A stretch of 64,000 nucleotides of DNA from Porphyrobacter sp. AAP60 (GTDB lineage: Bacteria; Pseudomonadota; Alphaproteobacteria; Sphingomonadales; Sphingomonadaceae). Location: the NCBI RefSeq assembly GCF_001296025.1, contig NZ_LJHV01000023.1, positions 186,001 to 250,000 on the forward strand. Reading direction: 5' to 3'. Below are positions 1-64,000 of this stretch, piece after piece (position 1 is the first letter of the stretch; the number at the start of each line of letters is the position of its first letter). The position numbers were made by a program, and so were the translations under genes. The notes beneath the pieces are model-generated. The model made no database searches and had not been told where the DNA came from. It was given only the letters and a program-made list of their open reading frames with translations.

Positions 1-573
1 CGTGCGGCTGTTGACGCCGAGCTTGCGCAGGATCGCGGTGATATGCGCCTTCACCGTCGCTTCGCTGATGCTGAGTTCATAGGCGATCTGCTTGTTCAGC
101 ATTCCCTGCCGGATCGCTGCAAGAATGCGCCGCTGCGCCGGGGTGAGGCTGGCGATGCGGGCGAGATCATCATCCTGCCCCTCGCCCGTTTCGGGGAACC
201 ACAGGTCGCCATCGCGCACGGCGGCCAACCCTTCGCGCATGGCATCAAGGCTGGAAGACTTGGGAATGAACCCCGCCGCGCCCAACTGCGCCGCTGCCGC
301 CGCAACGCGGGGTTCCTCGGAAGCCGAAACGATCACGATCGGCAGCGCTGGGTAATCCTGCCGCAGATCCATCAACACGGAAAGCCCGGTGGAATCCGCC
401 ATATGCAGATCAAGCAGCAATGCATCTGCCGCAGCTTCAGCCAACGCGGTGCGCGCCCCGGCCGCGCTGCTGGCTTCGATGATCGCCGCTCCTTCCCACA
501 CCTTGCCGACCGCATGGGCCAGCGCGCTGCGGAACAGCGGGTGATCATCGGCGATGATGATGCGGGCCGTCAT
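1..573 (-). CDS. NarL/FixJ-family response regulator (3' end cut by window edge)
   Basis: The reverse strand reads MTARIIIADDHPLFRSALA..., a receiver domain with the acidic pair at D9/D10 and the phospho-acceptor Asp in the segment LLLDLHMADS. It is followed by a LuxR-type helix-turn-helix (LTPAQRRIL, then NKQIAYELSISEATVKAHI). The gene runs off the left edge while still in the HTH, so only the last residues are missing. It starts 18 bp after the acs stop codon on the same strand, so the two are probably co-transcribed. In other proteobacteria a LuxR-type regulator (CrbR/ErdR) activates acs in response to acetate or overflow metabolism. The position suggests the same role here, but that is inference from neighbourhood, not from a diagnostic residue. 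Confidence 0.9.
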   Translation of the reverse strand, partial: MTARIIIADDHPLFRSALAHAVGKVWEGAAIIEASSAAGARTALAEAAADALLLDLHMADSTGLSVLMDLRQDYPALPIVIVSASEEPRVAAAAAQLGAAGFIPKSSSLDAMREGLAAVRDGDLWFPETGEGQDDDLARIASLTPAQRRILAAIRQGMLNKQIAYELSISEATVKAHITAILRKLGVNSRT

Positions 574-591
574 GGCGTCAGCGGTGCCTGT

Positions 592-2517
592 TCATCGATT
601 TTGGCGCCCTTCGATCAACCGCTCGACCAGCGAAGGATCGGCCAGCGTCGAGGTATCGCCCAGCGCGCCGAAATCGTTCTCGGCGATCTTGCGCAGGATG
701 CGGCGCATGATCTTGCCCGAACGGGTCTTGGGCAGGCCATCGGTAAAGTGGATCACATCGGGCGTGGCAACGGGGCCGATTTCCTTGCGCACCTGTGCTT
801 TCAGATCGGCCAGCAGAGCATCGGAGCCGTCTTCTCCCGCATTCAACGTGACGTAGCAATAGATGCCCTGCCCCTTGATATCGTGCGGGTATCCGACCAC
901 GGCCGCCTCTGCCACCTTGGGGTGCAGCACCAATGCGCTTTCAACTTCGGCGGTGCCCATGCGGTGGCCGGAGACGTTGATCACATCATCCACCCGCCCG
1001 GTGATCCAGTAATACCCGTCTTCGTCACGCTTGCACCCGTCGCCGGTGAAGTACTTGCTTTTGTAAGTGCTGAAATAGGTCTGGCCGAAGCGTTCGTGAT
1101 CGCCATAAATGGTGCGCGCCTGCCCCGGCCAGCTGTGCGTGATGCACAGGTTACCCTCCGCCGCGCCGTCAATCACGCCGCCCTCGTTATCGACGAGTTG
1201 CGGGCGGATGCCGAAGAAGGGGAGCCCTGCGCTGCCCGGTTTCATGTCGTGCGCACCGGGGAGCGTGGTGATCATGCAGCCGCCGGTTTCGGTCTGCCAC
1301 CAGGTGTCGATGATCGGGCAGCGGCCCTCGCCGACCACATCGAAATACCAGCGCCAGGCTTCGGGATTGATCGGCTCGCCAACGCTGCCGAGCAGGCGCA
1401 GGGACGCGCGCGAGCGGCTCGTCACGTGGGTGTCGCCCTCGCGCATGAGGGCGCGGATCGCGGTGGGGGCGGTGTAGATGATATTGACCTGATGCTTGTC
1501 CACCACGTCCCAGAACCGCCCGTGATCGGGGTAGTTCGGCACGCCTTCGAACACCACGGCGGTCGCCGCGTTGAACAGCGGGCCGTAGACGACATAGCTG
1601 TGCCCCGTGACCCAGCCGATATCGGCGGTGCACCAGAACACCTCGCCCGGCTGATAATCGAAAATGTAGTGGAAGGTGGTTGCCGTCCATACGCCGTAGC
1701 CGCCGGTGGTGTGCAGCACGCCCTTGGGCTTGCCGGTGGAACCCGAGGTGTAAAGGATGAACAGCGGGTCTTCCGCGTCCATCACCTCACACGGGCAATC
1801 ATCGTCGCTGGCGAGGTCTTCCAGCCAGTGATCGCGGCCTTCCTGAATCGCGATTTCGCCGCCGGTATGGCGGATCACCAGCACGCCATCGACCGCGACG
1901 CCATCATGCGCGAGCGCCGCGTCGACATTGGCCTTCAGCGGCACCCGCTTGCCGCCGCGCAGGCCTTCATCGGCGGTGATGACAAAGCGGCTGCCGCAAT
2001 CCTCGATCCGGCCTGCCAGCGCCTCGGGCGAGAAGCCGCCGAACACCACCGAATGCACCGCGCCCAGCCTTGCGCAGGCGAGCATCGCGGTCACCCCTTC
2101 AAGGATCATCGGCAGGTAAAGCGTCACCCGGTCGCCGCGTGTCACGCCCAGCTTTTTCAGGGCATTGGCCATGCGCACCACTTCGGTGTGAAGCTGGCCA
2201 TAGGTGAGGCTGCGGCCTGCCGAAGCAGGATCATCCGGTTCGAAGATCAGCGCGACTGTTTCGGCGTGGGTAGCAAGATGCCGGTCAACCGCGTTGTGGC
2301 ACAGGTTGATCTGCCCGTCTTCGAACCATTTGATCGCCACGGGATCGTATGACCAATCGCCGCCCTTGGTGGGCGCATTCACCCAGTCCAGTCGCTGCGC
2401 CTGTTCCAGCCAGAAGGCGTCCGGCGTTTCCACCGATGCGCGATACATTTCGGCATATTGCTCGGGCGTGCAATGCGTGGGGGTGTGGGCTTGGGGCCGC
2501 TCGACTGCGTGGATCAT
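592..2517 (-). CDS. acs: Acetyl-CoA synthetase (AMP-forming)
   Basis: 641 residues, the normal length for Acs. The enzyme activates acetate with ATP and CoA through acetyl-AMP. Visible signatures are the P-loop-like [10 protein letters not shown] at about residues 255-265, the WWQTETGG substrate-site motif in the middle, and the C-terminal [12 protein letters not shown] at about residue 600. Its lysine is the residue acetylated to switch the enzyme off in the family. The start ATG at 2517 is preceded by AGGGAGAG. Divergent to the porin gene; the 146-bp gap holds an inverted repeat GGTC-TTAC-GACC (2583-2594) that could be a regulator site. The downstream response regulator is probably in the same operon. 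Confidence 0.97.
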
Positions 2518-2663
2518 CTCGACTCTCCCTATTCTTGGGGACGCTTTTACAACAGGCTACACGCCCCGCCCCATCAGACAAAGGTCTTACGACCATCCGC
2601 TAGCTGTGCGCGGCCCACCGATCCCGCCATCCTTGCCCGGATAAAAGAATGCGGGAGGGTCTT

Positions 2664-4115
2664 ATGGTTCACACAGCTTCAGCCCGGATATTGCGGGCGG
2701 GGTTGCTGGCGGCAACGATGCTGACAGCAACCCCCGCGCTGGCGCAGGAGGCGAGCGTCGATGCCGATGTCAGCGCACGCCTCGCCCGGCTGGAACGGCT
2801 GGTCGAAGGGCTGGTGGCGCGGCTCGATGCCGATGCCGGCACGCAGGCGCAGCAGGCTGAGGCGCTGCGGGCCATCCGCGCGGAAACCGGCGCGATCCAG
2901 GCCCAGCAGCAGGCGATGCGCGCCGAGGCCGATGCCGCGCTCGAGACTACCCGCACGCTGGCGACACGTCAGGCGGAGATGTCGGAAAAGCTGGTCGATT
3001 TCGCGATTGCACCGGGCGAAGGTTTCCGCATGGGCAGCACCCGCGTCACCTATGGCGGCTATGTCAAACTCGATGCGACCAGCCAGCGCACCAGTGGCGG
3101 GCAGTTGCCGGGCAATTCGATCCTGCGCGATTTCCTGTTCCCCTCGTCGACCCCGGTCGGCGGGCAGCCGAGCGGGTTCGATACCGATTTCTCCGCGCGG
3201 CAGACCCGCTTCCTGTTCAAGACCGAAACCGATGTCGGCACCGATCACAAGCTGAGCGGGCTGATCGAACTCGATTTCAACGTCACCGAAGGCGGCAACG
3301 AACGGGTATCGAACAGCTTCGTGCCGCGCATCCGCAACGCCCTGATCAATTACGATAACTGGACCTTCGGGCAAGGCTGGTCGACCTTCCAGAATGTCGG
3401 CGCGCTGCCGGATTCGCTCGATTTCATCGGGGTCACACCGGGCACGGTGTTCGATCGCCAGCCGCTGATCCGTTACACCAAGGGCGGGTTGCAGATCGCT
3501 GTCGAGCAGCCAGAAACCGTGGTCACCGCCCCGAACGGCAGCATGGCCACGCCGGGCGACGACCAGATTCCGGACATTGTGGGCCGTTACAACTGGAGCG
3601 GTGACTGGGGCAGTTTCACTGCGGCCGGGATCGTGCGGCAGTTGCACATTTCGACTGACGATCTGCTGGGGGTAGACGATTCCGAATGGGGATATGGCCT
3701 CAGCCTGTCGGGCAAGCTCAAGGTGGGGGAGCATGACGATGTCCGCTTCATGGCTACCGCAGGCGATGGGCTGGGGCGCTATATCGGGGTCAACATCGTC
3801 AATGATGCCGCGATCAGGCCGGACGGCACGCTCGATCCGATCTTCACATATTCGGGTTTTGCCGCCTACCGCCATGTCTGGTCGGATCGCCTGCGCTCCA
3901 ATCTGGCAGGATCATATTTCAAGGCGGATAACCCTGTCGCGCTCACCACCAATCAGGTGACCGACGAAAGCTGGAACGCCTTTGCCAACCTGATCTGGAA
4001 CCCGGTTGGCCCGCTGAATGTCGGGGTGGAGGTGATGTATGCCGCCCGCACGCTGGAGGACGGTCGCAGCGGCAATCTGCAACGGGTGCAGTTTTCAACC
4101 CAGTACAATTTCTGA
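2664..4115 (+). CDS. DcaP-like outer-membrane porin
   Basis: 483 residues from the preferred ATG at 2664, which follows GGGAGGG; an in-frame ATG at 2649 lies upstream of that ribosome site. A signal peptide ends around ALAQ. Next comes a 70-100 residue region rich in Leu, Ala, Gln and Glu (ARLERLVEGLVARL...QAQQAEALRAI), typical of the periplasmic coiled coil of DcaP-type porins. Then a beta-rich barrel begins near FRMGSTRVTYGGYVKLD and ends in the C-terminal aromatic residue (QYNF) expected of outer-membrane barrels. DcaP-like porins take up dicarboxylates and related anions. The divergent acs gene suggests use for organic-acid uptake, which is inference. Confidence 0.85.
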   Translation: MVHTASARILRAGLLAATMLTATPALAQEASVDADVSARLARLERLVEGLVARLDADAGTQAQQAEALRAIRAETGAIQAQQQAMRAEADAALETTRTLATRQAEMSEKLVDFAIAPGEGFRMGSTRVTYGGYVKLDATSQRTSGGQLPGNSILRDFLFPSSTPVGGQPSGFDTDFSARQTRFLFKTETDVGTDHKLSGLIELDFNVTEGGNERVSNSFVPRIRNALINYDNWTFGQGWSTFQNVGALPDSLDFIGVTPGTVFDRQPLIRYTKGGLQIAVEQPETVVTAPNGSMATPGDDQIPDIVGRYNWSGDWGSFTAAGIVRQLHISTDDLLGVDDSEWGYGLSLSGKLKVGEHDDVRFMATAGDGLGRYIGVNIVNDAAIRPDGTLDPIFTYSGFAAYRHVWSDRLRSNLAGSYFKADNPVALTTNQVTDESWNAFANLIWNPVGPLNVGVEVMYAARTLEDGRSGNLQRVQFSTQYNF

Positions 4116-4138
4116 AGCCCGACCACGTGAACCGATTT

Positions 4139-4164
4139 GGTAATGTTTCACGTGAAACATTACC
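4139..4164. other. parS: parS-type ParB-binding site within a 26-bp perfect palindrome
   Basis: The segment 4144-4159 reads TGTTTCACGTGAAACA, which matches the conserved bacterial chromosomal parS sequence (TGTTNCACGTGAAACA). The dyad extends perfectly outward to GGTAATG...CATTACC. It sits in the intergenic space between the convergent porin and ompW genes, where ParB spreading would not hit a promoter. A second CACGTGAA core at 4124-4131 has only half of the match. In known chromosomes parS sites cluster around the replication origin, so this marks the region as possibly origin-proximal. No parA or parB is in the window. Confidence 0.85.
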
Positions 4165-4262
4165 GGATTGGCAAGCGAAACGGCAGCAAATAGGGGTCAC
4201 GACGAGGCTAGAGGGGGTCTAAATCGACCTAACCGGCACCTGGATCGGTCTGCACAGGCCCG

Positions 4263-4299
4263 AAAAACCCCGCCAGCGCATCCACTGGCGGGGTTTTTT
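4263..4299. terminator. Bidirectional Rho-independent terminator
   Basis: A perfect stem AAAACCCCGCCAG (4264-4276) pairs with CTGGCGGGGTTTT (4285-4297) across an 8-nt loop. It has a T-run on the right and an A-run on the left, so it can terminate both the porin gene (plus) and ompW (minus). Confidence 0.9.
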
Positions 4300-4320
4300 G
4301 ATTCCGCAATCCTGACGGGA

Positions 4321-5001
4321 TCAGAAGCGGTAGGCAAGCCCGGCGCTGATCACCCACGGATCCAGCTTGTGTTCGGTCTCGATCGCCAGCGTGTTGCCCA
4401 CAAACCAGCGCGCGGTGGTATCGATGAAATACCGCTTCACATCGACGCTGAGGCCCAGCCCCTTGTCATTCACCGGCAGATCGAAACCGGCTTGCAGCGC
4501 AAAACCGAATTCGTCCGACAGGTTGGTTTCCGTCACCCCGAGCGGCAGGGTGGCTGCGCCCGGATCATCCTTCAGCCAGATGAAATAGGCCACACCCGCG
4601 CCGAGATAGGGTTTGAAGCCGCCAGCATCGAAGTGCACTTTCGCCGTCACGGTTGCTGGCAACAGCAGCGCGTCCGACACCAGTTCCGCCCCTGCGGGTA
4701 GCCCGGCGACCGCATCGACATCATGCTGGGTGGTTCCGGCGATGGTCTCGATCGAGACGTTGTTCGTCAGGAAATATTCCACCGCCAAAGTCGGCACGAA
4801 ATTGTCGCTAGCCTTCGTCTGGGTGGTCGCGGGCAGGCCCGGCAGGTTCACGTTGATATCGGTGATCTTGCCATCCGGCAGCACGGCGGTGCCCAGCACC
4901 TTCACCTGAATGTCACCTGCGCGGTCATCATTGTCCTGCGCCATCGCGGGCGTTGCGGCCATTGCCGCGGCGGCGCCTGCAAGCATCAGAAAAGTCTTCA
5001 T
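4321..5001 (-). CDS. ompW: OmpW-family outer-membrane protein
   Basis: 226 residues, with a signal peptide MKTFLMLAGAAAAMAATPAMA|Q and an eight-strand-barrel pattern. Family-typical segments are VKVLGTAVLPDGKI near the start, KPYLGAGVAYFIW in the middle, LQAGFDLPVNDKGLGLSVDVKRYF, and the terminal GLAYRF ending in Phe. OmpW forms a narrow hydrophobic channel and in enterobacteria is induced under low oxygen by FNR. Here the FNR/FixK-type box at 5099-5112 lies about 100 bp upstream of its start and is shared with the divergent regulator gene, which fits that regulation. Confidence 0.93.
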   Translation of the reverse strand: MKTFLMLAGAAAAMAATPAMAQDNDDRAGDIQVKVLGTAVLPDGKITDINVNLPGLPATTQTKASDNFVPTLAVEYFLTNNVSIETIAGTTQHDVDAVAGLPAGAELVSDALLLPATVTAKVHFDAGGFKPYLGAGVAYFIWLKDDPGAATLPLGVTETNLSDEFGFALQAGFDLPVNDKGLGLSVDVKRYFIDTTARWFVGNTLAIETEHKLDPWVISAGLAYRF

Positions 5002-5098
5002 TTTCCTTATCCTTCAGCGGCAGCAGTGGCCACCATGTGCGGCCCAGGATTGTTGCTGCCTGTGAGGGCCGGATAGAACCACGTGCCCCGTCCGCTCA

Positions 5099-5112
5099 TT
5101 GATCCGGATCAA
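5099..5112. promoter_or_regulatory. FNR/FixK-type operator
   Basis: TTGATCCGGATCAA is a perfect TTGAT-N4-ATCAA palindrome, the FNR/FixK consensus. It lies between divergent ompW and the FixK-like gene, about 45 bp before the latter's ATG, so autoregulation plus control of ompW is likely. Confidence 0.85.
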
Positions 5113-5150
5113 AGACCGTTGAGCAATATTGCCTCATTCCGGCTGGCATC

Positions 5151-5927
5151 ATGGCGACGATCAGCCCTCCTCAGCCCGACACCGGGCCCGACACCGCAAT
5201 AGCCGCCTTCCGCGCGGCATTGCCGCTGGATGCGGGGTCCGGTTCCGGCGATGCGCTGATAGCAGACCGGCTGTGTGCCATCGGCCGCCCGGCGCATCTC
5301 GCCAAGGGCGAAGCCTTGCTGCCCGATCCCCGCGAAGACCGGCTGGTTTTTATCGCCGCAGGCTGCGCCAAGCTGGTTGCGCCTTCGGGCCAGAACGCGC
5401 CCGTCAATCAGGTGCTCGCATTCCATTTTGCCGGCGATCTGGTGTCGGTGCAGCGCCGGAGCCCTGGCGAACCACGCGGCGATTTCCGCCTGATTGCGCT
5501 ATCCCCGTGCGAGGTTGTGATTTTCCCCGCCGATCGCTTTCTCGACATTGCGCAGGGCGATCCGGCCGTCCTGCGAGCAGTGTTGACACGTTCGCTGCAA
5601 GCCCTACACCGAAGCCGGACCCGGATGATGCAGATGGGGCACAAATCCGCAGGAGCGCGGATCGCCGATTTCCTTGTATCCATGGCCGAACGGCTGGCGG
5701 ACTGCACAGCAGGCGCCTGCGCCTTTTCCCTGCCGATGAGCCGCCGTGATATCGGCGATAGCCTTGGCCTCACGATCGAGACTGTCAGCCGCCAACTGAC
5801 CGAATTGCGCGACGCCGGGCTGGTTTGCACCGAGGGGCGATCAAAGGTCTGGCTTTCCGACATTGCCACGCTTGCCCGCATTGCCGGGCGTACGCACTGC
5901 CAGCCGGGCCTCACTTCCAAAAACTGA
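5151..5927 (+). CDS. CRP/FNR-family transcriptional regulator (FixK-like, no N-terminal Fe-S cluster)
   Basis: 258 residues: a cNMP-binding-fold sensor domain (about 40-160) and a C-terminal winged helix whose recognition segment is SRRDIGDSLGLTIETVSRQLTEL. The E-T-V-S-R element is that of FNR/FixK proteins, which read TTGAT-N4-ATCAA, and such boxes lie before this gene and before ccoN. The cluster of three closely spaced N-terminal cysteines that holds the oxygen-sensing Fe-S cluster in FNR is absent; only scattered single Cys residues occur. It is therefore more like FixK or another non-Fe-S branch, and its signal is unknown. The start ATG has no strong ribosome site. Confidence 0.9.
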   Translation: MATISPPQPDTGPDTAIAAFRAALPLDAGSGSGDALIADRLCAIGRPAHLAKGEALLPDPREDRLVFIAAGCAKLVAPSGQNAPVNQVLAFHFAGDLVSVQRRSPGEPRGDFRLIALSPCEVVIFPADRFLDIAQGDPAVLRAVLTRSLQALHRSRTRMMQMGHKSAGARIADFLVSMAERLADCTAGACAFSLPMSRRDIGDSLGLTIETVSRQLTELRDAGLVCTEGRSKVWLSDIATLARIAGRTHCQPGLTSKN

Positions 5928-5933
5928 TCAGAT

Positions 5934-5947
5934 TTGATCTGGATCAA
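5934..5947. promoter_or_regulatory. FNR/FixK-type operator upstream of ccoN
   Basis: TTGATCTGGATCAA matches TTGAT-N4-ATCAA. Its centre is about 60 bp before the ccoN ATG, a usual distance for class II activation of a cbb3 oxidase operon by FNR/FixK. Confidence 0.88.
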
Positions 5948-6000
5948 CAACACAGGTTTCAGACGCGCGCAAAGCGGGCCGACGAAAGGGATTTTTCAAC

Positions 6001-7656
6001 ATGGAAGCAGTCGTGAAACGGCTGGGGGTCTGGGCGTTTGTCCTGCTCGCAGCCATTGCCGCTATCGCGCTCACCCCCGACAGCGGGTTTGCCATCCACA
6101 TGGGGATCGTGGCGCTGGTCGCAGTGATCCTGATCTTTGCCACGGCCACCAGCTATGATCCGCTGGCGCGCGCGCAGAGCATTTTCAAAATGCCTCCCGG
6201 CCCGTCGCGTTATGATGATGACGTGGTGCGCTGGGGCGTGATCGCAACCATGTTCTGGGGTCTGGCAGGGCTGCTGGCAGGCGTGTTCATCGCCGCCCAG
6301 CTGGCCTTCCCCGATCTCAACCTTGAACCCTACCTCAATTTTGGCCGGGTGCGCCCGCTGCACACCAGCGCGGTGATTTTCGCCTTCGGCGGCAATGCCC
6401 TGATCGCGACCAGTTTCTATGTGGTGCAGCGCACCTGCCGCACCACGCTGGCCTTCCCCGGCATGGCCCGCTTTGTGTTCTGGGGATACCAGCTGTTCAT
6501 CGTGCTGGCCGCGACCGGTTATCTGCTCGGCATCACCCAGTCGAAAGAATATGCCGAGCCCGAATGGTATGTCGATCTGTGGCTGACAGTGGTGTGGCTG
6601 GCCTATCTGGCAGTGTTCGTGGGCACGCTGCTGCGCCGCCATGAACCGCATATCTACGTGGCCAACTGGTTCTATCTCGCCTTCATCATCACTGTGGCGA
6701 TGCTGCATGTGGTCAATAATCTGGCGATGCCGGTCAGCCTGCTGGGCGGCAAAAGCTACAGCGCCTTTGCCGGCGTGCAGGATGCGCTGACCCAGTGGTG
6801 GTACGGCCACAACGCGGTGGGTTTCTTCCTGACCGCAGGCTTCCTGGCTATGATGTACTACTTCGTGCCGAAGCAGGCGAACCGCCCGGTCTATTCCTAC
6901 CGCCTGTCGATCATCCACTTCTGGTCGCTGATCTTCCTCTATATCTGGGCTGGTCCGCACCACCTCCACTACACCGCCCTGCCCGATTGGGCGCAGACGC
7001 TGGGCATGGTGTTTTCGATCATGCTGTGGATGCCCAGCTGGGGCGGGATGATCAACGGTCTGATGACGCTGAACGGCGCGTGGGACAAGGTGCGCACCGA
7101 TCCGATCATCCGCATGATGGTGCTGGCGCTCGCCTTTTACGGGATGAGCACCTTCGAAGGGCCGATGCTGTCGATCAAGGCGGTCAACAGCCTGTCGCAC
7201 TATACCGACTGGACCATCGGCCACGTCCATTCCGGCGCGCTGGGATGGAACGGGATGATCACCTTCGCCTGCGTCTATTACCTCGTGCCGCGCCTCTGGA
7301 AGAAGGAACGGCTGTATTCGCTGCGGATGATCAACTGGCACTTCTGGCTCGCGACGCTGGGGATCGTTTTCTACGCTTCCAGCATGTGGGTCGCCGGGAT
7401 CACGCAGGGCCTGATGTGGCGCGAATACGGGTCCGACGGTTATCTGGTGAACAGCTTCGTCGATACCGTCGCCGCGCTTCACCCGATGTATGTTCTGCGC
7501 ATGATTGGCGGGCTGATGTACCTCAGCGGGTCGATCATCATGGCTTACAACATCTGGATGACCATCGCCGGGCATCAGCGGGTCGAAGCCCCGATGGGCG
7601 ACACCGCCCATGATGAAACCGCCGATCGCCCCATCATCGCCGAACCGGCCGAATAA
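6001..7656 (+). CDS. ccoN: cbb3-type cytochrome c oxidase subunit I
   Basis: 551 residues and strongly hydrophobic: the catalytic subunit of the high-affinity haem-copper oxidase, reducing O2 to water in the cytoplasmic membrane. Conserved metal-ligand segments are visible: [10 protein letters not shown] (about 117-126), [11 protein letters not shown] (about 265), GPHHLHYT (about 318) and [11 protein letters not shown] (about 407). Two extra N-terminal membrane spans precede the core, as in many alphaproteobacterial CcoN. The ATG follows AAAGGGA. First gene of ccoNOQP-GHIS, under a FixK-type box. Confidence 0.98.
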
Positions 7657-7682
7657 GCGCTGCTGCGCAAGGAACGCGAACC

Positions 7683-8447
7683 ATGACACAACCTGCTCGC
7701 AAGGAACCCTTCGAGGGCCACAAGAAGCTCGAGAAGAACGTCACGCTTCTCGCCGCCGCCACGCTGGTGGTGGTCGCCATCGGCGGTATCGTTGAAATCG
7801 CCCCGCTGTTCTGGATCGATAACACGATCGAGAAGGTCGAAGGCATGCGCCCCTACACCCCGCTCGAACAGGCGGGACGGGATATCTACATCCGCGAAGG
7901 CTGCTACACCTGCCACAGCCAGATGATCCGCCCGTTCCGGGACGAGGTCGAACGCTATGGCCATTACAGCCTCGCCGCCGAAAGCATGTATGATCACCCC
8001 TTCCAGTGGGGATCGAAACGCACCGGGCCGGATCTGGCGCGGGTGGGCGGGCGCTATTCGGATGAATGGCACGTCCAGCACCTGAAGGCGCCGCGTTCGG
8101 TGGTGCCGGAAAGCATCATGCCCAATTACAGCTTCCTTGCCGAAGCCGAATTGCAGATGCCCGATCCGGCGGCCAACCTCACCGCGCTGCGCCGCGTGGG
8201 TGTGCCCTATTCGGATACCGACATCGAAAACGCCGCCACCGATCTGATGGCGCAGGCCGATCCGAATGCCGATGCGGGCGATCTGGCGACCCGTTATCCC
8301 AAGGCGCAGATCCGAGATTTCGACGGTGATCCCGCCCGCGTGACCGAAATGGATGCGCTGGTTGCCTACCTGCAAATGCTGGGCACGCTGGTCGATGTGA
8401 ACAGCGCCGCCGCGCAGGAAGTGCTGACCGGGGAGAAGGGCCGATGA
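7683..8447 (+). CDS. ccoO: cbb3-type oxidase mono-haem cytochrome c subunit
   Basis: 254 residues: an N-terminal membrane anchor (about 20-42), then a periplasmic cytochrome c domain with CYTCH at about 74-78 and a distal Met candidate in the SIMPNYSFL segment. Ligand-region motifs [14 protein letters not shown] and [26 protein letters not shown] are those of CcoO. It passes electrons from CcoP to CcoN. The stop overlaps the ccoQ start (ATGA). Confidence 0.98.
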
Positions 8448-8605
8448 GCCTTTACGAAACCCTGCGCCACTTTGCCGACAGCTACGGGTTGGCGGTGATC
8501 TTCGCGCTCTATCTGACGCTGTGCCTGTGGCACTTCCGCCCCGGCGCGGGGGTGCATGTGGACACGGCCAAGCACTCGATTTTCAAGGATCAAGACGATG
8601 TCTGA
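8444..8605 (+). CDS. ccoQ: cbb3-type oxidase small subunit
   Basis: 53 residues: [20 protein letters not shown]... with one membrane span followed by the FRPG element and a short polar tail, the classic CcoQ layout. CcoQ stabilises the oxidase complex. It starts inside the ccoO stop (ATGA) and overlaps the first codons of ccoP. Confidence 0.92.
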
Positions 8606-9542
8606 CAAGATTGGGGTAAACAAGCGCATCGACGCACCCACCGGCACCGAAACCGTCGGCCATGAATGGGACGGGATCGAGGAACTCAACACGCCGCTGC
8701 CGCGCTGGTGGCTGTGGACGTTCTATGCCTGCATCGCCTGGGCGGCGGTCTATGTCGTGCTCTATCCCGCCTGGCCGCTGATCGACAAGGCGACCGCAGG
8801 CACGCTCGGCTGGTCGAGCCGCGGCGATCTCGCCAAGGAAATGAGCGCGGCAGACATGGCCCGCCAGGGCATGGTCGAACGTATCGCCGTGACCGATATC
8901 GAAAAGCTGCCCGCCTCGCCCGAAATGATGCAGGCAGCGGTTGCGGGCGGCGCGGCGGCGTTCAAGATCAACTGCGTGCAGTGCCACGGCGCGGGCGCGG
9001 CGGGATCGCCGGGCTACCCCAACCTCAATGATGATGACTGGATCTGGGGCGGCACCCTGACCGAGATCGAATATACCCTCAACCACGGCATCCGCTGGAC
9101 AGCCGACGATGCAACCCGCGTGAATTACATGCCCGCATTCGAAGGCATGTTCCAGCCCGCGCAGGTCAAAGCGCTGACGGGGCATGTGCTCTCGCTCAGC
9201 GGCAAGGCCAAGCCGAATGCGGCGGGCGCGCAGATGTTCAGCGAGAATTGCGCGGCTTGCCACGGCGCAGCGGGCGAAGGGCAGCCGGAAATGGGCGCGC
9301 CCGCGCTCAATGATGCGATCTGGCTGTTCGGCGGCACCGAGGCCGAGGTGACACAGCAGATCCTCAAGCCCCGCCACGGCGTCATGCCCGCGTGGAAAGA
9401 CCGGCTCGATCCGGTGACGATCAAGATGCTGGCCGCCTATGTTCACTCACGCGGGGGCGGGCAAAAGGCCGCTCCGGCCCAGCCTGAAACCGATGTTGCC
9501 GGCGATGTCGCCAGCACAGCCAAGGCCGAAAATGATGGCTGA
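8598..9542 (+). CDS. ccoP: cbb3-type oxidase di-haem cytochrome c subunit
   Basis: 314 residues from the ATG at 8598 ([16 protein letters not shown]); open frame continues upstream, but the family N-terminus begins here. A typical HEWDGIEELNTPLPRWW motif precedes the membrane span. Two haem-c motifs, CVQCHG (about 126) and CAACHG (about 218), are visible, with distal Met candidates in the YMPAF and VMPAW segments. It is the electron entry subunit from soluble cytochrome c. The 3' end overlaps ccoG. Confidence 0.97.
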   Translation: MSDKIGVNKRIDAPTGTETVGHEWDGIEELNTPLPRWWLWTFYACIAWAAVYVVLYPAWPLIDKATAGTLGWSSRGDLAKEMSAADMARQGMVERIAVTDIEKLPASPEMMQAAVAGGAAAFKINCVQCHGAGAAGSPGYPNLNDDDWIWGGTLTEIEYTLNHGIRWTADDATRVNYMPAFEGMFQPAQVKALTGHVLSLSGKAKPNAAGAQMFSENCAACHGAAGEGQPEMGAPALNDAIWLFGGTEAEVTQQILKPRHGVMPAWKDRLDPVTIKMLAAYVHSRGGGQKAAPAQPETDVAGDVASTAKAENDG

Positions 9543-11079
9543 TTCCATGGAGTCCGGGCGTACCCCCCAGCAAGCGGACAAGCCCCGCGACTGGGCCGGT
9601 GCGCTCGGTTCCAACCCTGCGCCCACCGCAGATCCGGCAGAGGCCGGGTTCATGGGCGCCGCGCTGTATGAAAAGGGCAAGACGATCCACAACAAGCGGA
9701 TCGACGGCCCCTTCCGGCGCTTCAAGTGGCTGGTGATGCTGGTGACGCTGGCGATCTATTACATCACCCCGTGGATCCGCTGGGATCGCGGGCCTTACGC
9801 GCCGGATCAGGCCGTGCTGATCGATCTTGCCCATCGCCGGTTCTACATGTTCGATATCGAAATCTGGCCGCACGAGTTTTACTTCGTCGCCGGAATGCTG
9901 ATCATGGCCGGTATCGGCCTGTTCCTCGTCACCAGCGCCGTTGGCCGTGCATGGTGCGGCTATGCCTGCCCGCAAACGGTGTGGACCGATGTGTTCCAGC
10001 ATGTCGACCGCTTCTTCGATGGTGATCGCAATGCGCGGATGCGGCTGGACAAGGCGCCATGGACGGCATCCAAGATCGCGCGGCGCAGCGCCAAATGGGC
10101 GGTCTATCTCGCCATCGCCTTCTGGACCGGCGGCGCATGGATCATGTATTTTGCCGACGCGCCGACGCTGACGGTGGATTTCTGGACGGGTGAGGCCGCT
10201 CCCGTCGCCTATGCCACTGTCGCGATCCTCACCGGTACCACCTTCTGGCTGGGCGGGTTCATGCGCGAACAGGTGTGCATCTACATGTGCCCCTGGCCGC
10301 GCATCCAGACCGCGATGCTGGACGAGAAATCGTTGATCGTCACCTACAAGGACTGGCGCGGCGAACAGCGCGGCAGCCTGAAGAAAGCGGCCAAGAACCC
10401 CGAAGCCTACGGCGACTGCATCGATTGCCTGCAATGCGTTGCAGTCTGCCCCACCGGGGTCGATATCCGCGAAGGCCAGCAGATCGGCTGCATCACCTGC
10501 GGGCTGTGCATCGACGCCTGCGACAAAGTCATGGCCGAAGTCGGCCGCCCGCGCGGGCTGATCGATTATGCCACGCTTGACCAGTGCGAGGCAGAAAGCG
10601 CGGGCGCGCCTGCCACCCCTGCATGGAAGGCGCTGCTGCGCCCGCGGGTGTTCATCTATTTCGGCGTCTGGGCGGCGATTGGCGCGGGTCTGCTGTTCAT
10701 GCTCGGCACCCGCACCCACACCGATCTGACCGTATCGCCCGATCGCAACCCGCCCTTCATGCTGTTGAAGGATGGTTCGGTGCGCAACGCCTACACCCTG
10801 CGCCTGCGCAATATGGAGGCCCGCCCGCGCGATATGGAGGTCGCCCTTGTCGGCCTGCCCAGTGGCGCAGTGATGTGGACGGAATCGGTCAGCATGGAAA
10901 ATGCCGCCCCCGTGCAGGTCATCGACGTCAACGCCAACGAAACCAAAATCGTGCGCGCCTATGTGCTGCTGCCTGAGGGCGCGAGCGCCGACGCCTTCAC
11001 CTTCCGCCTGACCAGCCTTGACGAACAGCGCGAGACCGATCTTGCCGAAACCACCTTTGCCATGCCGGGGAACGAATGA
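9532..11079 (+). CDS. ccoG: cbb3 oxidase assembly protein CcoG (FixG), membrane ferredoxin-like
   Basis: 515 residues from the ATG at 9532 (a second ATG follows at once). Membrane spans alternate with Cys clusters: CGYACPQTVW at about 142, then CIDCLQCVAVCPTGV (about 295) and CITCGLCIDAC (about 320), a pair of 4Fe-4S ferredoxin motifs. A C-terminal Ig-like FixG domain follows. CcoG is thought to reduce Cu(II) to Cu(I) for delivery to the oxidase. Overlaps ccoP upstream and ccoH downstream. Confidence 0.96.
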   Translation: MMADSMESGRTPQQADKPRDWAGALGSNPAPTADPAEAGFMGAALYEKGKTIHNKRIDGPFRRFKWLVMLVTLAIYYITPWIRWDRGPYAPDQAVLIDLAHRRFYMFDIEIWPHEFYFVAGMLIMAGIGLFLVTSAVGRAWCGYACPQTVWTDVFQHVDRFFDGDRNARMRLDKAPWTASKIARRSAKWAVYLAIAFWTGGAWIMYFADAPTLTVDFWTGEAAPVAYATVAILTGTTFWLGGFMREQVCIYMCPWPRIQTAMLDEKSLIVTYKDWRGEQRGSLKKAAKNPEAYGDCIDCLQCVAVCPTGVDIREGQQIGCITCGLCIDACDKVMAEVGRPRGLIDYATLDQCEAESAGAPATPAWKALLRPRVFIYFGVWAAIGAGLLFMLGTRTHTDLTVSPDRNPPFMLLKDGSVRNAYTLRLRNMEARPRDMEVALVGLPSGAVMWTESVSMENAAPVQVIDVNANETKIVRAYVLLPEGASADAFTFRLTSLDEQRETDLAETTFAMPGNE

Positions 11080-11534
11080 TGACAAGCAAAAGCAAAGCCT
11101 TCACCGGAAAGCACATGGCGGCGGTGTTCCTTGGCGGATTTGCCATCGTGATCGCGGTCAACCTGTACATGGCTTCGCACGCGGTCGGCGGGTTTCACGG
11201 CACGGTGGTCGATAACTCCTATGTCGCCAGCCAGAAATACAACGGCTGGCTGGCCAAGGCCGAAGCATCGAAAGCGCTCGGCTGGCAAGCGGTGCCGGAA
11301 CGGCGGGCGGACGGGCGCGTGGTGCTGGAAACGCTGGGCCTTCCCGCAAGCGCGACCATCACTGCCGAGGCCGAGCGCCCGCTGGGGACACGCGATACCG
11401 CCGCGCTGACCTTCGCTGATCAGGGCGGAGGGCGCTGGATCTCTGCCGAGACAATCGGCGAAGGCCGCTGGCAATTGCGCATGGCAATCCGTGCGGGGGA
11501 TGCAGCATGGGCCGGGGAAAGCGAAGTGCGATGA
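11076..11534 (+). CDS. ccoH: FixH/CcoH family protein
   Basis: 152 residues with one N-terminal membrane span (HMAAVFLGGFAIVIAVNLYMA) and the family motif VVDNSYVASQKYNGWLA. The rest is periplasmic and beta-rich. FixH/CcoH is needed for stable assembly of cbb3 oxidase and works with CcoI. ATGA overlaps on both sides indicate tight translational coupling. Confidence 0.95.
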   Translation: MMTSKSKAFTGKHMAAVFLGGFAIVIAVNLYMASHAVGGFHGTVVDNSYVASQKYNGWLAKAEASKALGWQAVPERRADGRVVLETLGLPASATITAEAERPLGTRDTAALTFADQGGGRWISAETIGEGRWQLRMAIRAGDAAWAGESEVR

Positions 11535-13657
11535 ACGCCCCTGCCGCCATCAACGCTGACGCGGCGCGCACGTTCGCCACCAGCCGCTTTACCGTGCCGG
11601 GGATGAAGTGCGCGGGCTGCATCGGCAAGATCGAGCGTGAATTGCCCAAGGTTGACGGGATTATCACCGCGCGCGCCAATTTCTCGGCCAAGCGGGTGGC
11701 GATCAGCCATGATCCCGCGCTGGGCGAGGATGCGCTGGTTGCCGCGCTGCTCGGCCTCGGCTTCGAAGCGGCCCCGGTGTCCGAAAACCCGATGGGGGTG
11801 GAGGATGCCGAGCGCAAACGCCTGTCGCGCGCGCTGGGTGTTGCGGGCTTTGGCATGATGAACGTGATGCTGCTTTCGGTCAGCATCTGGTCGGGCGCGG
11901 AGGGGACGACGCGGGATCTGTTCCACTGGCTTTCGGCGCTGATCGCGCTGCCGGTGATCGCCTATTCGGGGCGGCCCTTTTTCGCCAGCGCATGGATGGC
12001 GCTGAGCCACAGGCGTACCAATATGGACGTGCCGATCAGCATCGGCGTGATCCTGGCGACCTGCCTTTCGCTTTACGAAACCATCACCGGCGGCGGGCAC
12101 GCCTATTTCGAAAGCGCGGTGATGCTATTGTTCTTCCTGCTGGCGGGCCGCGCGCTGGATGCCGAAATGCGCACGCGCACTCGCGCAGGGATCGGTGCGT
12201 TGCTGGGGCGGATGGGCAAGAGCGCATCCGTGATCGGCCCCGATGGTTCGACCCGCCGGGTCGCTGCCAAAGACCTTGAACCCGGAATGCTGGTGCTGGT
12301 CGCCGCAGGCGAAGCGCTGGCCGCAGATGGCGAAGTGACAGACGGCACAAGCGCGATCGACAACGCCATGCTGACCGGCGAAAGCGCGCCCGAGCCTGCC
12401 GGGCCTGGCAGCGTGGTGCACGCGGGCGCGATCAACCTGTCCGCCCCCTTGCGCATCCGCCTGACCCGCGTGGCCGAAGACACCGCTATCGCCGAAATCG
12501 CCCGGTTGATGGACGAGGCCGGACAATCGCGCAGCACCTATGTCCGCATCGCCGACCGCGCCAGCCGCCTTTATGCGCCGGTGGTGCACAGCCTCGCCGC
12601 ATTGGCCTTCGTCGGCTGGATGATTGCGGGCGCGGGCGTGCACCAGTCGCTTACCATCGCGATTGCCGTCCTCATCATCACCTGCCCCTGCGCCATGGGT
12701 CTGGCCGTGCCCGCCGCACAGGTGGTGGCGAGCGGCGCGCTGTTGCGGCGCGGATTGCTGGTAAAGGACGGCAGCGCGCTGGAACGCCTCGCCGAATGCG
12801 ACATTGCGCTGTTTGACAAGACCGGCACCCTGACCCTTGGCGAGCCGCGTGCGGATACTGGCGCGCTGGATGCGCAGGAGAGAAGCGTCGCGCTTGGTCT
12901 CGCGCAAGCCAGCCGCCATCCGCTCAGCCGGGGTCTCGCAGCGGCGCTGCTGCGCGAAGGCGTGGTGCCTGCGGTGATCGCCGATGTGCGCGAGGTTAGC
13001 GGCGCGGGACTGACCGGGCGCTGGCAGGGTATGGACGTCGCGCTCGAACGGCCCGAAGGCGAGGTGCTGAACCTCGCCACACGGCTGAGGATCGGCAAGC
13101 ACCTGCAAACCATCACCTTCGCCGATCCGCTGCGCGCCGATGCCGCCGCGACCATCGCCGCCTTGCAGGCCGAGGGGATCGGCGCCAGCATCCTGTCGGG
13201 CGACCGCGCAGCGCCGGTGGCACGCGCGGCGCAGGAACTGGGGCTTGCATCAGTTGCCGAAGCCAGCCCGCAGGCGAAACTCGCCGCGCTGGAGGCCCTG
13301 AAAACAGCTGGCCGCCGCCCGCTGATGGTGGGGGATGGGCTCAATGATGGCCCCGCGCTGGCTGCCGCCCATGCCTCGATCGCGCCCGGCACCGCGTCCG
13401 ACGCGAGCCAGCAGGCCGCCGACGCGGTGTTCATCGGTGAGGCGCTGATGCCGGTCGCGCTGGCGGTACGGGTGGCGAAGGCCACGATGAGGATCGTGCG
13501 GCAGAACTTCGGCTTTTCGATCGCCTACAACATCCTCGCCGTGCCGCTCGCCCTGTTCGGCCTCGTCACGCCGTTGATTGCCGCGATTGCCATGTCGGTC
13601 AGCTCGCTGGTGGTGGTTGCCAATTCGCTGCGCCTCGCACGGAGCGCCAGGGCATGA
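11531..13657 (+). CDS. ccoI: Copper-exporting P1B-type ATPase for cbb3 oxidase assembly
   Basis: 708 residues from the ATG at 11531 (MNAPAAINAD), which overlaps the ccoH stop. It has an N-terminal metal-binding domain with GMKCAGCIGKIE (about 25-36), the membrane CPC motif in CPCAMGLAVP (about 385), the phosphorylation site DKTGTLT (about 430) and the hinge motif GDGLNDGPAL (about 600). In the FixI/CcoI branch the pump moves copper outward to supply the CuB centre of CcoN. Confidence 0.97.
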   Translation: MNAPAAINADAARTFATSRFTVPGMKCAGCIGKIERELPKVDGIITARANFSAKRVAISHDPALGEDALVAALLGLGFEAAPVSENPMGVEDAERKRLSRALGVAGFGMMNVMLLSVSIWSGAEGTTRDLFHWLSALIALPVIAYSGRPFFASAWMALSHRRTNMDVPISIGVILATCLSLYETITGGGHAYFESAVMLLFFLLAGRALDAEMRTRTRAGIGALLGRMGKSASVIGPDGSTRRVAAKDLEPGMLVLVAAGEALAADGEVTDGTSAIDNAMLTGESAPEPAGPGSVVHAGAINLSAPLRIRLTRVAEDTAIAEIARLMDEAGQSRSTYVRIADRASRLYAPVVHSLAALAFVGWMIAGAGVHQSLTIAIAVLIITCPCAMGLAVPAAQVVASGALLRRGLLVKDGSALERLAECDIALFDKTGTLTLGEPRADTGALDAQERSVALGLAQASRHPLSRGLAAALLREGVVPAVIADVREVSGAGLTGRWQGMDVALERPEGEVLNLATRLRIGKHLQTITFADPLRADAAATIAALQAEGIGASILSGDRAAPVARAAQELGLASVAEASPQAKLAALEALKTAGRRPLMVGDGLNDGPALAAAHASIAPGTASDASQQAADAVFIGEALMPVALAVRVAKATMRIVRQNFGFSIAYNILAVPLALFGLVTPLIAAIAMSVSSLVVVANSLRLARSARA

Positions 13658-13806
13658 CCGGCCTCGCTATCCTCATCCCCATCGCGCTCGGCATGGGCCT
13701 GATCGGCCTTGGCGCCTTCTTCTGGTCGATGAAGGACGGGCAGTATGAAGACATGGACGGCGCGGCCAACCGCATCCTGATTGATGAGGAGGACGAGCCG
13801 GTATGA
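13654..13806 (+). CDS. ccoS: cbb3 oxidase maturation protein CcoS
   Basis: 50 residues: MTGLAILIPIALGMGLIGLG..., one membrane span, then the family-diagnostic FFWSMKDGQYEDMDGAANRIL and an acidic tail. CcoS is required for cofactor insertion into the oxidase. It overlaps ccoI (ATGA) and the next small gene. Confidence 0.95.
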   Translation: MTGLAILIPIALGMGLIGLGAFFWSMKDGQYEDMDGAANRILIDEEDEPV

Positions 13807-14033
13807 CATCCCTCCCCTTCGCACTGCTCGCACTGATCCCGGTGATGATCGGCCCCCTGCCCGTTCAGGCCGAAACGATCACCGCCAAGCTGTGCAACGG
13901 CGGCACCATCACCATTCCGCTGGGTGATGGCGAGGCTCCCGTGCAGGACGAGAACTGCCACCCCAAAGGCTGTCATGCCGGCAGCTGCCGCGAGGATAAA
14001 CTTGGCAAATTGATTTCGCGCAAAGACGGGTGA
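13803..14033 (+). CDS. Small exported Cys/His-rich protein of unknown function
   Basis: 76 residues. A signal peptide (MTSLPFALLALIPVMIGPLPVQA|E) leaves about 53 mature residues with four Cys: one in KLCNGG and three in ENCHPKGCHAGSCRED, the last group including two His. The spacing C-x4-C-x4-C with intervening His could bind a metal or form disulfides. It starts in the stop of ccoS (ATGA), so it is made with the cbb3 assembly proteins. A periplasmic copper or haem-maturation role is possible but is only an inference from position and residues. Confidence 0.75.
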   Translation: MTSLPFALLALIPVMIGPLPVQAETITAKLCNGGTITIPLGDGEAPVQDENCHPKGCHAGSCREDKLGKLISRKDG

Positions 14034-14058
14034 CGGCCGGGGCGCTTTAAGCGCACTC

Positions 14059-15369
14059 ATGTGGACATACATTCCAGAACTCCTCGCCAAGCCGGTGCCG
14101 CGTTACACCAGCTACCCCACCGCTGCCGATTTCGGCCCGCTGGCAGAAGGTGCGATCGAAAGCGCCATTGCCGCAGCGGACGGGGACGTCTCGCTTTACC
14201 TCCACATCCCATTTTGCGAACAAATCTGCTATTATTGCGGCTGCAACACCGGGGCATCGGGCAAGCGTGCGCGGGTGGAAACCTATCTGGCCGCGCTGCA
14301 TCAGGAAATCGCCACGGTCGCCAGCCTGCTGCCCCCCGCCGCCCGTGTGAGCCGCATCGCCTTTGGCGGCGGCAGCCCCAACGCGATTGCCCCGGGCGAA
14401 TTCATGGCGCTGGTGGACGCGCTCCACGCCCATTTCCCGCTTTACGCCCCCGCATGGTCGATCGAACTCGATCCGCGCAGTCTGACAGCAGAGTGGAGCC
14501 ATGTGATCGGCGAGACAGGCATCACCCGCGCCAGCATGGGGGTGCAGACCTTCGCTGCCCATTGCCAGAAAGCCATCGGGCGCGAACAGCCCGCCGCCAT
14601 GATCTGCCGCAGCATCGATTGGCTGCGGAGCGGCGGTGTCACCTCGCTCAATTTCGATCTGATGTACGGCCTGCCGCACCAGACCACGGCCGATCTTGTC
14701 GACAGTCTGGAAATGACATCCAAGCTGGGGGCAGACCGGGTGGCGGTGTTCGGTTACGCCCACGTGCCGCATCTGGTGCCGCGCCAGAAAATGATCCCCG
14801 AAGCCGCCCTGCCCGGGGCCGAGGCCCGCTTTGCCATGGCAGCACAGGCCCACGCGTTTCTGACCGCGCATGGTTATGACGCGATCGGCTTCGATCACTT
14901 TGCCCTGCCGCATGATCCGATGGCGCGGGCAATGCGCGATGGTTCGCTGCGGCGCAATTTCCAGGGCTTCACCGATGATCCGGCCGAAGTGCTGATCGGC
15001 ATGGGATCGACCGCGATCAGCGGCTTTCCCGGCTTGCTCGCCCAAAACGACAAGCACAATGGCCGCTATCGCCAGCTATCGGGCGAAGGGCGGCTTTCAG
15101 CCAACCACGGCATCGCCCGCAGCGCGGCAGACCGGCTGCGCGGCAGCGTGATCGAGGCATTGTTGTGCCGCAACCAGGCCACGCTTTCACCCTGTCTGCT
15201 GGCCGAAGTGCAGGATCGGCTGGCCCCGTTCCTAACAGCAGGCCTTGCCACTCTTTCCGGTGACCGGCTGACCATCCTGCCCGGCGGCCTGCCCTATGCC
15301 CGCGTGATCGCATCGCTGTTCGACACTTACCGCGCCGTAACGCAGCGCAGTTTCAGTTCGGCGATCTGA
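14059..15369 (+). CDS. hemN: Oxygen-independent coproporphyrinogen III oxidase
   Basis: 436 residues, a radical-SAM enzyme converting coproporphyrinogen III to protoporphyrinogen IX without O2. The 4Fe-4S/SAM motif CEQICYYCGC lies at about 53-62 (C-x3-C-x2-C-x-C as in HemN). It is followed by the GGGSPN glycine motif, and the family N-terminus KPVPRYTSYPTA is present. It lies 25 bp after the cbb3 operon, so low-oxygen induction with the oxidase is probable. It feeds both haem and bacteriochlorophyll synthesis. Confidence 0.96.
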   Translation: MWTYIPELLAKPVPRYTSYPTAADFGPLAEGAIESAIAAADGDVSLYLHIPFCEQICYYCGCNTGASGKRARVETYLAALHQEIATVASLLPPAARVSRIAFGGGSPNAIAPGEFMALVDALHAHFPLYAPAWSIELDPRSLTAEWSHVIGETGITRASMGVQTFAAHCQKAIGREQPAAMICRSIDWLRSGGVTSLNFDLMYGLPHQTTADLVDSLEMTSKLGADRVAVFGYAHVPHLVPRQKMIPEAALPGAEARFAMAAQAHAFLTAHGYDAIGFDHFALPHDPMARAMRDGSLRRNFQGFTDDPAEVLIGMGSTAISGFPGLLAQNDKHNGRYRQLSGEGRLSANHGIARSAADRLRGSVIEALLCRNQATLSPCLLAEVQDRLAPFLTAGLATLSGDRLTILPGGLPYARVIASLFDTYRAVTQRSFSSAI

Positions 15370-15478
15370 TCCCCCCTCATCCTTGCCAGCGCGGCGCATT
15401 GCGCGGATAGTTTGCCGCAATTCGACAAGCGGCATTTCTAACGGGCGCGTATAGCCGCGTTTTGGGGGAGAAATTATC

Positions 15479-16846
15479 ATGGCAGTCAGCGATCACGTCG
15501 ACCTGAACGGGTTCATGGAGGGCGTGAAAAAACGCAATCCGCACCAGCCCGAATTCGTGCAGGCGGTGCAGGAAGTGGCCGAGGATATCTTCGGCTTCAT
15601 GGAGGACAAGGAAGAATACCATTCGGCCCAGATCCTGCGCCGGATTGCCGAGCCTGACCGTGTCGTCAGTTTCCGGGTCTGCTGGGAAGACGATAATGGC
15701 AATGTCCGCGTGCAGCGCGGCTGGCGGGTGCAGAACAACAACGCGATCGGGCCCTACAAGGGCGGCATCCGCTTCCATTCCAGCGTCAATGAAAGCGTGC
15801 TAAAGTTTCTGGCCTTCGAACAGACCTTCAAGAACGCGCTCACCGGCCTGCCGATGGGCGGCGGCAAGGGCGGTTCCAACTTCAACCCCAAAGGCAAAAG
15901 CGTGCGCGAGATCATGCGTTTCTGCCAGAGCTTCATGACCGAACTGTACCGCCATATCGGCCCCGATGTGGACGTGCCGGCGGGCGATATCGGCGTCGGC
16001 GCGCGCGAAATCGGCTATATGTTCGGGCAATATAAGCGCATCACCAACCACTGGAACGGGGTGCTGACCGGCAAGGGTCTGGAATGGGGCGGCAGCCTGA
16101 TCCGTACCGAGGCGACCGGATATGGCGCGGTCTATTTCCTCCAGAACATGTTGGCGACCAAGGACGAAACCCTTGAAGGCAAGACGGCGGTGATCTCCGG
16201 CAGCGGCAACGTGGCCACCCATGCAGCGGAAAAGATCGTGCAACTGGGCGGCAAGGTGCTGACCCTGTCGGATTCAGGCGGGTTCATCCATGATCCCGAT
16301 GGCATCGATCAGGAAAAAATCGACTGGGTGAAAAAGCACAAAACCTATCGGCGCGGGCGGATCGAGGAATATGTCGCCGAGTTTCCGAATGCGACCTTCC
16401 ACGAAGGCAAAACGCCGTGGGGCGTGCCCTGCGATGTCGCCCTGCCCTGCGCCACGCAGAACGAATTGCTGGGCGATGATGCCAGGCTGCTGGTCAAGAA
16501 CGGCTGCAAGGCGGTGTCCGAAGGCGCGAACATGCCGACCGATCTGGACGGGGTGCATGTCTTCAAGGAAGCCAAAACCCTCTACGCGCCGGGCAAGGCG
16601 TCCAACGCTGGCGGGGTTGCGGTATCGGGTCTGGAAATGAGCCAGAACTCCGAACGCCGGTCGTGGAAGGAAGATGAACTCCAGCAGATGCTGAAGGATA
16701 TCATGGCGGGCATCCACGATTCCTGCATCCGTTACGGCGATCAGGGCACCAAGGACGGGGAACGCTATATCGACTATGTGAAGGGCGCGAACATCGCAGG
16801 CTTCAAGAAAGTGGCCGATGCGATGCTGGCGTTCGGGGTCGTGTGA
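15479..16846 (+). CDS. gdhA: NADP-type glutamate dehydrogenase
   Basis: 455 residues, the size of the hexameric bacterial GdhA. It interconverts 2-oxoglutarate plus ammonium and glutamate. Signatures are GPYKGGIRFHSSVN, the catalytic-lysine stretch LPMGGGKGGSNF (about 123-134), the DVPAGDIGVG motif and the nucleotide-binding SGSGNVATHAAEK. The ATG follows a strong GGGGGAG ribosome site. It is preceded by a 109-bp gap and is probably a separate unit from hemN. Confidence 0.97.
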   Translation: MAVSDHVDLNGFMEGVKKRNPHQPEFVQAVQEVAEDIFGFMEDKEEYHSAQILRRIAEPDRVVSFRVCWEDDNGNVRVQRGWRVQNNNAIGPYKGGIRFHSSVNESVLKFLAFEQTFKNALTGLPMGGGKGGSNFNPKGKSVREIMRFCQSFMTELYRHIGPDVDVPAGDIGVGAREIGYMFGQYKRITNHWNGVLTGKGLEWGGSLIRTEATGYGAVYFLQNMLATKDETLEGKTAVISGSGNVATHAAEKIVQLGGKVLTLSDSGGFIHDPDGIDQEKIDWVKKHKTYRRGRIEEYVAEFPNATFHEGKTPWGVPCDVALPCATQNELLGDDARLLVKNGCKAVSEGANMPTDLDGVHVFKEAKTLYAPGKASNAGGVAVSGLEMSQNSERRSWKEDELQQMLKDIMAGIHDSCIRYGDQGTKDGERYIDYVKGANIAGFKKVADAMLAFGVV

Positions 16847-16866
16847 CAAGGCAGCGACGCAAACAA

Positions 16867-16902
16867 GGCCCTCGCGCTTCACAGGGCGCGGGAGCTTTTT
16901 TG
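16867..16902 (+). terminator. Probable terminator of gdhA
   Basis: An imperfect GC-rich stem (CTCGCGC against GCGCGGGAG, with a bulge) is followed by six T residues, 20-50 bp after the gdhA stop. The stem is not perfect, so confidence is moderate. Confidence 0.55.
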
Positions 16903-17001
16903 CGTTCAGCGAACGGCAGCCCCGGGGTATCGCGGGAAAAAAACCGCCGTTCGGGAATCGACCCCGTTGCGGAAATTTTCGGCATGCCTCAATTTAGTCC
17001 C

Positions 17002-17481
17002 ATGAAAATGGCAACGCCGACCTTTCTTCTTCTGCTTGCCCTTCTTGCGGCTTGCCAACAGCCTATCCAATCAGACGCAAACCGGGATGCTTCGCCGTCG
17101 CCTCCCTCGTCCCCACGGGCTGGGTCAGTCGCGGTCATCACCCTTACTGGAGAGTGGCGTGTCGCAGGGATCGACGGTCACTCAGTCGAAGAGCCGCTAG
17201 CGTTGTCGTTGACCGGAGACGATAATCAGCTTTGGTGGCAGCCACGGTGCGCGAGGATGGCGCGGGCATATCGCATTGATGGTCAGTCAATTGCATTCGG
17301 ATCAACCGAGCCGCCGCCACGAGCGGGGGAGCTTCCTCCGCCCGTTTGCGCCATTGGATTACCGCCGCAGCTCGACGATGTGTTTCGTGCACTTGACGAT
17401 GCGGAAAGCATCGCCCGATCGCCAAGCAATGGCGTTCTGATTTCGGGACCCAATCACAGCCTGCTGCTGTTCTCGCAATAG
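17002..17481 (+). CDS. Small lipoprotein of unknown function
   Basis: 159 residues from the ATG at 17002. The start MKMATPTFLLLLALLAAC has a lipoprotein signal with lipobox LLAAC, and the frame upstream of this ATG looks non-coding. The mature part begins with a low-complexity Ser/Pro/Ala linker, then a beta-rich segment with TLTGEWRVAGIDGHSVEEPLA, resembling the META/HslJ style of small lipoprotein domain. A similar motif, G-x-W-x-V-x-x-I-x-G, is common there. Three further Cys/Trp-rich turns follow. The function is unknown; the location is at the left edge of the accessory region. Confidence 0.7.
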   Translation: MKMATPTFLLLLALLAACQQPIQSDANRDASPSPPSSPRAGSVAVITLTGEWRVAGIDGHSVEEPLALSLTGDDNQLWWQPRCARMARAYRIDGQSIAFGSTEPPPRAGELPPPVCAIGLPPQLDDVFRALDDAESIARSPSNGVLISGPNHSLLLFSQ

Positions 17482-17545
17482 GGTCAACGAGGCTCTGTCT
17501 GGAAACCACCCACTTGTTGCCGGTTTGGTGAACGTCGGACATCGA

Positions 17546-17579
17546 CAAAAGCGGCCATCGGAGCTCGCCCGACGGCCGC
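17546..17579 (-). terminator. Rho-independent terminator for the integrase remnant
   Basis: On the minus strand an 11-bp stem GCGGCCGTCGG / CCGATGGCCGC (one G-T wobble, 7-nt loop) is followed by TTTT. It lies right after the recombinase stop codon. Confidence 0.75.
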
Positions 17580-17587
17580 CAGCATTG

Positions 17588-18124
17588 TCAGATCTCGATG
17601 CGCTCCGCTAGGACAAGAGCATCCTCCACGTCGACCCCGAGATATCGGACTGTGTTCTCGATCTTGGAGTGGCCGGGCAAAATTTGGACCGCTCGCAGAT
17701 TTCCGGTTGTTCGGTAGATCATGGCCGCCTTGGTGCGCTGCATGGAGTGGGTGCCGTAGTATTCCCGCCGCAACCCGACCGCAGTGACCCATTCATCGAC
17801 GAGGCGAGCATACTGCCGCGTGCTCATTGGTTGGCCGGAACGGATCCTGCTTGGGAACACGAAATCATCGATGGTGCCACCCCGCCGCACCAGCCATGTT
17901 GCGAGGCTCGAGCGGGTGTCCGCCGTAACTTCGAAATGCACGGGTCGTCCGGTCTTGCGCTGAATGATCATCGCGCGGTCGCGGAGACGCTCCTCGCGAT
18001 CAAGGAAGAACCGGATCGCCCAAATTTGCTTTTGGGCGAGCGGCCGCTTGGTGCCGACGGTTCTGCCAGCATTCCACGAAACCCGGTTCTGCATGGCCGG
18101 GTCGAGGTGTGAGTAGGTCATCAT
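17588..18124 (-). pseudogene. Tyrosine recombinase/integrase, catalytically defective remnant
   Basis: The open frame from the ATG at 18124 (preceded by GGAGAAAG) has the C-terminal catalytic half of a phage-type integrase: STRQYARLVDEWVTAVGLRR, GTHSMQRTKAAMIY, LPGHSKIENTVRYLGVDVEDAL. The nucleophile Tyr in TVRYLG is present. Two key losses are visible. The H-x-x-R box reads HSMQ, so the second catalytic Arg is Gln. Also, the segment that normally follows LRDRA and carries the first catalytic Arg (about 30 residues in relatives I know) is missing in frame, LRDRA running straight into MIIQRKTGRPV. The reading frame is open, but activity is unlikely. Confidence 0.8.
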
Positions 18125-18312
18125 CTTTCTCCATGGCCTTGATTGGCCAAGAGGAAAGAACGGGCAACGACCCGGCCACATCGCCTTAGCGCTGCAAAGG
18201 CAGCGTGATAAAGGGCTCTGGTGCCTGAGGCTCGCACATGCAAAAGGGCAGCTTTGGGGATCCCGATGCGCGCCCGCTTATGACCAAAGATGGGTGGAAA
18301 TCGGACGAAAGT

Positions 18313-18648
18313 TTACCAGCCCTCGCCCGACCTCACAAAGTCTCCAAGCTCTGACCGCCAGTTTTCACCTGTTGCGTGACGGAGCCGTTTACGAAGTTGG
18401 GTTTCTACCTCCTGCGGATCGAAGCGCAGGACGATCAGCTTTCGACCACTCCAAAGGCTCGAATGCTTCTCGACTTCTTTTATAAGCCAAGCGACAGAGC
18501 ACACATCAAAGTAGTAGTCCGAGAAGTCTTCACTGCCCACTGAGCCTATAAGTGCCCGGACATGAATGCAGAACTCGGCTGTCGTCGGAATCACGTCAGA
18601 GAGAGGGATGCCATCGTCCGTGGTAATAGCTCGTAGCTCTGCTTGCAT
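18313..18648 (-). CDS. Imm8-like immunity protein, orphan
   Basis: 111 residues from the internal ATG at 18648 (MQAELRAITTDDGIPLSDVIP); upstream frame is Arg/Cys-rich and looks non-coding. The pattern of an early acidic-residue, Pro-flanked segment, FCIHVRALIGSVGSEDFSDYYFDVC, a short AWL helix, then SGRKLIVLRFD and a C-terminal helix resembles the Imm8 family of polymorphic-toxin immunity proteins. No toxin gene is adjacent, so it is an orphan or a relic. The family call is from memory of the pattern and is moderate. Confidence 0.6.
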   Translation of the reverse strand: MQAELRAITTDDGIPLSDVIPTTAEFCIHVRALIGSVGSEDFSDYYFDVCSVAWLIKEVEKHSSLWSGRKLIVLRFDPQEVETQLRKRLRHATGENWRSELGDFVRSGEGW

Positions 18649-18970
18649 CGCGGCAAGGTAGCTCAACCGCGAATGTCTGCAATGGGGTCGCTTCCCGAAC
18701 GGCAGCAATTTTTTGCGAGCGAGGCAAAGCCGCCGCCGTGCAGCTTTCGAGGGGCAGAGCGCGGAAAGTACGCTAAGCAACGCTAAGCATGAGCAAGGCA
18801 CGGACATTGCGACGCGGGCATCCCAATTCGTGGCCGGAGCCGGATGCTCACTTGACGAACTTCACCTCATCTCAAATGTCAGGTGGCAGCTTTCCCCTGG
18901 CCTGATCGCCTGTCAATGCTGGCAGCACCAATGACCGCAACGAGCGCAGACACGTTGGCTACAGCCTCGA
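18649..18970. other. Gene-free gap with possible toxin remnant
   Basis: No convincing gene is present on either strand. On the minus strand, just after the orphan antitoxin stop, a frame reads NVSALVAVIGA, faintly like the start of a PIN-toxin (DASALLA...), so this may be a decayed toxin partner. A short tandem repeat lies at 18770-18789. Confidence 0.4.
18770..18789. repeat. Tandem duplication of a 10-bp unit
   Basis: ACGCTAAGCA occurs twice with no spacer. It is in non-coding debris and probably a slippage or junction duplication. Confidence 0.8.
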
Positions 18971-19213
18971 TTACTCCCCGCTATCCGCCCTCCTGTTCGC
19001 CAAAAAATCATCGACCGACATGCCCGGCAGATCGGCATATTTGGCAAAGGTGGCTTTCACCTTGTCGAGGACCTGCTCCAAGGAGCGAAGCGTTACCTCC
19101 TCGTCGCCTACCTCCAGAATCAATGTTCCCCCCTTTTCAAGACCAAGCTGTTTGCGGATGGCAGCCGGGAGAACCAAGCGGCCATTCTCCACCACTTTGA
19201 CCTTGATGCCCAT
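18971..19213 (-). CDS. AbrB/MazE-type antitoxin without an adjacent toxin
   Basis: 80 residues from the ATG at 19213, which has GGAG eight bases upstream; a GTG further out (19222) overlaps that ribosome site. The N-terminal swapped-hairpin DNA-binding fold reads VVENGRLVLPAAIRKQLGLEKGGTLILEV. The C-terminal tail ends ADLPGMSVDDFLANRRADSGE, the type that wraps a PIN toxin. It resembles the antitoxin at 19723-19971 in layout. The place downstream where a toxin should be is gene-free. Confidence 0.8.
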   Translation of the reverse strand: MGIKVKVVENGRLVLPAAIRKQLGLEKGGTLILEVGDEEVTLRSLEQVLDKVKATFAKYADLPGMSVDDFLANRRADSGE

Positions 19214-19340
19214 AAATCTCACTCCAAAGCCTTTGGTGCATAATGCGTTCGAAAGCCGACCATATTTTTCGAAGGAGGGCGTTTGGGGACCAGCAACACC
19301 TGATCAGGAAGCTGGTAAAGGAAACGTTCGAATTTCGAAC

Positions 19341-19730
19341 TTAGCGAACCATCTCAATCGATAAGCCTATATCGAGGTCGGCCCAAGCTTGGTCTGCAGT
19401 GACAGCAACCGCGTTGCGGCTTGCCGCCAGCGCAAGGCAGTATCGATCGCCAAGAGAAAGGCCCTTCCCACGGGTTTCAGCGCGCAGCAGCCCTGCCCTC
19501 ATGGCCAATTCACGGTTGGCCGGCACGACCTCGACATCCAGCTGCTCCATGATCTCGACAATCTGCTCAGCCGGTGTGCCGCGATCGACGAGCTTCGAAA
19601 CCACCTCGGAATAGTTCACCGAACACAGGAGCGCGCCGCCCATCCTTTCGGCCACGACATCTGCGCCCGGCTCGTCGAAGAACGCTGCCAACACAGCTGA
19701 CGCATCGAGGACATAGACTGGCTTAGTCAC
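19341..19730 (-). CDS. vapC: VapC-type PIN-domain toxin
   Basis: 129 residues from a GTG at 19730, which overlaps the antitoxin's end. PIN-domain acidic residues are in place: VLDASAVLA (first Asp), the NYSEVVSKL helix (Glu), and LSLGDRYCLALA (Asp), then VTADQAWADL (Asp). This is the Mg-dependent RNase layout of VapC. It is paired with the AbrB-type antitoxin just upstream, and translational coupling gives the normal antitoxin-first order. Confidence 0.88.
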   Translation of the reverse strand: MTKPVYVLDASAVLAAFFDEPGADVVAERMGGALLCSVNYSEVVSKLVDRGTPAEQIVEIMEQLDVEVVPANRELAMRAGLLRAETRGKGLSLGDRYCLALAASRNAVAVTADQAWADLDIGLSIEMVR

Positions 19731-19971
19731 GTGCGGCCTCAGCACGGCGATCAGCAATCAGTTCATCAGCGACGGAGCCTGATTCCGGCGCATACGGACG
19801 AAGCATCGTCTGAATGCGCTTGAGAACGTCGCGACGCGGCCGAACATGCAGTTCGCCATCGACGACCTGCATGATCACCTGATCACCATCGGCCAGTCCA
19901 AGTTCGCGGCGGACGTCAGCCGGGAGCTGCAACCGTCCGCCACTGACGAGGCGCCCTTTGTGCATGTGCAT
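19723..19971 (-). CDS. vapB: VapB-type antitoxin, AbrB/MazE fold
   Basis: 82 residues from the ATG at 19971 (MHMHKGRLVSGGRLQLPADVRRELGLADGDQVIMQV), preceded by AAAGGA. The DNA-binding half is followed by a tail ending SVADELIADRRAEAARD that should fill the PIN toxin's active site. It shares the tail pattern (acidic-D-[DE]-x-L/F-x-A-x-R-R) with the orphan antitoxin 500 bp away, which suggests the two arose from related modules. Confidence 0.85.
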   Translation of the reverse strand: MHMHKGRLVSGGRLQLPADVRRELGLADGDQVIMQVVDGELHVRPRRDVLKRIQTMLRPYAPESGSVADELIADRRAEAARD

Positions 19972-20101
19972 TGTATTATCCTTTGGGATGCTACAGAATG
20001 ATTTATGCAATACAGATGTTCGACCGTTTCGACAAGATCATCGTGCGGACGAAAGGGATCGCTCAACGGACACTTTTTGAGGCAACGACAAGAACCGGAG
20101 G

Positions 20102-20490
20102 TTAGACCCCCCTCGCAGTCGCGACGTCGGCGGCGATGATCGGGCAAGCTGTGGCTGCGTCCCGGCACTGCCTGCCCCGCTCCTGCAGGAAATAGGGATA
20201 GCCGCGCGTCACTGTCAGCACCTGGTCCACGGCGTCGTCCGTGATGTCGCATTATTCGGCCGTGATCGGGTTGGCCAGTGCTGCGCGGGCAACATCGGGC
20301 GGAAGCGGGCCGATTTGCGCGAACACGAACAATCGCTCGGCATAGCTCTTGGCCCGGCCCATCTGTCCGGCGAGCTGCGGCAGGCCTGCTCCCACCAGCG
20401 TGATCGGGCGATCATTCTGCCGCGCACGGTGGAGGGCGGCGCGAAGGGCAGGCACGATCAATGACGGCAGGGATTGACCATCACTCTTGC
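20102..20490 (-). pseudogene. Truncated AAA/NTPase C-terminal fragment with in-frame stop
   Basis: The minus strand encodes SLIVPALRAALHRARQ, RPITLVGAGLPQLAGQMGRAKSYAERLF, IGPLPPDVARAAL, then a TAA at 20252. After it the same frame continues with CDITDDAVDQVLTVTRGYPYFLQERGRQ and PIIAADVATARGV. This is the sensor-2/lid part of an ATPase family common in Alphaproteobacteria, where GYPYFLQEWG is typical. The nucleotide-binding half is missing, and the nonsense codon (GAA TAA) interrupts what is left. Confidence 0.75.
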
Positions 20491-20493
20491 GGT

Positions 20494-20613
20494 CCCGGGG
20501 CCAATCAGGCCCGCAACGTACGCCGGGCAAAGTCGCATCCGGGTCTTGTGTCGCAACGCCGCCAGAAACGGTGCCGGCCAAACCTCCAGATCGCCGCGCC
20601 AATCTTCCGCCAT
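20494..20613 (-). mobile_element. IS701-type transposase, N-terminal remnant
   Basis: From the ATG at 20613 the frame reads MAEDWRGDLEVWPAPF, LAALRHKTRMRLCPAYVAGLIGPG, which matches the start of IS701-family transposases (W-x-x-x-L-x-x-W-x-x-P-F..., then Y-x-x-G-L-[IL]-G-P-G). After GPG the expected DRKS continues in another frame (PRDRKSDGQS), so a one-base deletion has shifted it. It then runs directly into the ATPase fragment. Only about 40 of 400+ residues survive. Confidence 0.65.
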
Positions 20614-20791
20614 CACCAGCCTTCCATAAGCTGTAATCCTATGAACCAGGGAAATTGCCGCTTGGGAATCGAAAGATCACATTTCTGCCAACCTAGTCCT
20701 AGAATCCCGTCAGACTATTTTAGCATGGTTGAAAATTGTCGGGGAAGATGACAACGGAAAATCGGGCTGAGGGGACGCGTCAATTTCAACC
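20614..20791. other. Intergenic region upstream of the exported-protein block
   Basis: No gene seen. It holds the short direct repeat CCTAG-T-CCTAG near 20694-20704 and an AT-rich stretch (ACTATTTTAGCATGG) 60-80 bp before the next start, a plausible promoter or regulator site for the exported-protein/response-regulator pair. Confidence 0.35.
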
Positions 20792-21967
20792 ATGCGGGAA
20801 TTTATGGGAAGCAGGCGGGGGATAGCGGTCCTTGGCCTTGCGATCGGTACGATTTCAGGCTGGGTTGCGCATGCCAACTGGCCTGTCACACCGGACGATG
20901 CGAAGTCCGATCAAAGCGCTACTGCCCAGATCGAACAATTCCAATGTCCGCGCGGGTTGACGAAGATTGTCGTCATGCACGGACAGGAAGATAACTTTGC
21001 TGCCGGTGCGGCGGAGCCTGCTGCCATCAGGCCGGCGCTTCTTCGGTTCGAACAATTTCTGCAATTCTCGGAGGACCGCCACGGCATGTTCTCGTTCCGT
21101 GATTACGACGAGCCGGGCACAGACAAATTCCTGATCGACCATTTCGAACTGCCACGAGGGGTGGTTTCCGGACAGATTTTAACCCGCCTTCGCGAATTTC
21201 CGGGCTCGAAAACAGACTCGGTATCGGTTGGAAATTTGGACCCGACTGCCGCGCCGGCGGCCTTTCGCGGCGAAATCATGTATGGAATCCCTGCGCTTCG
21301 CCAATTCCCAGCAGATGGGACAGGCTTGATCAAGGCCGATTTCAAAGACCTGCCACCCAAACCCAGCAAGATGAAAGGCGCGCCAACGTTTATCGAGTAC
21401 CTCAATACGCGCAGTCGTCCCGATGCGGTCGATCTGAAAATCCAGGATGATACGGCCGTCGATTTTTTTGCCTTTCTGCTGTGTCAGGAACCATCGGAGC
21501 CCAAGGGCACCAGCCTGTCTGAGGTCGATGGAAATATTTCCGAGATCGGAATGTCCTATCTGAGCTGTATTGAAGACCTTACTCAACCTAGCTGCAATCC
21601 ATATTCCGGAGACAGGCTCTGCAGTTTGCAGACCCCAATTGCCTGTTACCGAGACGGCGAACGTGACATTCCCAAGGAATTAATGAACGAAAACAAATAC
21701 TTTGCACCAGATGATGCTTTCGTCGGTGGTGAAGTCCGCATGTCTCGCCCGGTTCGCGCAGATGGCCTGCCAACACTGGATAGCGCAAACGGGTTCTGTG
21801 CCGCCGAATTCGGAAAGGGTTGGCGCGTCCTTTCGTATCACGAGGCCGGTGGATCGGGAGTTCTATCATATAGCAAAATCCAGCCCCGCAACTTCGGATT
21901 GGTCCACACCGGCGGCCATCCCTACGCCAATTGCTGGGACCGCCCGGCCAGCGTAATCCGGCCATGA
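20792..21967 (+). CDS. Exported Cys-rich protein of unknown function
   Basis: 391 residues (or 387 from the in-frame ATG at 20804). The N-terminus has a hydrophobic export segment (GIAVLGLAIGTISGWVAHA|N). No domain is recognised with certainty. Cys residues cluster in the C-terminal half: LSCIEDLTQPSC, GDRLCSLQTPIACYRDGE, NGFCAAEFGKGWRVLSYHEAGG, and a final HPYANCWDRP. The tail from GEVRMSRPV to NCW looks like a compact disulfide-bonded extracellular module. Its stop overlaps the start of a response regulator (ATGA), an unusual pairing that suggests it is part of, or a sensor/target for, that signalling system. Confidence 0.75.
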   Translation: MREFMGSRRGIAVLGLAIGTISGWVAHANWPVTPDDAKSDQSATAQIEQFQCPRGLTKIVVMHGQEDNFAAGAAEPAAIRPALLRFEQFLQFSEDRHGMFSFRDYDEPGTDKFLIDHFELPRGVVSGQILTRLREFPGSKTDSVSVGNLDPTAAPAAFRGEIMYGIPALRQFPADGTGLIKADFKDLPPKPSKMKGAPTFIEYLNTRSRPDAVDLKIQDDTAVDFFAFLLCQEPSEPKGTSLSEVDGNISEIGMSYLSCIEDLTQPSCNPYSGDRLCSLQTPIACYRDGERDIPKELMNENKYFAPDDAFVGGEVRMSRPVRADGLPTLDSANGFCAAEFGKGWRVLSYHEAGGSGVLSYSKIQPRNFGLVHTGGHPYANCWDRPASVIRP

Positions 21968-22617
21968 CCACAATCTCTGTAGGGGTGGTCGAAGACGATC
22001 CTGAAATGCGCGCTTATCTGGTGCAGATGATTGACGAGGCTGAAGACCTGGCACTCGCCTTTGCCTGCGGCACATATGCCGAAGCCGTAAATAGCCTGGC
22101 GACCCATTCAGATGTCTGCCTGGTCGATATCCGGCTCCCCGACGGCAATGGTATCGATTTCATTCGCAAATTGCGGGAAAGCGGCGACAGCAAATCCTTG
22201 ATCCTGACAGTTCTTGGGGATCGGGCGAGTGTCCTGCTGGCCTTTGAAGTCGGGGCAAACGGATATCTGCTGAAAGATACGCCCTCTGATCAGATTTGCC
22301 GCGATATCAGGGCTCTGGTTGCAGGCGGCAACCCTATCAGCCCGCAGGCAGCATTTCATGTCATTCAGATGATGGGCAAAAAGTCCGGTCACGATGCAGC
22401 TGTCAGTCAAACGATCGACCACGATCTCACCCCCCGTGAACTGGATGTCCTGACCATGTTTTCCCGCGGACTTTCCTACAAGGAAGCTGCGGCTGCACTG
22501 GGAATGTCAATCAATACGGTTAGCGGCCACGTGAAATCGATCTATTCAAAGATGAGTGTGCATTCGCGCAATGAAGCGATCTTCGAAGCTGTTCAGAACG
22601 GTTGGCTCGAACTTTAA
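21964..22617 (+). CDS. LuxR/NarL-family response regulator
   Basis: 217 residues from the ATG at 21964 (MTTISVGVVEDDPEMR). Receiver domain: acidic E9-D10-D11, phospho-acceptor Asp at about 54 in CLVDIRLPDG, and the conserved Lys in LLKDTPSD. The C-terminal LuxR HTH is LTPRELDVLTMFSRGLSYKE, then SINTVSGHVKSIYSKM. Its partner is almost certainly the convergent histidine kinase, whose last codons overlap its own by 4 bp. It is translationally coupled to the exported protein upstream. The likely target is the block 24423-34030, by proximity. Confidence 0.92.
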   Translation: MTTISVGVVEDDPEMRAYLVQMIDEAEDLALAFACGTYAEAVNSLATHSDVCLVDIRLPDGNGIDFIRKLRESGDSKSLILTVLGDRASVLLAFEVGANGYLLKDTPSDQICRDIRALVAGGNPISPQAAFHVIQMMGKKSGHDAAVSQTIDHDLTPRELDVLTMFSRGLSYKEAAAALGMSINTVSGHVKSIYSKMSVHSRNEAIFEAVQNGWLEL

Positions 22618-24266
22618 TTTGTTGGGGTTGTGGGCAGATAAAGCCGCACAATTGTGCCGTGTTCGCCGGTGTCCCATTTTATTTCAGCACCAAGCTGCGC
22701 GGCACGGGTTCGCATGTTTTGCAACCCCTTGCCCACCACATTCTGGGTCATGTCAAAACCCTTGCCATTGTCGCTGATCGTGATTTCCAGCGCTCTGATA
22801 TCGTGGGCCGGATGGACCGAGACTTCTAGCCGGTCGGCTTGTGAATGGCGCACACTGTTTGAAACCGCTTCCTGCATTATCCGGTATAGGCTGAGAATCT
22901 GGCGGGCGCCGAGCGAATAGGGGCCCAGCTCTTCTGCCTGATTCCATTCAAACGAGATATTGGCCGTCTCCAATTGTTGGCGAGAGCGGGTATTGAATAC
23001 GGCCAATGCACCTTCAAGATCGCTGCCGACCTGGTCCATTGCATCGACCACCAGCCTGAGGTCGGCCAGACCGCGCTGAAGCTCATATTCGACATCGGTC
23101 ATCTCCAGCATTCCGCTGCGGGCCCGCAGCAGGAGCGATAACAGCTGGCCACCAATGCCATCGTGAATGTCACGAACGAAACGTTGGCGTTCCTGCAGGA
23201 CGGCCTTCTCGCTGATCTGGAGGTGGAGCGCGGTTTCCTGTTCCATGATGATCGTTTCCTGCTGTTTCACACGATTTTGTGTTTCCCGAAACGACCGGAA
23301 AAATTGACGGATATCGGCAAGCAGCAGGCACGGCATGCCAATCGCCAAGAATAGCGCGAGGCACGCCGCAACATACAACGCCATTGGCAAACTTGACTCA
23401 GCAATACCGCCCGCAAACCCGGCGAGGATGATCGCCATGGGAGCAGAGATGCCTACCAATCCCAGACCAATGCAGATTACACCCAAGGTGCCCGGCAACT
23501 TGCGCAGCGAAAAGACGAAACAACACCCTGCAAGCAAAACGAGAACAATCGCGAGAGAAGCTGGTTTGAAGGCACCCATGTGAAAGTTTGCCAGGGCCGG
23601 TATCAGCGCAGGCAGTAGCACGCTGGCCGCGATGGCAATTCCTGAGCCCGACGCAAGACGATGCGCGCCCAGCAGAAGGCCCGCAAGCCCGGCGATCAGG
23701 CCTATCCAGCCCGCGATCTGAAGTAGGCTTGCCAGTCTGGTTCGCCGCAATTCGAGGTGGACAACGCTGCTTGACCCGACTTCGCCATAAGCCAGATAAA
23801 CCCCGCCCAGACCGATGCCCCCGGGTGCGCCATCCTGAAGGATGTCAATCCGGTTGCCCTCAGCTTGCAGGGCCTTCCGATTCAGTGAAGCCAGCAGCGG
23901 TCCGGATGATGTTTCCGAGCTGGTGACCGGAACGCCGTTGAGCGACAATCTGGCAGCCCCGCCCAGCCGCGGTACGTAAATCGCTGCGGGCCAACCAGCT
24001 TCGGTATGATCGTACAACTTGAAGTGGAATTGCGCGCTCGCCCCGGCCGGCCATCTGGCCTGCTTGTGCAGAGGAAAGGTTGCGCTGCTCGCCACCACCC
24101 GGCGAACCTGCGCATTCCGGCCAGGATCAACGATCACGATGCTACTGTCAGGCACCTGTTGAAGCCCGGGAAGATCCTGTCTTGCCAGCAGCGCCAACGG
24201 CAAGGCGATGCCTGCGAAAAGCGCAATCGCCAGTAGCCAGTGAACGTATCGGCGGCCGACCCTCAC
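22614..24266 (-). CDS. Membrane sensor histidine kinase, 7TMR-DISM-like, NarX/HisKA_3 type
   Basis: 550 residues from a GTG at 24266. Layout: one signal-anchor (about 8-28); a periplasmic beta domain (about 35-180, with FHFKLYDHTEAGWPAAIYVPRL); about seven hydrophobic spans (about 182-335); a coiled linker (RETQNRVKQQETIIMEQE); the dimerisation/phospho-acceptor box RFVRDIHDGIGGQLLSLL (His at about 362); then an ATPase domain with N-box EAVSNSVRHSQ and G-boxes DNGKGFD and GKGLQNM. The periplasmic domain plus 7TM pattern suggests it senses an extracellular ligand, possibly carbohydrate-like, though the ligand is unknown. Convergent with the response regulator. Confidence 0.92.
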   Translation of the reverse strand: MRVGRRYVHWLLAIALFAGIALPLALLARQDLPGLQQVPDSSIVIVDPGRNAQVRRVVASSATFPLHKQARWPAGASAQFHFKLYDHTEAGWPAAIYVPRLGGAARLSLNGVPVTSSETSSGPLLASLNRKALQAEGNRIDILQDGAPGGIGLGGVYLAYGEVGSSSVVHLELRRTRLASLLQIAGWIGLIAGLAGLLLGAHRLASGSGIAIAASVLLPALIPALANFHMGAFKPASLAIVLVLLAGCCFVFSLRKLPGTLGVICIGLGLVGISAPMAIILAGFAGGIAESSLPMALYVAACLALFLAIGMPCLLLADIRQFFRSFRETQNRVKQQETIIMEQETALHLQISEKAVLQERQRFVRDIHDGIGGQLLSLLLRARSGMLEMTDVEYELQRGLADLRLVVDAMDQVGSDLEGALAVFNTRSRQQLETANISFEWNQAEELGPYSLGARQILSLYRIMQEAVSNSVRHSQADRLEVSVHPAHDIRALEITISDNGKGFDMTQNVVGKGLQNMRTRAAQLGAEIKWDTGEHGTIVRLYLPTTPTN

Positions 24267-24422
24267 ATTATTTTGCCAAGGCCACGCGCACGCACTTCAC
24301 CTCGTTAACTGACCCCCTCTTTAAACCGCAGATGCCTGCTGCCGGTCGACCCCCATAATCATGGGATGCGGCAAACAGTATCCTGAACGAGAGTCTGCGG
24401 AGCCGATATTTGGAACCAATTC
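24267..24422. promoter_or_regulatory. Divergent promoter region of kinase and exported-protein genes
   Basis: A gap of 156 bp between the divergent kinase gene and the small exported-protein gene. It contains the short palindrome CCCAT-AATC-ATGGG (24352-24365), a possible binding site for the local LuxR-type regulator. This is inference. Confidence 0.35.
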
Positions 24423-24755
24423 ATGCGAAAAACAATGGCGGTGGCTGCATTCATGTTGATCGGTATCAGCCATCAGGCTGCCGCGATAACCGTCATCGGT
24501 TCCAACCCAGTTCATTTCGCCAATCATCCGGGCAGCTTCAGCCCCGTGTCTGAAGTGAGCGCAGTCATCGGGCCGATCCGAGGTACCGACGATGGCTTCA
24601 TTGTTCTCGATGACAGCGATTTCCTTGGCGTGCCCGATGGCGAAGACCGTCTGGAAGGATCGCGTGCCGCAGTCAGTCTTGCAAGCGCAAGACTTCTTGA
24701 TGGGCCTGCCGCGGCGGTGCCCGGTTTGCGTGCCGAAACGCGCATCGATTTTTGA
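24423..24755 (+). CDS. Small exported protein of unknown function
   Basis: 110 residues with a clean signal peptide (MRKTMAVAAFMLIGISHQAAA|I). The mature 89 residues lack Cys and have a repeated V-x-[ASG]-V-I-G and acidic turn pattern (VSEVSAVIGPIRGTDDGFIVLDDSDFLG). No family recognised. It is 30 bp upstream of the S8 protease gene in the same direction, so it is probably the first gene of that operon; a propeptide-like inhibitor or cargo role cannot be judged. Confidence 0.65.
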   Translation: MRKTMAVAAFMLIGISHQAAAITVIGSNPVHFANHPGSFSPVSEVSAVIGPIRGTDDGFIVLDDSDFLGVPDGEDRLEGSRAAVSLASARLLDGPAAAVPGLRAETRIDF

Positions 24756-24785
24756 CATTTGAAGCAAAGGGATACCGGCAAGTTT

Positions 24786-27071
24786 ATGACCATGACCAAC
24801 GCAAAATCGGCCCTGTTCCAGACGGTAAACGTGGCCAGCGTAACAGCGATTGCTGCGATGATGGTGGCAGGTTCACAGGTCGGCGCGGCGGATTCCCAAA
24901 TCACAGATGAGCCACAAAGCGCCAGACAGTCTGACATAAAGTTCGCCAATGGTCGCCAGCGGCAGCAATCACTTCAGCGCCCTTCGCCCGAAGCCCGAAT
25001 GCCTCGGACGCAAACCACTGCGCAGCGCAGGGCCTCTGCTGCAATAGTGGCCGCTGGCGCGCATTTGATCGTGCTTCCGACCAGGAAATTGGGGCGCGAG
25101 GTACGCCCAGATGTCGCGGCAGCGCGCGCACAAGCGCTGAAGACCGGCAGGGCCTTGCTTGAAACTGTAAATGCCGATGCCTCTGTGATCAGTACCATCA
25201 AAGTGACCACTGGCGCCTTGGATGTGATCTACGTCGCGGGTTTGGATGCGCAGCAAGTGTCAGCCTTGCAGCGCGACCCGCGGGTCGCTTCCGTGGACGC
25301 GGTCGTTGAATTTGCAGTCGACGGGATTGATACAAATACGCAAAATTGGGGTGCCGACAGGATCGATCAGGTCAATCTGCCGCTCGATACCACCCATGAA
25401 TATTCGGATGCTGCAGACGTCGATGTCTACATCCTTGATAGCGGCGTTGACGCTGCACATCAGGAATTCGGCGGCCGTGTTATCGAGGCAGTCAACTTCA
25501 CAGGCGAAGCGGCACAGACCTGCGACAACCACGGCACCTATTCAGCTTCATTCGCGGCAGGATCAACCCGGGGTATCGCCCGCAATGCCCCGATCCATGA
25601 TGTCAAGGTAGCCACCTGCACCGGAGGCGGGACCAACTTCGATTTGATCGCCGGGATCAACCATGTGGTGAATACACGCACCGGGCCAGCGGTTATCAAT
25701 ATCAGCCTGTCCTTCAATGCTTCGGTTGCGAACGTAAACAACGCGGTCGTGAATGCTGTCAACGCGGGTGTGGCTGTGGTCACCTCCTCTGGCAACGATT
25801 CTGGCCTCGCGTGCATTCGCTCGCCCAATATGGTGTCGGAAATCCTGACTGTGGGGGCGACCCGCGCCAATGACTCGCGGCCTGCATTTTCCAATCGCGG
25901 CTGGTGTGTCGACCTTCATGCACCTGGCGAACTCGTTAATGGTGCGCAGGTCGGCGGCGGGTATGGCACTGTCAGCGGTACGTCGGAATCCGCCCCCGCT
26001 GTTGCAGGAATTGTTGCAGCGATCTGGTCGGAAAATCCGGGCATGACAGCGGCTCAGGCGATGCAGGCAACAATAGATGCGGCCACCCCTGATATTCTGA
26101 CAAACATTCCCTCCGGCACGCCGAACCGTCTGGCACATTACCGACCGGGGAGCGGGACGAGTGCCGGTAACGCCCCGCCAATCGCCTTTCCCAAAGTGAA
26201 CTGGTCTTACGTTTTCAGTGGCCGGCCCGGTGTCACACTGGATGCAAACCAATCGAGCGATCCCGATGGCAATCTGCCACTGACATATCAATGGACCCAG
26301 ACGTTGGGCCCGCCGGTGGTACTGTCAAACCCTAACAGCCCAACGCCAACCTTCACCGCGCCGGTCGTTACGAGCAACCAGAACCTCAATTTCGATCTGG
26401 TTGTAACTGATGCTCTTGGCCTGCAGTCTGCCCAGCAAGCACTGGTCGCAGTGGTTGTGACGCCAGATGCCTGCACTCCCTACAATGAACAGCGATTGCT
26501 GGCAGAGTTTCCGATACTGACTGGTGGGCCAAATTCGTCTTCGACTGTTCGCATCAATCAGGCCAAGGTTGAAGCAACCCTGACTCAATGGCTTGCGACC
26601 ACACAAGCCTCCAATCCCGTGGTGAGCGGAGCCATACTGACGGCAACGCTGGCGGATTTGGGAAATGGTACGCTGCCGGGCAACTTGCCGGGGTCGGCGA
26701 TACCGGGCGCTGCCCTTCATTCGGCCTCGCTTACGCAAAACGGTTTCGTAATTGGCAATCAATCAGGTCCCGCGGCCAGTTTCTGGGATGGCACGCCGAT
26801 TGCGATGGACCGGTGGTACCGGCTCAGGACCAATTTGCGCCCGCTCAACAACGCCGGTGGCATGTCCAATGACTGCACCGATGCATCGATCGTCTTTCGT
26901 TTGCCCAAAAGCAGCGGGCCCAGGCCACCGCGGGTCACTGTCCGGCCAGTAGATATCTGGGACGGAAAAAGCGGCACGACCCGCTCAGTCCCGATCCGGA
27001 CATTTACACTTCCAGCCAACAACACAGGTGCGGTCGCAAAAGATGTGAATGTGACGCAGCGGCCACAATGA
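24786..27071 (+). CDS. Exported subtilisin-like serine protease (S8, proteinase K type) with PKD-like C-terminal region
   Basis: 761 residues from the ATG at 24786 (MTMTNAKSALF...), with an export signal ending near GAADS. A propeptide with the inhibitor-I9 pattern occupies about 90-185 (HLIVLPTRK...VIYVAGLDAQQVSALQRDPRVASVD). The catalytic triad is visible: D218 in VYILDSGVD, H249 in CDNHGTYSASFAAG, S400 in SGTSESAPAVAG; the oxyanion Asn is in SSGNDSG (about 337). After the catalytic domain comes a PKD/Ig-like unit (DPDGNLPLTYQWTQTLGPPV), then about 190 residues of unknown fold. It probably cleaves or matures the co-encoded exported proteins, though this is inference. Its stop overlaps the next gene. 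Confidence 0.93.
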   Translation: MTMTNAKSALFQTVNVASVTAIAAMMVAGSQVGAADSQITDEPQSARQSDIKFANGRQRQQSLQRPSPEARMPRTQTTAQRRASAAIVAAGAHLIVLPTRKLGREVRPDVAAARAQALKTGRALLETVNADASVISTIKVTTGALDVIYVAGLDAQQVSALQRDPRVASVDAVVEFAVDGIDTNTQNWGADRIDQVNLPLDTTHEYSDAADVDVYILDSGVDAAHQEFGGRVIEAVNFTGEAAQTCDNHGTYSASFAAGSTRGIARNAPIHDVKVATCTGGGTNFDLIAGINHVVNTRTGPAVINISLSFNASVANVNNAVVNAVNAGVAVVTSSGNDSGLACIRSPNMVSEILTVGATRANDSRPAFSNRGWCVDLHAPGELVNGAQVGGGYGTVSGTSESAPAVAGIVAAIWSENPGMTAAQAMQATIDAATPDILTNIPSGTPNRLAHYRPGSGTSAGNAPPIAFPKVNWSYVFSGRPGVTLDANQSSDPDGNLPLTYQWTQTLGPPVVLSNPNSPTPTFTAPVVTSNQNLNFDLVVTDALGLQSAQQALVAVVVTPDACTPYNEQRLLAEFPILTGGPNSSSTVRINQAKVEATLTQWLATTQASNPVVSGAILTATLADLGNGTLPGNLPGSAIPGAALHSASLTQNGFVIGNQSGPAASFWDGTPIAMDRWYRLRTNLRPLNNAGGMSNDCTDASIVFRLPKSSGPRPPRVTVRPVDIWDGKSGTTRSVPIRTFTLPANNTGAVAKDVNVTQRPQ

Positions 27072-28702
27072 CCATGGCCTGCCTCAACATCGCGCACCTG
27101 TCGCGACCTACGCCCTTTACCCTGATCAAGAGAACCCGGTTGATGATTTACCGCTTCAATTGCGCCCTTAAGCAGTTCGGCATTGTTAGCGTTGCCTTGA
27201 TGCCCGCCACTGCGATGGCGCAGATACCGCCCGATAACCAGATGGTGCGCAACAATCCTGACATTGTCGTCTCCGCTGGCACTTATAGCCCGGCGCTTCC
27301 GGTCGTTAATGTCTCGATTTATGCGGTCATTAATGCCGGCCAGGCATTCCCGCCGTTTTCAGAGGAATATCTTGAAATCAGCGCCGATAATACGGCGCCA
27401 GCCAATATCGACATTGCCCAATATTGTGCGCGTAGCGGGGCGATGGGGCGCGCGCTGGAGTGCCAGATACCGTTCGAGCTGTCTGCGACGGACGCGGCCA
27501 ATCCATCCACGCAAATTGGTGCACGCCTGCTCGCGCGAAAGACCACCCCTGTATGGCAGGGCTATATCGTCGGGCGCAAACTCACCTCAAGGCAGGATGG
27601 TCAGGGCGGCGCTGCCGGAACTGGTGCCAATAGTGGCGGTAGCGGAGCAACCAGTGCAGGAGGCCCCTGCTGGACCGAAACGCAGCCATTGATGCCGACC
27701 ACGACGCAAAACGGTTCGTTCGTGTTTATCATTCAGCCCGGCGACCTATGCGGTGGGACATTCTACATCGATCCGCCCGTTGCCGTTGGTTATGATTTTT
27801 CCGTGTCGGGCGGCAGCATTACCAAAATCACCATGCCCACGGCGCAAACCGTGCCCGATCCCGATGGCTACCAACTGCTGTTTCCCGGCCTCTCGGTCCA
27901 GCCAGTCAATCTCATGCCAGGGCAGGATCATAGCCCGGCCTCTGCGCAAACCGAGTTCAAATTGCGCGGCATCGATCCCGCGCTTGCGCTAGACCCATCC
28001 GATCAGACCGCGTTTTCTGTGGGGCTTGCGATAACGCCTCTCCAGGGGCCGATCATGATCACGCAAACCCCTGTTACCGCACCGTCGCCACCGCCCCCTC
28101 CAATTAATGGGCTTGGTGGTGATACCATCACGTTGCTCCAGCAGAACAACGCCAACTACCCCGCGACGGCAATAGTGACGCCGGCCGTGGAGTTTCAAAA
28201 CTACGGCACCTTTCCCCTGTCTGCCAACACCCTGCCGCCGCGCTGGAATATCGACGTAGACTCCGCGCAAATCCGCATCGAATTCGTTCATCCCGGCGGA
28301 ATGGCCTCATACGGTCCTGGCTTTGTATTCAATTTCAAAGATCTTGACCCGAAAATCCCCGGCTGCACCGGCATGCCGATCATCGCAGCCGGAATAACAA
28401 CCTCCAGCAGAAACGATGCGCCCTTCACCATCACTGGCACTCAGTTCCGCGCGCATGAAGTCGACATTCCGCTGGGTCCGCCAACCAGCGAACCTGGCAC
28501 GACATATGATTGGGCCGTGGGTGACTGGGTCGAGACCAAGTTGGTGTACGCCTGCGCCCCGCTGCCACCGCCATCAGGCGCAAACGTGGCCACATCGGCT
28601 GCCTCTGACGGACGAAAGTCTGATCGCGCGGTTCCCGTCCGAAAAACTCGCAAGAAGACAGCACCGGCAGCTCCAAGCAGGCGCAAGCGGGCACAATTTT
28701 AA
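27068..28702 (+). CDS. Large exported protein of unknown function with basic tail
   Basis: 544 residues from the ATG overlapping the protease stop; an internal ATG at 27143 (MIYRFNCALKQFGIV) gives a better signal peptide, cut at ATAMA|Q. The mature part is beta-rich and has a Gly/Ser-rich linker (GGAAGTGANSGGSGATSAGG), a Pro stretch (APSPPPPPING), and few Cys. The last 30 residues are very basic (RKSDRAVPVRKTRKKTAPA, then RRKRAQF). Such a tail could bind polyanionic surface polymers or nucleic acid, or be a sorting element. No family recognised. Same operon as the protease. Confidence 0.75.
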   Translation: MTMACLNIAHLSRPTPFTLIKRTRLMIYRFNCALKQFGIVSVALMPATAMAQIPPDNQMVRNNPDIVVSAGTYSPALPVVNVSIYAVINAGQAFPPFSEEYLEISADNTAPANIDIAQYCARSGAMGRALECQIPFELSATDAANPSTQIGARLLARKTTPVWQGYIVGRKLTSRQDGQGGAAGTGANSGGSGATSAGGPCWTETQPLMPTTTQNGSFVFIIQPGDLCGGTFYIDPPVAVGYDFSVSGGSITKITMPTAQTVPDPDGYQLLFPGLSVQPVNLMPGQDHSPASAQTEFKLRGIDPALALDPSDQTAFSVGLAITPLQGPIMITQTPVTAPSPPPPPINGLGGDTITLLQQNNANYPATAIVTPAVEFQNYGTFPLSANTLPPRWNIDVDSAQIRIEFVHPGGMASYGPGFVFNFKDLDPKIPGCTGMPIIAAGITTSSRNDAPFTITGTQFRAHEVDIPLGPPTSEPGTTYDWAVGDWVETKLVYACAPLPPPSGANVATSAASDGRKSDRAVPVRKTRKKTAPAAPSRRKRAQF

Positions 28703-28740
28703 AAGTTAACCTGAAAAAGACTTCGTCAAGGATTTTGGCT

Positions 28741-31700
28741 ATGCGTACTGCAGACAAGGCAATTCGGTTCATCGCGGCACTCTTCGGCCGGTTCACCGAA
28801 CGTCAGGCGGGTTTGCTCACATTAATCTGCATGGCCGGATTAATTGCAGTCACTGCCACCGCGACATGGGCGAACATCGATGGAACCCGCCCTGTCGCGC
28901 AATTTGCCTTGTCGAAATCGCTTTGTGTGGGAGATCCTGCGACAGATCCCGATGCGATCAATTGTCCGCTTGCCTCGGTCGTCCCAGCAAATGCACCGGT
29001 CTTCTACATCTTTCGTATCACCAATCCCCTTGGGCAGCCGCAGCAACAGGTAACGCTGACGGATCCCGTTCCAACAGCCTTTCAGCCCACCTCAGGGCTG
29101 ATATGCAGGCTTCCCGACGGGGCTGGTGTGCCAGTCCAGCCATCGCAGGGCGCAAACGGGCTTGGGTCTATAACGCTGCCCGTGGGGGAAACGGTCATAT
29201 GTTTCCTGCCTGGCCGGTTTACGGCCGCCGGTCAGTTCAAGAACACTGTCAGTGCGGAAAACCAGTTTGGTTTCAGCATCGCAGGAGACGTCAATACTGC
29301 CGTGCAGCCGACCACCCCTATCGGTGTCGATCTGGCTGTGACCAAAACGGCGCTCACGCCGTCGCTTGATGTCAGCAATGGCCCCGGCATTCTGGAATAC
29401 ACCATCACGGTGAAAAACAATGGCAGCGGCCCTGCCGATGTTGGCAGCTACTTTCAGCTGCATGATACGATGTCGCTTCCACCGGGGAGCGTAGCCTTCC
29501 GTGCCGAACTGATCAGCGCGACGTGTTCTGCCACCGGAGGCAGCGATTGCCTCGACCTGGCAGGGCCAACATCTCAGGGCAACATTCTGGTCGGCACGAT
29601 GGGCGCAAAGCACCTGTTCAGCTGGGGCTTTGCCAATGGCCAAGGCATAATTGCCGACGGCGGCATTTTGACGATCAAGGTCAAAATCAGTGTGGAAAAG
29701 CTGTTTGGTCTGAGCTGCTACAAACTGCCCGGTGCCGATGGCATCCGCAACACCGCCTTTTTTACACTCGCCAATAACAACTCGGCTTTCACCGAAGCCA
29801 ATCCGGCAAACAACACCGCGACAGCCGATGCAAAACTTCTGACCGGCGCGACCACCCAAGATGAAGATTGCGGCGCCGGCCATCTCAAGGTGACCAAACA
29901 GGAGATAAAGCCAGGCGGCGGCAAGGCAGCCTGGGGCAGCACCGTCGTGTATCGCATTACTATCAGGAACCAGTCTCTTCCGCAGCAGCCCATCACGATT
30001 GCAGCCGGGGATCTGCAAGACTGGGTGCAGCAGGGTATCAATACTCCGCCTTTCACCCGCAGCCATGTCGCGACAAATTGCGTGTCGTCCACAGCACCGG
30101 GCCTTTGCGCCCAGATCAACGGACAATTGGGCCCGTCACCATCCTACACCTACGGCTTTTACGGGGAGTCCAATCTTGCCTGGAAGTCAGCGCCGGCTGG
30201 CTCTTTTACCCTGCAACACGGGCAGGATGTGGTTATCGATACGGCCTTCAGCTACGAAGATCCTGACTGCGAAACCGTGCCAAATGCACCGCAAAAGCCG
30301 ATCAACAACACAGCTGTCGTGAATTATATGGCAACCGAATATGGTGCGCCCTCGGCATCCGCGCCGCAGCAGTCTTTCCGGCAAGCCGCGTCAGCCCGCA
30401 CGCTGATGGAAGACCAACCGCCCTGCAACTTCAAAGTGACGAAAAAGCGGGTGCCTGACAAGAAGATCAAGTCCAACTTCATCCATTTCGGCAAGCCATT
30501 CACCTATGTGGTAAGCTTCGAAAACAACGAACCTGAACGTAGCGTCGGGACGGTGATGGATGTCATGCGGATCAATCGCAATGATTACACCAGCGGCTTG
30601 CCGTTTCAGGCCACGTGGTCCTGCAGCAACACCGGCAGCGTGACCGGATACGCGCCAAATGGCATGGTCAATGGCATCGTTCGCCACACCAGCACTCCGG
30701 TGCAAGGCAGCTCCGCAGTGGACTTCCGCGCGGTAGGTAATGAAGCAATCAAGTTTGCGCAGGGCAGCAAGCTGACCTGTACTGTAACGGTTGTTCTGAA
30801 AAAGCCGGCAAATAGTGACCCTTATTGCCTGAACGACGATGTTCGGCTGGAAAACCTGGCGCTGATGGACGTCACTGATCCGCTGAACACCAATATCAAC
30901 TGGCCGCCTTCGGGCAGCTACAACCCCGCCGCTTTCAGCAATCCTGCACCGCAGGATCGCAATTGGGCGATGGCCGGCGTGCGCCTTCCCCGCTGTATCG
31001 ATGCGCAAGTCAACAAGGCTGCAAGCGTGGACGGACTGCCGGCCTACTCGGCGGCGTGGACGTTCCAGAACGGCCCGCAAATCCTTTATTCGGTCAAGAT
31101 CGACAACCTTACGAAAGGTGCTCTCAACTCGCTTGGCACAGGCTTTTCGCCCTTCCACGGCGTGTTGGTGACTGACACGCTGGATCCCCCTTATCAGGGA
31201 CAGGCAGGGAATGTTGCACAACAGGCCTGCTTGCCGGCAGGGTTCTGTCAGCCGAACGCTAACGCAGCCAATTACCTTGGGATTGCCAGTATCCCGATCA
31301 ACGGAAACGGCATCTGGTCTTATGCCTTCCCCGGTAATGGCACGGCGTCGCTGCAACCCAATACCACGGTCCGCAATTGCGTGTCTCTCAGCCCCTCGGG
31401 AGACATGGACCCAGCCAATGGATACTTCTATACCAAGCGTCCTTCGCCGTTGTCGGAAGCTTGCACCGAAGTTCCCGTGATCCCGACGACGAGCATCACG
31501 GTGACCAAACAGATCGACGACCAGACTGGCGCTGGCGTGACGCAAGGCGGCCCCTTCGACGTCGAAGTCCGATGCACACCCTATGCGTTGTTCGGCACAA
31601 CCGGCAATTTTTCACTCAACAGCGGCGCCAGCCACACTGTTCAAAATGTGCCAGTTTCATCGAGCTGCACCATCCAAGAAAAAACCCTGCCGCCGGTACC

Positions 31701-32820
31701 TGCTGCCGCAACCGCCGCTTGCCAGACAAAAGACCCTTTTGCGGTGGCTGAATGGGGTGAACCTTCGCTGCAGCCCGGCAGCTTGCCCGCGCCGCTGAAC
31801 GCCGCTGGTAACGCAGTTCTGTTGAAGAACACCCTCGTCTGCAAGGCCGGGCAAGCCGGAACGATCCGCATCAACAAGTCAATCAGATCCTGGGAGCCAA
31901 AATTCGGGCCGACTTCGGTGACCTTTGCGATTGCCTGCACGCCTGCCGCCAGCCCTTCGGCAATCACGATTGCTATGGCGACGGGCACAGTAACCGGGAC
32001 CACCCAGGCACCGGTTGGTGCACAATGTACCATTACCGAAACCATGCCATCGTTCCCGGCTGATCTCACGACCTACTGCAACAACATCGAACCGCTGGGA
32101 ACCATGGCACCCGAATGGGATCCACCAGCTTACGGTCCGGGCAATAGTTTCACCGTCCAGGCTGGCATGAATGATATCGATGTGCGGAACATGTGGTCCT
32201 GCAAGCCCAAAGTGCTGACGCCAGATCCGGGTACCGTTTCGATAACCAAATTGTTTTCAGGCGACCAGGCGCTGCAAATTATCGCCAGGTCGGTTCCGGT
32301 CACCGTTACGGCCAATTGCACTCCGGCTGCGGCTCAGCCGACATTGAACCTCAACATCCCGGGCGGTCAGACCACTGGCACAATCACGGTCCCCGGTCAG
32401 GCGAATTGCCAGATTTCCGAAACACTGGCCAACGTGCCTGCCGCAGCCAAAGCATACTGCACCAAACAAGGCAGGTTCATGCGAGCGCGCTGGGCCGCGC
32501 CGGTGTTTGTTCCGGCGCAGTCTGTCACAGTTGACGCTGGCAGCACTGCCGGTGTCAGAGTGGTCAACCGATTGGAATGCTACAGGCCCACTGTCCAGGA
32601 ACAGGGCGAAATTATTCGCGTTCCCAATCTCTCAGGCGGAGGTGCGACCCCAATTCCGACCCCCACGCCCGGTACTGGCGGGGCAGGCAATCAAACCTCC
32701 GATCCGGTCGGCGGAATCCTCATTCCAGGTAAGAAGGCAGAGCCGAAAATGCTTCCGTTGATCAAGCGTAGCCTAGGAGGAATATCGCCCAAAAAAGAAG
32801 AACAGAAGAAGCCAGAATGA
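28741..32820 (+). CDS. Giant exported surface protein with DUF11- and DUF5979-like modules
   Basis: 1359 residues from the ATG at 28741, which has AAGGA upstream. The N-terminus has a hydrophobic export segment (LLTLICMAGLIAVTATATWA). DUF11-like beta modules follow: IGVDLAVTKTALTPSLDVSN (about 195), LKVTKQEIKPGGGKAAWG (about 380) and FKVTKKRVPDKKIKSNF (about 565). From about 917 there are three successive DUF5979-like units starting SITVTKQIDD, TIRINKSIRS and SITKLFSGDQ, each with the C-T and C-x-I-x-E pattern. The C-terminus is Pro/Thr/Gly-rich, then a Lys-rich polar tail. It lacks a beta-barrel or LPXTG motif, so how it is held at the surface is unclear. Such repeats usually build adhesin or matrix stalks. 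Confidence 0.85.
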   Translation: MRTADKAIRFIAALFGRFTERQAGLLTLICMAGLIAVTATATWANIDGTRPVAQFALSKSLCVGDPATDPDAINCPLASVVPANAPVFYIFRITNPLGQPQQQVTLTDPVPTAFQPTSGLICRLPDGAGVPVQPSQGANGLGSITLPVGETVICFLPGRFTAAGQFKNTVSAENQFGFSIAGDVNTAVQPTTPIGVDLAVTKTALTPSLDVSNGPGILEYTITVKNNGSGPADVGSYFQLHDTMSLPPGSVAFRAELISATCSATGGSDCLDLAGPTSQGNILVGTMGAKHLFSWGFANGQGIIADGGILTIKVKISVEKLFGLSCYKLPGADGIRNTAFFTLANNNSAFTEANPANNTATADAKLLTGATTQDEDCGAGHLKVTKQEIKPGGGKAAWGSTVVYRITIRNQSLPQQPITIAAGDLQDWVQQGINTPPFTRSHVATNCVSSTAPGLCAQINGQLGPSPSYTYGFYGESNLAWKSAPAGSFTLQHGQDVVIDTAFSYEDPDCETVPNAPQKPINNTAVVNYMATEYGAPSASAPQQSFRQAASARTLMEDQPPCNFKVTKKRVPDKKIKSNFIHFGKPFTYVVSFENNEPERSVGTVMDVMRINRNDYTSGLPFQATWSCSNTGSVTGYAPNGMVNGIVRHTSTPVQGSSAVDFRAVGNEAIKFAQGSKLTCTVTVVLKKPANSDPYCLNDDVRLENLALMDVTDPLNTNINWPPSGSYNPAAFSNPAPQDRNWAMAGVRLPRCIDAQVNKAASVDGLPAYSAAWTFQNGPQILYSVKIDNLTKGALNSLGTGFSPFHGVLVTDTLDPPYQGQAGNVAQQACLPAGFCQPNANAANYLGIASIPINGNGIWSYAFPGNGTASLQPNTTVRNCVSLSPSGDMDPANGYFYTKRPSPLSEACTEVPVIPTTSITVTKQIDDQTGAGVTQGGPFDVEVRCTPYALFGTTGNFSLNSGASHTVQNVPVSSSCTIQEKTLPPVPAAATAACQTKDPFAVAEWGEPSLQPGSLPAPLNAAGNAVLLKNTLVCKAGQAGTIRINKSIRSWEPKFGPTSVTFAIACTPAASPSAITIAMATGTVTGTTQAPVGAQCTITETMPSFPADLTTYCNNIEPLGTMAPEWDPPAYGPGNSFTVQAGMNDIDVRNMWSCKPKVLTPDPGTVSITKLFSGDQALQIIARSVPVTVTANCTPAAAQPTLNLNIPGGQTTGTITVPGQANCQISETLANVPAAAKAYCTKQGRFMRARWAAPVFVPAQSVTVDAGSTAGVRVVNRLECYRPTVQEQGEIIRVPNLSGGGATPIPTPTPGTGGAGNQTSDPVGGILIPGKKAEPKMLPLIKRSLGGISPKKEEQKKPE

Positions 32821-32956
32821 GCCGGATCTAGCGATTATCACATCACAGTTTTGCCTCCCTTCCGATAAATTTCTGCCCTTCAGGTTCTGACCCCAGAGTG
32901 GACGTTGATTGTTGATCATCAGTAACTTAGTCGAGCCATAATCGGAGAGACAAATG

Positions 32957-34030
32957 ATGGCTCGCCTTCTGATAGCTGTAGCGGTCTTGCTGCTGACCCC
33001 CTTCAAAGCACACGCTGATGTGCTGGTGACAGTTTCCTATCGTGAGACAGCAGACCTGTTTTCCACGATGGACAACATGAGTGACTGGCTCCCGGGCAAC
33101 ACTATTCCGGCCTATCGCGAGGAATGGGAGGCACGGTTCGGATGGACCGAGGCGGATCAGCAATGGGTTGGTCGCTATAAGGAATACCGCCGCCGGACGA
33201 TTTTAAAGGGGCAAAGGCCTCGCAATCCGAGATCATCCCCGGATGGCATCTTCGCGTCGCGCGATCAATTGACTGCAGCTTCTGACCCCCTCGCGGCGCA
33301 CTTTCTTGAACACGCAACAATTGAGGCAGCACTGGCCACCCTAGAAAGGGCTGCAAGCGTAGATGATGCCAAGATGTTAAGGGGCTTCTACCGGCACTTC
33401 AAACCACAGTGGCGCTTGCTGCTCGCGGACAGTTCGGCGCTTCAGGAACGTGCTTCGAAACTTCACGCGAGGTTCAAGTCGTTAGCAGCGGCAGATTTCA
33501 TCGCGTCGGTCGCGAAATTCTATCGAAGCGATCTGGATGGCGAATTCACTGTGCTCTTCACACGCCGACCGCCCGGCGATGTGGCATCAGCCGAACCTAT
33601 CGCTGGCTCATTTATTCTGCTTCAAAGTCCGCCGACCGAGACCGACCCATCCTACTGGGACACCATAGTATTTCACGAGCTGGTTCATTTCATCTCATCG
33701 AGGCAGCCAATAGCGCAAAAGCAAGCACTTACCACCCGATTTTTTGCTCGTTGCCCGGCCCCGCCGAGCATCAATTGGGGATGGTTTGTGGAGGAACCTT
33801 TGGCAGTCGCGTGGGGACAAGCTGCCTATTCATCCAAGGTTCTGGGATCGCCGCTTGACCCCAAGGAGAACTGGTATGCTGATCCTTGGGTCAACCTCGT
33901 GTCCCGCGCATTAGCACCAACCATAATCGATCAGTATGACCGCGGGTCAGATATTGAAGACCTCGTAGATCAAGCGGCTGACCGATGCATTGACCTGATG
34001 TCTGTCGTCGGCTCGCAGCAAAAGAGATGA
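32957..34030 (+). CDS. Exported putative zinc metallopeptidase (HExxH)
   Basis: 357 residues from the ATG at 32957 (a second ATG is 3 bp upstream). Signal peptide MARLLIAVAVLLLTPFKAHA|D. The zinc motif HELVH is at 240-244 and a Glu pair in WFVEEPLAVAWGQ at 279-280, about 35 residues later, is the candidate third ligand, giving a gluzincin-like layout. The family was not identified. It lies 136 bp after the giant protein gene in the same direction; with the S8 protease it makes two exported peptidases in one block. Confidence 0.75.
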   Translation: MARLLIAVAVLLLTPFKAHADVLVTVSYRETADLFSTMDNMSDWLPGNTIPAYREEWEARFGWTEADQQWVGRYKEYRRRTILKGQRPRNPRSSPDGIFASRDQLTAASDPLAAHFLEHATIEAALATLERAASVDDAKMLRGFYRHFKPQWRLLLADSSALQERASKLHARFKSLAAADFIASVAKFYRSDLDGEFTVLFTRRPPGDVASAEPIAGSFILLQSPPTETDPSYWDTIVFHELVHFISSRQPIAQKQALTTRFFARCPAPPSINWGWFVEEPLAVAWGQAAYSSKVLGSPLDPKENWYADPWVNLVSRALAPTIIDQYDRGSDIEDLVDQAADRCIDLMSVVGSQQKR

Positions 34031-34288
34031 ATTCTGCGGGGCGTGGTCGGCTAGTGCGACCCTCCAAAAGTGCACCAAACTGGCCATTCAGCAACCCACC
34101 CACATCCAGCCATGATCGGCAATATTTCGCTTTCCCGAAAGCTGCCAGTCATCGCCGTGTCCCCACCGACGTGGCTGCTCTGGTGGAGGCCGGGGATCGG
34201 GATTTGGGCTCTCGTGATGTCAAATGCAGCGCTGCGAAAAGCCAAGGCCCGTGTCAGGCACAGGGGTATGGCAGGAAGAAGCGTGACC
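34031..34288. other. Gap between the accessory block and the photosynthesis cluster
   Basis: 258 bp with no convincing gene, terminator or promoter. It marks the right boundary of the accessory region: crtC ends at 34289 with the higher-GC, codon-biased style of the PGC. Confidence 0.5.
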
Positions 34289-35296
34289 CTACCCCTTCCG
34301 CGGCATCCGGTATGGCAGCATGAACTGCACCAGCGGGGACGAGAAACGCCGCATGTCGAGGCTTTCCTGCACCGCCACCACTTCTTCGCCCGCAAAGCGC
34401 GAGGCCAGCTCCGACCGTGCGTAGAACGGCGTATCCTCCCACGTGCGGCGCACTTCGGCCACGCCGATGTCCGACCGGGTGCGGCGTTCGACGCGCCACC
34501 TGCTGGGCGGCAGGGCGGCAATCGGCGGCAGGTCGACCGGTTCGGGAACGCCATTGGCATCGAACCGCAGCGCGCTGGCGAACAGCGATCCATCGCCGCG
34601 CTCGCCTTCGTAACACACCAGCGCGCCGTCCTTCAGATGCGCGCGTGACCAGTGCCAGGTGTTGAAGCCCTGCTCCAACGGTTCACTGCCACGGTTGTGA
34701 TCAAGATAGGCCTTGCCGCTCCACGAAATGCCCGGCTCGTCCATCTCCACCTCGATCCGAGCGCGCGGGGCGAGGCAGTGCCAGATGTGGTTTTCCTGCG
34801 CGTCGAGCGCGAAGGCGACGCGGTTCAGCGCTTCGGGGAACACCCGCACGCGGCCCGCCACTTTGCGCTGGAACGGGTTGAACAATCGCTTGTCTTGTTC
34901 GTGAATGTCGATTGTCAGCGCCTCACCGTCCCAGCGCACAGCGCTCGGCCCGATCACCAGATTGCCGGCATCACGCTCCACCGCGCCGCGCCCGCGCTCG
35001 GTCATCGCCCAGCGCGCCTGCGGCCCGTAAAGCGCGACATTGAGCGAGGAATGGTTGATCGGATCGCCCCGCCCGCTGCGCTTGTAATAGGGCGAGAACA
35101 CGCTGCCCAGAAAGGCGATGATCGTCAGCCCGTGCTGCCCGTCGTCGGAGATGGCATCGACATACCACCAGCTGTAACCGCCAGCCGGGATGGCTTCATC
35201 GAAGCGAGGTCCCGTGCGATTACCCGCGCTGCCAGCTGCCCTGACAAGGCTGCCATGGGCACCCCAGCCGCCGGATGGGTCGCCCCGCCCGTGCAA
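34289..35296 (-). CDS. crtC: Acyclic carotenoid 1,2-hydratase
   Basis: The conserved protein begins with RFDEAIPAGGYSWWYVDA at 35203 and continues DDGQHGLTIIAFLGSVFSPYY, then DKRLFNPFQRKVAGRV and WSGKAYLDHNRGSEPLEQGF, all typical of CrtC. It adds water to the terminal double bond of acyclic carotenes on the spheroidene/spirilloxanthin path. The start is uncertain: no in-frame ATG or GTG is near the conserved N-terminus, and the nearest usual alternative is a TTG at 35296 inside crtD. The gene overlaps the end of crtD by at least 78 bp, so translation may be coupled. Confidence 0.9.
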   Translation of the reverse strand: MHGRGDPSGGWGAHGSLVRAAGSAGNRTGPRFDEAIPAGGYSWWYVDAISDDGQHGLTIIAFLGSVFSPYYKRSGRGDPINHSSLNVALYGPQARWAMTERGRGAVERDAGNLVIGPSAVRWDGEALTIDIHEQDKRLFNPFQRKVAGRVRVFPEALNRVAFALDAQENHIWHCLAPRARIEVEMDEPGISWSGKAYLDHNRGSEPLEQGFNTWHWSRAHLKDGALVCYEGERGDGSLFASALRFDANGVPEPVDLPPIAALPPSRWRVERRTRSDIGVAEVRRTWEDTPFYARSELASRFAGEEVVAVQESLDMRRFSSPLVQFMLPYRMPRKG

Positions 35297-36690
35297 TAGA
35301 GACCGGGCAGCCGCGTCTTCGGCCCCTGCCGCTGGAAAGAGGCCGCCCAGCCGTGCGACGCTCGCCCATAAAGGGCGCCGCCCGTAGCCGGGAACAGGGC
35401 GTCCCAATCCTGCGGGGTCATGAGCTGATGCGGCATCGGGTCTTCCAGCGTCAGACCGCAGCGGCCTAAGCTTGCCATCATGGCCCTGGTGCATCGCTCT
35501 TTCTCCTCGGGTGTATAGTGGTGAACGTCTCCATTGGCGGGGGCGTTGACGATGATCTGGATGCGCTCACGTGTTCCGGGCGCTGGCACGGGGTCAGCCT
35601 CCTTCGCGCCGCGATCGATGGCGCACAGGTAAGCCGTGGGATCGGAAGGGGTCTGCCCGGCAGCAATCTCGCAGAATTCGCGCGCGTAATCGGGCGAGAA
35701 AAACACGTTGTGATGGCTGAGATCGAAGCCCGATGTTTCGGCGTGGGCATACCAGACCAGTGCCGAGAGCGAGCGTTTGGCGGGCGGCAATCGCGGCACG
35801 GCCCGCGCGGCGCTGTCTCCCAGCTTCGCCGTCGCCAGCGCCGCAGGATCGCCGTTGCAAATGACGATGTCGGCGGGAATCACCTCACCCGAAGCCAGCC
35901 GCACACCACTGGCCCGGCCCTGCGTGGTCAGCACCTCGGCCACCGGAGCATCGGTGCGCACCTGCGCGCCCTGGCGCGTGGCCAGCCCGGCCAGCGCCTT
36001 GGCCAGCGCGTGAATCCCGCCATCGATCAGCCACACGCCCTGCGCCTCGACATGGGCGATCAGCATCAGCGTGGCCGGCGCGGCATAAGGCGATGATCCG
36101 CAATAGGTGGCATAACGGCCGAACAATTGCTGCAGGCGGCCGTCCTTGAAATGGCCGCCAAGCGCGTTCCACATCCCGTCAAACGGGCGCATGGCGAGCA
36201 TGTCGCCCAGCCGCCACGGCCCGATCCGCCACATCATCGGCAACGGCGTGCTGGCCTTCTCTCCGCGCAGGAACGGGTCTTCGAGCACGTTGAAGATGCG
36301 TGCCGCCTCATGGCGGAAATTGCGATAGCCGCGGGCGGCCTCTACTCCGGCAAAGGCGCCGATGGCATCTTCGCTGCGCAGGGGGTCGGCGAACAGATCA
36401 AGGGTTTCTTCCGCCCCCCAGGCGTGGCGCGCGATCACATCGGCGCGGCGGGCGGTAATGTGGTTGTCGAGGCTTTCACCGCAGGCTTCGAACACGGCAT
36501 CGAACACATCGCGCAAGGTGAAGACGGTGGGCCCGCCGTCGATCTCGGCACCGTCAACCGCAACGCGGCGGGCCTTGCCGCCAACCCATGCCTCTTTCTC
36601 GAGCACGGTGACATGATGGCCCTGCGCCGCCAGCAAGGCCGCGCTGGTGAGCCCGCCAATACCTGCTCCGATGACGGCGACTCGTGCGAT
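35125..36690 (-). CDS. crtD: Hydroxyneurosporene/methoxyneurosporene desaturase
   Basis: About 520 residues. The FAD-binding dinucleotide motif VAVIGAGIGGLTSAALLAAQG opens the protein, then EKEAWVGGKARR. The C-terminal GLYCTGGATHPAAGVPMAALSG is the phytoene-desaturase-family signature. It introduces the C-3,4 double bond after CrtC. The start given here is an ATC at 36690, six bases after a strong AGGGAGGA; no ATG/GTG/TTG lies nearer. The open frame extends to a TTG at 36753, but that codon lies within the PpsR box and the likely -35 element, so it would precede the transcript. Confidence 0.9.
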   Translation of the reverse strand: MARVAVIGAGIGGLTSAALLAAQGHHVTVLEKEAWVGGKARRVAVDGAEIDGGPTVFTLRDVFDAVFEACGESLDNHITARRADVIARHAWGAEETLDLFADPLRSEDAIGAFAGVEAARGYRNFRHEAARIFNVLEDPFLRGEKASTPLPMMWRIGPWRLGDMLAMRPFDGMWNALGGHFKDGRLQQLFGRYATYCGSSPYAAPATLMLIAHVEAQGVWLIDGGIHALAKALAGLATRQGAQVRTDAPVAEVLTTQGRASGVRLASGEVIPADIVICNGDPAALATAKLGDSAARAVPRLPPAKRSLSALVWYAHAETSGFDLSHHNVFFSPDYAREFCEIAAGQTPSDPTAYLCAIDRGAKEADPVPAPGTRERIQIIVNAPANGDVHHYTPEEKERCTRAMMASLGRCGLTLEDPMPHQLMTPQDWDALFPATGGALYGRASHGWAASFQRQGPKTRLPGLYCTGGATHPAAGVPMAALSGQLAARVIARDLASMKPSRLAVTAGGMSMPSPTTGSTG

Positions 36691-36746
36691 GACCCGTCCT
36701 CCCTGCCTCGATCCCTCGCGATTATCATTGACCTTACGCAAGCATC

Positions 36747-36764
36747 TGTCCAATTATTTAGACA
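36747..36764. promoter_or_regulatory. PpsR/CrtJ box between crtD and crtF
   Basis: TGTCCAATTATTTAGACA fits TGT-N12-ACA with a TGTC/GACA dyad. On the minus strand it contains TTGGACA, a -35-like element for crtD, with AATGAT 18 bp further. It probably represses both divergent carotenoid genes under aerobic light conditions. Confidence 0.8.
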
Positions 36765-36788
36765 TATGGTCTGTGAAACACATTGTTC

Positions 36789-37913
36789 GTGAGCAAATGG
36801 GCCGCCCTGCGGATCGGCTATGTCGCGCGCCGCAACCGGATTTTCGCCAGTCCCCTCTTCCAGCACTGGGCTGCCCGCCTGCCGTTGATCCGCTGGATTG
36901 CACGCAGCCGCGCCGATGCCGCGTTCGATCTGCTCGCCGGGTTCGCCTATTCGCAGGTGCTGCGCGCCTTTGTGGAAGGCGGGCTGTTCGATATTCTCAA
37001 GGATGGCCCGCTGGCGGCTGACGCAATCGCCGCCCGCATGGGGTTGAGCCATGACGCCGCCCTGACCCTGCTGCGCGCAGGCCGCCCGTTGATGCTGGCG
37101 GAGGAACCGGCGCACGATCAATGGATGCTGGGCGAACAAGGCGCTGTTTTCGCGTCCAATCCCGGTGTGCAGGCGATGGTGCGGCATCACCGGCTGCTCT
37201 ATGCCGATCTGGCCGATCCGCTGGCGCTGCTGCGGGCCGACCGGCGCGAGCCGACCGACCTTTCGCGCTTCTGGACCTATGCAGGCGCGCTTCAGGGCGC
37301 GACCGAACGGGGTGAGGATACCGCGGAATATTCGCAGCTTATGGCCGCCTCGCAGCACTTTGTTGCCGACGAGGTGCTGGCTTCAGTCAGTTTCAACCAG
37401 GTGAAACGGTTGCTGGACGTGGGCGGCGGGCACGGGGCCTTCCTGCGGGCGATCGGCACCGCAAACACGCATCTTCAACTCGGATTGTTCGATCTGCCGG
37501 AAGTTGTGGAAACCGGACGCACCGTGCTGGGCGACGCCGTCGGCGCTGCCCGCGTCACCGCGCACCCTGGCAATTTCTTCAGCGATTCCATACCGCAAGG
37601 CTATGACATGGTCTCGCTGATCCGCATCCTGCACGATCATGACGATGGCCCGGCACAGGCGCTGCTCAGCAATATCCGCAAGAGCCTCGCCCCCGGAGCG
37701 CGCCTGCTGATCGCCGAGCCGATGGCCCGTATTCCGGGCGCGCAGCCGATGGGGGAGGCGTTTTTCGGGCTCTACCTGTGGGCGATGGGATCAGGCCGCC
37801 CGCGCAGCCCGGCGGAAATCACCGCCATGCTGCGCGCGGCGGGCTTTGCCAGCATTCAACCCGTCGCAACTGCGCAACCGGTTAACGCAAGCGTCATCAT
37901 GGCACGCGCCTGA
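36789..37913 (+). CDS. crtF: Demethylspheroidene/hydroxyneurosporene O-methyltransferase
   Basis: 374 residues from a GTG at 36789; a TTG six bases upstream is the only other nearby choice. N-terminal dimerisation/winged-helix part (AFDLLAGFAYSQVLRAFVEGGLFDIL), then a SAM-binding domain with LLDVGGGHGAFLRAI (about 210-224) and ILHDHDDGPAQALL. It methylates the CrtC-made hydroxyl group. Divergent from crtD and followed after 125 bp by bchC. Confidence 0.93.
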   Translation: MSKWAALRIGYVARRNRIFASPLFQHWAARLPLIRWIARSRADAAFDLLAGFAYSQVLRAFVEGGLFDILKDGPLAADAIAARMGLSHDAALTLLRAGRPLMLAEEPAHDQWMLGEQGAVFASNPGVQAMVRHHRLLYADLADPLALLRADRREPTDLSRFWTYAGALQGATERGEDTAEYSQLMAASQHFVADEVLASVSFNQVKRLLDVGGGHGAFLRAIGTANTHLQLGLFDLPEVVETGRTVLGDAVGAARVTAHPGNFFSDSIPQGYDMVSLIRILHDHDDGPAQALLSNIRKSLAPGARLLIAEPMARIPGAQPMGEAFFGLYLWAMGSGRPRSPAEITAMLRAAGFASIQPVATAQPVNASVIMARA

Positions 37914-37921
37914 CGGAAACT

Positions 37922-37939
37922 TGTCCAGATTATTTGACA
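37922..37939. promoter_or_regulatory. PpsR/CrtJ box and promoter of bchC
   Basis: TGTCCAGATTATTTGACA is a perfect TGT-N12-ACA. Its right half provides a consensus -35 TTGACA (37934-37939), with TAGCAC 17 bp downstream as a -10-like element. The repressor site therefore covers the -35, as described for bchC in Rhodobacter. Confidence 0.85.
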
Positions 37940-38038
37940 GTCCAACGCGTAAGGCGTAGCACACAGTCGGGAGAACGCAGCGGTTGAGTTTTCGACTCGG
38001 CATCTGCGGCGCGAATGAACTTCGGGGAGACCGACATA

Positions 38039-38986
38039 ATGAATACGCTGGCAGTCATTCTCGAAGCACCGGAGCGTCTCGCTCTGCGTGCACTTGAGAT
38101 GAAGCCGGTGGATGCATCGGATGTCGTCATCGAAGTCGCTTTCAGCGGAATCAGCACCGGAACCGAAAAACTGTTGTGGAGCGGGCGGATGCCGCCCTTC
38201 CCCGGCCTCGGCTATCCGCTGGTGCCCGGTTACGAATCGGTGGGCCGGATCATCGATGCCGGTCGTGAAGCGCATGGCCGCATTGGTGACTGGGTGTTTG
38301 TGCCCGGCGCCAACTGCTACACAGATGCCCGCGGATTGTTCGGCGGCACGGCCAAGAAGGTCATCGTGCCTTCTGCCCGCGCCATTCCGATCCCCGAACA
38401 CCTTGGCGAATCCGGCGTGCTGTGCGCGCTGGCGGCCACGGCGCTCCACGCGATCAAGGGCGGCTTTGACTGGCGTGAAGCACTGCCCGATCTGATTATC
38501 GGCCACGGCGTGCTGGGCCGCCTGCTTGCGCGGCTCACGCTGGCACTGGGCGGCGCTGCGCCGACCGTGTGGGAAACCAACCCTGCCCGCCGCCTTGGCG
38601 CAGAAGGTTACAACGTGATCGACCCGGCCTCTGACGAGCGCCGCGATTACCGTGCCATTTACGATGCCAGCGGCGATGCCGGGCTGATCGATGATTTGAT
38701 CATGCGCCTCGCCAAGGGCGGCGAGATCGTGCTGGCGGGCTTTTATTCCGAGCGGGTGAGCTTTGCCTTCCCCGCTGCCTTCATGCGCGAAGCCCATTTC
38801 CGCGTGGCCGCCGAATGGCAGCCCGGCGATCTGGCTGAAACCCGCGCGCTGATTGAATGCGGGCGATTGGGCCTTTCCGGCCTGATCACCAACCGGCGTC
38901 CGGCCGGTGAAGCGACGGAGGCCTACCCCCAGGCCTTCACTGACCCTGACTGTCTCAAGATGGTTCTCGATTGGAGCGAATGCTGA
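38039..38986 (+). CDS. bchC: Bacteriochlorophyllide a dehydrogenase
   Basis: 315 residues from the ATG at 38039, after GGGGAGA. Medium-chain alcohol-dehydrogenase fold: [22 protein letters not shown] near the start, VPGYESVG, and a nucleotide-binding part with [18 protein letters not shown]. It oxidises the 3-hydroxyethyl group to acetyl in the last steps before bacteriochlorophyllide a. First gene of bchCXYZ-pufBALM; the stop and the bchX start share one base. Confidence 0.95.
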
Positions 38987-39990
38987 TGTCTGTGCTCGAC
39001 ACCCGAACCCTCGAAGATCAAGTTGCCGCGCTGCGCGATGAAGCGTCGCAAGAACCCGATCCGGTACACACCGGCGAAGTGAAGTCCGAAACGCAGGTCA
39101 TCGCGATCTACGGCAAGGGCGGCAGCGGCAAGAGCTTTGCCCTGTCCAACCTCAGCTACATGATGGCCCAGCAGGGCAAGCGCGTGCTGCTGATCGGTTG
39201 CGATCCCAAGTCGGACACCACCAGCCTGCTGTTCGGCGGCAAGAGCTGCCCGACGATCATCGAAACCTCCTCGAAAAAGAAGGCCGCTGGCGAAGAAGTC
39301 CGCATCGAAGATGTGTGCTTCCAGCGTGACGGCGTCTTTGCAATGGAACTCGGCGGCCCCGAAGTCGGGCGCGGTTGCGGTGGTCGCGGGATCATCCACG
39401 GGTTTGAACTGCTCGAAAAGCTGGGCTTCCACGATTGGGGCTTTGATTACGTCCTGCTCGATTTCCTCGGCGATGTGGTGTGCGGCGGCTTCGGCCTGCC
39501 GATTGCCCGCGACATGTGCCAGAAGGTTATCGTGGTCGGCAGCAACGATCTGCAATCGCTCTATGTCGCCAATAATGTCTGCCAGGCGGTCGAATATTTC
39601 CGCAAGATGGGCGGCAATGTCGGCGTGGCGGGCATGATCATCAACAAGGATGATGGCACGGGCGAAGCCCACGCTTTCGCTGAAGCGGTCGGCATTCCGG
39701 TGCTTACCGCGATCCCGGCGAATGAAGACATCCGCCGCAAGAGCGCCAATTACCAGATCATCGGCATTCCCGGCGGCGAATGGGCAAGCCTATTCGAAGA
39801 CCTTGCCATCAACGTGGCCGAAGCACCGCCGGTGCGCCCGACCCCCTTGTCACAAGACGGATTGCTGGGCTTGTTCAGCGCCGATGTGACCGGCGCCGGC
39901 GTCGAGCTTATCCCCGCCACGCAGGCCGACATGCGCGGCGGCGTTTACGAAACCCGCCCCACCCTCGAAGTGATCTACGACGAGGCTTGA
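38986..39990 (+). CDS. bchX: Chlorophyllide a reductase iron protein
   Basis: 334 residues. NifH-like: P-loop YGKGGSGKSFALSNLS (about 41-56), IGCDPKSD, and cluster-ligand cysteines in GRGCGGRG and GDVVCGGFG. It hydrolyses ATP and passes electrons to BchYZ, reducing ring B of chlorophyllide a. The ATG at 38986 overlaps the bchC stop. Confidence 0.97.
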   Translation: MSVLDTRTLEDQVAALRDEASQEPDPVHTGEVKSETQVIAIYGKGGSGKSFALSNLSYMMAQQGKRVLLIGCDPKSDTTSLLFGGKSCPTIIETSSKKKAAGEEVRIEDVCFQRDGVFAMELGGPEVGRGCGGRGIIHGFELLEKLGFHDWGFDYVLLDFLGDVVCGGFGLPIARDMCQKVIVVGSNDLQSLYVANNVCQAVEYFRKMGGNVGVAGMIINKDDGTGEAHAFAEAVGIPVLTAIPANEDIRRKSANYQIIGIPGGEWASLFEDLAINVAEAPPVRPTPLSQDGLLGLFSADVTGAGVELIPATQADMRGGVYETRPTLEVIYDEA

Positions 39991-39994
39991 TGCG

Positions 39995-41545
39995 ATGAGC
40001 GATGCCTTCCCCACCAGCGGTAACCGCGCCCCCGACCGGATCGAGCTTGATCCGGCTGCGGTGACGAGCGGCGGCGCATGCTCATCGAAAGACACGATGC
40101 TCGATGCTGCGCGTGACGCGGGCAAGAGCGACATCCTTGATCAATACGCTGCCGATTATCCGGTCGATCCGCAGGCTGGGCCGCATGATCAGCCGCAATC
40201 GATGTGCCCTGCCTTTGGCTCGCTGCGCGTCGGATTGCGGATGCGCCGCACCGCCACGGTGCTGTCAGGCTCGGCCTGCTGTGTTTACGGGCTGACCTTC
40301 ACCTCGCACTTTTACGGCGCGCGGCGCACGGTGGGCTATGTGCCCTTCTCCAGCGAAACGCTGGTCACCGGCAAGCTGTTCGAAGACATCAAGGAAGCGG
40401 TCGAAGGCCTCGCCGATCCTGAAAATTACGACGCGATCATCGTCACCAACCTCTGCGTCCCCACGGCGAGCGGCGTGCCGCTGCGGCTGCTGGGCAAGGC
40501 GATCAACGGCGTGCGGATCATCGGCATCGACGTGCCGGGCTTCGGCATTCCGACCCACGCCGAAGCCAAAGACGTGCTGGCCGGTGCGATGCTCAATTAC
40601 GCCCGAGAGGAAGTGGCCGCTGGCCCGGTCGCCGCGCCGCGTGAACGCTCCGACCTGCCGACCGTGACGCTGCTGGGCGAAATGTTCCCGGCTGATCCGG
40701 TGGTGATCGGGCAGATGCTCGCACCGCTTGGTCTGGCTGCTGGCCCGGTTGTGCCCACCCGCGAATGGCGTGAACTTTACGCAGCGCTTGATTGCGCGGT
40801 CGTGGCTGCGATCCACCCCTTCTACACCGCCAGCATCCGCGAGTTCGAAGCTGCTGGCCGTCCGATCATCGGTTCGGCTCCCGTCGGCGCGGATGGCACC
40901 GCTGCCTGGCTGCAATCCATCGGCGATACGCTGGGCCTGCCGCAGCACAAGGTCGATGGCGTCAAGAACGCCATGATCGCCGCCTGCCGCGGCGCGCTGG
41001 ACAAGATGCCGATCAGGGGCCGGATCACGGTTTCGGGCTATGAAGGCTCGGAATTGCTGGTCGCCCGCTTGCTGGTCGAAAGCGGGGCAGAGGTGCCTTA
41101 TGTGGGCACTGCAACCCCGCGCACCAAATGGTCGGACCCCGACCGCGAATGGCTCGAAGCGCGCGGCGTGCATGTGCAGTTCCGCGCCAGTCTGGAACAG
41201 GACATCGCGGCAGTGGATGAATACCGCCCCGATCTCGCCATCGGCACCACGCCGGTGGTGCAGCACGCCAAATCGCGCGCGATCCCTTCGCTCTATTTCA
41301 CCAACCTGATCTCGGCCCGTCCGCTGATGGGCCCGGCAGGCGCTGGCAGCCTTGCCACCGTGATCAACGCGGCGATGGGCAACAAGGCGCGCTTCGATGC
41401 GATGCGCGATTTCTTCGAAGGCGTCGGCACCGAACATGCGGCTGGCGTATGGGAAGACCTGCCCGTCGACCGGCCCAAGTTCCGCAAGAAATACGCTGCC
41501 CTGAACGAAGCGGCGCGCAAGGCTTCGGAGGCGATCGGATCATGA
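39995..41545 (+). CDS. bchY: Chlorophyllide a reductase subunit Y
   Basis: 516 residues. NifD-like subunit with Fe-S-ligand cysteines in [19 protein letters not shown] and [13 protein letters not shown]. With BchZ it forms the catalytic component of the BchX-driven reductase. Its stop overlaps the bchZ start. Confidence 0.97.
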
Positions 41546-43002
41546 CCCTCATCCTCGATCATGATCGCGCTGGCGGCTACTGGGGCGCTACTTACGTCTT
41601 CACCGCGGTGAAGGGCCTACAGGTCATCATTGATGGCCCGGTCGGGTGCGAGAACCTGCCGGTCACATCCGTGCTCCACTACACCGACGCACTGCCGCCG
41701 CATGAACTGCCCATCGTCGTCACCGGCCTTGGCGAAGAAGAACTCGGCAAGACCGGCACCGAAGGCGCGATGAAGCGCGCGTGGAAAGCGCTGGATACCG
41801 AACTTCCCGCCGTGGTCGTCACCGGCTCCATCGCCGAAATGATCGGCGGCGGCGTGACGCCTGAAGGCACCAACATCAAACGCTTCCTGCCGCGCACCAT
41901 TGATGAAGATCAGTGGCAATCGGCAGACCGCGCGCTGACCTGGCTGTGGACCGAATTCGGCCCCAAGAAAATGCCCGCCCCGCGTGAGCGCAAGGAAGGC
42001 CAGAAGCCCCGCGTCAATATCATCGGCCCCAGCTACGGCATGTTCAACATGCCATCCGATCTGGCGGAAATCCGCCGCCTGATCGAAGGCATCGGCGCCG
42101 AAGTCGGCGTGGTCTTCCCGCTCGGCAGCCACCTTGCCGACATCCGCGAACTCGCCACCAGCGATGCCAACGTTTGCATGTACCGCGAATTCGGTCGCAA
42201 CCTGTGCGAGACGCTGGAACGGCCCTATTTCCAGGCGCCGATCGGCCTCACCCAGACCACCAAGTTCCTGCGCGCATTGGCAGCGGAACTGGGCCTTGAT
42301 CCCGAACCGTTTATCGAGCGCGAAAAGCACACCACGATCAAACCTTTGTGGGATCTGTGGCGTTCGGTCACGCAGGATTTCTTCGGCACGGCCAGCTTCG
42401 GCATCGTCGCCAACGAAACCTATGCCCGCGGCATCCGCCAGTTTCTTGAAGGCGACATGGGCCTGCCCTGCACGATCTCGGCTTCGCGCTGCGCCGGTGT
42501 GAAAACCGATAATGACGCGGTGCGCACATCATTGCACAGCAACCCGCCGCTGGTGATGTTCGGCAGCTATAACGAACGCATGTATCTGGCCGAAAAGACG
42601 GGCAGCGGCTACGGGCCGAGCACCCAGTTCATTCCTGCCAGCTTCCCTGGCGCGGCGATCCGCCGCCACACCGGCACGCCCTTCATGGGTTATTCCGGCG
42701 CGACCTATCTGGTGCAGGAAGTGTGCAATGCGCTGTTCGATGCGCTGTTCCACATCCTGCCGCTGGGCACCGAGCTCGACAAGATCGAGCCGACCCCGCC
42801 GCGCGGCGAAGCGCAATTGACCTGGGACAATGACGCCAAGGCGCGGCTCGACCAGCTTGTCGAAGCGCAGCCGGTGCTGGTGCGGATCTCCGCTGCCAAG
42901 CGCCTGCGCGACACGGCCGAACGCACCGCGCGCGCGCGCGGCGTGACAACAGTTACCGCAGACTGCCTTGAGGCATCGCTGCTTGAAGGAGCGGAGGCAT
43001 GA
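41542..43002 (+). CDS. bchZ: Chlorophyllide a reductase subunit Z
   Basis: 486 residues from the ATG at 41542 ([20 protein letters not shown]), overlapping the bchY stop (ATGA). NifK-like; family segments [39 protein letters not shown] and a C-terminal helix [16 protein letters not shown] that is typical of this subunit. It is the last bch gene before the puf operon, and read-through into puf is likely (superoperon). Confidence 0.97.
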
Positions 43003-43058
43003 TCAGCATGTCCGCGCCTTCCAACCCTTTGTTGCAGCCGCGCGCTGCACAATCCCAT

Positions 43059-43131
43059 GCCCCCTTCGAGGGGGCTCTCCAATCCACGTGGGGGATCACG
43101 CGGGGACGCCGACGGAAGCTTTCGGGCTTCC
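43059..43131 (+). promoter_or_regulatory. Two hairpins in the bchZ-pufB leader
   Basis: GCCCCC-TTCGA-GGGGGC (43059-43075) and GGAAGC-TTTCGG-GCTTCC (43114-43131). Neither is followed by a T-run, so they look like mRNA-processing or stabilising structures. The 159-bp gap holds no pufQ. Confidence 0.6.
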
Positions 43132-43161
43132 AAACATACCCAACTGAACGGAGACAACCCG

Positions 43162-43311
43162 ATGAACGAACGTATCGGAACCCACCTGACGCCTGAAGAG
43201 GCTCAGGAAATCCACAAGGGCTTCATGGGCACTTTCACCCTTTATGTGGTGATCGCTATCGTGGCCCACGTGCTGGTCTGGGCTGACAAGCCCTGGCTGC
43301 CGATTGGCTGA
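43162..43311 (+). CDS. pufB: Light-harvesting complex 1 beta polypeptide
   Basis: 49 residues. N-terminal EEAQEIHKGFMGTF is the LH1-beta signature; one membrane helix has the bacteriochlorophyll-ligand His in VAHVLVW, ending KPWLPIG. The ATG follows GGAGA. Confidence 0.97.
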   Translation: MNERIGTHLTPEEAQEIHKGFMGTFTLYVVIAIVAHVLVWADKPWLPIG

Positions 43312-43402
43312 TTATTGCGATGATCGGCTGAAGGTGGCTGGGTAACCCCCCGCGACCGCTGCCGGACAACGCTTTTCTGAAAACATTTCAAAGGAATTTC
43401 CC

Positions 43403-43594
43403 ATGTGGAGACTTTGGTTCTATTTTGACATTCGCCGCACGCTTGTTGCGCTGCACGTTGGTCTGGCCGTTCTGGCCTTCACCATCCACTTCATCCTGCT
43501 CAGCACCGATCGGTACAACTGGCTGGAAGATGCCAGCGCTGCACCGGCAACGGCTGCCGTGATCGAATCGTCGGAAGCTCCGGCGACTACCTAA
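43403..43594 (+). CDS. pufA: Light-harvesting complex 1 alpha polypeptide
   Basis: 63 residues. [18 protein letters not shown]... is the LH1-alpha start, the bacteriochlorophyll-ligand His lies in [15 protein letters not shown], and an Ala/Thr-rich C-terminal tail is probably trimmed. The ATG follows AAAGGAA. The hairpin after it should raise pufBA mRNA over pufLM. Confidence 0.97.
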
Positions 43595-43614
43595 CGGCTT
43601 GCAAATTGTGAGGG

Positions 43615-43630
43615 GGCAGGTTCGCCTGCC
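43615..43630 (+). promoter_or_regulatory. pufA-pufL intercistronic UUCG hairpin
   Basis: GGCAGG-TTCG-CCTGCC, a perfect stem closed by a stable UUCG tetraloop, extended imperfectly on both sides. This is the position of the puf mRNA stabiliser that gives more LH1 than reaction centre in Rhodobacter. Confidence 0.8.
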
Positions 43631-43691
43631 TGCCTCCTAACACTTGTTCAGCAATTCAAGCGCCCGCCTCAATGGCGGGGAGGATGGACCT

Positions 43692-44516
43692 ATGGCGCTC
43701 CTTAGTTTCGAGCGGAAATACCGCGTGCGCGGTGGCACATTGATCGGCGGCGACCTATTCGACTTCTGGGTCGGCCCGTTTTATGTCGGATTCTTTGGAG
43801 TGACGACGGCAATCAGCGCCTTGCTTGGCACCGCGCTGATTTTCGCCGCTGCGACGCAGGGTCCGACACTCAATCCCTGGCTGATTTCGATCAACCCGCC
43901 ACCGGTTGAATATGGCCTGGCCATGGCCCCGCTCAGTCAGGGCGGGTACTGGCAAATCATCACTGGCTGCGCAGTCATCGCCTTTGTTTCATGGGTGCTG
44001 CGACAGGCCGAAATTTCCCGCAAGCTGGGCATGAGCTACCACGTTCCGATCGCCTTCGGCGTCGCCGTGTTCGCCTATGTCACGCTCAACGTCATCCGTC
44101 CCTTCTGGATGGGCGCGTGGGGCAATGGCTTCCCATACGGGATCTGGACTCACCTCGAGTGGGTTTCGGGCGTGGGCTATGCCTTTGGCAACTTCCACTA
44201 CAACCCTGTGCACATGCTCGCGATCACGTTCTTCTTCACGAACACGCTCGCGCTCGCACTGCATGGCGGGCTTGTGCTGTCGGCGGTCAACACCACCGGC
44301 GGAACCGACGTCAAGTCACCGGAATATGAAGATACCTATTTCCGGGATTTCATCGGCTATTCGGTCGGCACGCTCGGTATTCACCGGGTTGGTCTCTTCC
44401 TCGCGCTATCTGCCGCGTTCTGGAGCGCCGTCTGCATCGTCATCTCCGGCACTCTGTATGTCGGCAGCTGGATCGAATTCTGGGATTTCTGGAAGAAGAT
44501 TCCGATCTGGTCGTAA
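43692..44516 (+). CDS. pufL: Photosynthetic reaction centre subunit L
   Basis: 274 residues from the ATG at 43692, preceded by GGAGGA. Five membrane spans. Cofactor ligands are visible: His in [24 protein letters not shown] (accessory and special-pair bacteriochlorophyll), [11 protein letters not shown] and GIHRVGLF (non-haem iron). An intact type-II subunit. Confidence 0.98.
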
Positions 44517-44530
44517 GGAGCACCTGAAAC

Positions 44531-45502
44531 ATGGCGACATATCAAAACATCTTTACCCAGGTGCAAGTGCAGGGACCGCCCGAAATGGGTATCGCCCTGC
44601 CGGCCGGTGAAGATATCCGCATCCCCTTTCTGGGGCATACATACTGGCTCGGCAAAATCGGGCAGGCCCAGTTCGGGCCGGTCTATCTCGGGGTACTGGG
44701 CACGATCTCGCTGGTTTTCGGCGGGCTTGCGTTCCTGATCATCGGGCTCAACTTCTGGGCGCAAGCCGGATGGAGCCCGCAGACCTTCATGCGCGAGCTG
44801 TTCTGGCTTTCGCTGAACCCTCCGGGCCCTGAATACGGCTTCAGCCCGTTCGTGCCGCTGAAGGAAGGTGGCTGGTTCATTCTGACCGGCGCGTTCCTGA
44901 CGATTTCGGTACTGTGCTGGTGGGCGCGCACTTACAGGCGGGCCAAGGCGTTGGGCATGGGGATGCACATTCCCTGGGCTTTCGCCTCTGCCATCTGGCT
45001 GTTCCTGGTGCTGGGCTTCATCCGCCCGATGCTGCTGGGTGATTGGTCGCAGGCGGTGCCTTACGGCATCTTCAGCCACCTTGACTGGACCAACAATTTC
45101 TCGCTGGTCTATGGCAACCTGTTCTACAACCCGTTCCACGCGCTCTCGATTGTCTTCCTTTACGGGTCGGCAGTGTTGTTCGCGATGCACGGGGCGACGA
45201 TCCTGGCACTCGGCCGTTATGGCGGTGAACGCGAGATCGAACAGATTACCGATCGCGGAACGGCTGCCGAACGCGGCGCATTGTTCTGGCGCTGGGTGAT
45301 GGGCTTCAATGCCACGTTTGAATCGATCCACCGCTGGGCCTGGTGGTTTGCAGTACTGACCACGCTGACCGGCGGGATCGGTATCCTGCTGACCGGCACG
45401 GTTGTCGATAACTGGTATCTGTGGGCGCAGGAGCATTACTACGCTCCGACGACCGAGAACTACGATCCGAGCGGCGCCATCGGGGCAGCTTCGGGCCAAT
45501 AA
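44531..45502 (+). CDS. pufM: Photosynthetic reaction centre subunit M
   Basis: 323 residues. Family features: [38 protein letters not shown] with ligand His, [11 protein letters not shown], and [12 protein letters not shown] supplying iron ligands. It ends the puf operon; no pufC (cytochrome subunit) or pufX follows. Confidence 0.98.
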
Positions 45503-45553
45503 ACGGGAAGCCGGGCTGTCATGGCCCGGCACCTTACCGACTTCGAATACACG

Positions 45554-45587
45554 AAACCCGGCTTGGCCCTGCGGCCCGGCCGGGTTT
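45554..45587 (+). terminator. Terminator of the puf operon
   Basis: AAACCCGGC (45554-45562) pairs with GCCGGGTTT (45579-45587) and a T-rich tail follows. It lies about 50 bp after pufM and just before the convergent small membrane gene. Confidence 0.85.
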
Positions 45588-45611
45588 TCTTTTGGGCTCT
45601 GCGGAGGTGGT

Positions 45612-45884
45612 TTAGCGGTCGGCGCGTTCTGCGAACCTGCTGCGCAGATCGATCAGGTGGACTGGCAGTGACGCCGCCAGCGGCAAGGCAACCCACCACC
45701 AATCCGCGCCCACCAGCGCCGCGCGCAGACCCAGCACGATCAATGCCGCCGGGCCAAGCAGAGCGAGCACCGCCCCCCAGCCCCAGCCACGCGCCAGCCG
45801 CAGCCACGCCGCCTCGATCACCAGCACGCCAAGGATCAGATCAGCCGCGTGGCCAGAAGCGAACAGCCAGTCCATCGCGGCCAT
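45612..45884 (-). CDS. Small membrane protein of unknown function
   Basis: 90 residues from the ATG at 45884. Three likely membrane spans (LILGVLVIEAAWLRLA, WGAVLALLGPAALIVLGLRAALV, WWVALPLAASLPVHLIDL) and a short basic tail. The WLRLARGWGW and P-V-H-L-x-D-L-R-x-R elements recur in small membrane proteins located next to tspO in relatives, as far as I recall. It lies 12 bp after tspO in the same direction, so is probably co-transcribed. No function assigned. Confidence 0.65.
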   Translation of the reverse strand: MAAMDWLFASGHAADLILGVLVIEAAWLRLARGWGWGAVLALLGPAALIVLGLRAALVGADWWWVALPLAASLPVHLIDLRSRFAERADR

Positions 45885-45896
45885 CACCTTCCAGCC

Positions 45897-46379
45897 TCAG
45901 CCGAAGGGCGCGTTCAGCTGCACCACCGCCCAATTGAGCGCCGCCGCAAAGCTGACCCACGCAAGGTAGGGCACCAGCAGCCAAGCTGCGCTTTTGGAAA
46001 AGCGCCCGCAGAACACAATCATCGCGAGGATCGAAAGCCACAGCACGATCACTTCGGCAAAGGCCCAGTCGGGGCGTTGCAGGCGGAAGAAGATCAGGCT
46101 CCAGCTGATGTTGAGAAAGCCGTTGAGCGCGAACAAGCCCAGCACCCATTCCGCCGCCGCCGATGTCGGCGCGGCGCGCCAGGCGGTGATCCCGGCCACA
46201 GTGATCAGCGCATAGATCAGCGTCCAGCCGATCGGGAACAGAACATCGGGCGGGTTCCAGTCCGGCTTGGCCAATGCCTGATACCACGGGCCAAGGTCGG
46301 TCACCGTCGCCCCCAGTGCGGCCACGCACACGGCCATGGCCGTGGCGATCGTCACCGGGATAATCATCAATCTGCTCAT
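45897..46379 (-). CDS. tspO: TspO/MBR-family tryptophan-rich sensory protein
   Basis: 160 residues from the ATG at 46379. Five spans and family motifs: WYQALAKPDWNPPDVLFPIGWTLIYAL, ALNGFLNISWSLIFFRLQRPDWAF and the C-terminal VPYLAWVSFAAALNWAVVQLN. TspO (CrtK) binds porphyrins and in Rhodobacter negatively affects photosynthesis-gene expression in response to oxygen. It sits 43 bp downstream of bchP, likely in the bchG-bch2-bchP operon. Confidence 0.95.
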   Translation of the reverse strand: MSRLMIIPVTIATAMAVCVAALGATVTDLGPWYQALAKPDWNPPDVLFPIGWTLIYALITVAGITAWRAAPTSAAAEWVLGLFALNGFLNISWSLIFFRLQRPDWAFAEVIVLWLSILAMIVFCGRFSKSAAWLLVPYLAWVSFAAALNWAVVQLNAPFG

Positions 46380-46422
46380 AGGCGTTGGTCTAGGTCGCGC
46401 GCCCGCTCGCTGCAATGCCTGA

Positions 46423-47619
46423 TCAGTGCGTGGCAGGTCTCAGGCCCAGCAAGTGGGCGGTGTCTTTCAGGAAGATCTTGATGTGCGCCATCGGTTTGGC
46501 GCGCACCAGCTTCTTGTGCATGTAGGCCTGCCAGGTCAGTTCCTGCACATCCTTGTCATCGCACATGGTGACAAAACGTTCGCGGCGCTTGTCGGACGAA
46601 TACCAGAAATACTGCATCATCCCCAGCACCCAGAACACCTTGCCATGTTCCGACATGAAGCGTTTGCGTGCGGTGCGCAGCTGCTTGGCCTCGCCGGTCT
46701 TGAGGAAGGTGGCGGCGGCCTCGCCAACATAGCGTCCGCCGACCATCGCATAATAGATCCCCTCGCCCGAGGCAGGGGCAACCACGCCCGCCGCATCGCC
46801 GGCGACGATCACGTCCGCGCCATTATCCCAGCGCTTGAGCGGCTTCAACGGGATCGGCGCACCTTCGCGGCGCAGCGTCTCGCACCGTTCAAGGCCGAGG
46901 TCGTCGCGCATGGTGGCAATCGCGCCGCGCAGGCTGAAGCCCTTGTTGGCGCTGCCGACACCGATGCTCGCGGTATCGCCATGCGGGAACACCCAGGCAT
47001 AGAAATCGGGCGAGAGGCGGCCCTGATAATAGACATCGCAGCGCGAGGCATCGAACTGGTCGGTGTTGCGCGGCGGGGATTTGATGATCTCGTGATAGGC
47101 GAAAACGCACGGGATTCGCTCTGCGCCGACAAGACATTGCTTGGCCACGGCAGACCGCGCCCCGTCCGCGCCGATCACCACGCGGGCGCGCACGCTTTCG
47201 ATCGGCCCGCCGCGGCTGCGACGGAAAGTGACGATCGGGTGCGCCGCATCATCGCGCTCGATCTTTTCGAAGGTGGCGGTCAGGCGTTCGGCGCCCGAAT
47301 GGCGGGCGCGTTCACGCAGCCACTCGTCAAACTCCTCACGGTCGACCATGCCGACATAGCCGATTTCGCCCACCGGCATATCGACGGCGCGGCCCGAAGG
47401 CGCGATCATCCGGGCGGAACGCGCCTTGGCGACCAGCAGGCTTTGGGGAATGTCGAAATCGGCCAGCAGGCGCGGCGGCACCGCTCCGCCGCAGGGCTTG
47501 ATCCGCCCGCCACGTTCGATCAGCAGCACCGAATGGCCTGCCAGTGCAAGATCGGTCGCCGCTGTCGCACCCGAAGGGCCGCCGCCGATGATCACCGCGT
47601 CATAGATCGTCTGGTTCAT
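46423..47619 (-). CDS. bchP: Geranylgeranyl diphosphate/bacteriochlorophyll reductase
   Basis: 398 residues from the ATG at 47619 (MNQTIYDAVIIGGGPSGATAATDLALAG), overlapping the upstream gene's stop by 4 bp. FAD motif at the start; PCGGAVPPRLL; DVIVAGDAAGVVAPASGEGIYYAM is the second flavin motif. It reduces the geranylgeranyl tail to phytyl. Confidence 0.96.
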   Translation of the reverse strand: MNQTIYDAVIIGGGPSGATAATDLALAGHSVLLIERGGRIKPCGGAVPPRLLADFDIPQSLLVAKARSARMIAPSGRAVDMPVGEIGYVGMVDREEFDEWLRERARHSGAERLTATFEKIERDDAAHPIVTFRRSRGGPIESVRARVVIGADGARSAVAKQCLVGAERIPCVFAYHEIIKSPPRNTDQFDASRCDVYYQGRLSPDFYAWVFPHGDTASIGVGSANKGFSLRGAIATMRDDLGLERCETLRREGAPIPLKPLKRWDNGADVIVAGDAAGVVAPASGEGIYYAMVGGRYVGEAAATFLKTGEAKQLRTARKRFMSEHGKVFWVLGMMQYFWYSSDKRRERFVTMCDDKDVQELTWQAYMHKKLVRAKPMAHIKIFLKDTAHLLGLRPATH

Positions 47620-48977
47620 GCGAACACTTCCCTCTCCCGTGTGGCCAGACCGGCGCGTAGCGCTGCTCCGCCTGTCGCCCTGATGGCGAGAATGGCAGCC
47701 AGCACGAACGCGGCTGCCTCGATCATGAAAATCAGCTGGAAGGCCGCGCCGTCGCTGGCCAGCGCCGCGCGCGCGAGATCGACGCCGACTGCGCCGCTCA
47801 GCCCGCCCAGCCCGAAAGCAATCGCTTGGCTGGCGCCCCACACGCCCATGCGCACGCCTTCGCGCGTCTTGGCGCCTGCGCCTGCAAGCCCCATCATCGC
47901 CCCGATCGCGGCGACAGCGAACACGCCATTGCCCAGCCCCAGCACGAACACATTGATCCCCAGCGGCCAGCCCGGCCCGCTGATTGCCGCCAGCCCGAGC
48001 GCAGCCAGCGCCGCGGCGGACATCAGGCACCCGCTGACCACCCACACCCGCAACCCGTCGGGCCGCTTTCCAGTGAAGGCACTGCCGCCGATCCCGGTAA
48101 TGATCATGCCGATCAGAATGCCGCCCTGATGCTGTCCGCCCAGCTGTGTCGATTGCCCCGGTGTCATCCCGAAGATCAGGCCCGCAAAGGGTTCAAGGAT
48201 CAGATCCTGCATCGAGAAAGCGATCATCGACACGAAGATGAAGATGGTGAAGCGCCGCGCGGCAGGCTCGTTCCAGATTTCGGCAATCGCCGCACGGAAA
48301 TCGGGCGCGGCCTCGTTGCGCGCCGCCGCGCCGAACTGGCCTGCCTGCCGTTCCAGCCGGAAGGTCGCCAGCACTGTCAGCGTCACCATCGCCAGCGCCA
48401 ATCCGCCTGCCACCAGCAACAACCGCTCCTGCGAGAACGGCTTGAGCAACTGGCCGACGGTGATCGCGGACACCACGATCCCGGCTACCATCATGATCCA
48501 TGTTACCGCTGCCGCAGCCGCCCGTCGCTGCGGCGCGACACCCGATGCCAGCAGCGCGAGCGCCGATGTGCCACCTGCGCCAACGCCCACGCCGATCAGC
48601 GAATAGGCCAGCACCGCCAGCGCGAAACCGGGTGCAAAGGCGCTCTCCATCCAGATCGTCGCCTGCGTTGCCAAAACGCCGCCCGCCGCCAGCACAGCCA
48701 CACCGCCGATAATCCAGCGGGTGCGATTATTGCCCTTGTCCGAAGCATGGCCCCACAGCGGACGACCCAGTTGCACCCCATAATGCCATGCCACCAGCCC
48801 GGCGGGAATTGCGGCAAGCATCCCGAGTTCCACCACCATCACGCGGTTGAGAACTGTCGTTGCCAGCATCACCAGCGCGCCGATGGAGGCTTGCACCAGC
48901 CCGATACGCACAATGCCGAGCCAGCCAAAGCCGGTATTCTTCGCCTCGGTCAGCGGAGAGGCAAGTGGGGCGTGCAT
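47616..48977 (-). CDS. bch2: PucC-family (BCD) MFS-type transporter/assembly factor
   Basis: 453 residues, about 12 spans. PucC-type segments: LNRVMVVELGMLAAIPAGLVAWHYGVQLGRPLWGHASD and AFSMQDLILEPFAGLIFGMTPGQST. It lies between bchG and bchP, as the bch2/orf428-type genes in other PGCs, whose role in pigment handling or light-harvesting assembly is not settled. It shares overlaps with both neighbours. Confidence 0.9.
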   Translation of the reverse strand: MHAPLASPLTEAKNTGFGWLGIVRIGLVQASIGALVMLATTVLNRVMVVELGMLAAIPAGLVAWHYGVQLGRPLWGHASDKGNNRTRWIIGGVAVLAAGGVLATQATIWMESAFAPGFALAVLAYSLIGVGVGAGGTSALALLASGVAPQRRAAAAAVTWIMMVAGIVVSAITVGQLLKPFSQERLLLVAGGLALAMVTLTVLATFRLERQAGQFGAAARNEAAPDFRAAIAEIWNEPAARRFTIFIFVSMIAFSMQDLILEPFAGLIFGMTPGQSTQLGGQHQGGILIGMIITGIGGSAFTGKRPDGLRVWVVSGCLMSAAALAALGLAAISGPGWPLGINVFVLGLGNGVFAVAAIGAMMGLAGAGAKTREGVRMGVWGASQAIAFGLGGLSGAVGVDLARAALASDGAAFQLIFMIEAAAFVLAAILAIRATGGAALRAGLATREREVFA

Positions 48978-49891
48978 CAGATATAGCCCCCAAGGCCCAG
49001 CGCCGCCGCCAGCATCCCCAGCACATACAGCGTCACGCCAACACCATTATACCAGGGGGCATATTGCTTGGGATCGCGCAGCAGCTTGGGCATTGCGCCG
49101 ATCTGCGCGGCCAGCACCGCACCAACAATCACGGCGGAAAGCGTGAAGCCCCACACCGCCAGAAGCGCAATCACAATCACCTGCGCCCCTGCCATCGTGG
49201 CGCAGGCAAACCGGGCCGCGCCGCTTACGCCCATGGTGACGGGCAGCGATTTGAGGCCGGTGGCCTTGTCGCCTTCAACCGCCTTGAAATCGTTCAGCGT
49301 CATGATCCCGTGCGCGCCGATGGAATAGAGCGCCAGCACGATCAGAACTTCCATCGCGGGCAGCGCGCCCAGCATCACGGTTGCGCCGGTGAACCAGCTC
49401 AGCCCTTCGTAGGTGAAGCCGACCACCGCAGGCCCTGTCCACCCGCTTGTCTTGAACCGGAACGGCGGCGCGGAGTAGCCCCATGCGAGCGCGAGGCCGA
49501 CCAGACCGGCAACAAACACCAGCGGGCCGAGCAGCCAGCCGACCGCGGCGGAAATCACTGTCATGATCAGCGCGATATAAAGGCCCCAGCGTCCGCCAAT
49601 GCGGCCCGAAGGGATCGGGCGATCGGGTTCGTTGATGGCATCGACGTGGCGATCGAACCAGTCGTTCACCGCCTGGCTGGTGCCGCACACCAATGGCCCG
49701 GCCAGCAAAACACCGCCCGCCACGAACCACAGCCGCCCATCCAACCCTGCGCCGGACGATACCGCCCCGCACATGAAAGCCCACATCGGGGGAAACCAGG
49801 TGATGGGTTTGAGGAGCTCCAGTACATCGCGCGGATGGGGCCGCCGCGCCGAAGTGGGCGCATTGCGAGTCGAAGTTACCGAATGCTCCAT
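48977..49891 (-). CDS. bchG: Bacteriochlorophyll synthase (UbiA family)
   Basis: 304 residues. Prenyltransferase Asp motifs NDWFDRHVDAINEPDRPIPSGR and NDFKAVEGDKATGLKSLP, plus KPITWFPPMWAFMCG at the N-terminus. It esterifies bacteriochlorophyllide with geranylgeranyl diphosphate. The ATG at 49891 lies just 6 bp after a -10-like element, so the mRNA may be nearly leaderless. Confidence 0.96.
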   Translation of the reverse strand: MEHSVTSTRNAPTSARRPHPRDVLELLKPITWFPPMWAFMCGAVSSGAGLDGRLWFVAGGVLLAGPLVCGTSQAVNDWFDRHVDAINEPDRPIPSGRIGGRWGLYIALIMTVISAAVGWLLGPLVFVAGLVGLALAWGYSAPPFRFKTSGWTGPAVVGFTYEGLSWFTGATVMLGALPAMEVLIVLALYSIGAHGIMTLNDFKAVEGDKATGLKSLPVTMGVSGAARFACATMAGAQVIVIALLAVWGFTLSAVIVGAVLAAQIGAMPKLLRDPKQYAPWYNGVGVTLYVLGMLAAALGLGGYI

Positions 49892-49920
49892 GTAATCAAG
49901 CTATGCCTGACAGACCGAAG

Positions 49921-49938
49921 CGTCAAATTAATTTGACA
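49921..49938. promoter_or_regulatory. PpsR-like box at bchG
   Basis: CGTCAAATTAATTTGACA has one mismatch to TGT-N12-ACA. On the minus strand its TTGACG forms a -35-like element, with TAGCTT 17 bp downstream. It is adjacent to the bchG start. Confidence 0.7.
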
Positions 49939-50074
49939 CTATATTTCCGGCAGACAGCAGTTTTTGCGGTTGAATTGGCAAGCGCGCGCCCATTGTGTCA
50001 AATGTGACGCTGTCAGGCTGGCTGGATGTTGGAAGAATCGGGAGGGTTGCGGCCTGGTCGCTCAGACCCCCTCC

Positions 50075-50108
50075 AGGTCGCGCCAGGCCCCGTTTAGGTC
50101 GCGCCAGG
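50075..50108. repeat. Direct repeat of AGGTCGCGCCAGG, 21-bp period
   Basis: Two identical 13-mers at 50075-50087 and 50096-50108, centre spacing 21 bp (two helical turns), in the ppsR-bchG intergenic region. Confidence 0.8.
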
Positions 50109-50194
50109 TGCGCCTTAGACCCCGTCCAGCCTCGTTTTGATGCCGGTTAGGACAAGCGTGCAGAAGGCAGGCAATTTGCCTACATTGCAGTGAT

Positions 50195-51616
50195 TTAATC
50201 GCCGTCACCTGTCAGATTGCCAAGGCCGTAGCGGTGCAGCTTGGAATAGAGGCTCTGGCGCGACAGGCCGAGGATTTCAGCCGCCGATGCACGGTTGTCC
50301 GAAGTGTAGGACAGCGCTGCTTCGATGCACAAACGTTCAATCAAATCAGTGCTTTCGCGCACAATATCTTTCAGGCTCATACGCCCGACCAGCTCGGTCA
50401 ACTGTTCGACCGAACGCGGCAGATCCTGCTGACCGGGGGGCAAATCGCGCAGGCGACGGCCAACGGGGCGGATGACGAATGCGTAATAGGCATCCTCTCC
50501 GCCGGTTCTTACCGCTGACAATTCAACAGGTTCGCCCTCGATCTCGTGGCCCACTCGCAGCACCGTGGCAACATTGCGCGCCGATCCGTGCTGGTCGATC
50601 TGGCCTTCGATCAGATCGAGATCGATTCCCGGCCGCCCGATCGATTCCGACAGGTGCCGCCCGCGCAGTTGATCGACGCTAGCTGCCTGAAGAAGCTCGA
50701 CAAATGCGGCATTTGCGGTGACGATTTCAAGGTTGGCATCGGCCACCACGAAGGCATCGGGCATCAGATCGACCAGTTCCAGCACCGGCGAGAAATCCGA
50801 TGCCGGACGATCATTGGCCTGCACCAGACGCATCAGCAAAAACTGTCCGCGATCCTGGGTGAACCCGGCGACCGAGGTCATGACCTCGCGCGCGCCCCTC
50901 GCGATGCGCACCCGTACCGGACTGACCGTATCGGAAACCAGTGCCGCGCCGATCACCGCCTGCATTGCTTCGTGGGAGTTTTTATCGATAAATGTCAGCA
51001 GCTTCTTGCCCGGAAGGCTGGCATTGCGCGCGCCGACGAGCATGTGTGCAGCCGGGTTAGCCTCTCGGATCCGCAGCGTGCCTGCCTCGATAATCAGAAC
51101 CGGTTCGGTCGACCGTTCGAACAGCATCCGGTACCGCGCCTCAAGCTGGCGCATCCGCAGATAATCACGCTCCAGCGATTGCTGCACCTGAAGCAGGCGT
51201 TGCTGCAAGCGCCCGGCTTCGCGCAGATCGCGCCCGAAAGCGATGCGATGCTCGCCGCCATTGACGCTGAGCACGGCATAGCGGATCGGCACGTCGCCTT
51301 CGCGTGAAGGGTGGTTGACTTGCCGCCAGTGTTGCACTTCTCCGCGCCGGGCGGCGGCCAGCATCTCCATGATTTTCGGGCGACTTTCATCGGTCACCGT
51401 CTCGATCCAGTTGGTGCCGACCCAATCGGCAAAGGCCGGAAACTCGCGCGGATCGAAGGCCGCATCTAGGATGGTTCCGGTATCGTCAAGCACCAGCGTG
51501 ACATCGCCGGCGACCATCGCCAGCTTCATCGCCGCATCGGCATCGAGCGTATCGAACAGCTCTGCCGCCTTCCCGAACGGGTGCTTGCCTTCAATGCTGT
51601 GTTTGCGGGTGAGCAT
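50195..51616 (-). CDS. ppsR: Photosynthesis gene repressor
   Basis: 473 residues. An N-terminal region, two or more PAS domains (ARYRMLFERSTEPVLIIEAGTL and ELVDLMPDAFVVADANLEIVTAN), and a C-terminal Fis-type HTH (DNRASAAEILGLSRQSLYSKLHRYGLG, about 438-465). The Cys in RLCIEAAL just before the HTH corresponds in position to the redox Cys of Rhodobacter PpsR/CrtJ, as inferred by alignment from memory. It binds TGT-N12-ACA boxes such as those at crtD/F, bchC, bchG and bchF. It lies 14 bp after aerR. Confidence 0.95.
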   Translation of the reverse strand: MLTRKHSIEGKHPFGKAAELFDTLDADAAMKLAMVAGDVTLVLDDTGTILDAAFDPREFPAFADWVGTNWIETVTDESRPKIMEMLAAARRGEVQHWRQVNHPSREGDVPIRYAVLSVNGGEHRIAFGRDLREAGRLQQRLLQVQQSLERDYLRMRQLEARYRMLFERSTEPVLIIEAGTLRIREANPAAHMLVGARNASLPGKKLLTFIDKNSHEAMQAVIGAALVSDTVSPVRVRIARGAREVMTSVAGFTQDRGQFLLMRLVQANDRPASDFSPVLELVDLMPDAFVVADANLEIVTANAAFVELLQAASVDQLRGRHLSESIGRPGIDLDLIEGQIDQHGSARNVATVLRVGHEIEGEPVELSAVRTGGEDAYYAFVIRPVGRRLRDLPPGQQDLPRSVEQLTELVGRMSLKDIVRESTDLIERLCIEAALSYTSDNRASAAEILGLSRQSLYSKLHRYGLGNLTGDGD

Positions 51617-51630
51617 GGGGTGCGCCGAAC

Positions 51631-52527
51631 CTATCGCAGGTTCGAACTGGCAGCAGCGGGAGACCTGATCAGACTGTTGGCAACATCAAGCGCCGTCAGG
51701 GCATCCGCTCCGGTCCCATCGGCACCGACTTCGTTAGCGATATCAGGGTTTTCGTTGATCATTCTTCCGCCAACAAGCACGATGATGTGGGGGTTGGCAG
51801 ATACGTTCCGCATCGCCTTGATGAGGTTGCCGAGCGCGGCGCTAGGGCAATCACGACCGAGGGTCAATCCTGCCAGATCAAAGGGCTGACGGGCCAGCCG
51901 ATCGAGCAATTCGCGCCGTTCAGGCTTGACCAGCGCCTCGCTTTTCCAGCCGCCGCGGGCGAACACCTCGTCGATCATCAGTGTGCCGAAATTGTGGTTA
52001 TCGCCGGGCATCGGCGAAAACAGCGCCGAGCGTTGCGGACAAATCGCGCCATGTTCGCTCGGCGAACGGGCTGCTATTTCGCGCATCACTTCCTGAAGGC
52101 GCCACAAACCCATTGTAACATCGAGGAAATCACACTCGTCGGTTTCCCACATCTCGCCCAGCTTGCGGGCAGCAGGCGCCAGCAGATCAAGGCAGATCGT
52201 CTCGACACTGGCGCCATTGGCGATGAAGCCGTCAACTTCTTCAAGCAGGCTGGCCGCCTCAAGCCGCAGGGGCAACAGCGCGAAGCGCGAAGCATCTTCG
52301 GGGTTAATCGGGCGCCCGCCTCTGGTCGTAGCCGCGTCACCGCCGCTGGCATGAGCCATCAGCAGGCGCGGGATAATTTCGCTTTCAATCACAAGGTTAA
52401 TCGAGTCAGGCTGGTCCATCTTGGCTATCGCAGATCGCCGCCGCGCCAGCTCCAGCGGAGCAGAAATCACCCCTCGCAGCACGGCAGAACTTGCAACAAA
52501 CATGCCGGAAGCCTTGGACTCAGCCAT
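51631..52527 (-). CDS. ppaA: B12-type antirepressor of PpsR
   Basis: 298 residues, AerR/PpaA family. N-terminal helical part, helical cap (FIANGASVETICLDLLAPAARKLGEMWETDECDFLDVTMG), then a B12-binding Rossmann-like domain with the His-bearing motif GDNHNFGTLMID (His at about 177) and VGGRMINENP. In Rhodobacter it modulates PpsR in response to light or cobalamin. The ATG follows GGGGAGGG. It is upstream of ppsR in the same operon. Confidence 0.92.
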   Translation of the reverse strand: MAESKASGMFVASSAVLRGVISAPLELARRRSAIAKMDQPDSINLVIESEIIPRLLMAHASGGDAATTRGGRPINPEDASRFALLPLRLEAASLLEEVDGFIANGASVETICLDLLAPAARKLGEMWETDECDFLDVTMGLWRLQEVMREIAARSPSEHGAICPQRSALFSPMPGDNHNFGTLMIDEVFARGGWKSEALVKPERRELLDRLARQPFDLAGLTLGRDCPSAALGNLIKAMRNVSANPHIIVLVGGRMINENPDIANEVGADGTGADALTALDVANSLIRSPAAASSNLR

Positions 52528-52772
52528 TCGTCAGACCCTCCCCAGGTCATGCGGACGAACCTTCCGCAGGAGGTATTGACCGCGCAAATCCAACACGGCC
52601 ACGGCTCTGATCCCGAAAAGCCTGCGACTCTCATGTACGCCTTTTTACAGGCGCGCGCAAATATCCATACCCGGGGAGCGCCATTCGTCAACCAAACTAA
52701 ACGTCCAATCTAGTTGACACTCAAGTTGGAAAGGGTAATCTCTGATTCTGAGAGAAAAGGCTAACGCATCAC
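52528..52772. promoter_or_regulatory. Divergent ppaA/bchF promoter region
   Basis: 245 bp serving the regulatory operon (minus) and the bch operon (plus). The PpsR-like box at 52702-52719 is directly preceded by a weaker CGT-N12-ACG copy starting at 52686, so two sites may lie in tandem. Confidence 0.6.
52702..52719. promoter_or_regulatory. PpsR-like box at bchF
   Basis: CGTCCAATCTAGTTGACA is one base from TGT-N12-ACA. It includes a -35 TTGACA, with TAATCT 16 bp downstream as -10. It sits 54 bp before the bchF ATG. Confidence 0.72.
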
Positions 52773-54631
<1,859 letters not shown>

Positions 54632-54634
54632 GCG

Positions 54635-56206
54635 ATGCAACTGGCAGTCTGGACTTATGAAGGCCCGCCCCACGTCGGCGCGATGCGCGTGGCAACCGCA
54701 ATGGAGAAACTCCATTACGTACTGCACGCGCCGCAGGGCGACACCTACGCCGATCTGCTGTTCACTATGATCGAGCGGAGGGCAAAGCGCCCGCCCGTCA
54801 CCTACACCACCTTCGAAGCGCGCGATCTGGGCAAGGATACCGCGCAAATCTTCCAGGATGCCGCGCGCGAAGCGGTTGCCCGGTTCAACCCGCAGGCGAT
54901 CATCGTTGGCGCATCGTGTACGGCGGAACTGATCCAGGACGATCCGGCCGGCCTGTCCGAGGCGATGGGGCTGCCCTGCCCGGTCATCCCGCTCGAACTG
55001 CCAAGCTACCAGCGCAAGGAAAACTGGGGAGCGTCGGAAACGTTTTACCAGATCGTGCGCAATCTGGCTGACAAGTCGGTGCTGCGCGCGCCCCGCGAAG
55101 GCCGCCCTGCCCGCGTCAACATCCTTGGCCCTACCGCGCTGGGCTTTCGCCACCGCGATGATCTGGTCGAGATCCGCAAGATTCTTGCCCTGCTGGGTGT
55201 CGAGGTCAATCTCGTCGCTCCGCTTGGCGCCACCCCGCAGGACATCACACAGATCGGCGCCGCCGATTTCAACATCGTCCTCTATCCCGAAATCGCAGAT
55301 GAGGCCGCACGCTGGCTCGAAAAGACTTTCGATCAGCCAACCGTGCGGACCGTCCCTATCGGCGTAGGAGCTACCCGCTCCTTCATCGCCGACGTCGCCG
55401 AGCTGGCAGGTGCAGATCCCACGCCTGCCCTCGGCGACACCTCTTCCCGGATGCCCTGGTGGTCACGGTCGGTCGATTCGACCTACCTGACCTCCAAGCG
55501 CGTGTTCATCTTCGGCGATGCGACCCATGCGGTTGCCGCTGCCCGGATCGCCCGCGAGGAACTGGGCTTCGAAGTCTGCGGCCTTGGCTGCTATGCCCGC
55601 GAATTCGCCCGCGAAGTCCGCGCCGAAGCCGCGCGCTGCGGTATCGAGGCGCTGATCACCGATGATCACCTCGCAGTAGAGGATGCGATCGCCGCAGCCG
55701 CGCCGGAACTGGTGCTGGGCACGCAGATGGAACGCCACATCGCCAAGCGGCTGGGCATCCCCTGCGCGGTCATCAGCGCGCCGGTGCACGTGCAGGATTT
55801 CCCCGCGCGCCACTCTCCGCAGATGGGTTTCGAAGGCGCCAACGTGATCTTCGACACCTGGGTGCACCCGCTGGTGATGGGGCTGGAAGAGCATCTGCTC
55901 ACCATGTTCCGCGACGATTTCGAATTTTCCGACGAGGCAGGCGCTTCGCACCACGCAGCCCATTCACCGCGCAGGGCATCAGTGCAGGCAGACGCCGAAA
56001 CGCAGGTTGCCGACATTCCGGCGCCCGCGCTCGCAGAGGCCGGCGCGACAGGCTGGACCGACGAGGCCGAGCGCGAGCTGAAGAAAATCCCCTTCTTCGT
56101 GCGCGGCAAGGCCCGCCGCAACACCGAGGCATTCGCCGCAGCGGATGGCCGCGCGCAGATCGATCTCGAAACCCTCTATGACGCAAAGGCGCATTATGCA
56201 CGGTAA
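54635..56206 (+). CDS. bchB: Dark-operative protochlorophyllide reductase subunit B
   Basis: 523 residues. D36 (in [13 protein letters not shown]) is the unusual Asp ligand of the NB cluster in this enzyme. [15 protein letters not shown] is the key Cys motif. A variable Ala/Glu-rich linker (about 430-470) joins a small C-terminal helical domain ([25 protein letters not shown]). It overlaps bchH by 11 bp. Confidence 0.97.
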
Positions 56207-59200
56207 TGTCGCCTCCGCCGCATCCGTCGATCCTTGCGCTCCCGTGCGGGTGGTCATCATCACGCTCGACAATCACCTGAAGGGCGCGGTTGACCGCGCA
56301 GACGAAGCGCTGGCACCGGAGGGGATCAACCTCAGCCTCTACGCCGCCTCCGAATGGGGCAGCGACGCGGCCGAACTGGAAAAAGCCAAGACCGCAATTG
56401 CCGAGGCCGACATTGTCATTGCGACGATGCTGTTCCTTGATGATCACATTCGCGCAATCCTGCCTGCCCTGGAAGCCCGGCGCGAAGCCTGCGATGCCAT
56501 GGTCTGCCTGATGTCGGCCGGAGAGGTTGTGAAGCTTACCCGCATGGGTGGCTATCGCATGGATGCGCCTGCGAAAGGACCGCTCGCGCTGCTGAAAAAG
56601 CTGCGCGGCAATGCGGGCAAGAATGGCAAGCCCAATTCGGGTGCGGGGCAGATGAAGATGCTGCGCCGCCTGCCCAAAATCCTGCGCTTTATTCCCGGCG
56701 CCGCGCAAGATGTGCGCGCCTATTTCCTCACCCTGCAATACTGGCTGGCCGGATCGGACGAAAACGTGGTCGCCATGGTGCGCGCGCTGATCGATCGCTA
56801 CGCTGCGGGCGAGCGCATGTATCGCCGCGGCATCACCAAGGCCGAGGCCCCGCTCGAATACCCCGAAACCGGTGTCTATCACCCCCGCACCCAGCAACGC
56901 ATGTCCGAAAGCCTACGCCTGCTGCCGCGTGAGCAGGGCAAGCACGGCACCGTCGGGCTGATCCTGCTGCGGTCTTATCTGCTGGGCCGCGACTGTGCGC
57001 ATTACGACGGCGCGATTGCCGCTTTCGAAGCCGCTGGCCTCAAGGTCGTGCCGGTATTCGCCAGCGGGCTGGATGCGCGCCCGGCGATCGAACAGTTCTT
57101 CATCGGGCCGGATGGCCAGCCGACAGTGGATGCGGTGGTCAATCTGACGGGGTTCTCGCTGGTCGGCGGCCCGGCTTATAGCGACGCGCAGGCCGCGCGC
57201 GAAGTGCTGGGCAAGCTTGATCTGCCCTACCTTGCCGCCCACGCGATCGAGTTCCAGACGATTGAGGAATGGGCGCACCGGCCGCAGGGTCTGCTGCCGC
57301 TGGAATCGACCATGATGGTCGCGATGCCGGAACTCGACGGCTCGACCGTGCCGAGCGTATTTGGTGGGCGCGCAGGCATGTCCGGCGAAGGCTGCGGCGG
57401 CTGCGACCGGCGCTGTCCCCGTCCCGCCTCGCACAAGGCACGACCGATGCAGGCCTGCCCAGAACGCGCCGAAGCTCTGGCGGCTCGCGCTGTGAAACTG
57501 ATCCAGCTGCGCCGCTCGGAACGCGCCGCCCGCAAGCTCGCCATCGTGGTGTTCAACTTCCCGCCCAACGCCGGGGCTACTGGAACCGCCGCCTTTATGG
57601 GCGTGCATGAATCGCTTTACGCCACGCTGCAAAGGCTTGGCACCGATGGCTATGATGTCGAAGTGCCCGCCAACGTCGATGCGATGCGCGACGCACTGCT
57701 GAAGGGCAACACAGACCGTTATGGCACCGATGCCAACGTCGCTCACCGCATCCCGGCGGATGACCATGTGCGGCGCGAAAAGCATCTCGCCGAAATCGAA
57801 GCAGCGTGGGGCCCTGCGCCCGGCAAACAGCTTTCGGACGGCGGCCATATCCTCATCCAGGGCGCGCATTTTGGTAATGTCTTTGTCGGTGTTCAGCCGG
57901 GCTTCGGTTATGAAGGCGATCCGATGCGGTTGCTGTTCGAAGGCAGCTTCAGCCCCACCCATGCCTTCAGCGCATTCTACCGCTGGATCCGCGAAGATTT
58001 CGGCGCGCATGCGATCCTGCATTTCGGCACCCACGGCGCGCTTGAATTCATGCCGGGCAAGCAGGCCGGGATGTCGGGCAAGTGCTGGCCGGATCGCCTG
58101 ATCGGCGACACGCCCAATTTCTACCTCTATGCCGCCAACAACCCTTCGGAAGGGATGCTGGCCAAGCGCCGTTCTGGCGCGACGCTGGTTAGCTATCTCA
58201 CCCCTCCGCTGGCGCAGGCCGGGCTTTACAAGGGTCTGGTGGAACTGAAGGCAAGCGTTGATCGCTGGCGCGCGACGATCGACGATGCCGATCACGCAGC
58301 GGAGCGCGCCGATCTGGCGCAGTTGATCGCCGATCAATGCGAAGCGCTCGACATCACCTATGTCGACATCGGCGAACTGCCTGCGCGGCTTTACGAAATG
58401 GAAGCGGCGCTGATCCCGCACGGGTTACACGTCTTCGGCCAGAACCCGCAGGGTGCGGCACGCGAGGACATGCTCGATGCGATGATCGAGGCCGGCAGCC
58501 TTGATGGCCCCACCCCTGACCGCGCCTTGCTGGCCGCCAGGCTTGATTCCTCGGACGAACTTGGCGCGCTGATCCACGCTCTTGATGGCGGCTATGTCCA
58601 GCCCGCACCCGGCGGCGATGTGGTCGTGAACCCTGATGTCCTGCCCACGGGCCGCAATATCCACGGCTTCGATCCGTTCCTGATGCCCTCCGCCTACGCC
58701 TGCCGCCTTGGCAGCGAACAGGCCGAGCAATTGATCGCCCGTCATGTGAACGGCGGCGAGCCCTTCCCCGAAAGCATCGCGATGGTGCTGTGGGGCACGG
58801 ACAACATGAAGTCCGAAGGCGTCCAGATCGCGCAGGCGATGACGCTGATGGGCGCCCGTCCGCGGCGTGATTCCTATGGTCGCCTGTGCGGTTCGGTGCT
58901 CATCCCGCTCGAAGAACTGGGTCGTCCGCGCATCGACGTGGTGATGACGCTTTCGGGCATTTTCCGCGATCTTCTGCCAATGCAGACCCGGATGTTGGCC
59001 GAAGCCGCGCTGCTCGCCAGTCAGGCCGATGAAACGCCGGAAGCCAACTTCGTTCGCAAGCACACGCTCGCCCAGATGGAAAAGCACGGCTGCGATATCG
59101 AAACTGCCGCATTGCGGGTCTTCTCCAATGCCGAGGGCGCTTACGGCGCCAACGTCAACCAGATGATTGAAGGCGGTGTCTGGGCCGATCCCGATGAACT

Positions 59201-59837
59201 GGCCAATGCGTTCGAGATCAACAAGGGCTTTGCTTACGGCGTATCGGGCAAGCCGGTGCAGCAGCGCGAATTGTTGCAAAGCGCGCTCTCCACGGTCGAT
59301 TTCACCTACCAGAACCTCGAAAGCGTCGAACTCGGCATCAATGATGTCGATCAATATGTTGACGGGCTTGGCGGCGTCACCCGGTCGGTCAGCCGCGCCA
59401 AGGGGATCGATACCCCGGTCTACATCCTTGATGCCACGCGCGGCAGCACCAAGGTGCGCACACTGGGCGAACAGATCGATCTTGAAACCCGTACCCGCAC
59501 GCTGAACCCCAAGTGGTTCGAAGGGTTGCTGGAACACGGCTACGAAGGCGTCCGCCAGATCGAAGGCCATGTCACCAGCACGCTCGGCTGGTCAGCCACC
59601 ACCGGACAGGTTGCGCCGTGGGTGTACCAGAAGATTTCCGAGACCTTCGTGCTCGATGAAACAATGCGGCGGCGCCTGTCTGACCTCAATCCGAAAAGCG
59701 CAGGACGCGTTGCCAACCGCCTGCTTGAAGCCTGTGACCGCCACCTGTGGGAACCTGACGAAGCCACTCTCGCCGCCCTCCGGCTGGCGAGCGACGAACT
59801 CGAGGACCGCCTTGAAGGCGTGTTCGCGGGCGAATGA
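56196..59837 (+). CDS. bchH: Magnesium chelatase large subunit
   Basis: 1213 residues from the ATG at 56196 ([13 protein letters not shown]). It binds protoporphyrin IX and inserts Mg with BchI and BchD, which are not in the window. CobN/BchH segments: [20 protein letters not shown] near the start, [24 protein letters not shown] (about 611), [20 protein letters not shown], and a C-terminal [18 protein letters not shown]. Cys residues at 400, 403, 407 and 421 form a C-x2-C-x3-C-x13-C pattern. The start is upstream of the bchB stop. Confidence 0.97.
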
Positions 59838-59841
59838 TTAA

Positions 59842-60752
<911 letters not shown>

Positions 60753-60753
<1 letters not shown>

Positions 60754-61457
60754 TGGCGACACGGCTTCCATCCGAGTATGATCACCGGCGCGAGGCGCTG
60801 GCGACTTATTTCGACAGCACTGCGCGTCAGGCGTGGATTGATCTCACCTCTGACACCAAGGTCAGCGGCATTCGCGCCACCGTGCGGGCCGGACGCGATG
60901 CGATGCGCGGTACCCTGATGGATTGGTTGCCGACCGATCTGCGCCGCACGTCCGTACTGGATGCAGGCTGCGGCACCGGATCGCTGGCAGTGGCCGCCGC
61001 CTGCCGCGGCGCCGAAGTTACCGGGATCGATGTGGCCGCTGGGCTGGTCGAAGTTGCCCGGGAACGCACCCCGTCCTTTATCGGCCACGGGCGCATCCAC
61101 TGGCGCAGCGGCGACATGCTCGATCCCTCGCTCGGCATCTTTGCCCACGTTGTCGCGATGGATTCGCTGATCCATTATCAGCCTGAAGATCTGGTTGATG
61201 CGCTTTCGCAGCTGGCGGCGCGCACCACCCATTCGATCCTGTTCACCTACGCCCCGCGCACCACGCTGCTGGCGACGATGCATACGATCGGAAAAGCCTT
61301 TCCCAAATCGGATCGCTCGCCCGCCATCGTGCCGGTGGCCGAGGACGACCTGCACCAGCGGCTTGCCAGTCTGCCCGGTTGGAGCATTGGGCGCACGCAG
61401 CGCATTTCGAGCGGGTTCTACAAATCGCAGGCGCTTGAACTGGTGCGCCACGGATGA
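60753..61457 (+). CDS. bchM: Magnesium protoporphyrin IX methyltransferase
   Basis: 234 residues. SAM-binding motif VLDAGCGTGSLAVAAACRGAEVTGIDVA (about 70-97). It methylates the ring-C propionate of Mg-protoporphyrin IX, after Mg chelation. The ATG overlaps the bchL stop, and the stop overlaps lhaA. Confidence 0.96.
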
Positions 61458-62890
61458 ACCGCCCGGTCCGCCCTCCCCAACCGCATTGGACAGCGCTGGT
61501 TTTCCAGATGCTCCCGTTTGCGGACGCGGCGAGCGTGGACCTGCCCCTTGGCCGTCTGCTCCGGCTTGCCTTGTTTCAGGTGAGTGTGGGCATGGCCATG
61601 GTCCTGCTCAACGGCACCTTGAACCGCGTGATGGTGGTGGAACTTGGCACACCGACCTGGCTTGTCGCGCTGCTGATCGCCGTGCCGCTGCTGGTGGCGC
61701 CATTCCGCGCCCTGATCGGGCACAAGTCCGACACCCACCGTTCGGTGCTCGGCTGGCGGCGTGTTCCCTATATCTGGTTCGGCACAATGATGCAGTTCGG
61801 GGGTCTGGCGATTATGCCATTCGCGCTGCTGCTGCTGGGCAAGCCGGACGTCTTCAATATCGGCCTTGTCGGCGCAGCGGCCGCGTTTCTTTTGACCGGC
61901 ACCGGCTTTCACGTCACGCAGACTGCGGGTCTCGCGTTGGCGACCGATCTTGCGCCCGAAGACAAGCGCCCTCGCGCGGTGGCCCTGCTATATGTGATGC
62001 TGCTGGTCGGCATGATGTTTGCCGCATTCGTTATCGGCGGACTGCTGATCGATTACAGCCCCACGCGGCTGGTGCAGGTTATCCAGGGCGCAGCCGTGCT
62101 GACCATCGCCCTCAATGTCATCGCACTCTGGAAGCAGGAAGCACGCAACCCGGCGGTCACTGCGCCGGATCGTCACCGTCCCGACTTTTCGGTCTTGTGG
62201 CAGGCTTTCGTCCGTGACGGCCGCAACGCACGCCTGCTTGTTGCAATCGGCATCGGCGCTGCCGGCTTTGCGATGCAGGATGCCCTGCTGGAACCCTATG
62301 GCGGTGAAATTCTCGGTCTGTCTGTTGGCGCGACGACCGGGCTGACCGGCGCATGGGCGCTGGGATCGCTGATCGGTTTCATGGTTTCGGGCCGCTGCCT
62401 CGCGCGCGGCTGGGATCCGCTGCGACTGGCTGGCGCCGGTCTTGTTGTCGGGATCAACGCCTTCCTGCTGGTACTGTTTGCAGGGCCATTCGCGTCTCTG
62501 GTGATGCTCTATGCGGGCGCTTTGACAATCGGACTGGGTCTCGGCCTGTTCTCGGTCGGCACGCTGATGGAAGCGATGAACATTGCGAAGACCGAAACCG
62601 CCGGCCTTGCGCTGGGTGCCTGGGGCGCAGTGCAGGCCAGTTGCGCTGGCGCCGGGATCGCCATTGGCGGGCTGATGCGCGACGGGGTTGCGGCGATGAT
62701 CGGCAGCGGCGAAGCCGTCAGCATCGCCACCCGCGCGGCCGGTTACAGTTCTGTCTACATTCTCGAAATTGCTCTGCTGCTTGTCGGCCTGGCTGCGATT
62801 GGCCCGCTTGTCGGCCAGCAGCGCGGCCGCGATCCTGATGCCGAAGACCCACTCAGCCAGCCATTCGGGCTGAGGGAGTTCCCGACATGA
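61454..62890 (+). CDS. lhaA: LH1 assembly protein, PucC-like MFS family
   Basis: 478 residues and about 12 spans. FQVSVGMAMVLLNGTLNRVMVVELG, ALIGHKSDTHRSVLGWRRVPYIWFGTMMQFGG and FAMQDALLEPYGGEILGLSVG are characteristic of LhaA/PucC. It is needed for LH1 assembly in Rhodobacter. It lies between bchM and puhA, the normal place in purple-bacterial PGCs. It is a second PucC-family gene besides bch2. Confidence 0.94.
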   Translation: MNRPVRPPQPHWTALVFQMLPFADAASVDLPLGRLLRLALFQVSVGMAMVLLNGTLNRVMVVELGTPTWLVALLIAVPLLVAPFRALIGHKSDTHRSVLGWRRVPYIWFGTMMQFGGLAIMPFALLLLGKPDVFNIGLVGAAAAFLLTGTGFHVTQTAGLALATDLAPEDKRPRAVALLYVMLLVGMMFAAFVIGGLLIDYSPTRLVQVIQGAAVLTIALNVIALWKQEARNPAVTAPDRHRPDFSVLWQAFVRDGRNARLLVAIGIGAAGFAMQDALLEPYGGEILGLSVGATTGLTGAWALGSLIGFMVSGRCLARGWDPLRLAGAGLVVGINAFLLVLFAGPFASLVMLYAGALTIGLGLGLFSVGTLMEAMNIAKTETAGLALGAWGAVQASCAGAGIAIGGLMRDGVAAMIGSGEAVSIATRAAGYSSVYILEIALLLVGLAAIGPLVGQQRGRDPDAEDPLSQPFGLREFPT

Positions 62891-62963
62891 TTACCCGTGT
62901 CCGCCCGTATCGTATCCTGCCGGCTTGCGCCTCTGCCGGATTATTCCATTGGAGGAATGTGAA

Positions 62964-63773
62964 ATGAACGCCACTTACATCGTCGGGACGTTTGACGTCG
63001 CCGAACTCGCTTTTCTGCTGTTCTTCGGTTTCTTTATTGCGCTGGTATTCTACCTTAACAAGGAAAGCCGCCGCGAGGGCTATCCGCTCGAGGAGGAGGA
63101 AACCGGCAGGATCCTCCCCGGCAGCCTGTTCGATGGCGACAAGAAGACCTTCCAGCTGCCAAACGGCCGCGGAACCTATGTGCCCGAAGATGTCGCCCGC
63201 GACGACATCAACGTGCCCGGCGCGCAGTCATTCAAGGCTGCTGGTGCTCCGTGGGTGCCGACTGGCGACCCGATGAAGGCAGGCATGGGGCCGGGAGCAT
63301 TCGCCAACCGTGCAAAGTATCCCGATCTGACCTTCGATGGCCGTCCGCGCATCGTGCCGCTTGCCGATAGCCACGAATTGATCATCTCCCCCAATGATCC
63401 GCAGTTGATCGGGTGGGATGTGATCGGCGCGGATAAGCAAGCCGTAGGCAAGGTCAGCGATATCTGGGTCGATCAGGCCGAACACCTGATCCGCTACCTC
63501 GAAATCGAAACCACCACCGGCAAAAAGGTGATGGCACCGATGATGGTGGCCGTGGTGCATGGCAACAGCCTGCTGGGCAAGATTCTGCCGACCACCAACC
63601 ATGACGAACGCCAGTATGTCGAGATCGACGCGATCACCGCCGCGCAGTTCGAAGATGTCCCGGCGCTCGAAACCGCACGCATCATAACCCGTTACGAAGA
63701 AGACCGCATCCAGGCCTATTTCGGCGGCGGGTACATGTATGCCACCCCTGAAAGGTCGGAAGCATGGATCTGA
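62964..63773 (+). CDS. puhA: Photosynthetic reaction centre subunit H
   Basis: 269 residues from the ATG at 62964, after GGAGGAA. One N-terminal membrane helix (DVAELAFLLFFGFFIALVFYLNKESRREGYPLE) then a cytoplasmic PRC-barrel domain (about 95-250) with GWDVIGADKQAVGKVSDIWVD. It caps the L/M subunits on the cytoplasmic side and helps proton transfer to QB. Its stop overlaps puhB. Confidence 0.97.
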   Translation: MNATYIVGTFDVAELAFLLFFGFFIALVFYLNKESRREGYPLEEEETGRILPGSLFDGDKKTFQLPNGRGTYVPEDVARDDINVPGAQSFKAAGAPWVPTGDPMKAGMGPGAFANRAKYPDLTFDGRPRIVPLADSHELIISPNDPQLIGWDVIGADKQAVGKVSDIWVDQAEHLIRYLEIETTTGKKVMAPMMVAVVHGNSLLGKILPTTNHDERQYVEIDAITAAQFEDVPALETARIITRYEEDRIQAYFGGGYMYATPERSEAWI

Positions 63774-64000
63774 ACCACACCGCAGGCGCGGCAGCGACGG
63801 CAACGTCGCTGCCCGCCAGCATCGACCACAGCGAACTGGAAAACGATGGGCCGAAGGCCTTCGGTGACCGGATGGGCACGCCCGCTTCGGACGAGAAAGT
63901 GCTGTGGAAGGGCCGTCCGGCCGTTGGTCTGCTGGCTCGGACCGCTTTCCACACCCGCAAGCTTGGCGCCTATTTTGTCGCGTTGACCGCGATCGCATTG
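63764..64000 (+). CDS. puhB: PuhB, reaction centre assembly protein (5' part only)
   Basis: The first 79 codons are present: a polar start (MDLNHTAGAAATATSLPAS), then KAFGDRMGTPASDEKVLWKGRP and ARTAFHTRKLGAYFVALTAIAL entering the first membrane span, as in PuhB. Starts within the puhA stop. The rest lies outside the window. Confidence 0.85.
   Translation, partial: MDLNHTAGAAATATSLPASIDHSELENDGPKAFGDRMGTPASDEKVLWKGRPAVGLLARTAFHTRKLGAYFVALTAIAL

Follow-up and report, generated by a model that had tools for sequence, protein, structure and literature searches.

DUF11 (CLIPPER) and DUF7507 are isopeptide-bond domains of fibrillar-adhesin stalks, including those of Gram-negative bacteria, and DUF5979 is tabulated as a CnaB-like domain with Lys, Glu and Asn (extracts of PMC12617251). 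These extracts do not mention a set of sensor genes beside such an adhesin. Two-component kinases that work with an exported accessory protein are already known as well: in QseG-QseE/QseF and HbpS-SenS-SenR, an exported protein goes with a kinase/regulator pair (extracts of PMC12691602, PMC6075780 and PMC4991794). In the open-access literature on DUF11, DUF5979, 7TMR-DISM and CLIPPER/fibrillar adhesins, the extracts of the matches listed hold no description of the locus presented here, and they do not address when Gram-negative bacteria build giant DUF11 adhesins. A search for DUF11 together with Erythrobacter found nothing.

The window analysed here is a stretch of 64,000 nucleotides from Porphyrobacter sp. 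AAP60. Its block 20792-34030 is neither one conserved system nor a random set of genes. The stable core of the block is a trio, made of the gene of a 391-residue exported protein, a response regulator and a kinase; the remaining genes look like variable neighbours. The reading that we favour, held at about even confidence, is that this rare module senses the outside and that the regulator switches on the adjacent operon, which likely encodes a giant adhesin. The trio recurs in the genomes G558 and G538, of the same genus as the window, and in G092 and G204, from two other genera of the family. The features of the block are the following.

20792..21967, plus strand: exported protein of 391 residues with 8 cysteines; homologues are encoded with the regulator and the kinase in G092, G204, G558 and G538
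21964..22617, plus strand: NarL/LuxR-type response regulator (Response_reg 63.9 bits, GerE 54.6 bits, above the cut-off)
22614..24266, minus strand: convergent sensor histidine kinase (HATPase_c above the cut-off, HisKA_3-like part with H368)
24351..24366, no strand assigned: tentative candidate site of the regulator, CCCCATA-AT-CATGGGA, 56 bp before the gene of the 110-residue protein
24423..24755, plus strand: small exported protein of 110 residues, whose N-terminus is weakly like that of a 587-residue autotransporter-like protein of G092
24759..27071, plus strand: exported S8 subtilase with a PKD domain (Peptidase_S8 and PKD matches; an alternative start at ATG 24786 is possible)
27143..28702, plus strand: exported protein of 519 residues without a named family (revised start)
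28741..32820, plus strand: giant exported protein with DUF11 and three DUF5979 repeats, a predicted fibrillar-adhesin stalk (domain matches, homologue in G092)
32954..34030, plus strand: exported HExxH protein of 358 residues (HELVH motif), with a conserved downstream EE

All eight open reading frames that a sequence-only reading had placed in the block were found where it had put them. The same holds for the ATGA overlap of the 391-residue protein gene with the regulator gene (21964-21967), for the catalytic triad of the S8 protease (DSGVD 227, NHGT 257, GTSESAP 407) and for the intact HELVH motif of the 358-residue protein. The protein following the protease, previously given 544 residues, is more likely made from position 27143 and 519 residues long: the signal peptide starts there and the homologue in genome G037 has 519 residues. 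The supposed ATGA overlap with the S8 gene is therefore probably not real. When the frame is taken at 544 residues, the hydropathy script gives no segment above the transmembrane threshold. The giant gene starts at ATG 28741, preceded by AAGGA, and encodes 1359 residues. The block proteins were scanned with Pfam and NCBIfam, keeping matches at E<=0.1, and at this level nothing was obtained for the proteins of 391, 110, 544 and 358 residues.

The regulator has the receiver domain with a phospho-acceptor aspartate and the GerE output domain that are the marks of the NarL/LuxR type. Residues D11, D12, D55, T82 and K104 are unchanged across five sequences, and the homologues of G092, G204, G558 and G538 are 49-60% identical to the protein of the window. 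The ATGA junction, in which the regulator gene begins before the preceding stop codon, is shared by the window, G558, G538 and G204; the longest frame of G092 instead begins at TTG, with an overlap of 11 bases. In the kinase, HATPase_c scores 44.9 bits (cut-off 26.4) and HisKA_3 scores 19.0 bits, which is under its 24-bit cut-off; H368, in the sequence RDIHDGIGGQL, is unchanged in three aligned sequences. The structure model of the kinase has low confidence (pLDDT 55.1). 7TMR-DISM receptor kinases have an extracytoplasmic beta domain followed by seven transmembrane helices. The kinase of the window was described as 7TMR-DISM-like, and its general layout is similar: in the hydropathy profile, and also in the secondary structure of the model, a hydrophobic segment at the N-terminus is followed by an extracytoplasmic stretch and by several further hydrophobic segments, five by hydropathy, before the kinase part. 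However, no 7TMR-DISM Pfam model is matched at E<=0.1.

The trio keeps its order and orientation in the four relatives, so that it is intact in every other genome (4/4) where a full-length homologue of the 391-residue protein was found. In the aligned parts, the identities for the 391-residue protein, the regulator and the kinase are 29%, 49% and 37% in G558 (contig CALLIO010000272.1, labelled Altererythrobacter sp.), 42%, 58% and 42% in G092, and 40%, 56% and 42% in G204. The genes around the trio differ between genomes while the trio stays together. Scattering in relatives, which the sequence-only reading had named as the test of its system, is thus absent for the trio, but it is found for the 519-residue and HExxH proteins, whose homologues are lone genes.

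The 391-residue protein consists of an N-terminal module (about residues 42-238), which carries the pattern YD...ND...QDDTAVDF, and of a cysteine-rich C-terminal part. All 8 cysteines align in G092, G558, G538 and G204. Its N-terminal hydrophobic stretch exceeds the transmembrane threshold in G092 and G558, but not in the window or G204. The family is rare. The genome samples of the genus, the order and the family overlap; a profile search gave full-length matches in 3/114 genomes of the genus (own, G538 and G558), the order sample gave 4/216, including the lone module of G054 and a match in G024, and the family sample gave 4/387, with full-length proteins only in the window's own genome, G092 and G204, the fourth being G054. 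The match in G024 (E 8e-4, three stops) was discarded. In G054, the module forms a separate ORF of 238 residues, and no match to the regulator or the kinase lies in the 19.9 kb around it; this genome was left out of the trio count.

The module also occurs in metagenome-assembled contigs of other phyla, labelled Campylobacteraceae (L047), Campylobacterales (L048), Thermus/Deinococcus group (L046) and Planctomycetales (L049), which are only 3.7-7.2 kb long. L047 encodes a kinase (HATPase_c, MASE6), a regulator (Response_reg, Trans_reg_C) and, directly after them, a protein that carries the module twice; the gaps are 54 and 196 bp. This pair is of another type than that of the window, given its MASE6 kinase and Trans_reg_C regulator. 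In L046 the module is fused with two DUF11 domains (87.6 bits), and in L049 it lies inside a protein with RTX repeats; no kinase/regulator pair was seen by eye on the short contigs L048, L046 and L049. Of the four distant loci, one places the module beside a two-component system and another joins it to DUF11, which is suggestive.

The 391-residue protein is here proposed to be an extracytoplasmic accessory protein of the kinase. The trio would then resemble the QseG and HbpS systems, with a putative contact between the exported protein and the kinase, but no solved structure is recognisable as a relative of the 391-residue protein: among the PDB sequences, its profile (A3) has no match at E<=1. 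Its structure model has low confidence (mean pLDDT 50.7) and none of the 1167 matches that Foldseek gives at E<=10 reaches E<=0.001, which is why its fold is left unnamed. The best of the Foldseek matches at E<=10 are virus-capsid and other beta proteins. The protein could represent an undescribed family among the exported partners of two-component kinases.

The giant protein combines a hydrophobic N-terminus, DUF11 (30.4 bits) and DUF5979 (69.6 bits over three stretches). DUF11 stalks are no longer of an unknown kind, as they are published for fibrillar adhesins (extracts of PMC12617251). The giant shows one mark of the CLIPPER type, being a long exported protein with Ig-like stalk domains including DUF11, and it differs from the adhesins described in these extracts in that the Pfam scan recognised no adhesion domain, no sorting or surface-anchoring domain and no outer-membrane anchor. 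Candidate Lys/Glu/Asn isopeptide bonds are present in all three DUF5979 repeats, when the pattern is imposed by the analyst.

Homologues of the giant are found in 2/129 genomes of the family, the window's own and G092. The latter protein has 1894 residues and begins at ATG 4023 of contig L055; the starts of its gene and of the kinase gene are 157 bases apart, so that the trio and the giant adjoin in a second genus. The two proteins match with E 3e-57 (25% identity over 1089 residues). The giant has no match at E<=0.01 with the listed ORFs of other DUF11 gene runs, L064 in the window's own genome and L066 in G092; the G092 match is therefore specific. Since the 391-residue protein is full-length in only two of 386 other genomes of the family sample, it is unlikely that the trio adjoins the giant by chance in the lone giant-bearing relative. 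Downstream of the G092 giant lies the gene of a 587-residue protein that combines a PKD domain with an autotransporter barrel.

A search for the giant in nine more genomes, including G204, G558 and G538, gave no homologue; it had no positive control and used the query with which G092 was found in the family sample. In G204, the trio has no giant beside it. In G558, a different DUF11/DUF7507 protein, without a match to the giant at the cut-off used, lies 2.4 kb from the trio, on the minus strand and behind another gene, and the G538 contig stops too early to show whether a giant adjoins the trio. The presence of the sensor module beside the predicted giant adhesin is thus supported by one independent case, G092. 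The claim of an adhesin with its own environmental sensor stands as a reading, against which the arrangement in G204 speaks. A basic C-terminal tail that seemed to be shared by the giants and the G037 protein was dropped: it concerned three tails only, and inspection by eye showed none in the long DUF11 proteins that L064 and L066 encode.

A weak palindrome, which we take to resemble NarL heptamer sites, lies at 24351-24366. CCCC-rich palindromes of similar 7-2-7 build are present at 3950-3965 of L055 in G092 and at 14021-14036 of L060 in G204. Together with the window, this makes three of the five intergenic regions that separate the kinase from the next gene; the distance to the next start is 56 bp in the window, 57 bp in G092 and 70 bp in G204. 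The pattern was spotted by eye before testing and the three regions were chosen by the analyst; in these, 0/100 shuffles score as well when it is treated as a palindrome, and 6/100 when symmetry is not imposed. Over all five regions the score is not above that of the shuffles, and a scan of the window with up to 3 mismatches found 2 matches where 1.87 are expected by chance. The palindrome is tentatively considered as compatible with a control of the adhesin operon by the regulator. Upstream of the five 391-residue protein genes, a non-palindromic motif reaches a score attained by 0/100 shuffles. It was not used, because two of the five sequences come from close relatives and the G092 site lies, by eye, in the apparent end of a coding region.

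In the favoured reading, the 391-residue protein would be held in the periplasm or on a membrane, where it would detect or present a signal (a surface, a polysaccharide or the state of the envelope) and pass it to the kinase by way of the extracytoplasmic part of the latter. The regulator would then be phosphorylated by the kinase, may bind near 24351-24366 and may activate the divergent genes from 24423, so that the cell would make the adhesin only in certain conditions. Exported products of the adhesin operon may be trimmed by the S8 protease. The four co-directional exported genes from 24423 to 32820 (plus strand) are closely spaced and form a likely operon, but a single transcript reaching the giant is not certain, because the last part of the 110-residue protein gene contains a terminator-like hairpin (24727-24744); such hairpins are not above chance in the region. 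A bolder version, on the unlikely side in our opinion, would make the 391-residue protein a new class of extracytoplasmic sensory partner, disulphide-rich, encoded in overlap with the regulator and equipped with a module borrowed from secreted or adhesive proteins, by which the kinase would sense contact or an extracellular ligand and induce a giant isopeptide-locked adhesin, here in a Gram-negative bacterium that has photosynthesis genes. If this is true, the module would be a recurrent sensory unit across phyla, given its pairing with another type of kinase and regulator in the Campylobacteraceae contig. With a sensor trio beside the predicted adhesin in two genera, the locus makes the control of giant DUF11 adhesins testable.

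The other exported genes are less constant. The S8 protease has matches in 159/296 genomes of the order, and the listed ones cover the catalytic region or the PKD domain, never both; its catalytic domain is so generic that its linkage is hardly testable by homologue searches. Around the trio of G092, G204 or G558, this domain was not found. The 519-residue protein (searched as 544 residues) has matches in 4/298 genomes of the family and was not found in the 113 other genomes of the genus (1/114, its own). The sole near-full-length relative, in G037 (36% identity), has a matching start and unrelated neighbours, with no trio or giant nearby; partial matches in G163 (135 residues) and G284 (144 residues) were not counted as orthologues. 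The HExxH protein was found in 1/298 genomes of the family, its own, but DNA matches led to homologues in G536 (48%) and G495 (42%), which are outside that sample, each in unrelated surroundings. As these homologues are lone genes, the HExxH protein is probably outside the system. The 110-residue protein is 36% identical to the 587-residue protein of G092 over 78 residues, much of which is the signal peptide. Another match, 22 residues inside what by eye resembles a flagellar gene of G570, was taken as chance.

These distributions bear on the idea that the S8 protease, the 519-residue protein and the HExxH peptidase mature the giant within one integrated secretion-and-processing system, as the sequence-only reading had proposed. 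The close spacing of the four co-directional genes speaks for it. Yet the 19.9 kb of L055 hold the trio and the giant of G092 without an S8 catalytic domain, a 519-residue protein or an HExxH protein, and the lone homologues elsewhere, together with the absence of the 519-residue protein from the rest of the genus (0/113), argue in the same direction. The claim that the adhesin has its own processing enzymes is not supported, as no conserved linkage to the trio or to the giant was seen for any of the three, and we consider such an integrated system very improbable. The 391-residue protein could also be a secreted effector or adhesin, in other words an output, which shares an mRNA with the regulator without being an accessory of the sensor; this would be compatible with the other alternatives. 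The module does occur inside other secreted proteins, one with DUF11 and one with RTX repeats, and alone in the 238-residue ORF of G054. However, the protein is encoded with the regulator and the kinase in the window and in 4/4 other genomes while the neighbours change, and in L047 a module protein follows a kinase/regulator pair. This role is judged unlikely.

A stronger competitor, doubtful but more probable than these two, is that the block is island cargo: the trio would be a mobile sensor whose targets are unrelated, perhaps only the small exported neighbour, and it would adjoin the giant in two genomes through shared hot spots of accessory surface genes. The GC content of the block is 0.565-0.575, compared to 0.63 in either flank; the left flank contains a Phage_integrase-family fragment, an Imm8 protein and a PIN/MazE-type gene pair, and photosynthesis genes follow on the right. 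The low GC content beside the integrase fragment and the PIN/MazE-type genes, the lack of a giant homologue in G204 and G558 and the frequency of DUF11 proteins in the family (17/24 genomes) all agree with this view. On the contrary, the giant and the trio are each rare in the samples and still adjoin in both giant-bearing genomes, and the GC content of the G092 trio equals that of its surroundings (0.666 versus 0.66). A sensor trio acting on the adjacent adhesin operon is the reading that we retain.

When the block was compared as DNA with the 113 other genomes of the genus, no match exceeded 155 bases; these short matches pointed to protein homologues. Relatives of the 391-residue and 519-residue proteins were not found in viral contigs. 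A role of the block in defence was rejected: of the seven block proteins given to PADLOC, only the S8 protease had matches (subtilase and IetS) and the other six had none. Carriage by plasmids was rejected too, since the giant and the 544-residue protein have no match in 72,556 plasmid records. In the same records, the 391-residue protein has one partial match, in Deinococcus taeanensis, which covers residues 267-351.

The 358-aa exported protein encoded at the right end of the low-GC block (window 32954-34030) belongs to a family of exported proteins which share an HExxH...EEPLAVAxGQAA pattern, and two further members of which are encoded at L036 9682-10758 and L037 9440-10543. The window protein has no match in Pfam or NCBIfam, and the member from the genome G536 has none in Pfam. 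These proteins possibly form an undescribed metallopeptidase family. An intergenic stretch of about 45 bp before this gene (window 32850-32894) resembles G000:C22:2121-2165, which lies in the window's own genome but on a different contig. Similar sequence is also found in G496 and G488, and the stretch is perhaps a dispersed repeat.

The N-terminal module of the 391-aa exported protein also occurs outside the sensor trio. A lone 238-aa ORF (L054 9292-10008) corresponds to this module, and no regulator or kinase matches were found near it. In a Campylobacteraceae MAG contig (L047 412-4804), a MASE6 kinase, an OmpR-type regulator (Trans_reg_C) and a module protein with two module copies in tandem are encoded together.

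The G204 trio is adjoined by L060 14107-19284, where the genes were labelled by eye. The first product, of 211 aa, looks exported; after it come a protein of 273 aa whose leader is double-glycine-like, and an ABC transporter whose N-terminus is peptidase-like.

The window's genome (L064 4185-14122) and G092 (L066 5914-15917) have in common a separate DUF11-type gene run, whose products are proteins of about 1700 and 700 aa, plus others of 330-373 aa. Similar frames occur in many of the 24 genomes examined.

The left end of the block contains integrase-family, immunity-type and PIN/MazE-type genes:

Within window 17588-20010: Phage_integrase-family fragment
Within window 17588-20010: Imm8 immunity-type protein
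Within window 17588-20010: PIN-domain gene with a MazE-type partner

Immediately to the right of the block (window 34289-64000), Pfam identifies photosynthesis genes; the amine-oxidase-family protein is presumably a carotenoid enzyme:

Within window 34289-64000: amine-oxidase-family protein
Within window 34289-64000: O-methyltransferase
Window 38971-39990: NifH/frxC-family protein
Window 54635-56206: protochlorophyllide-reductase-type subunit
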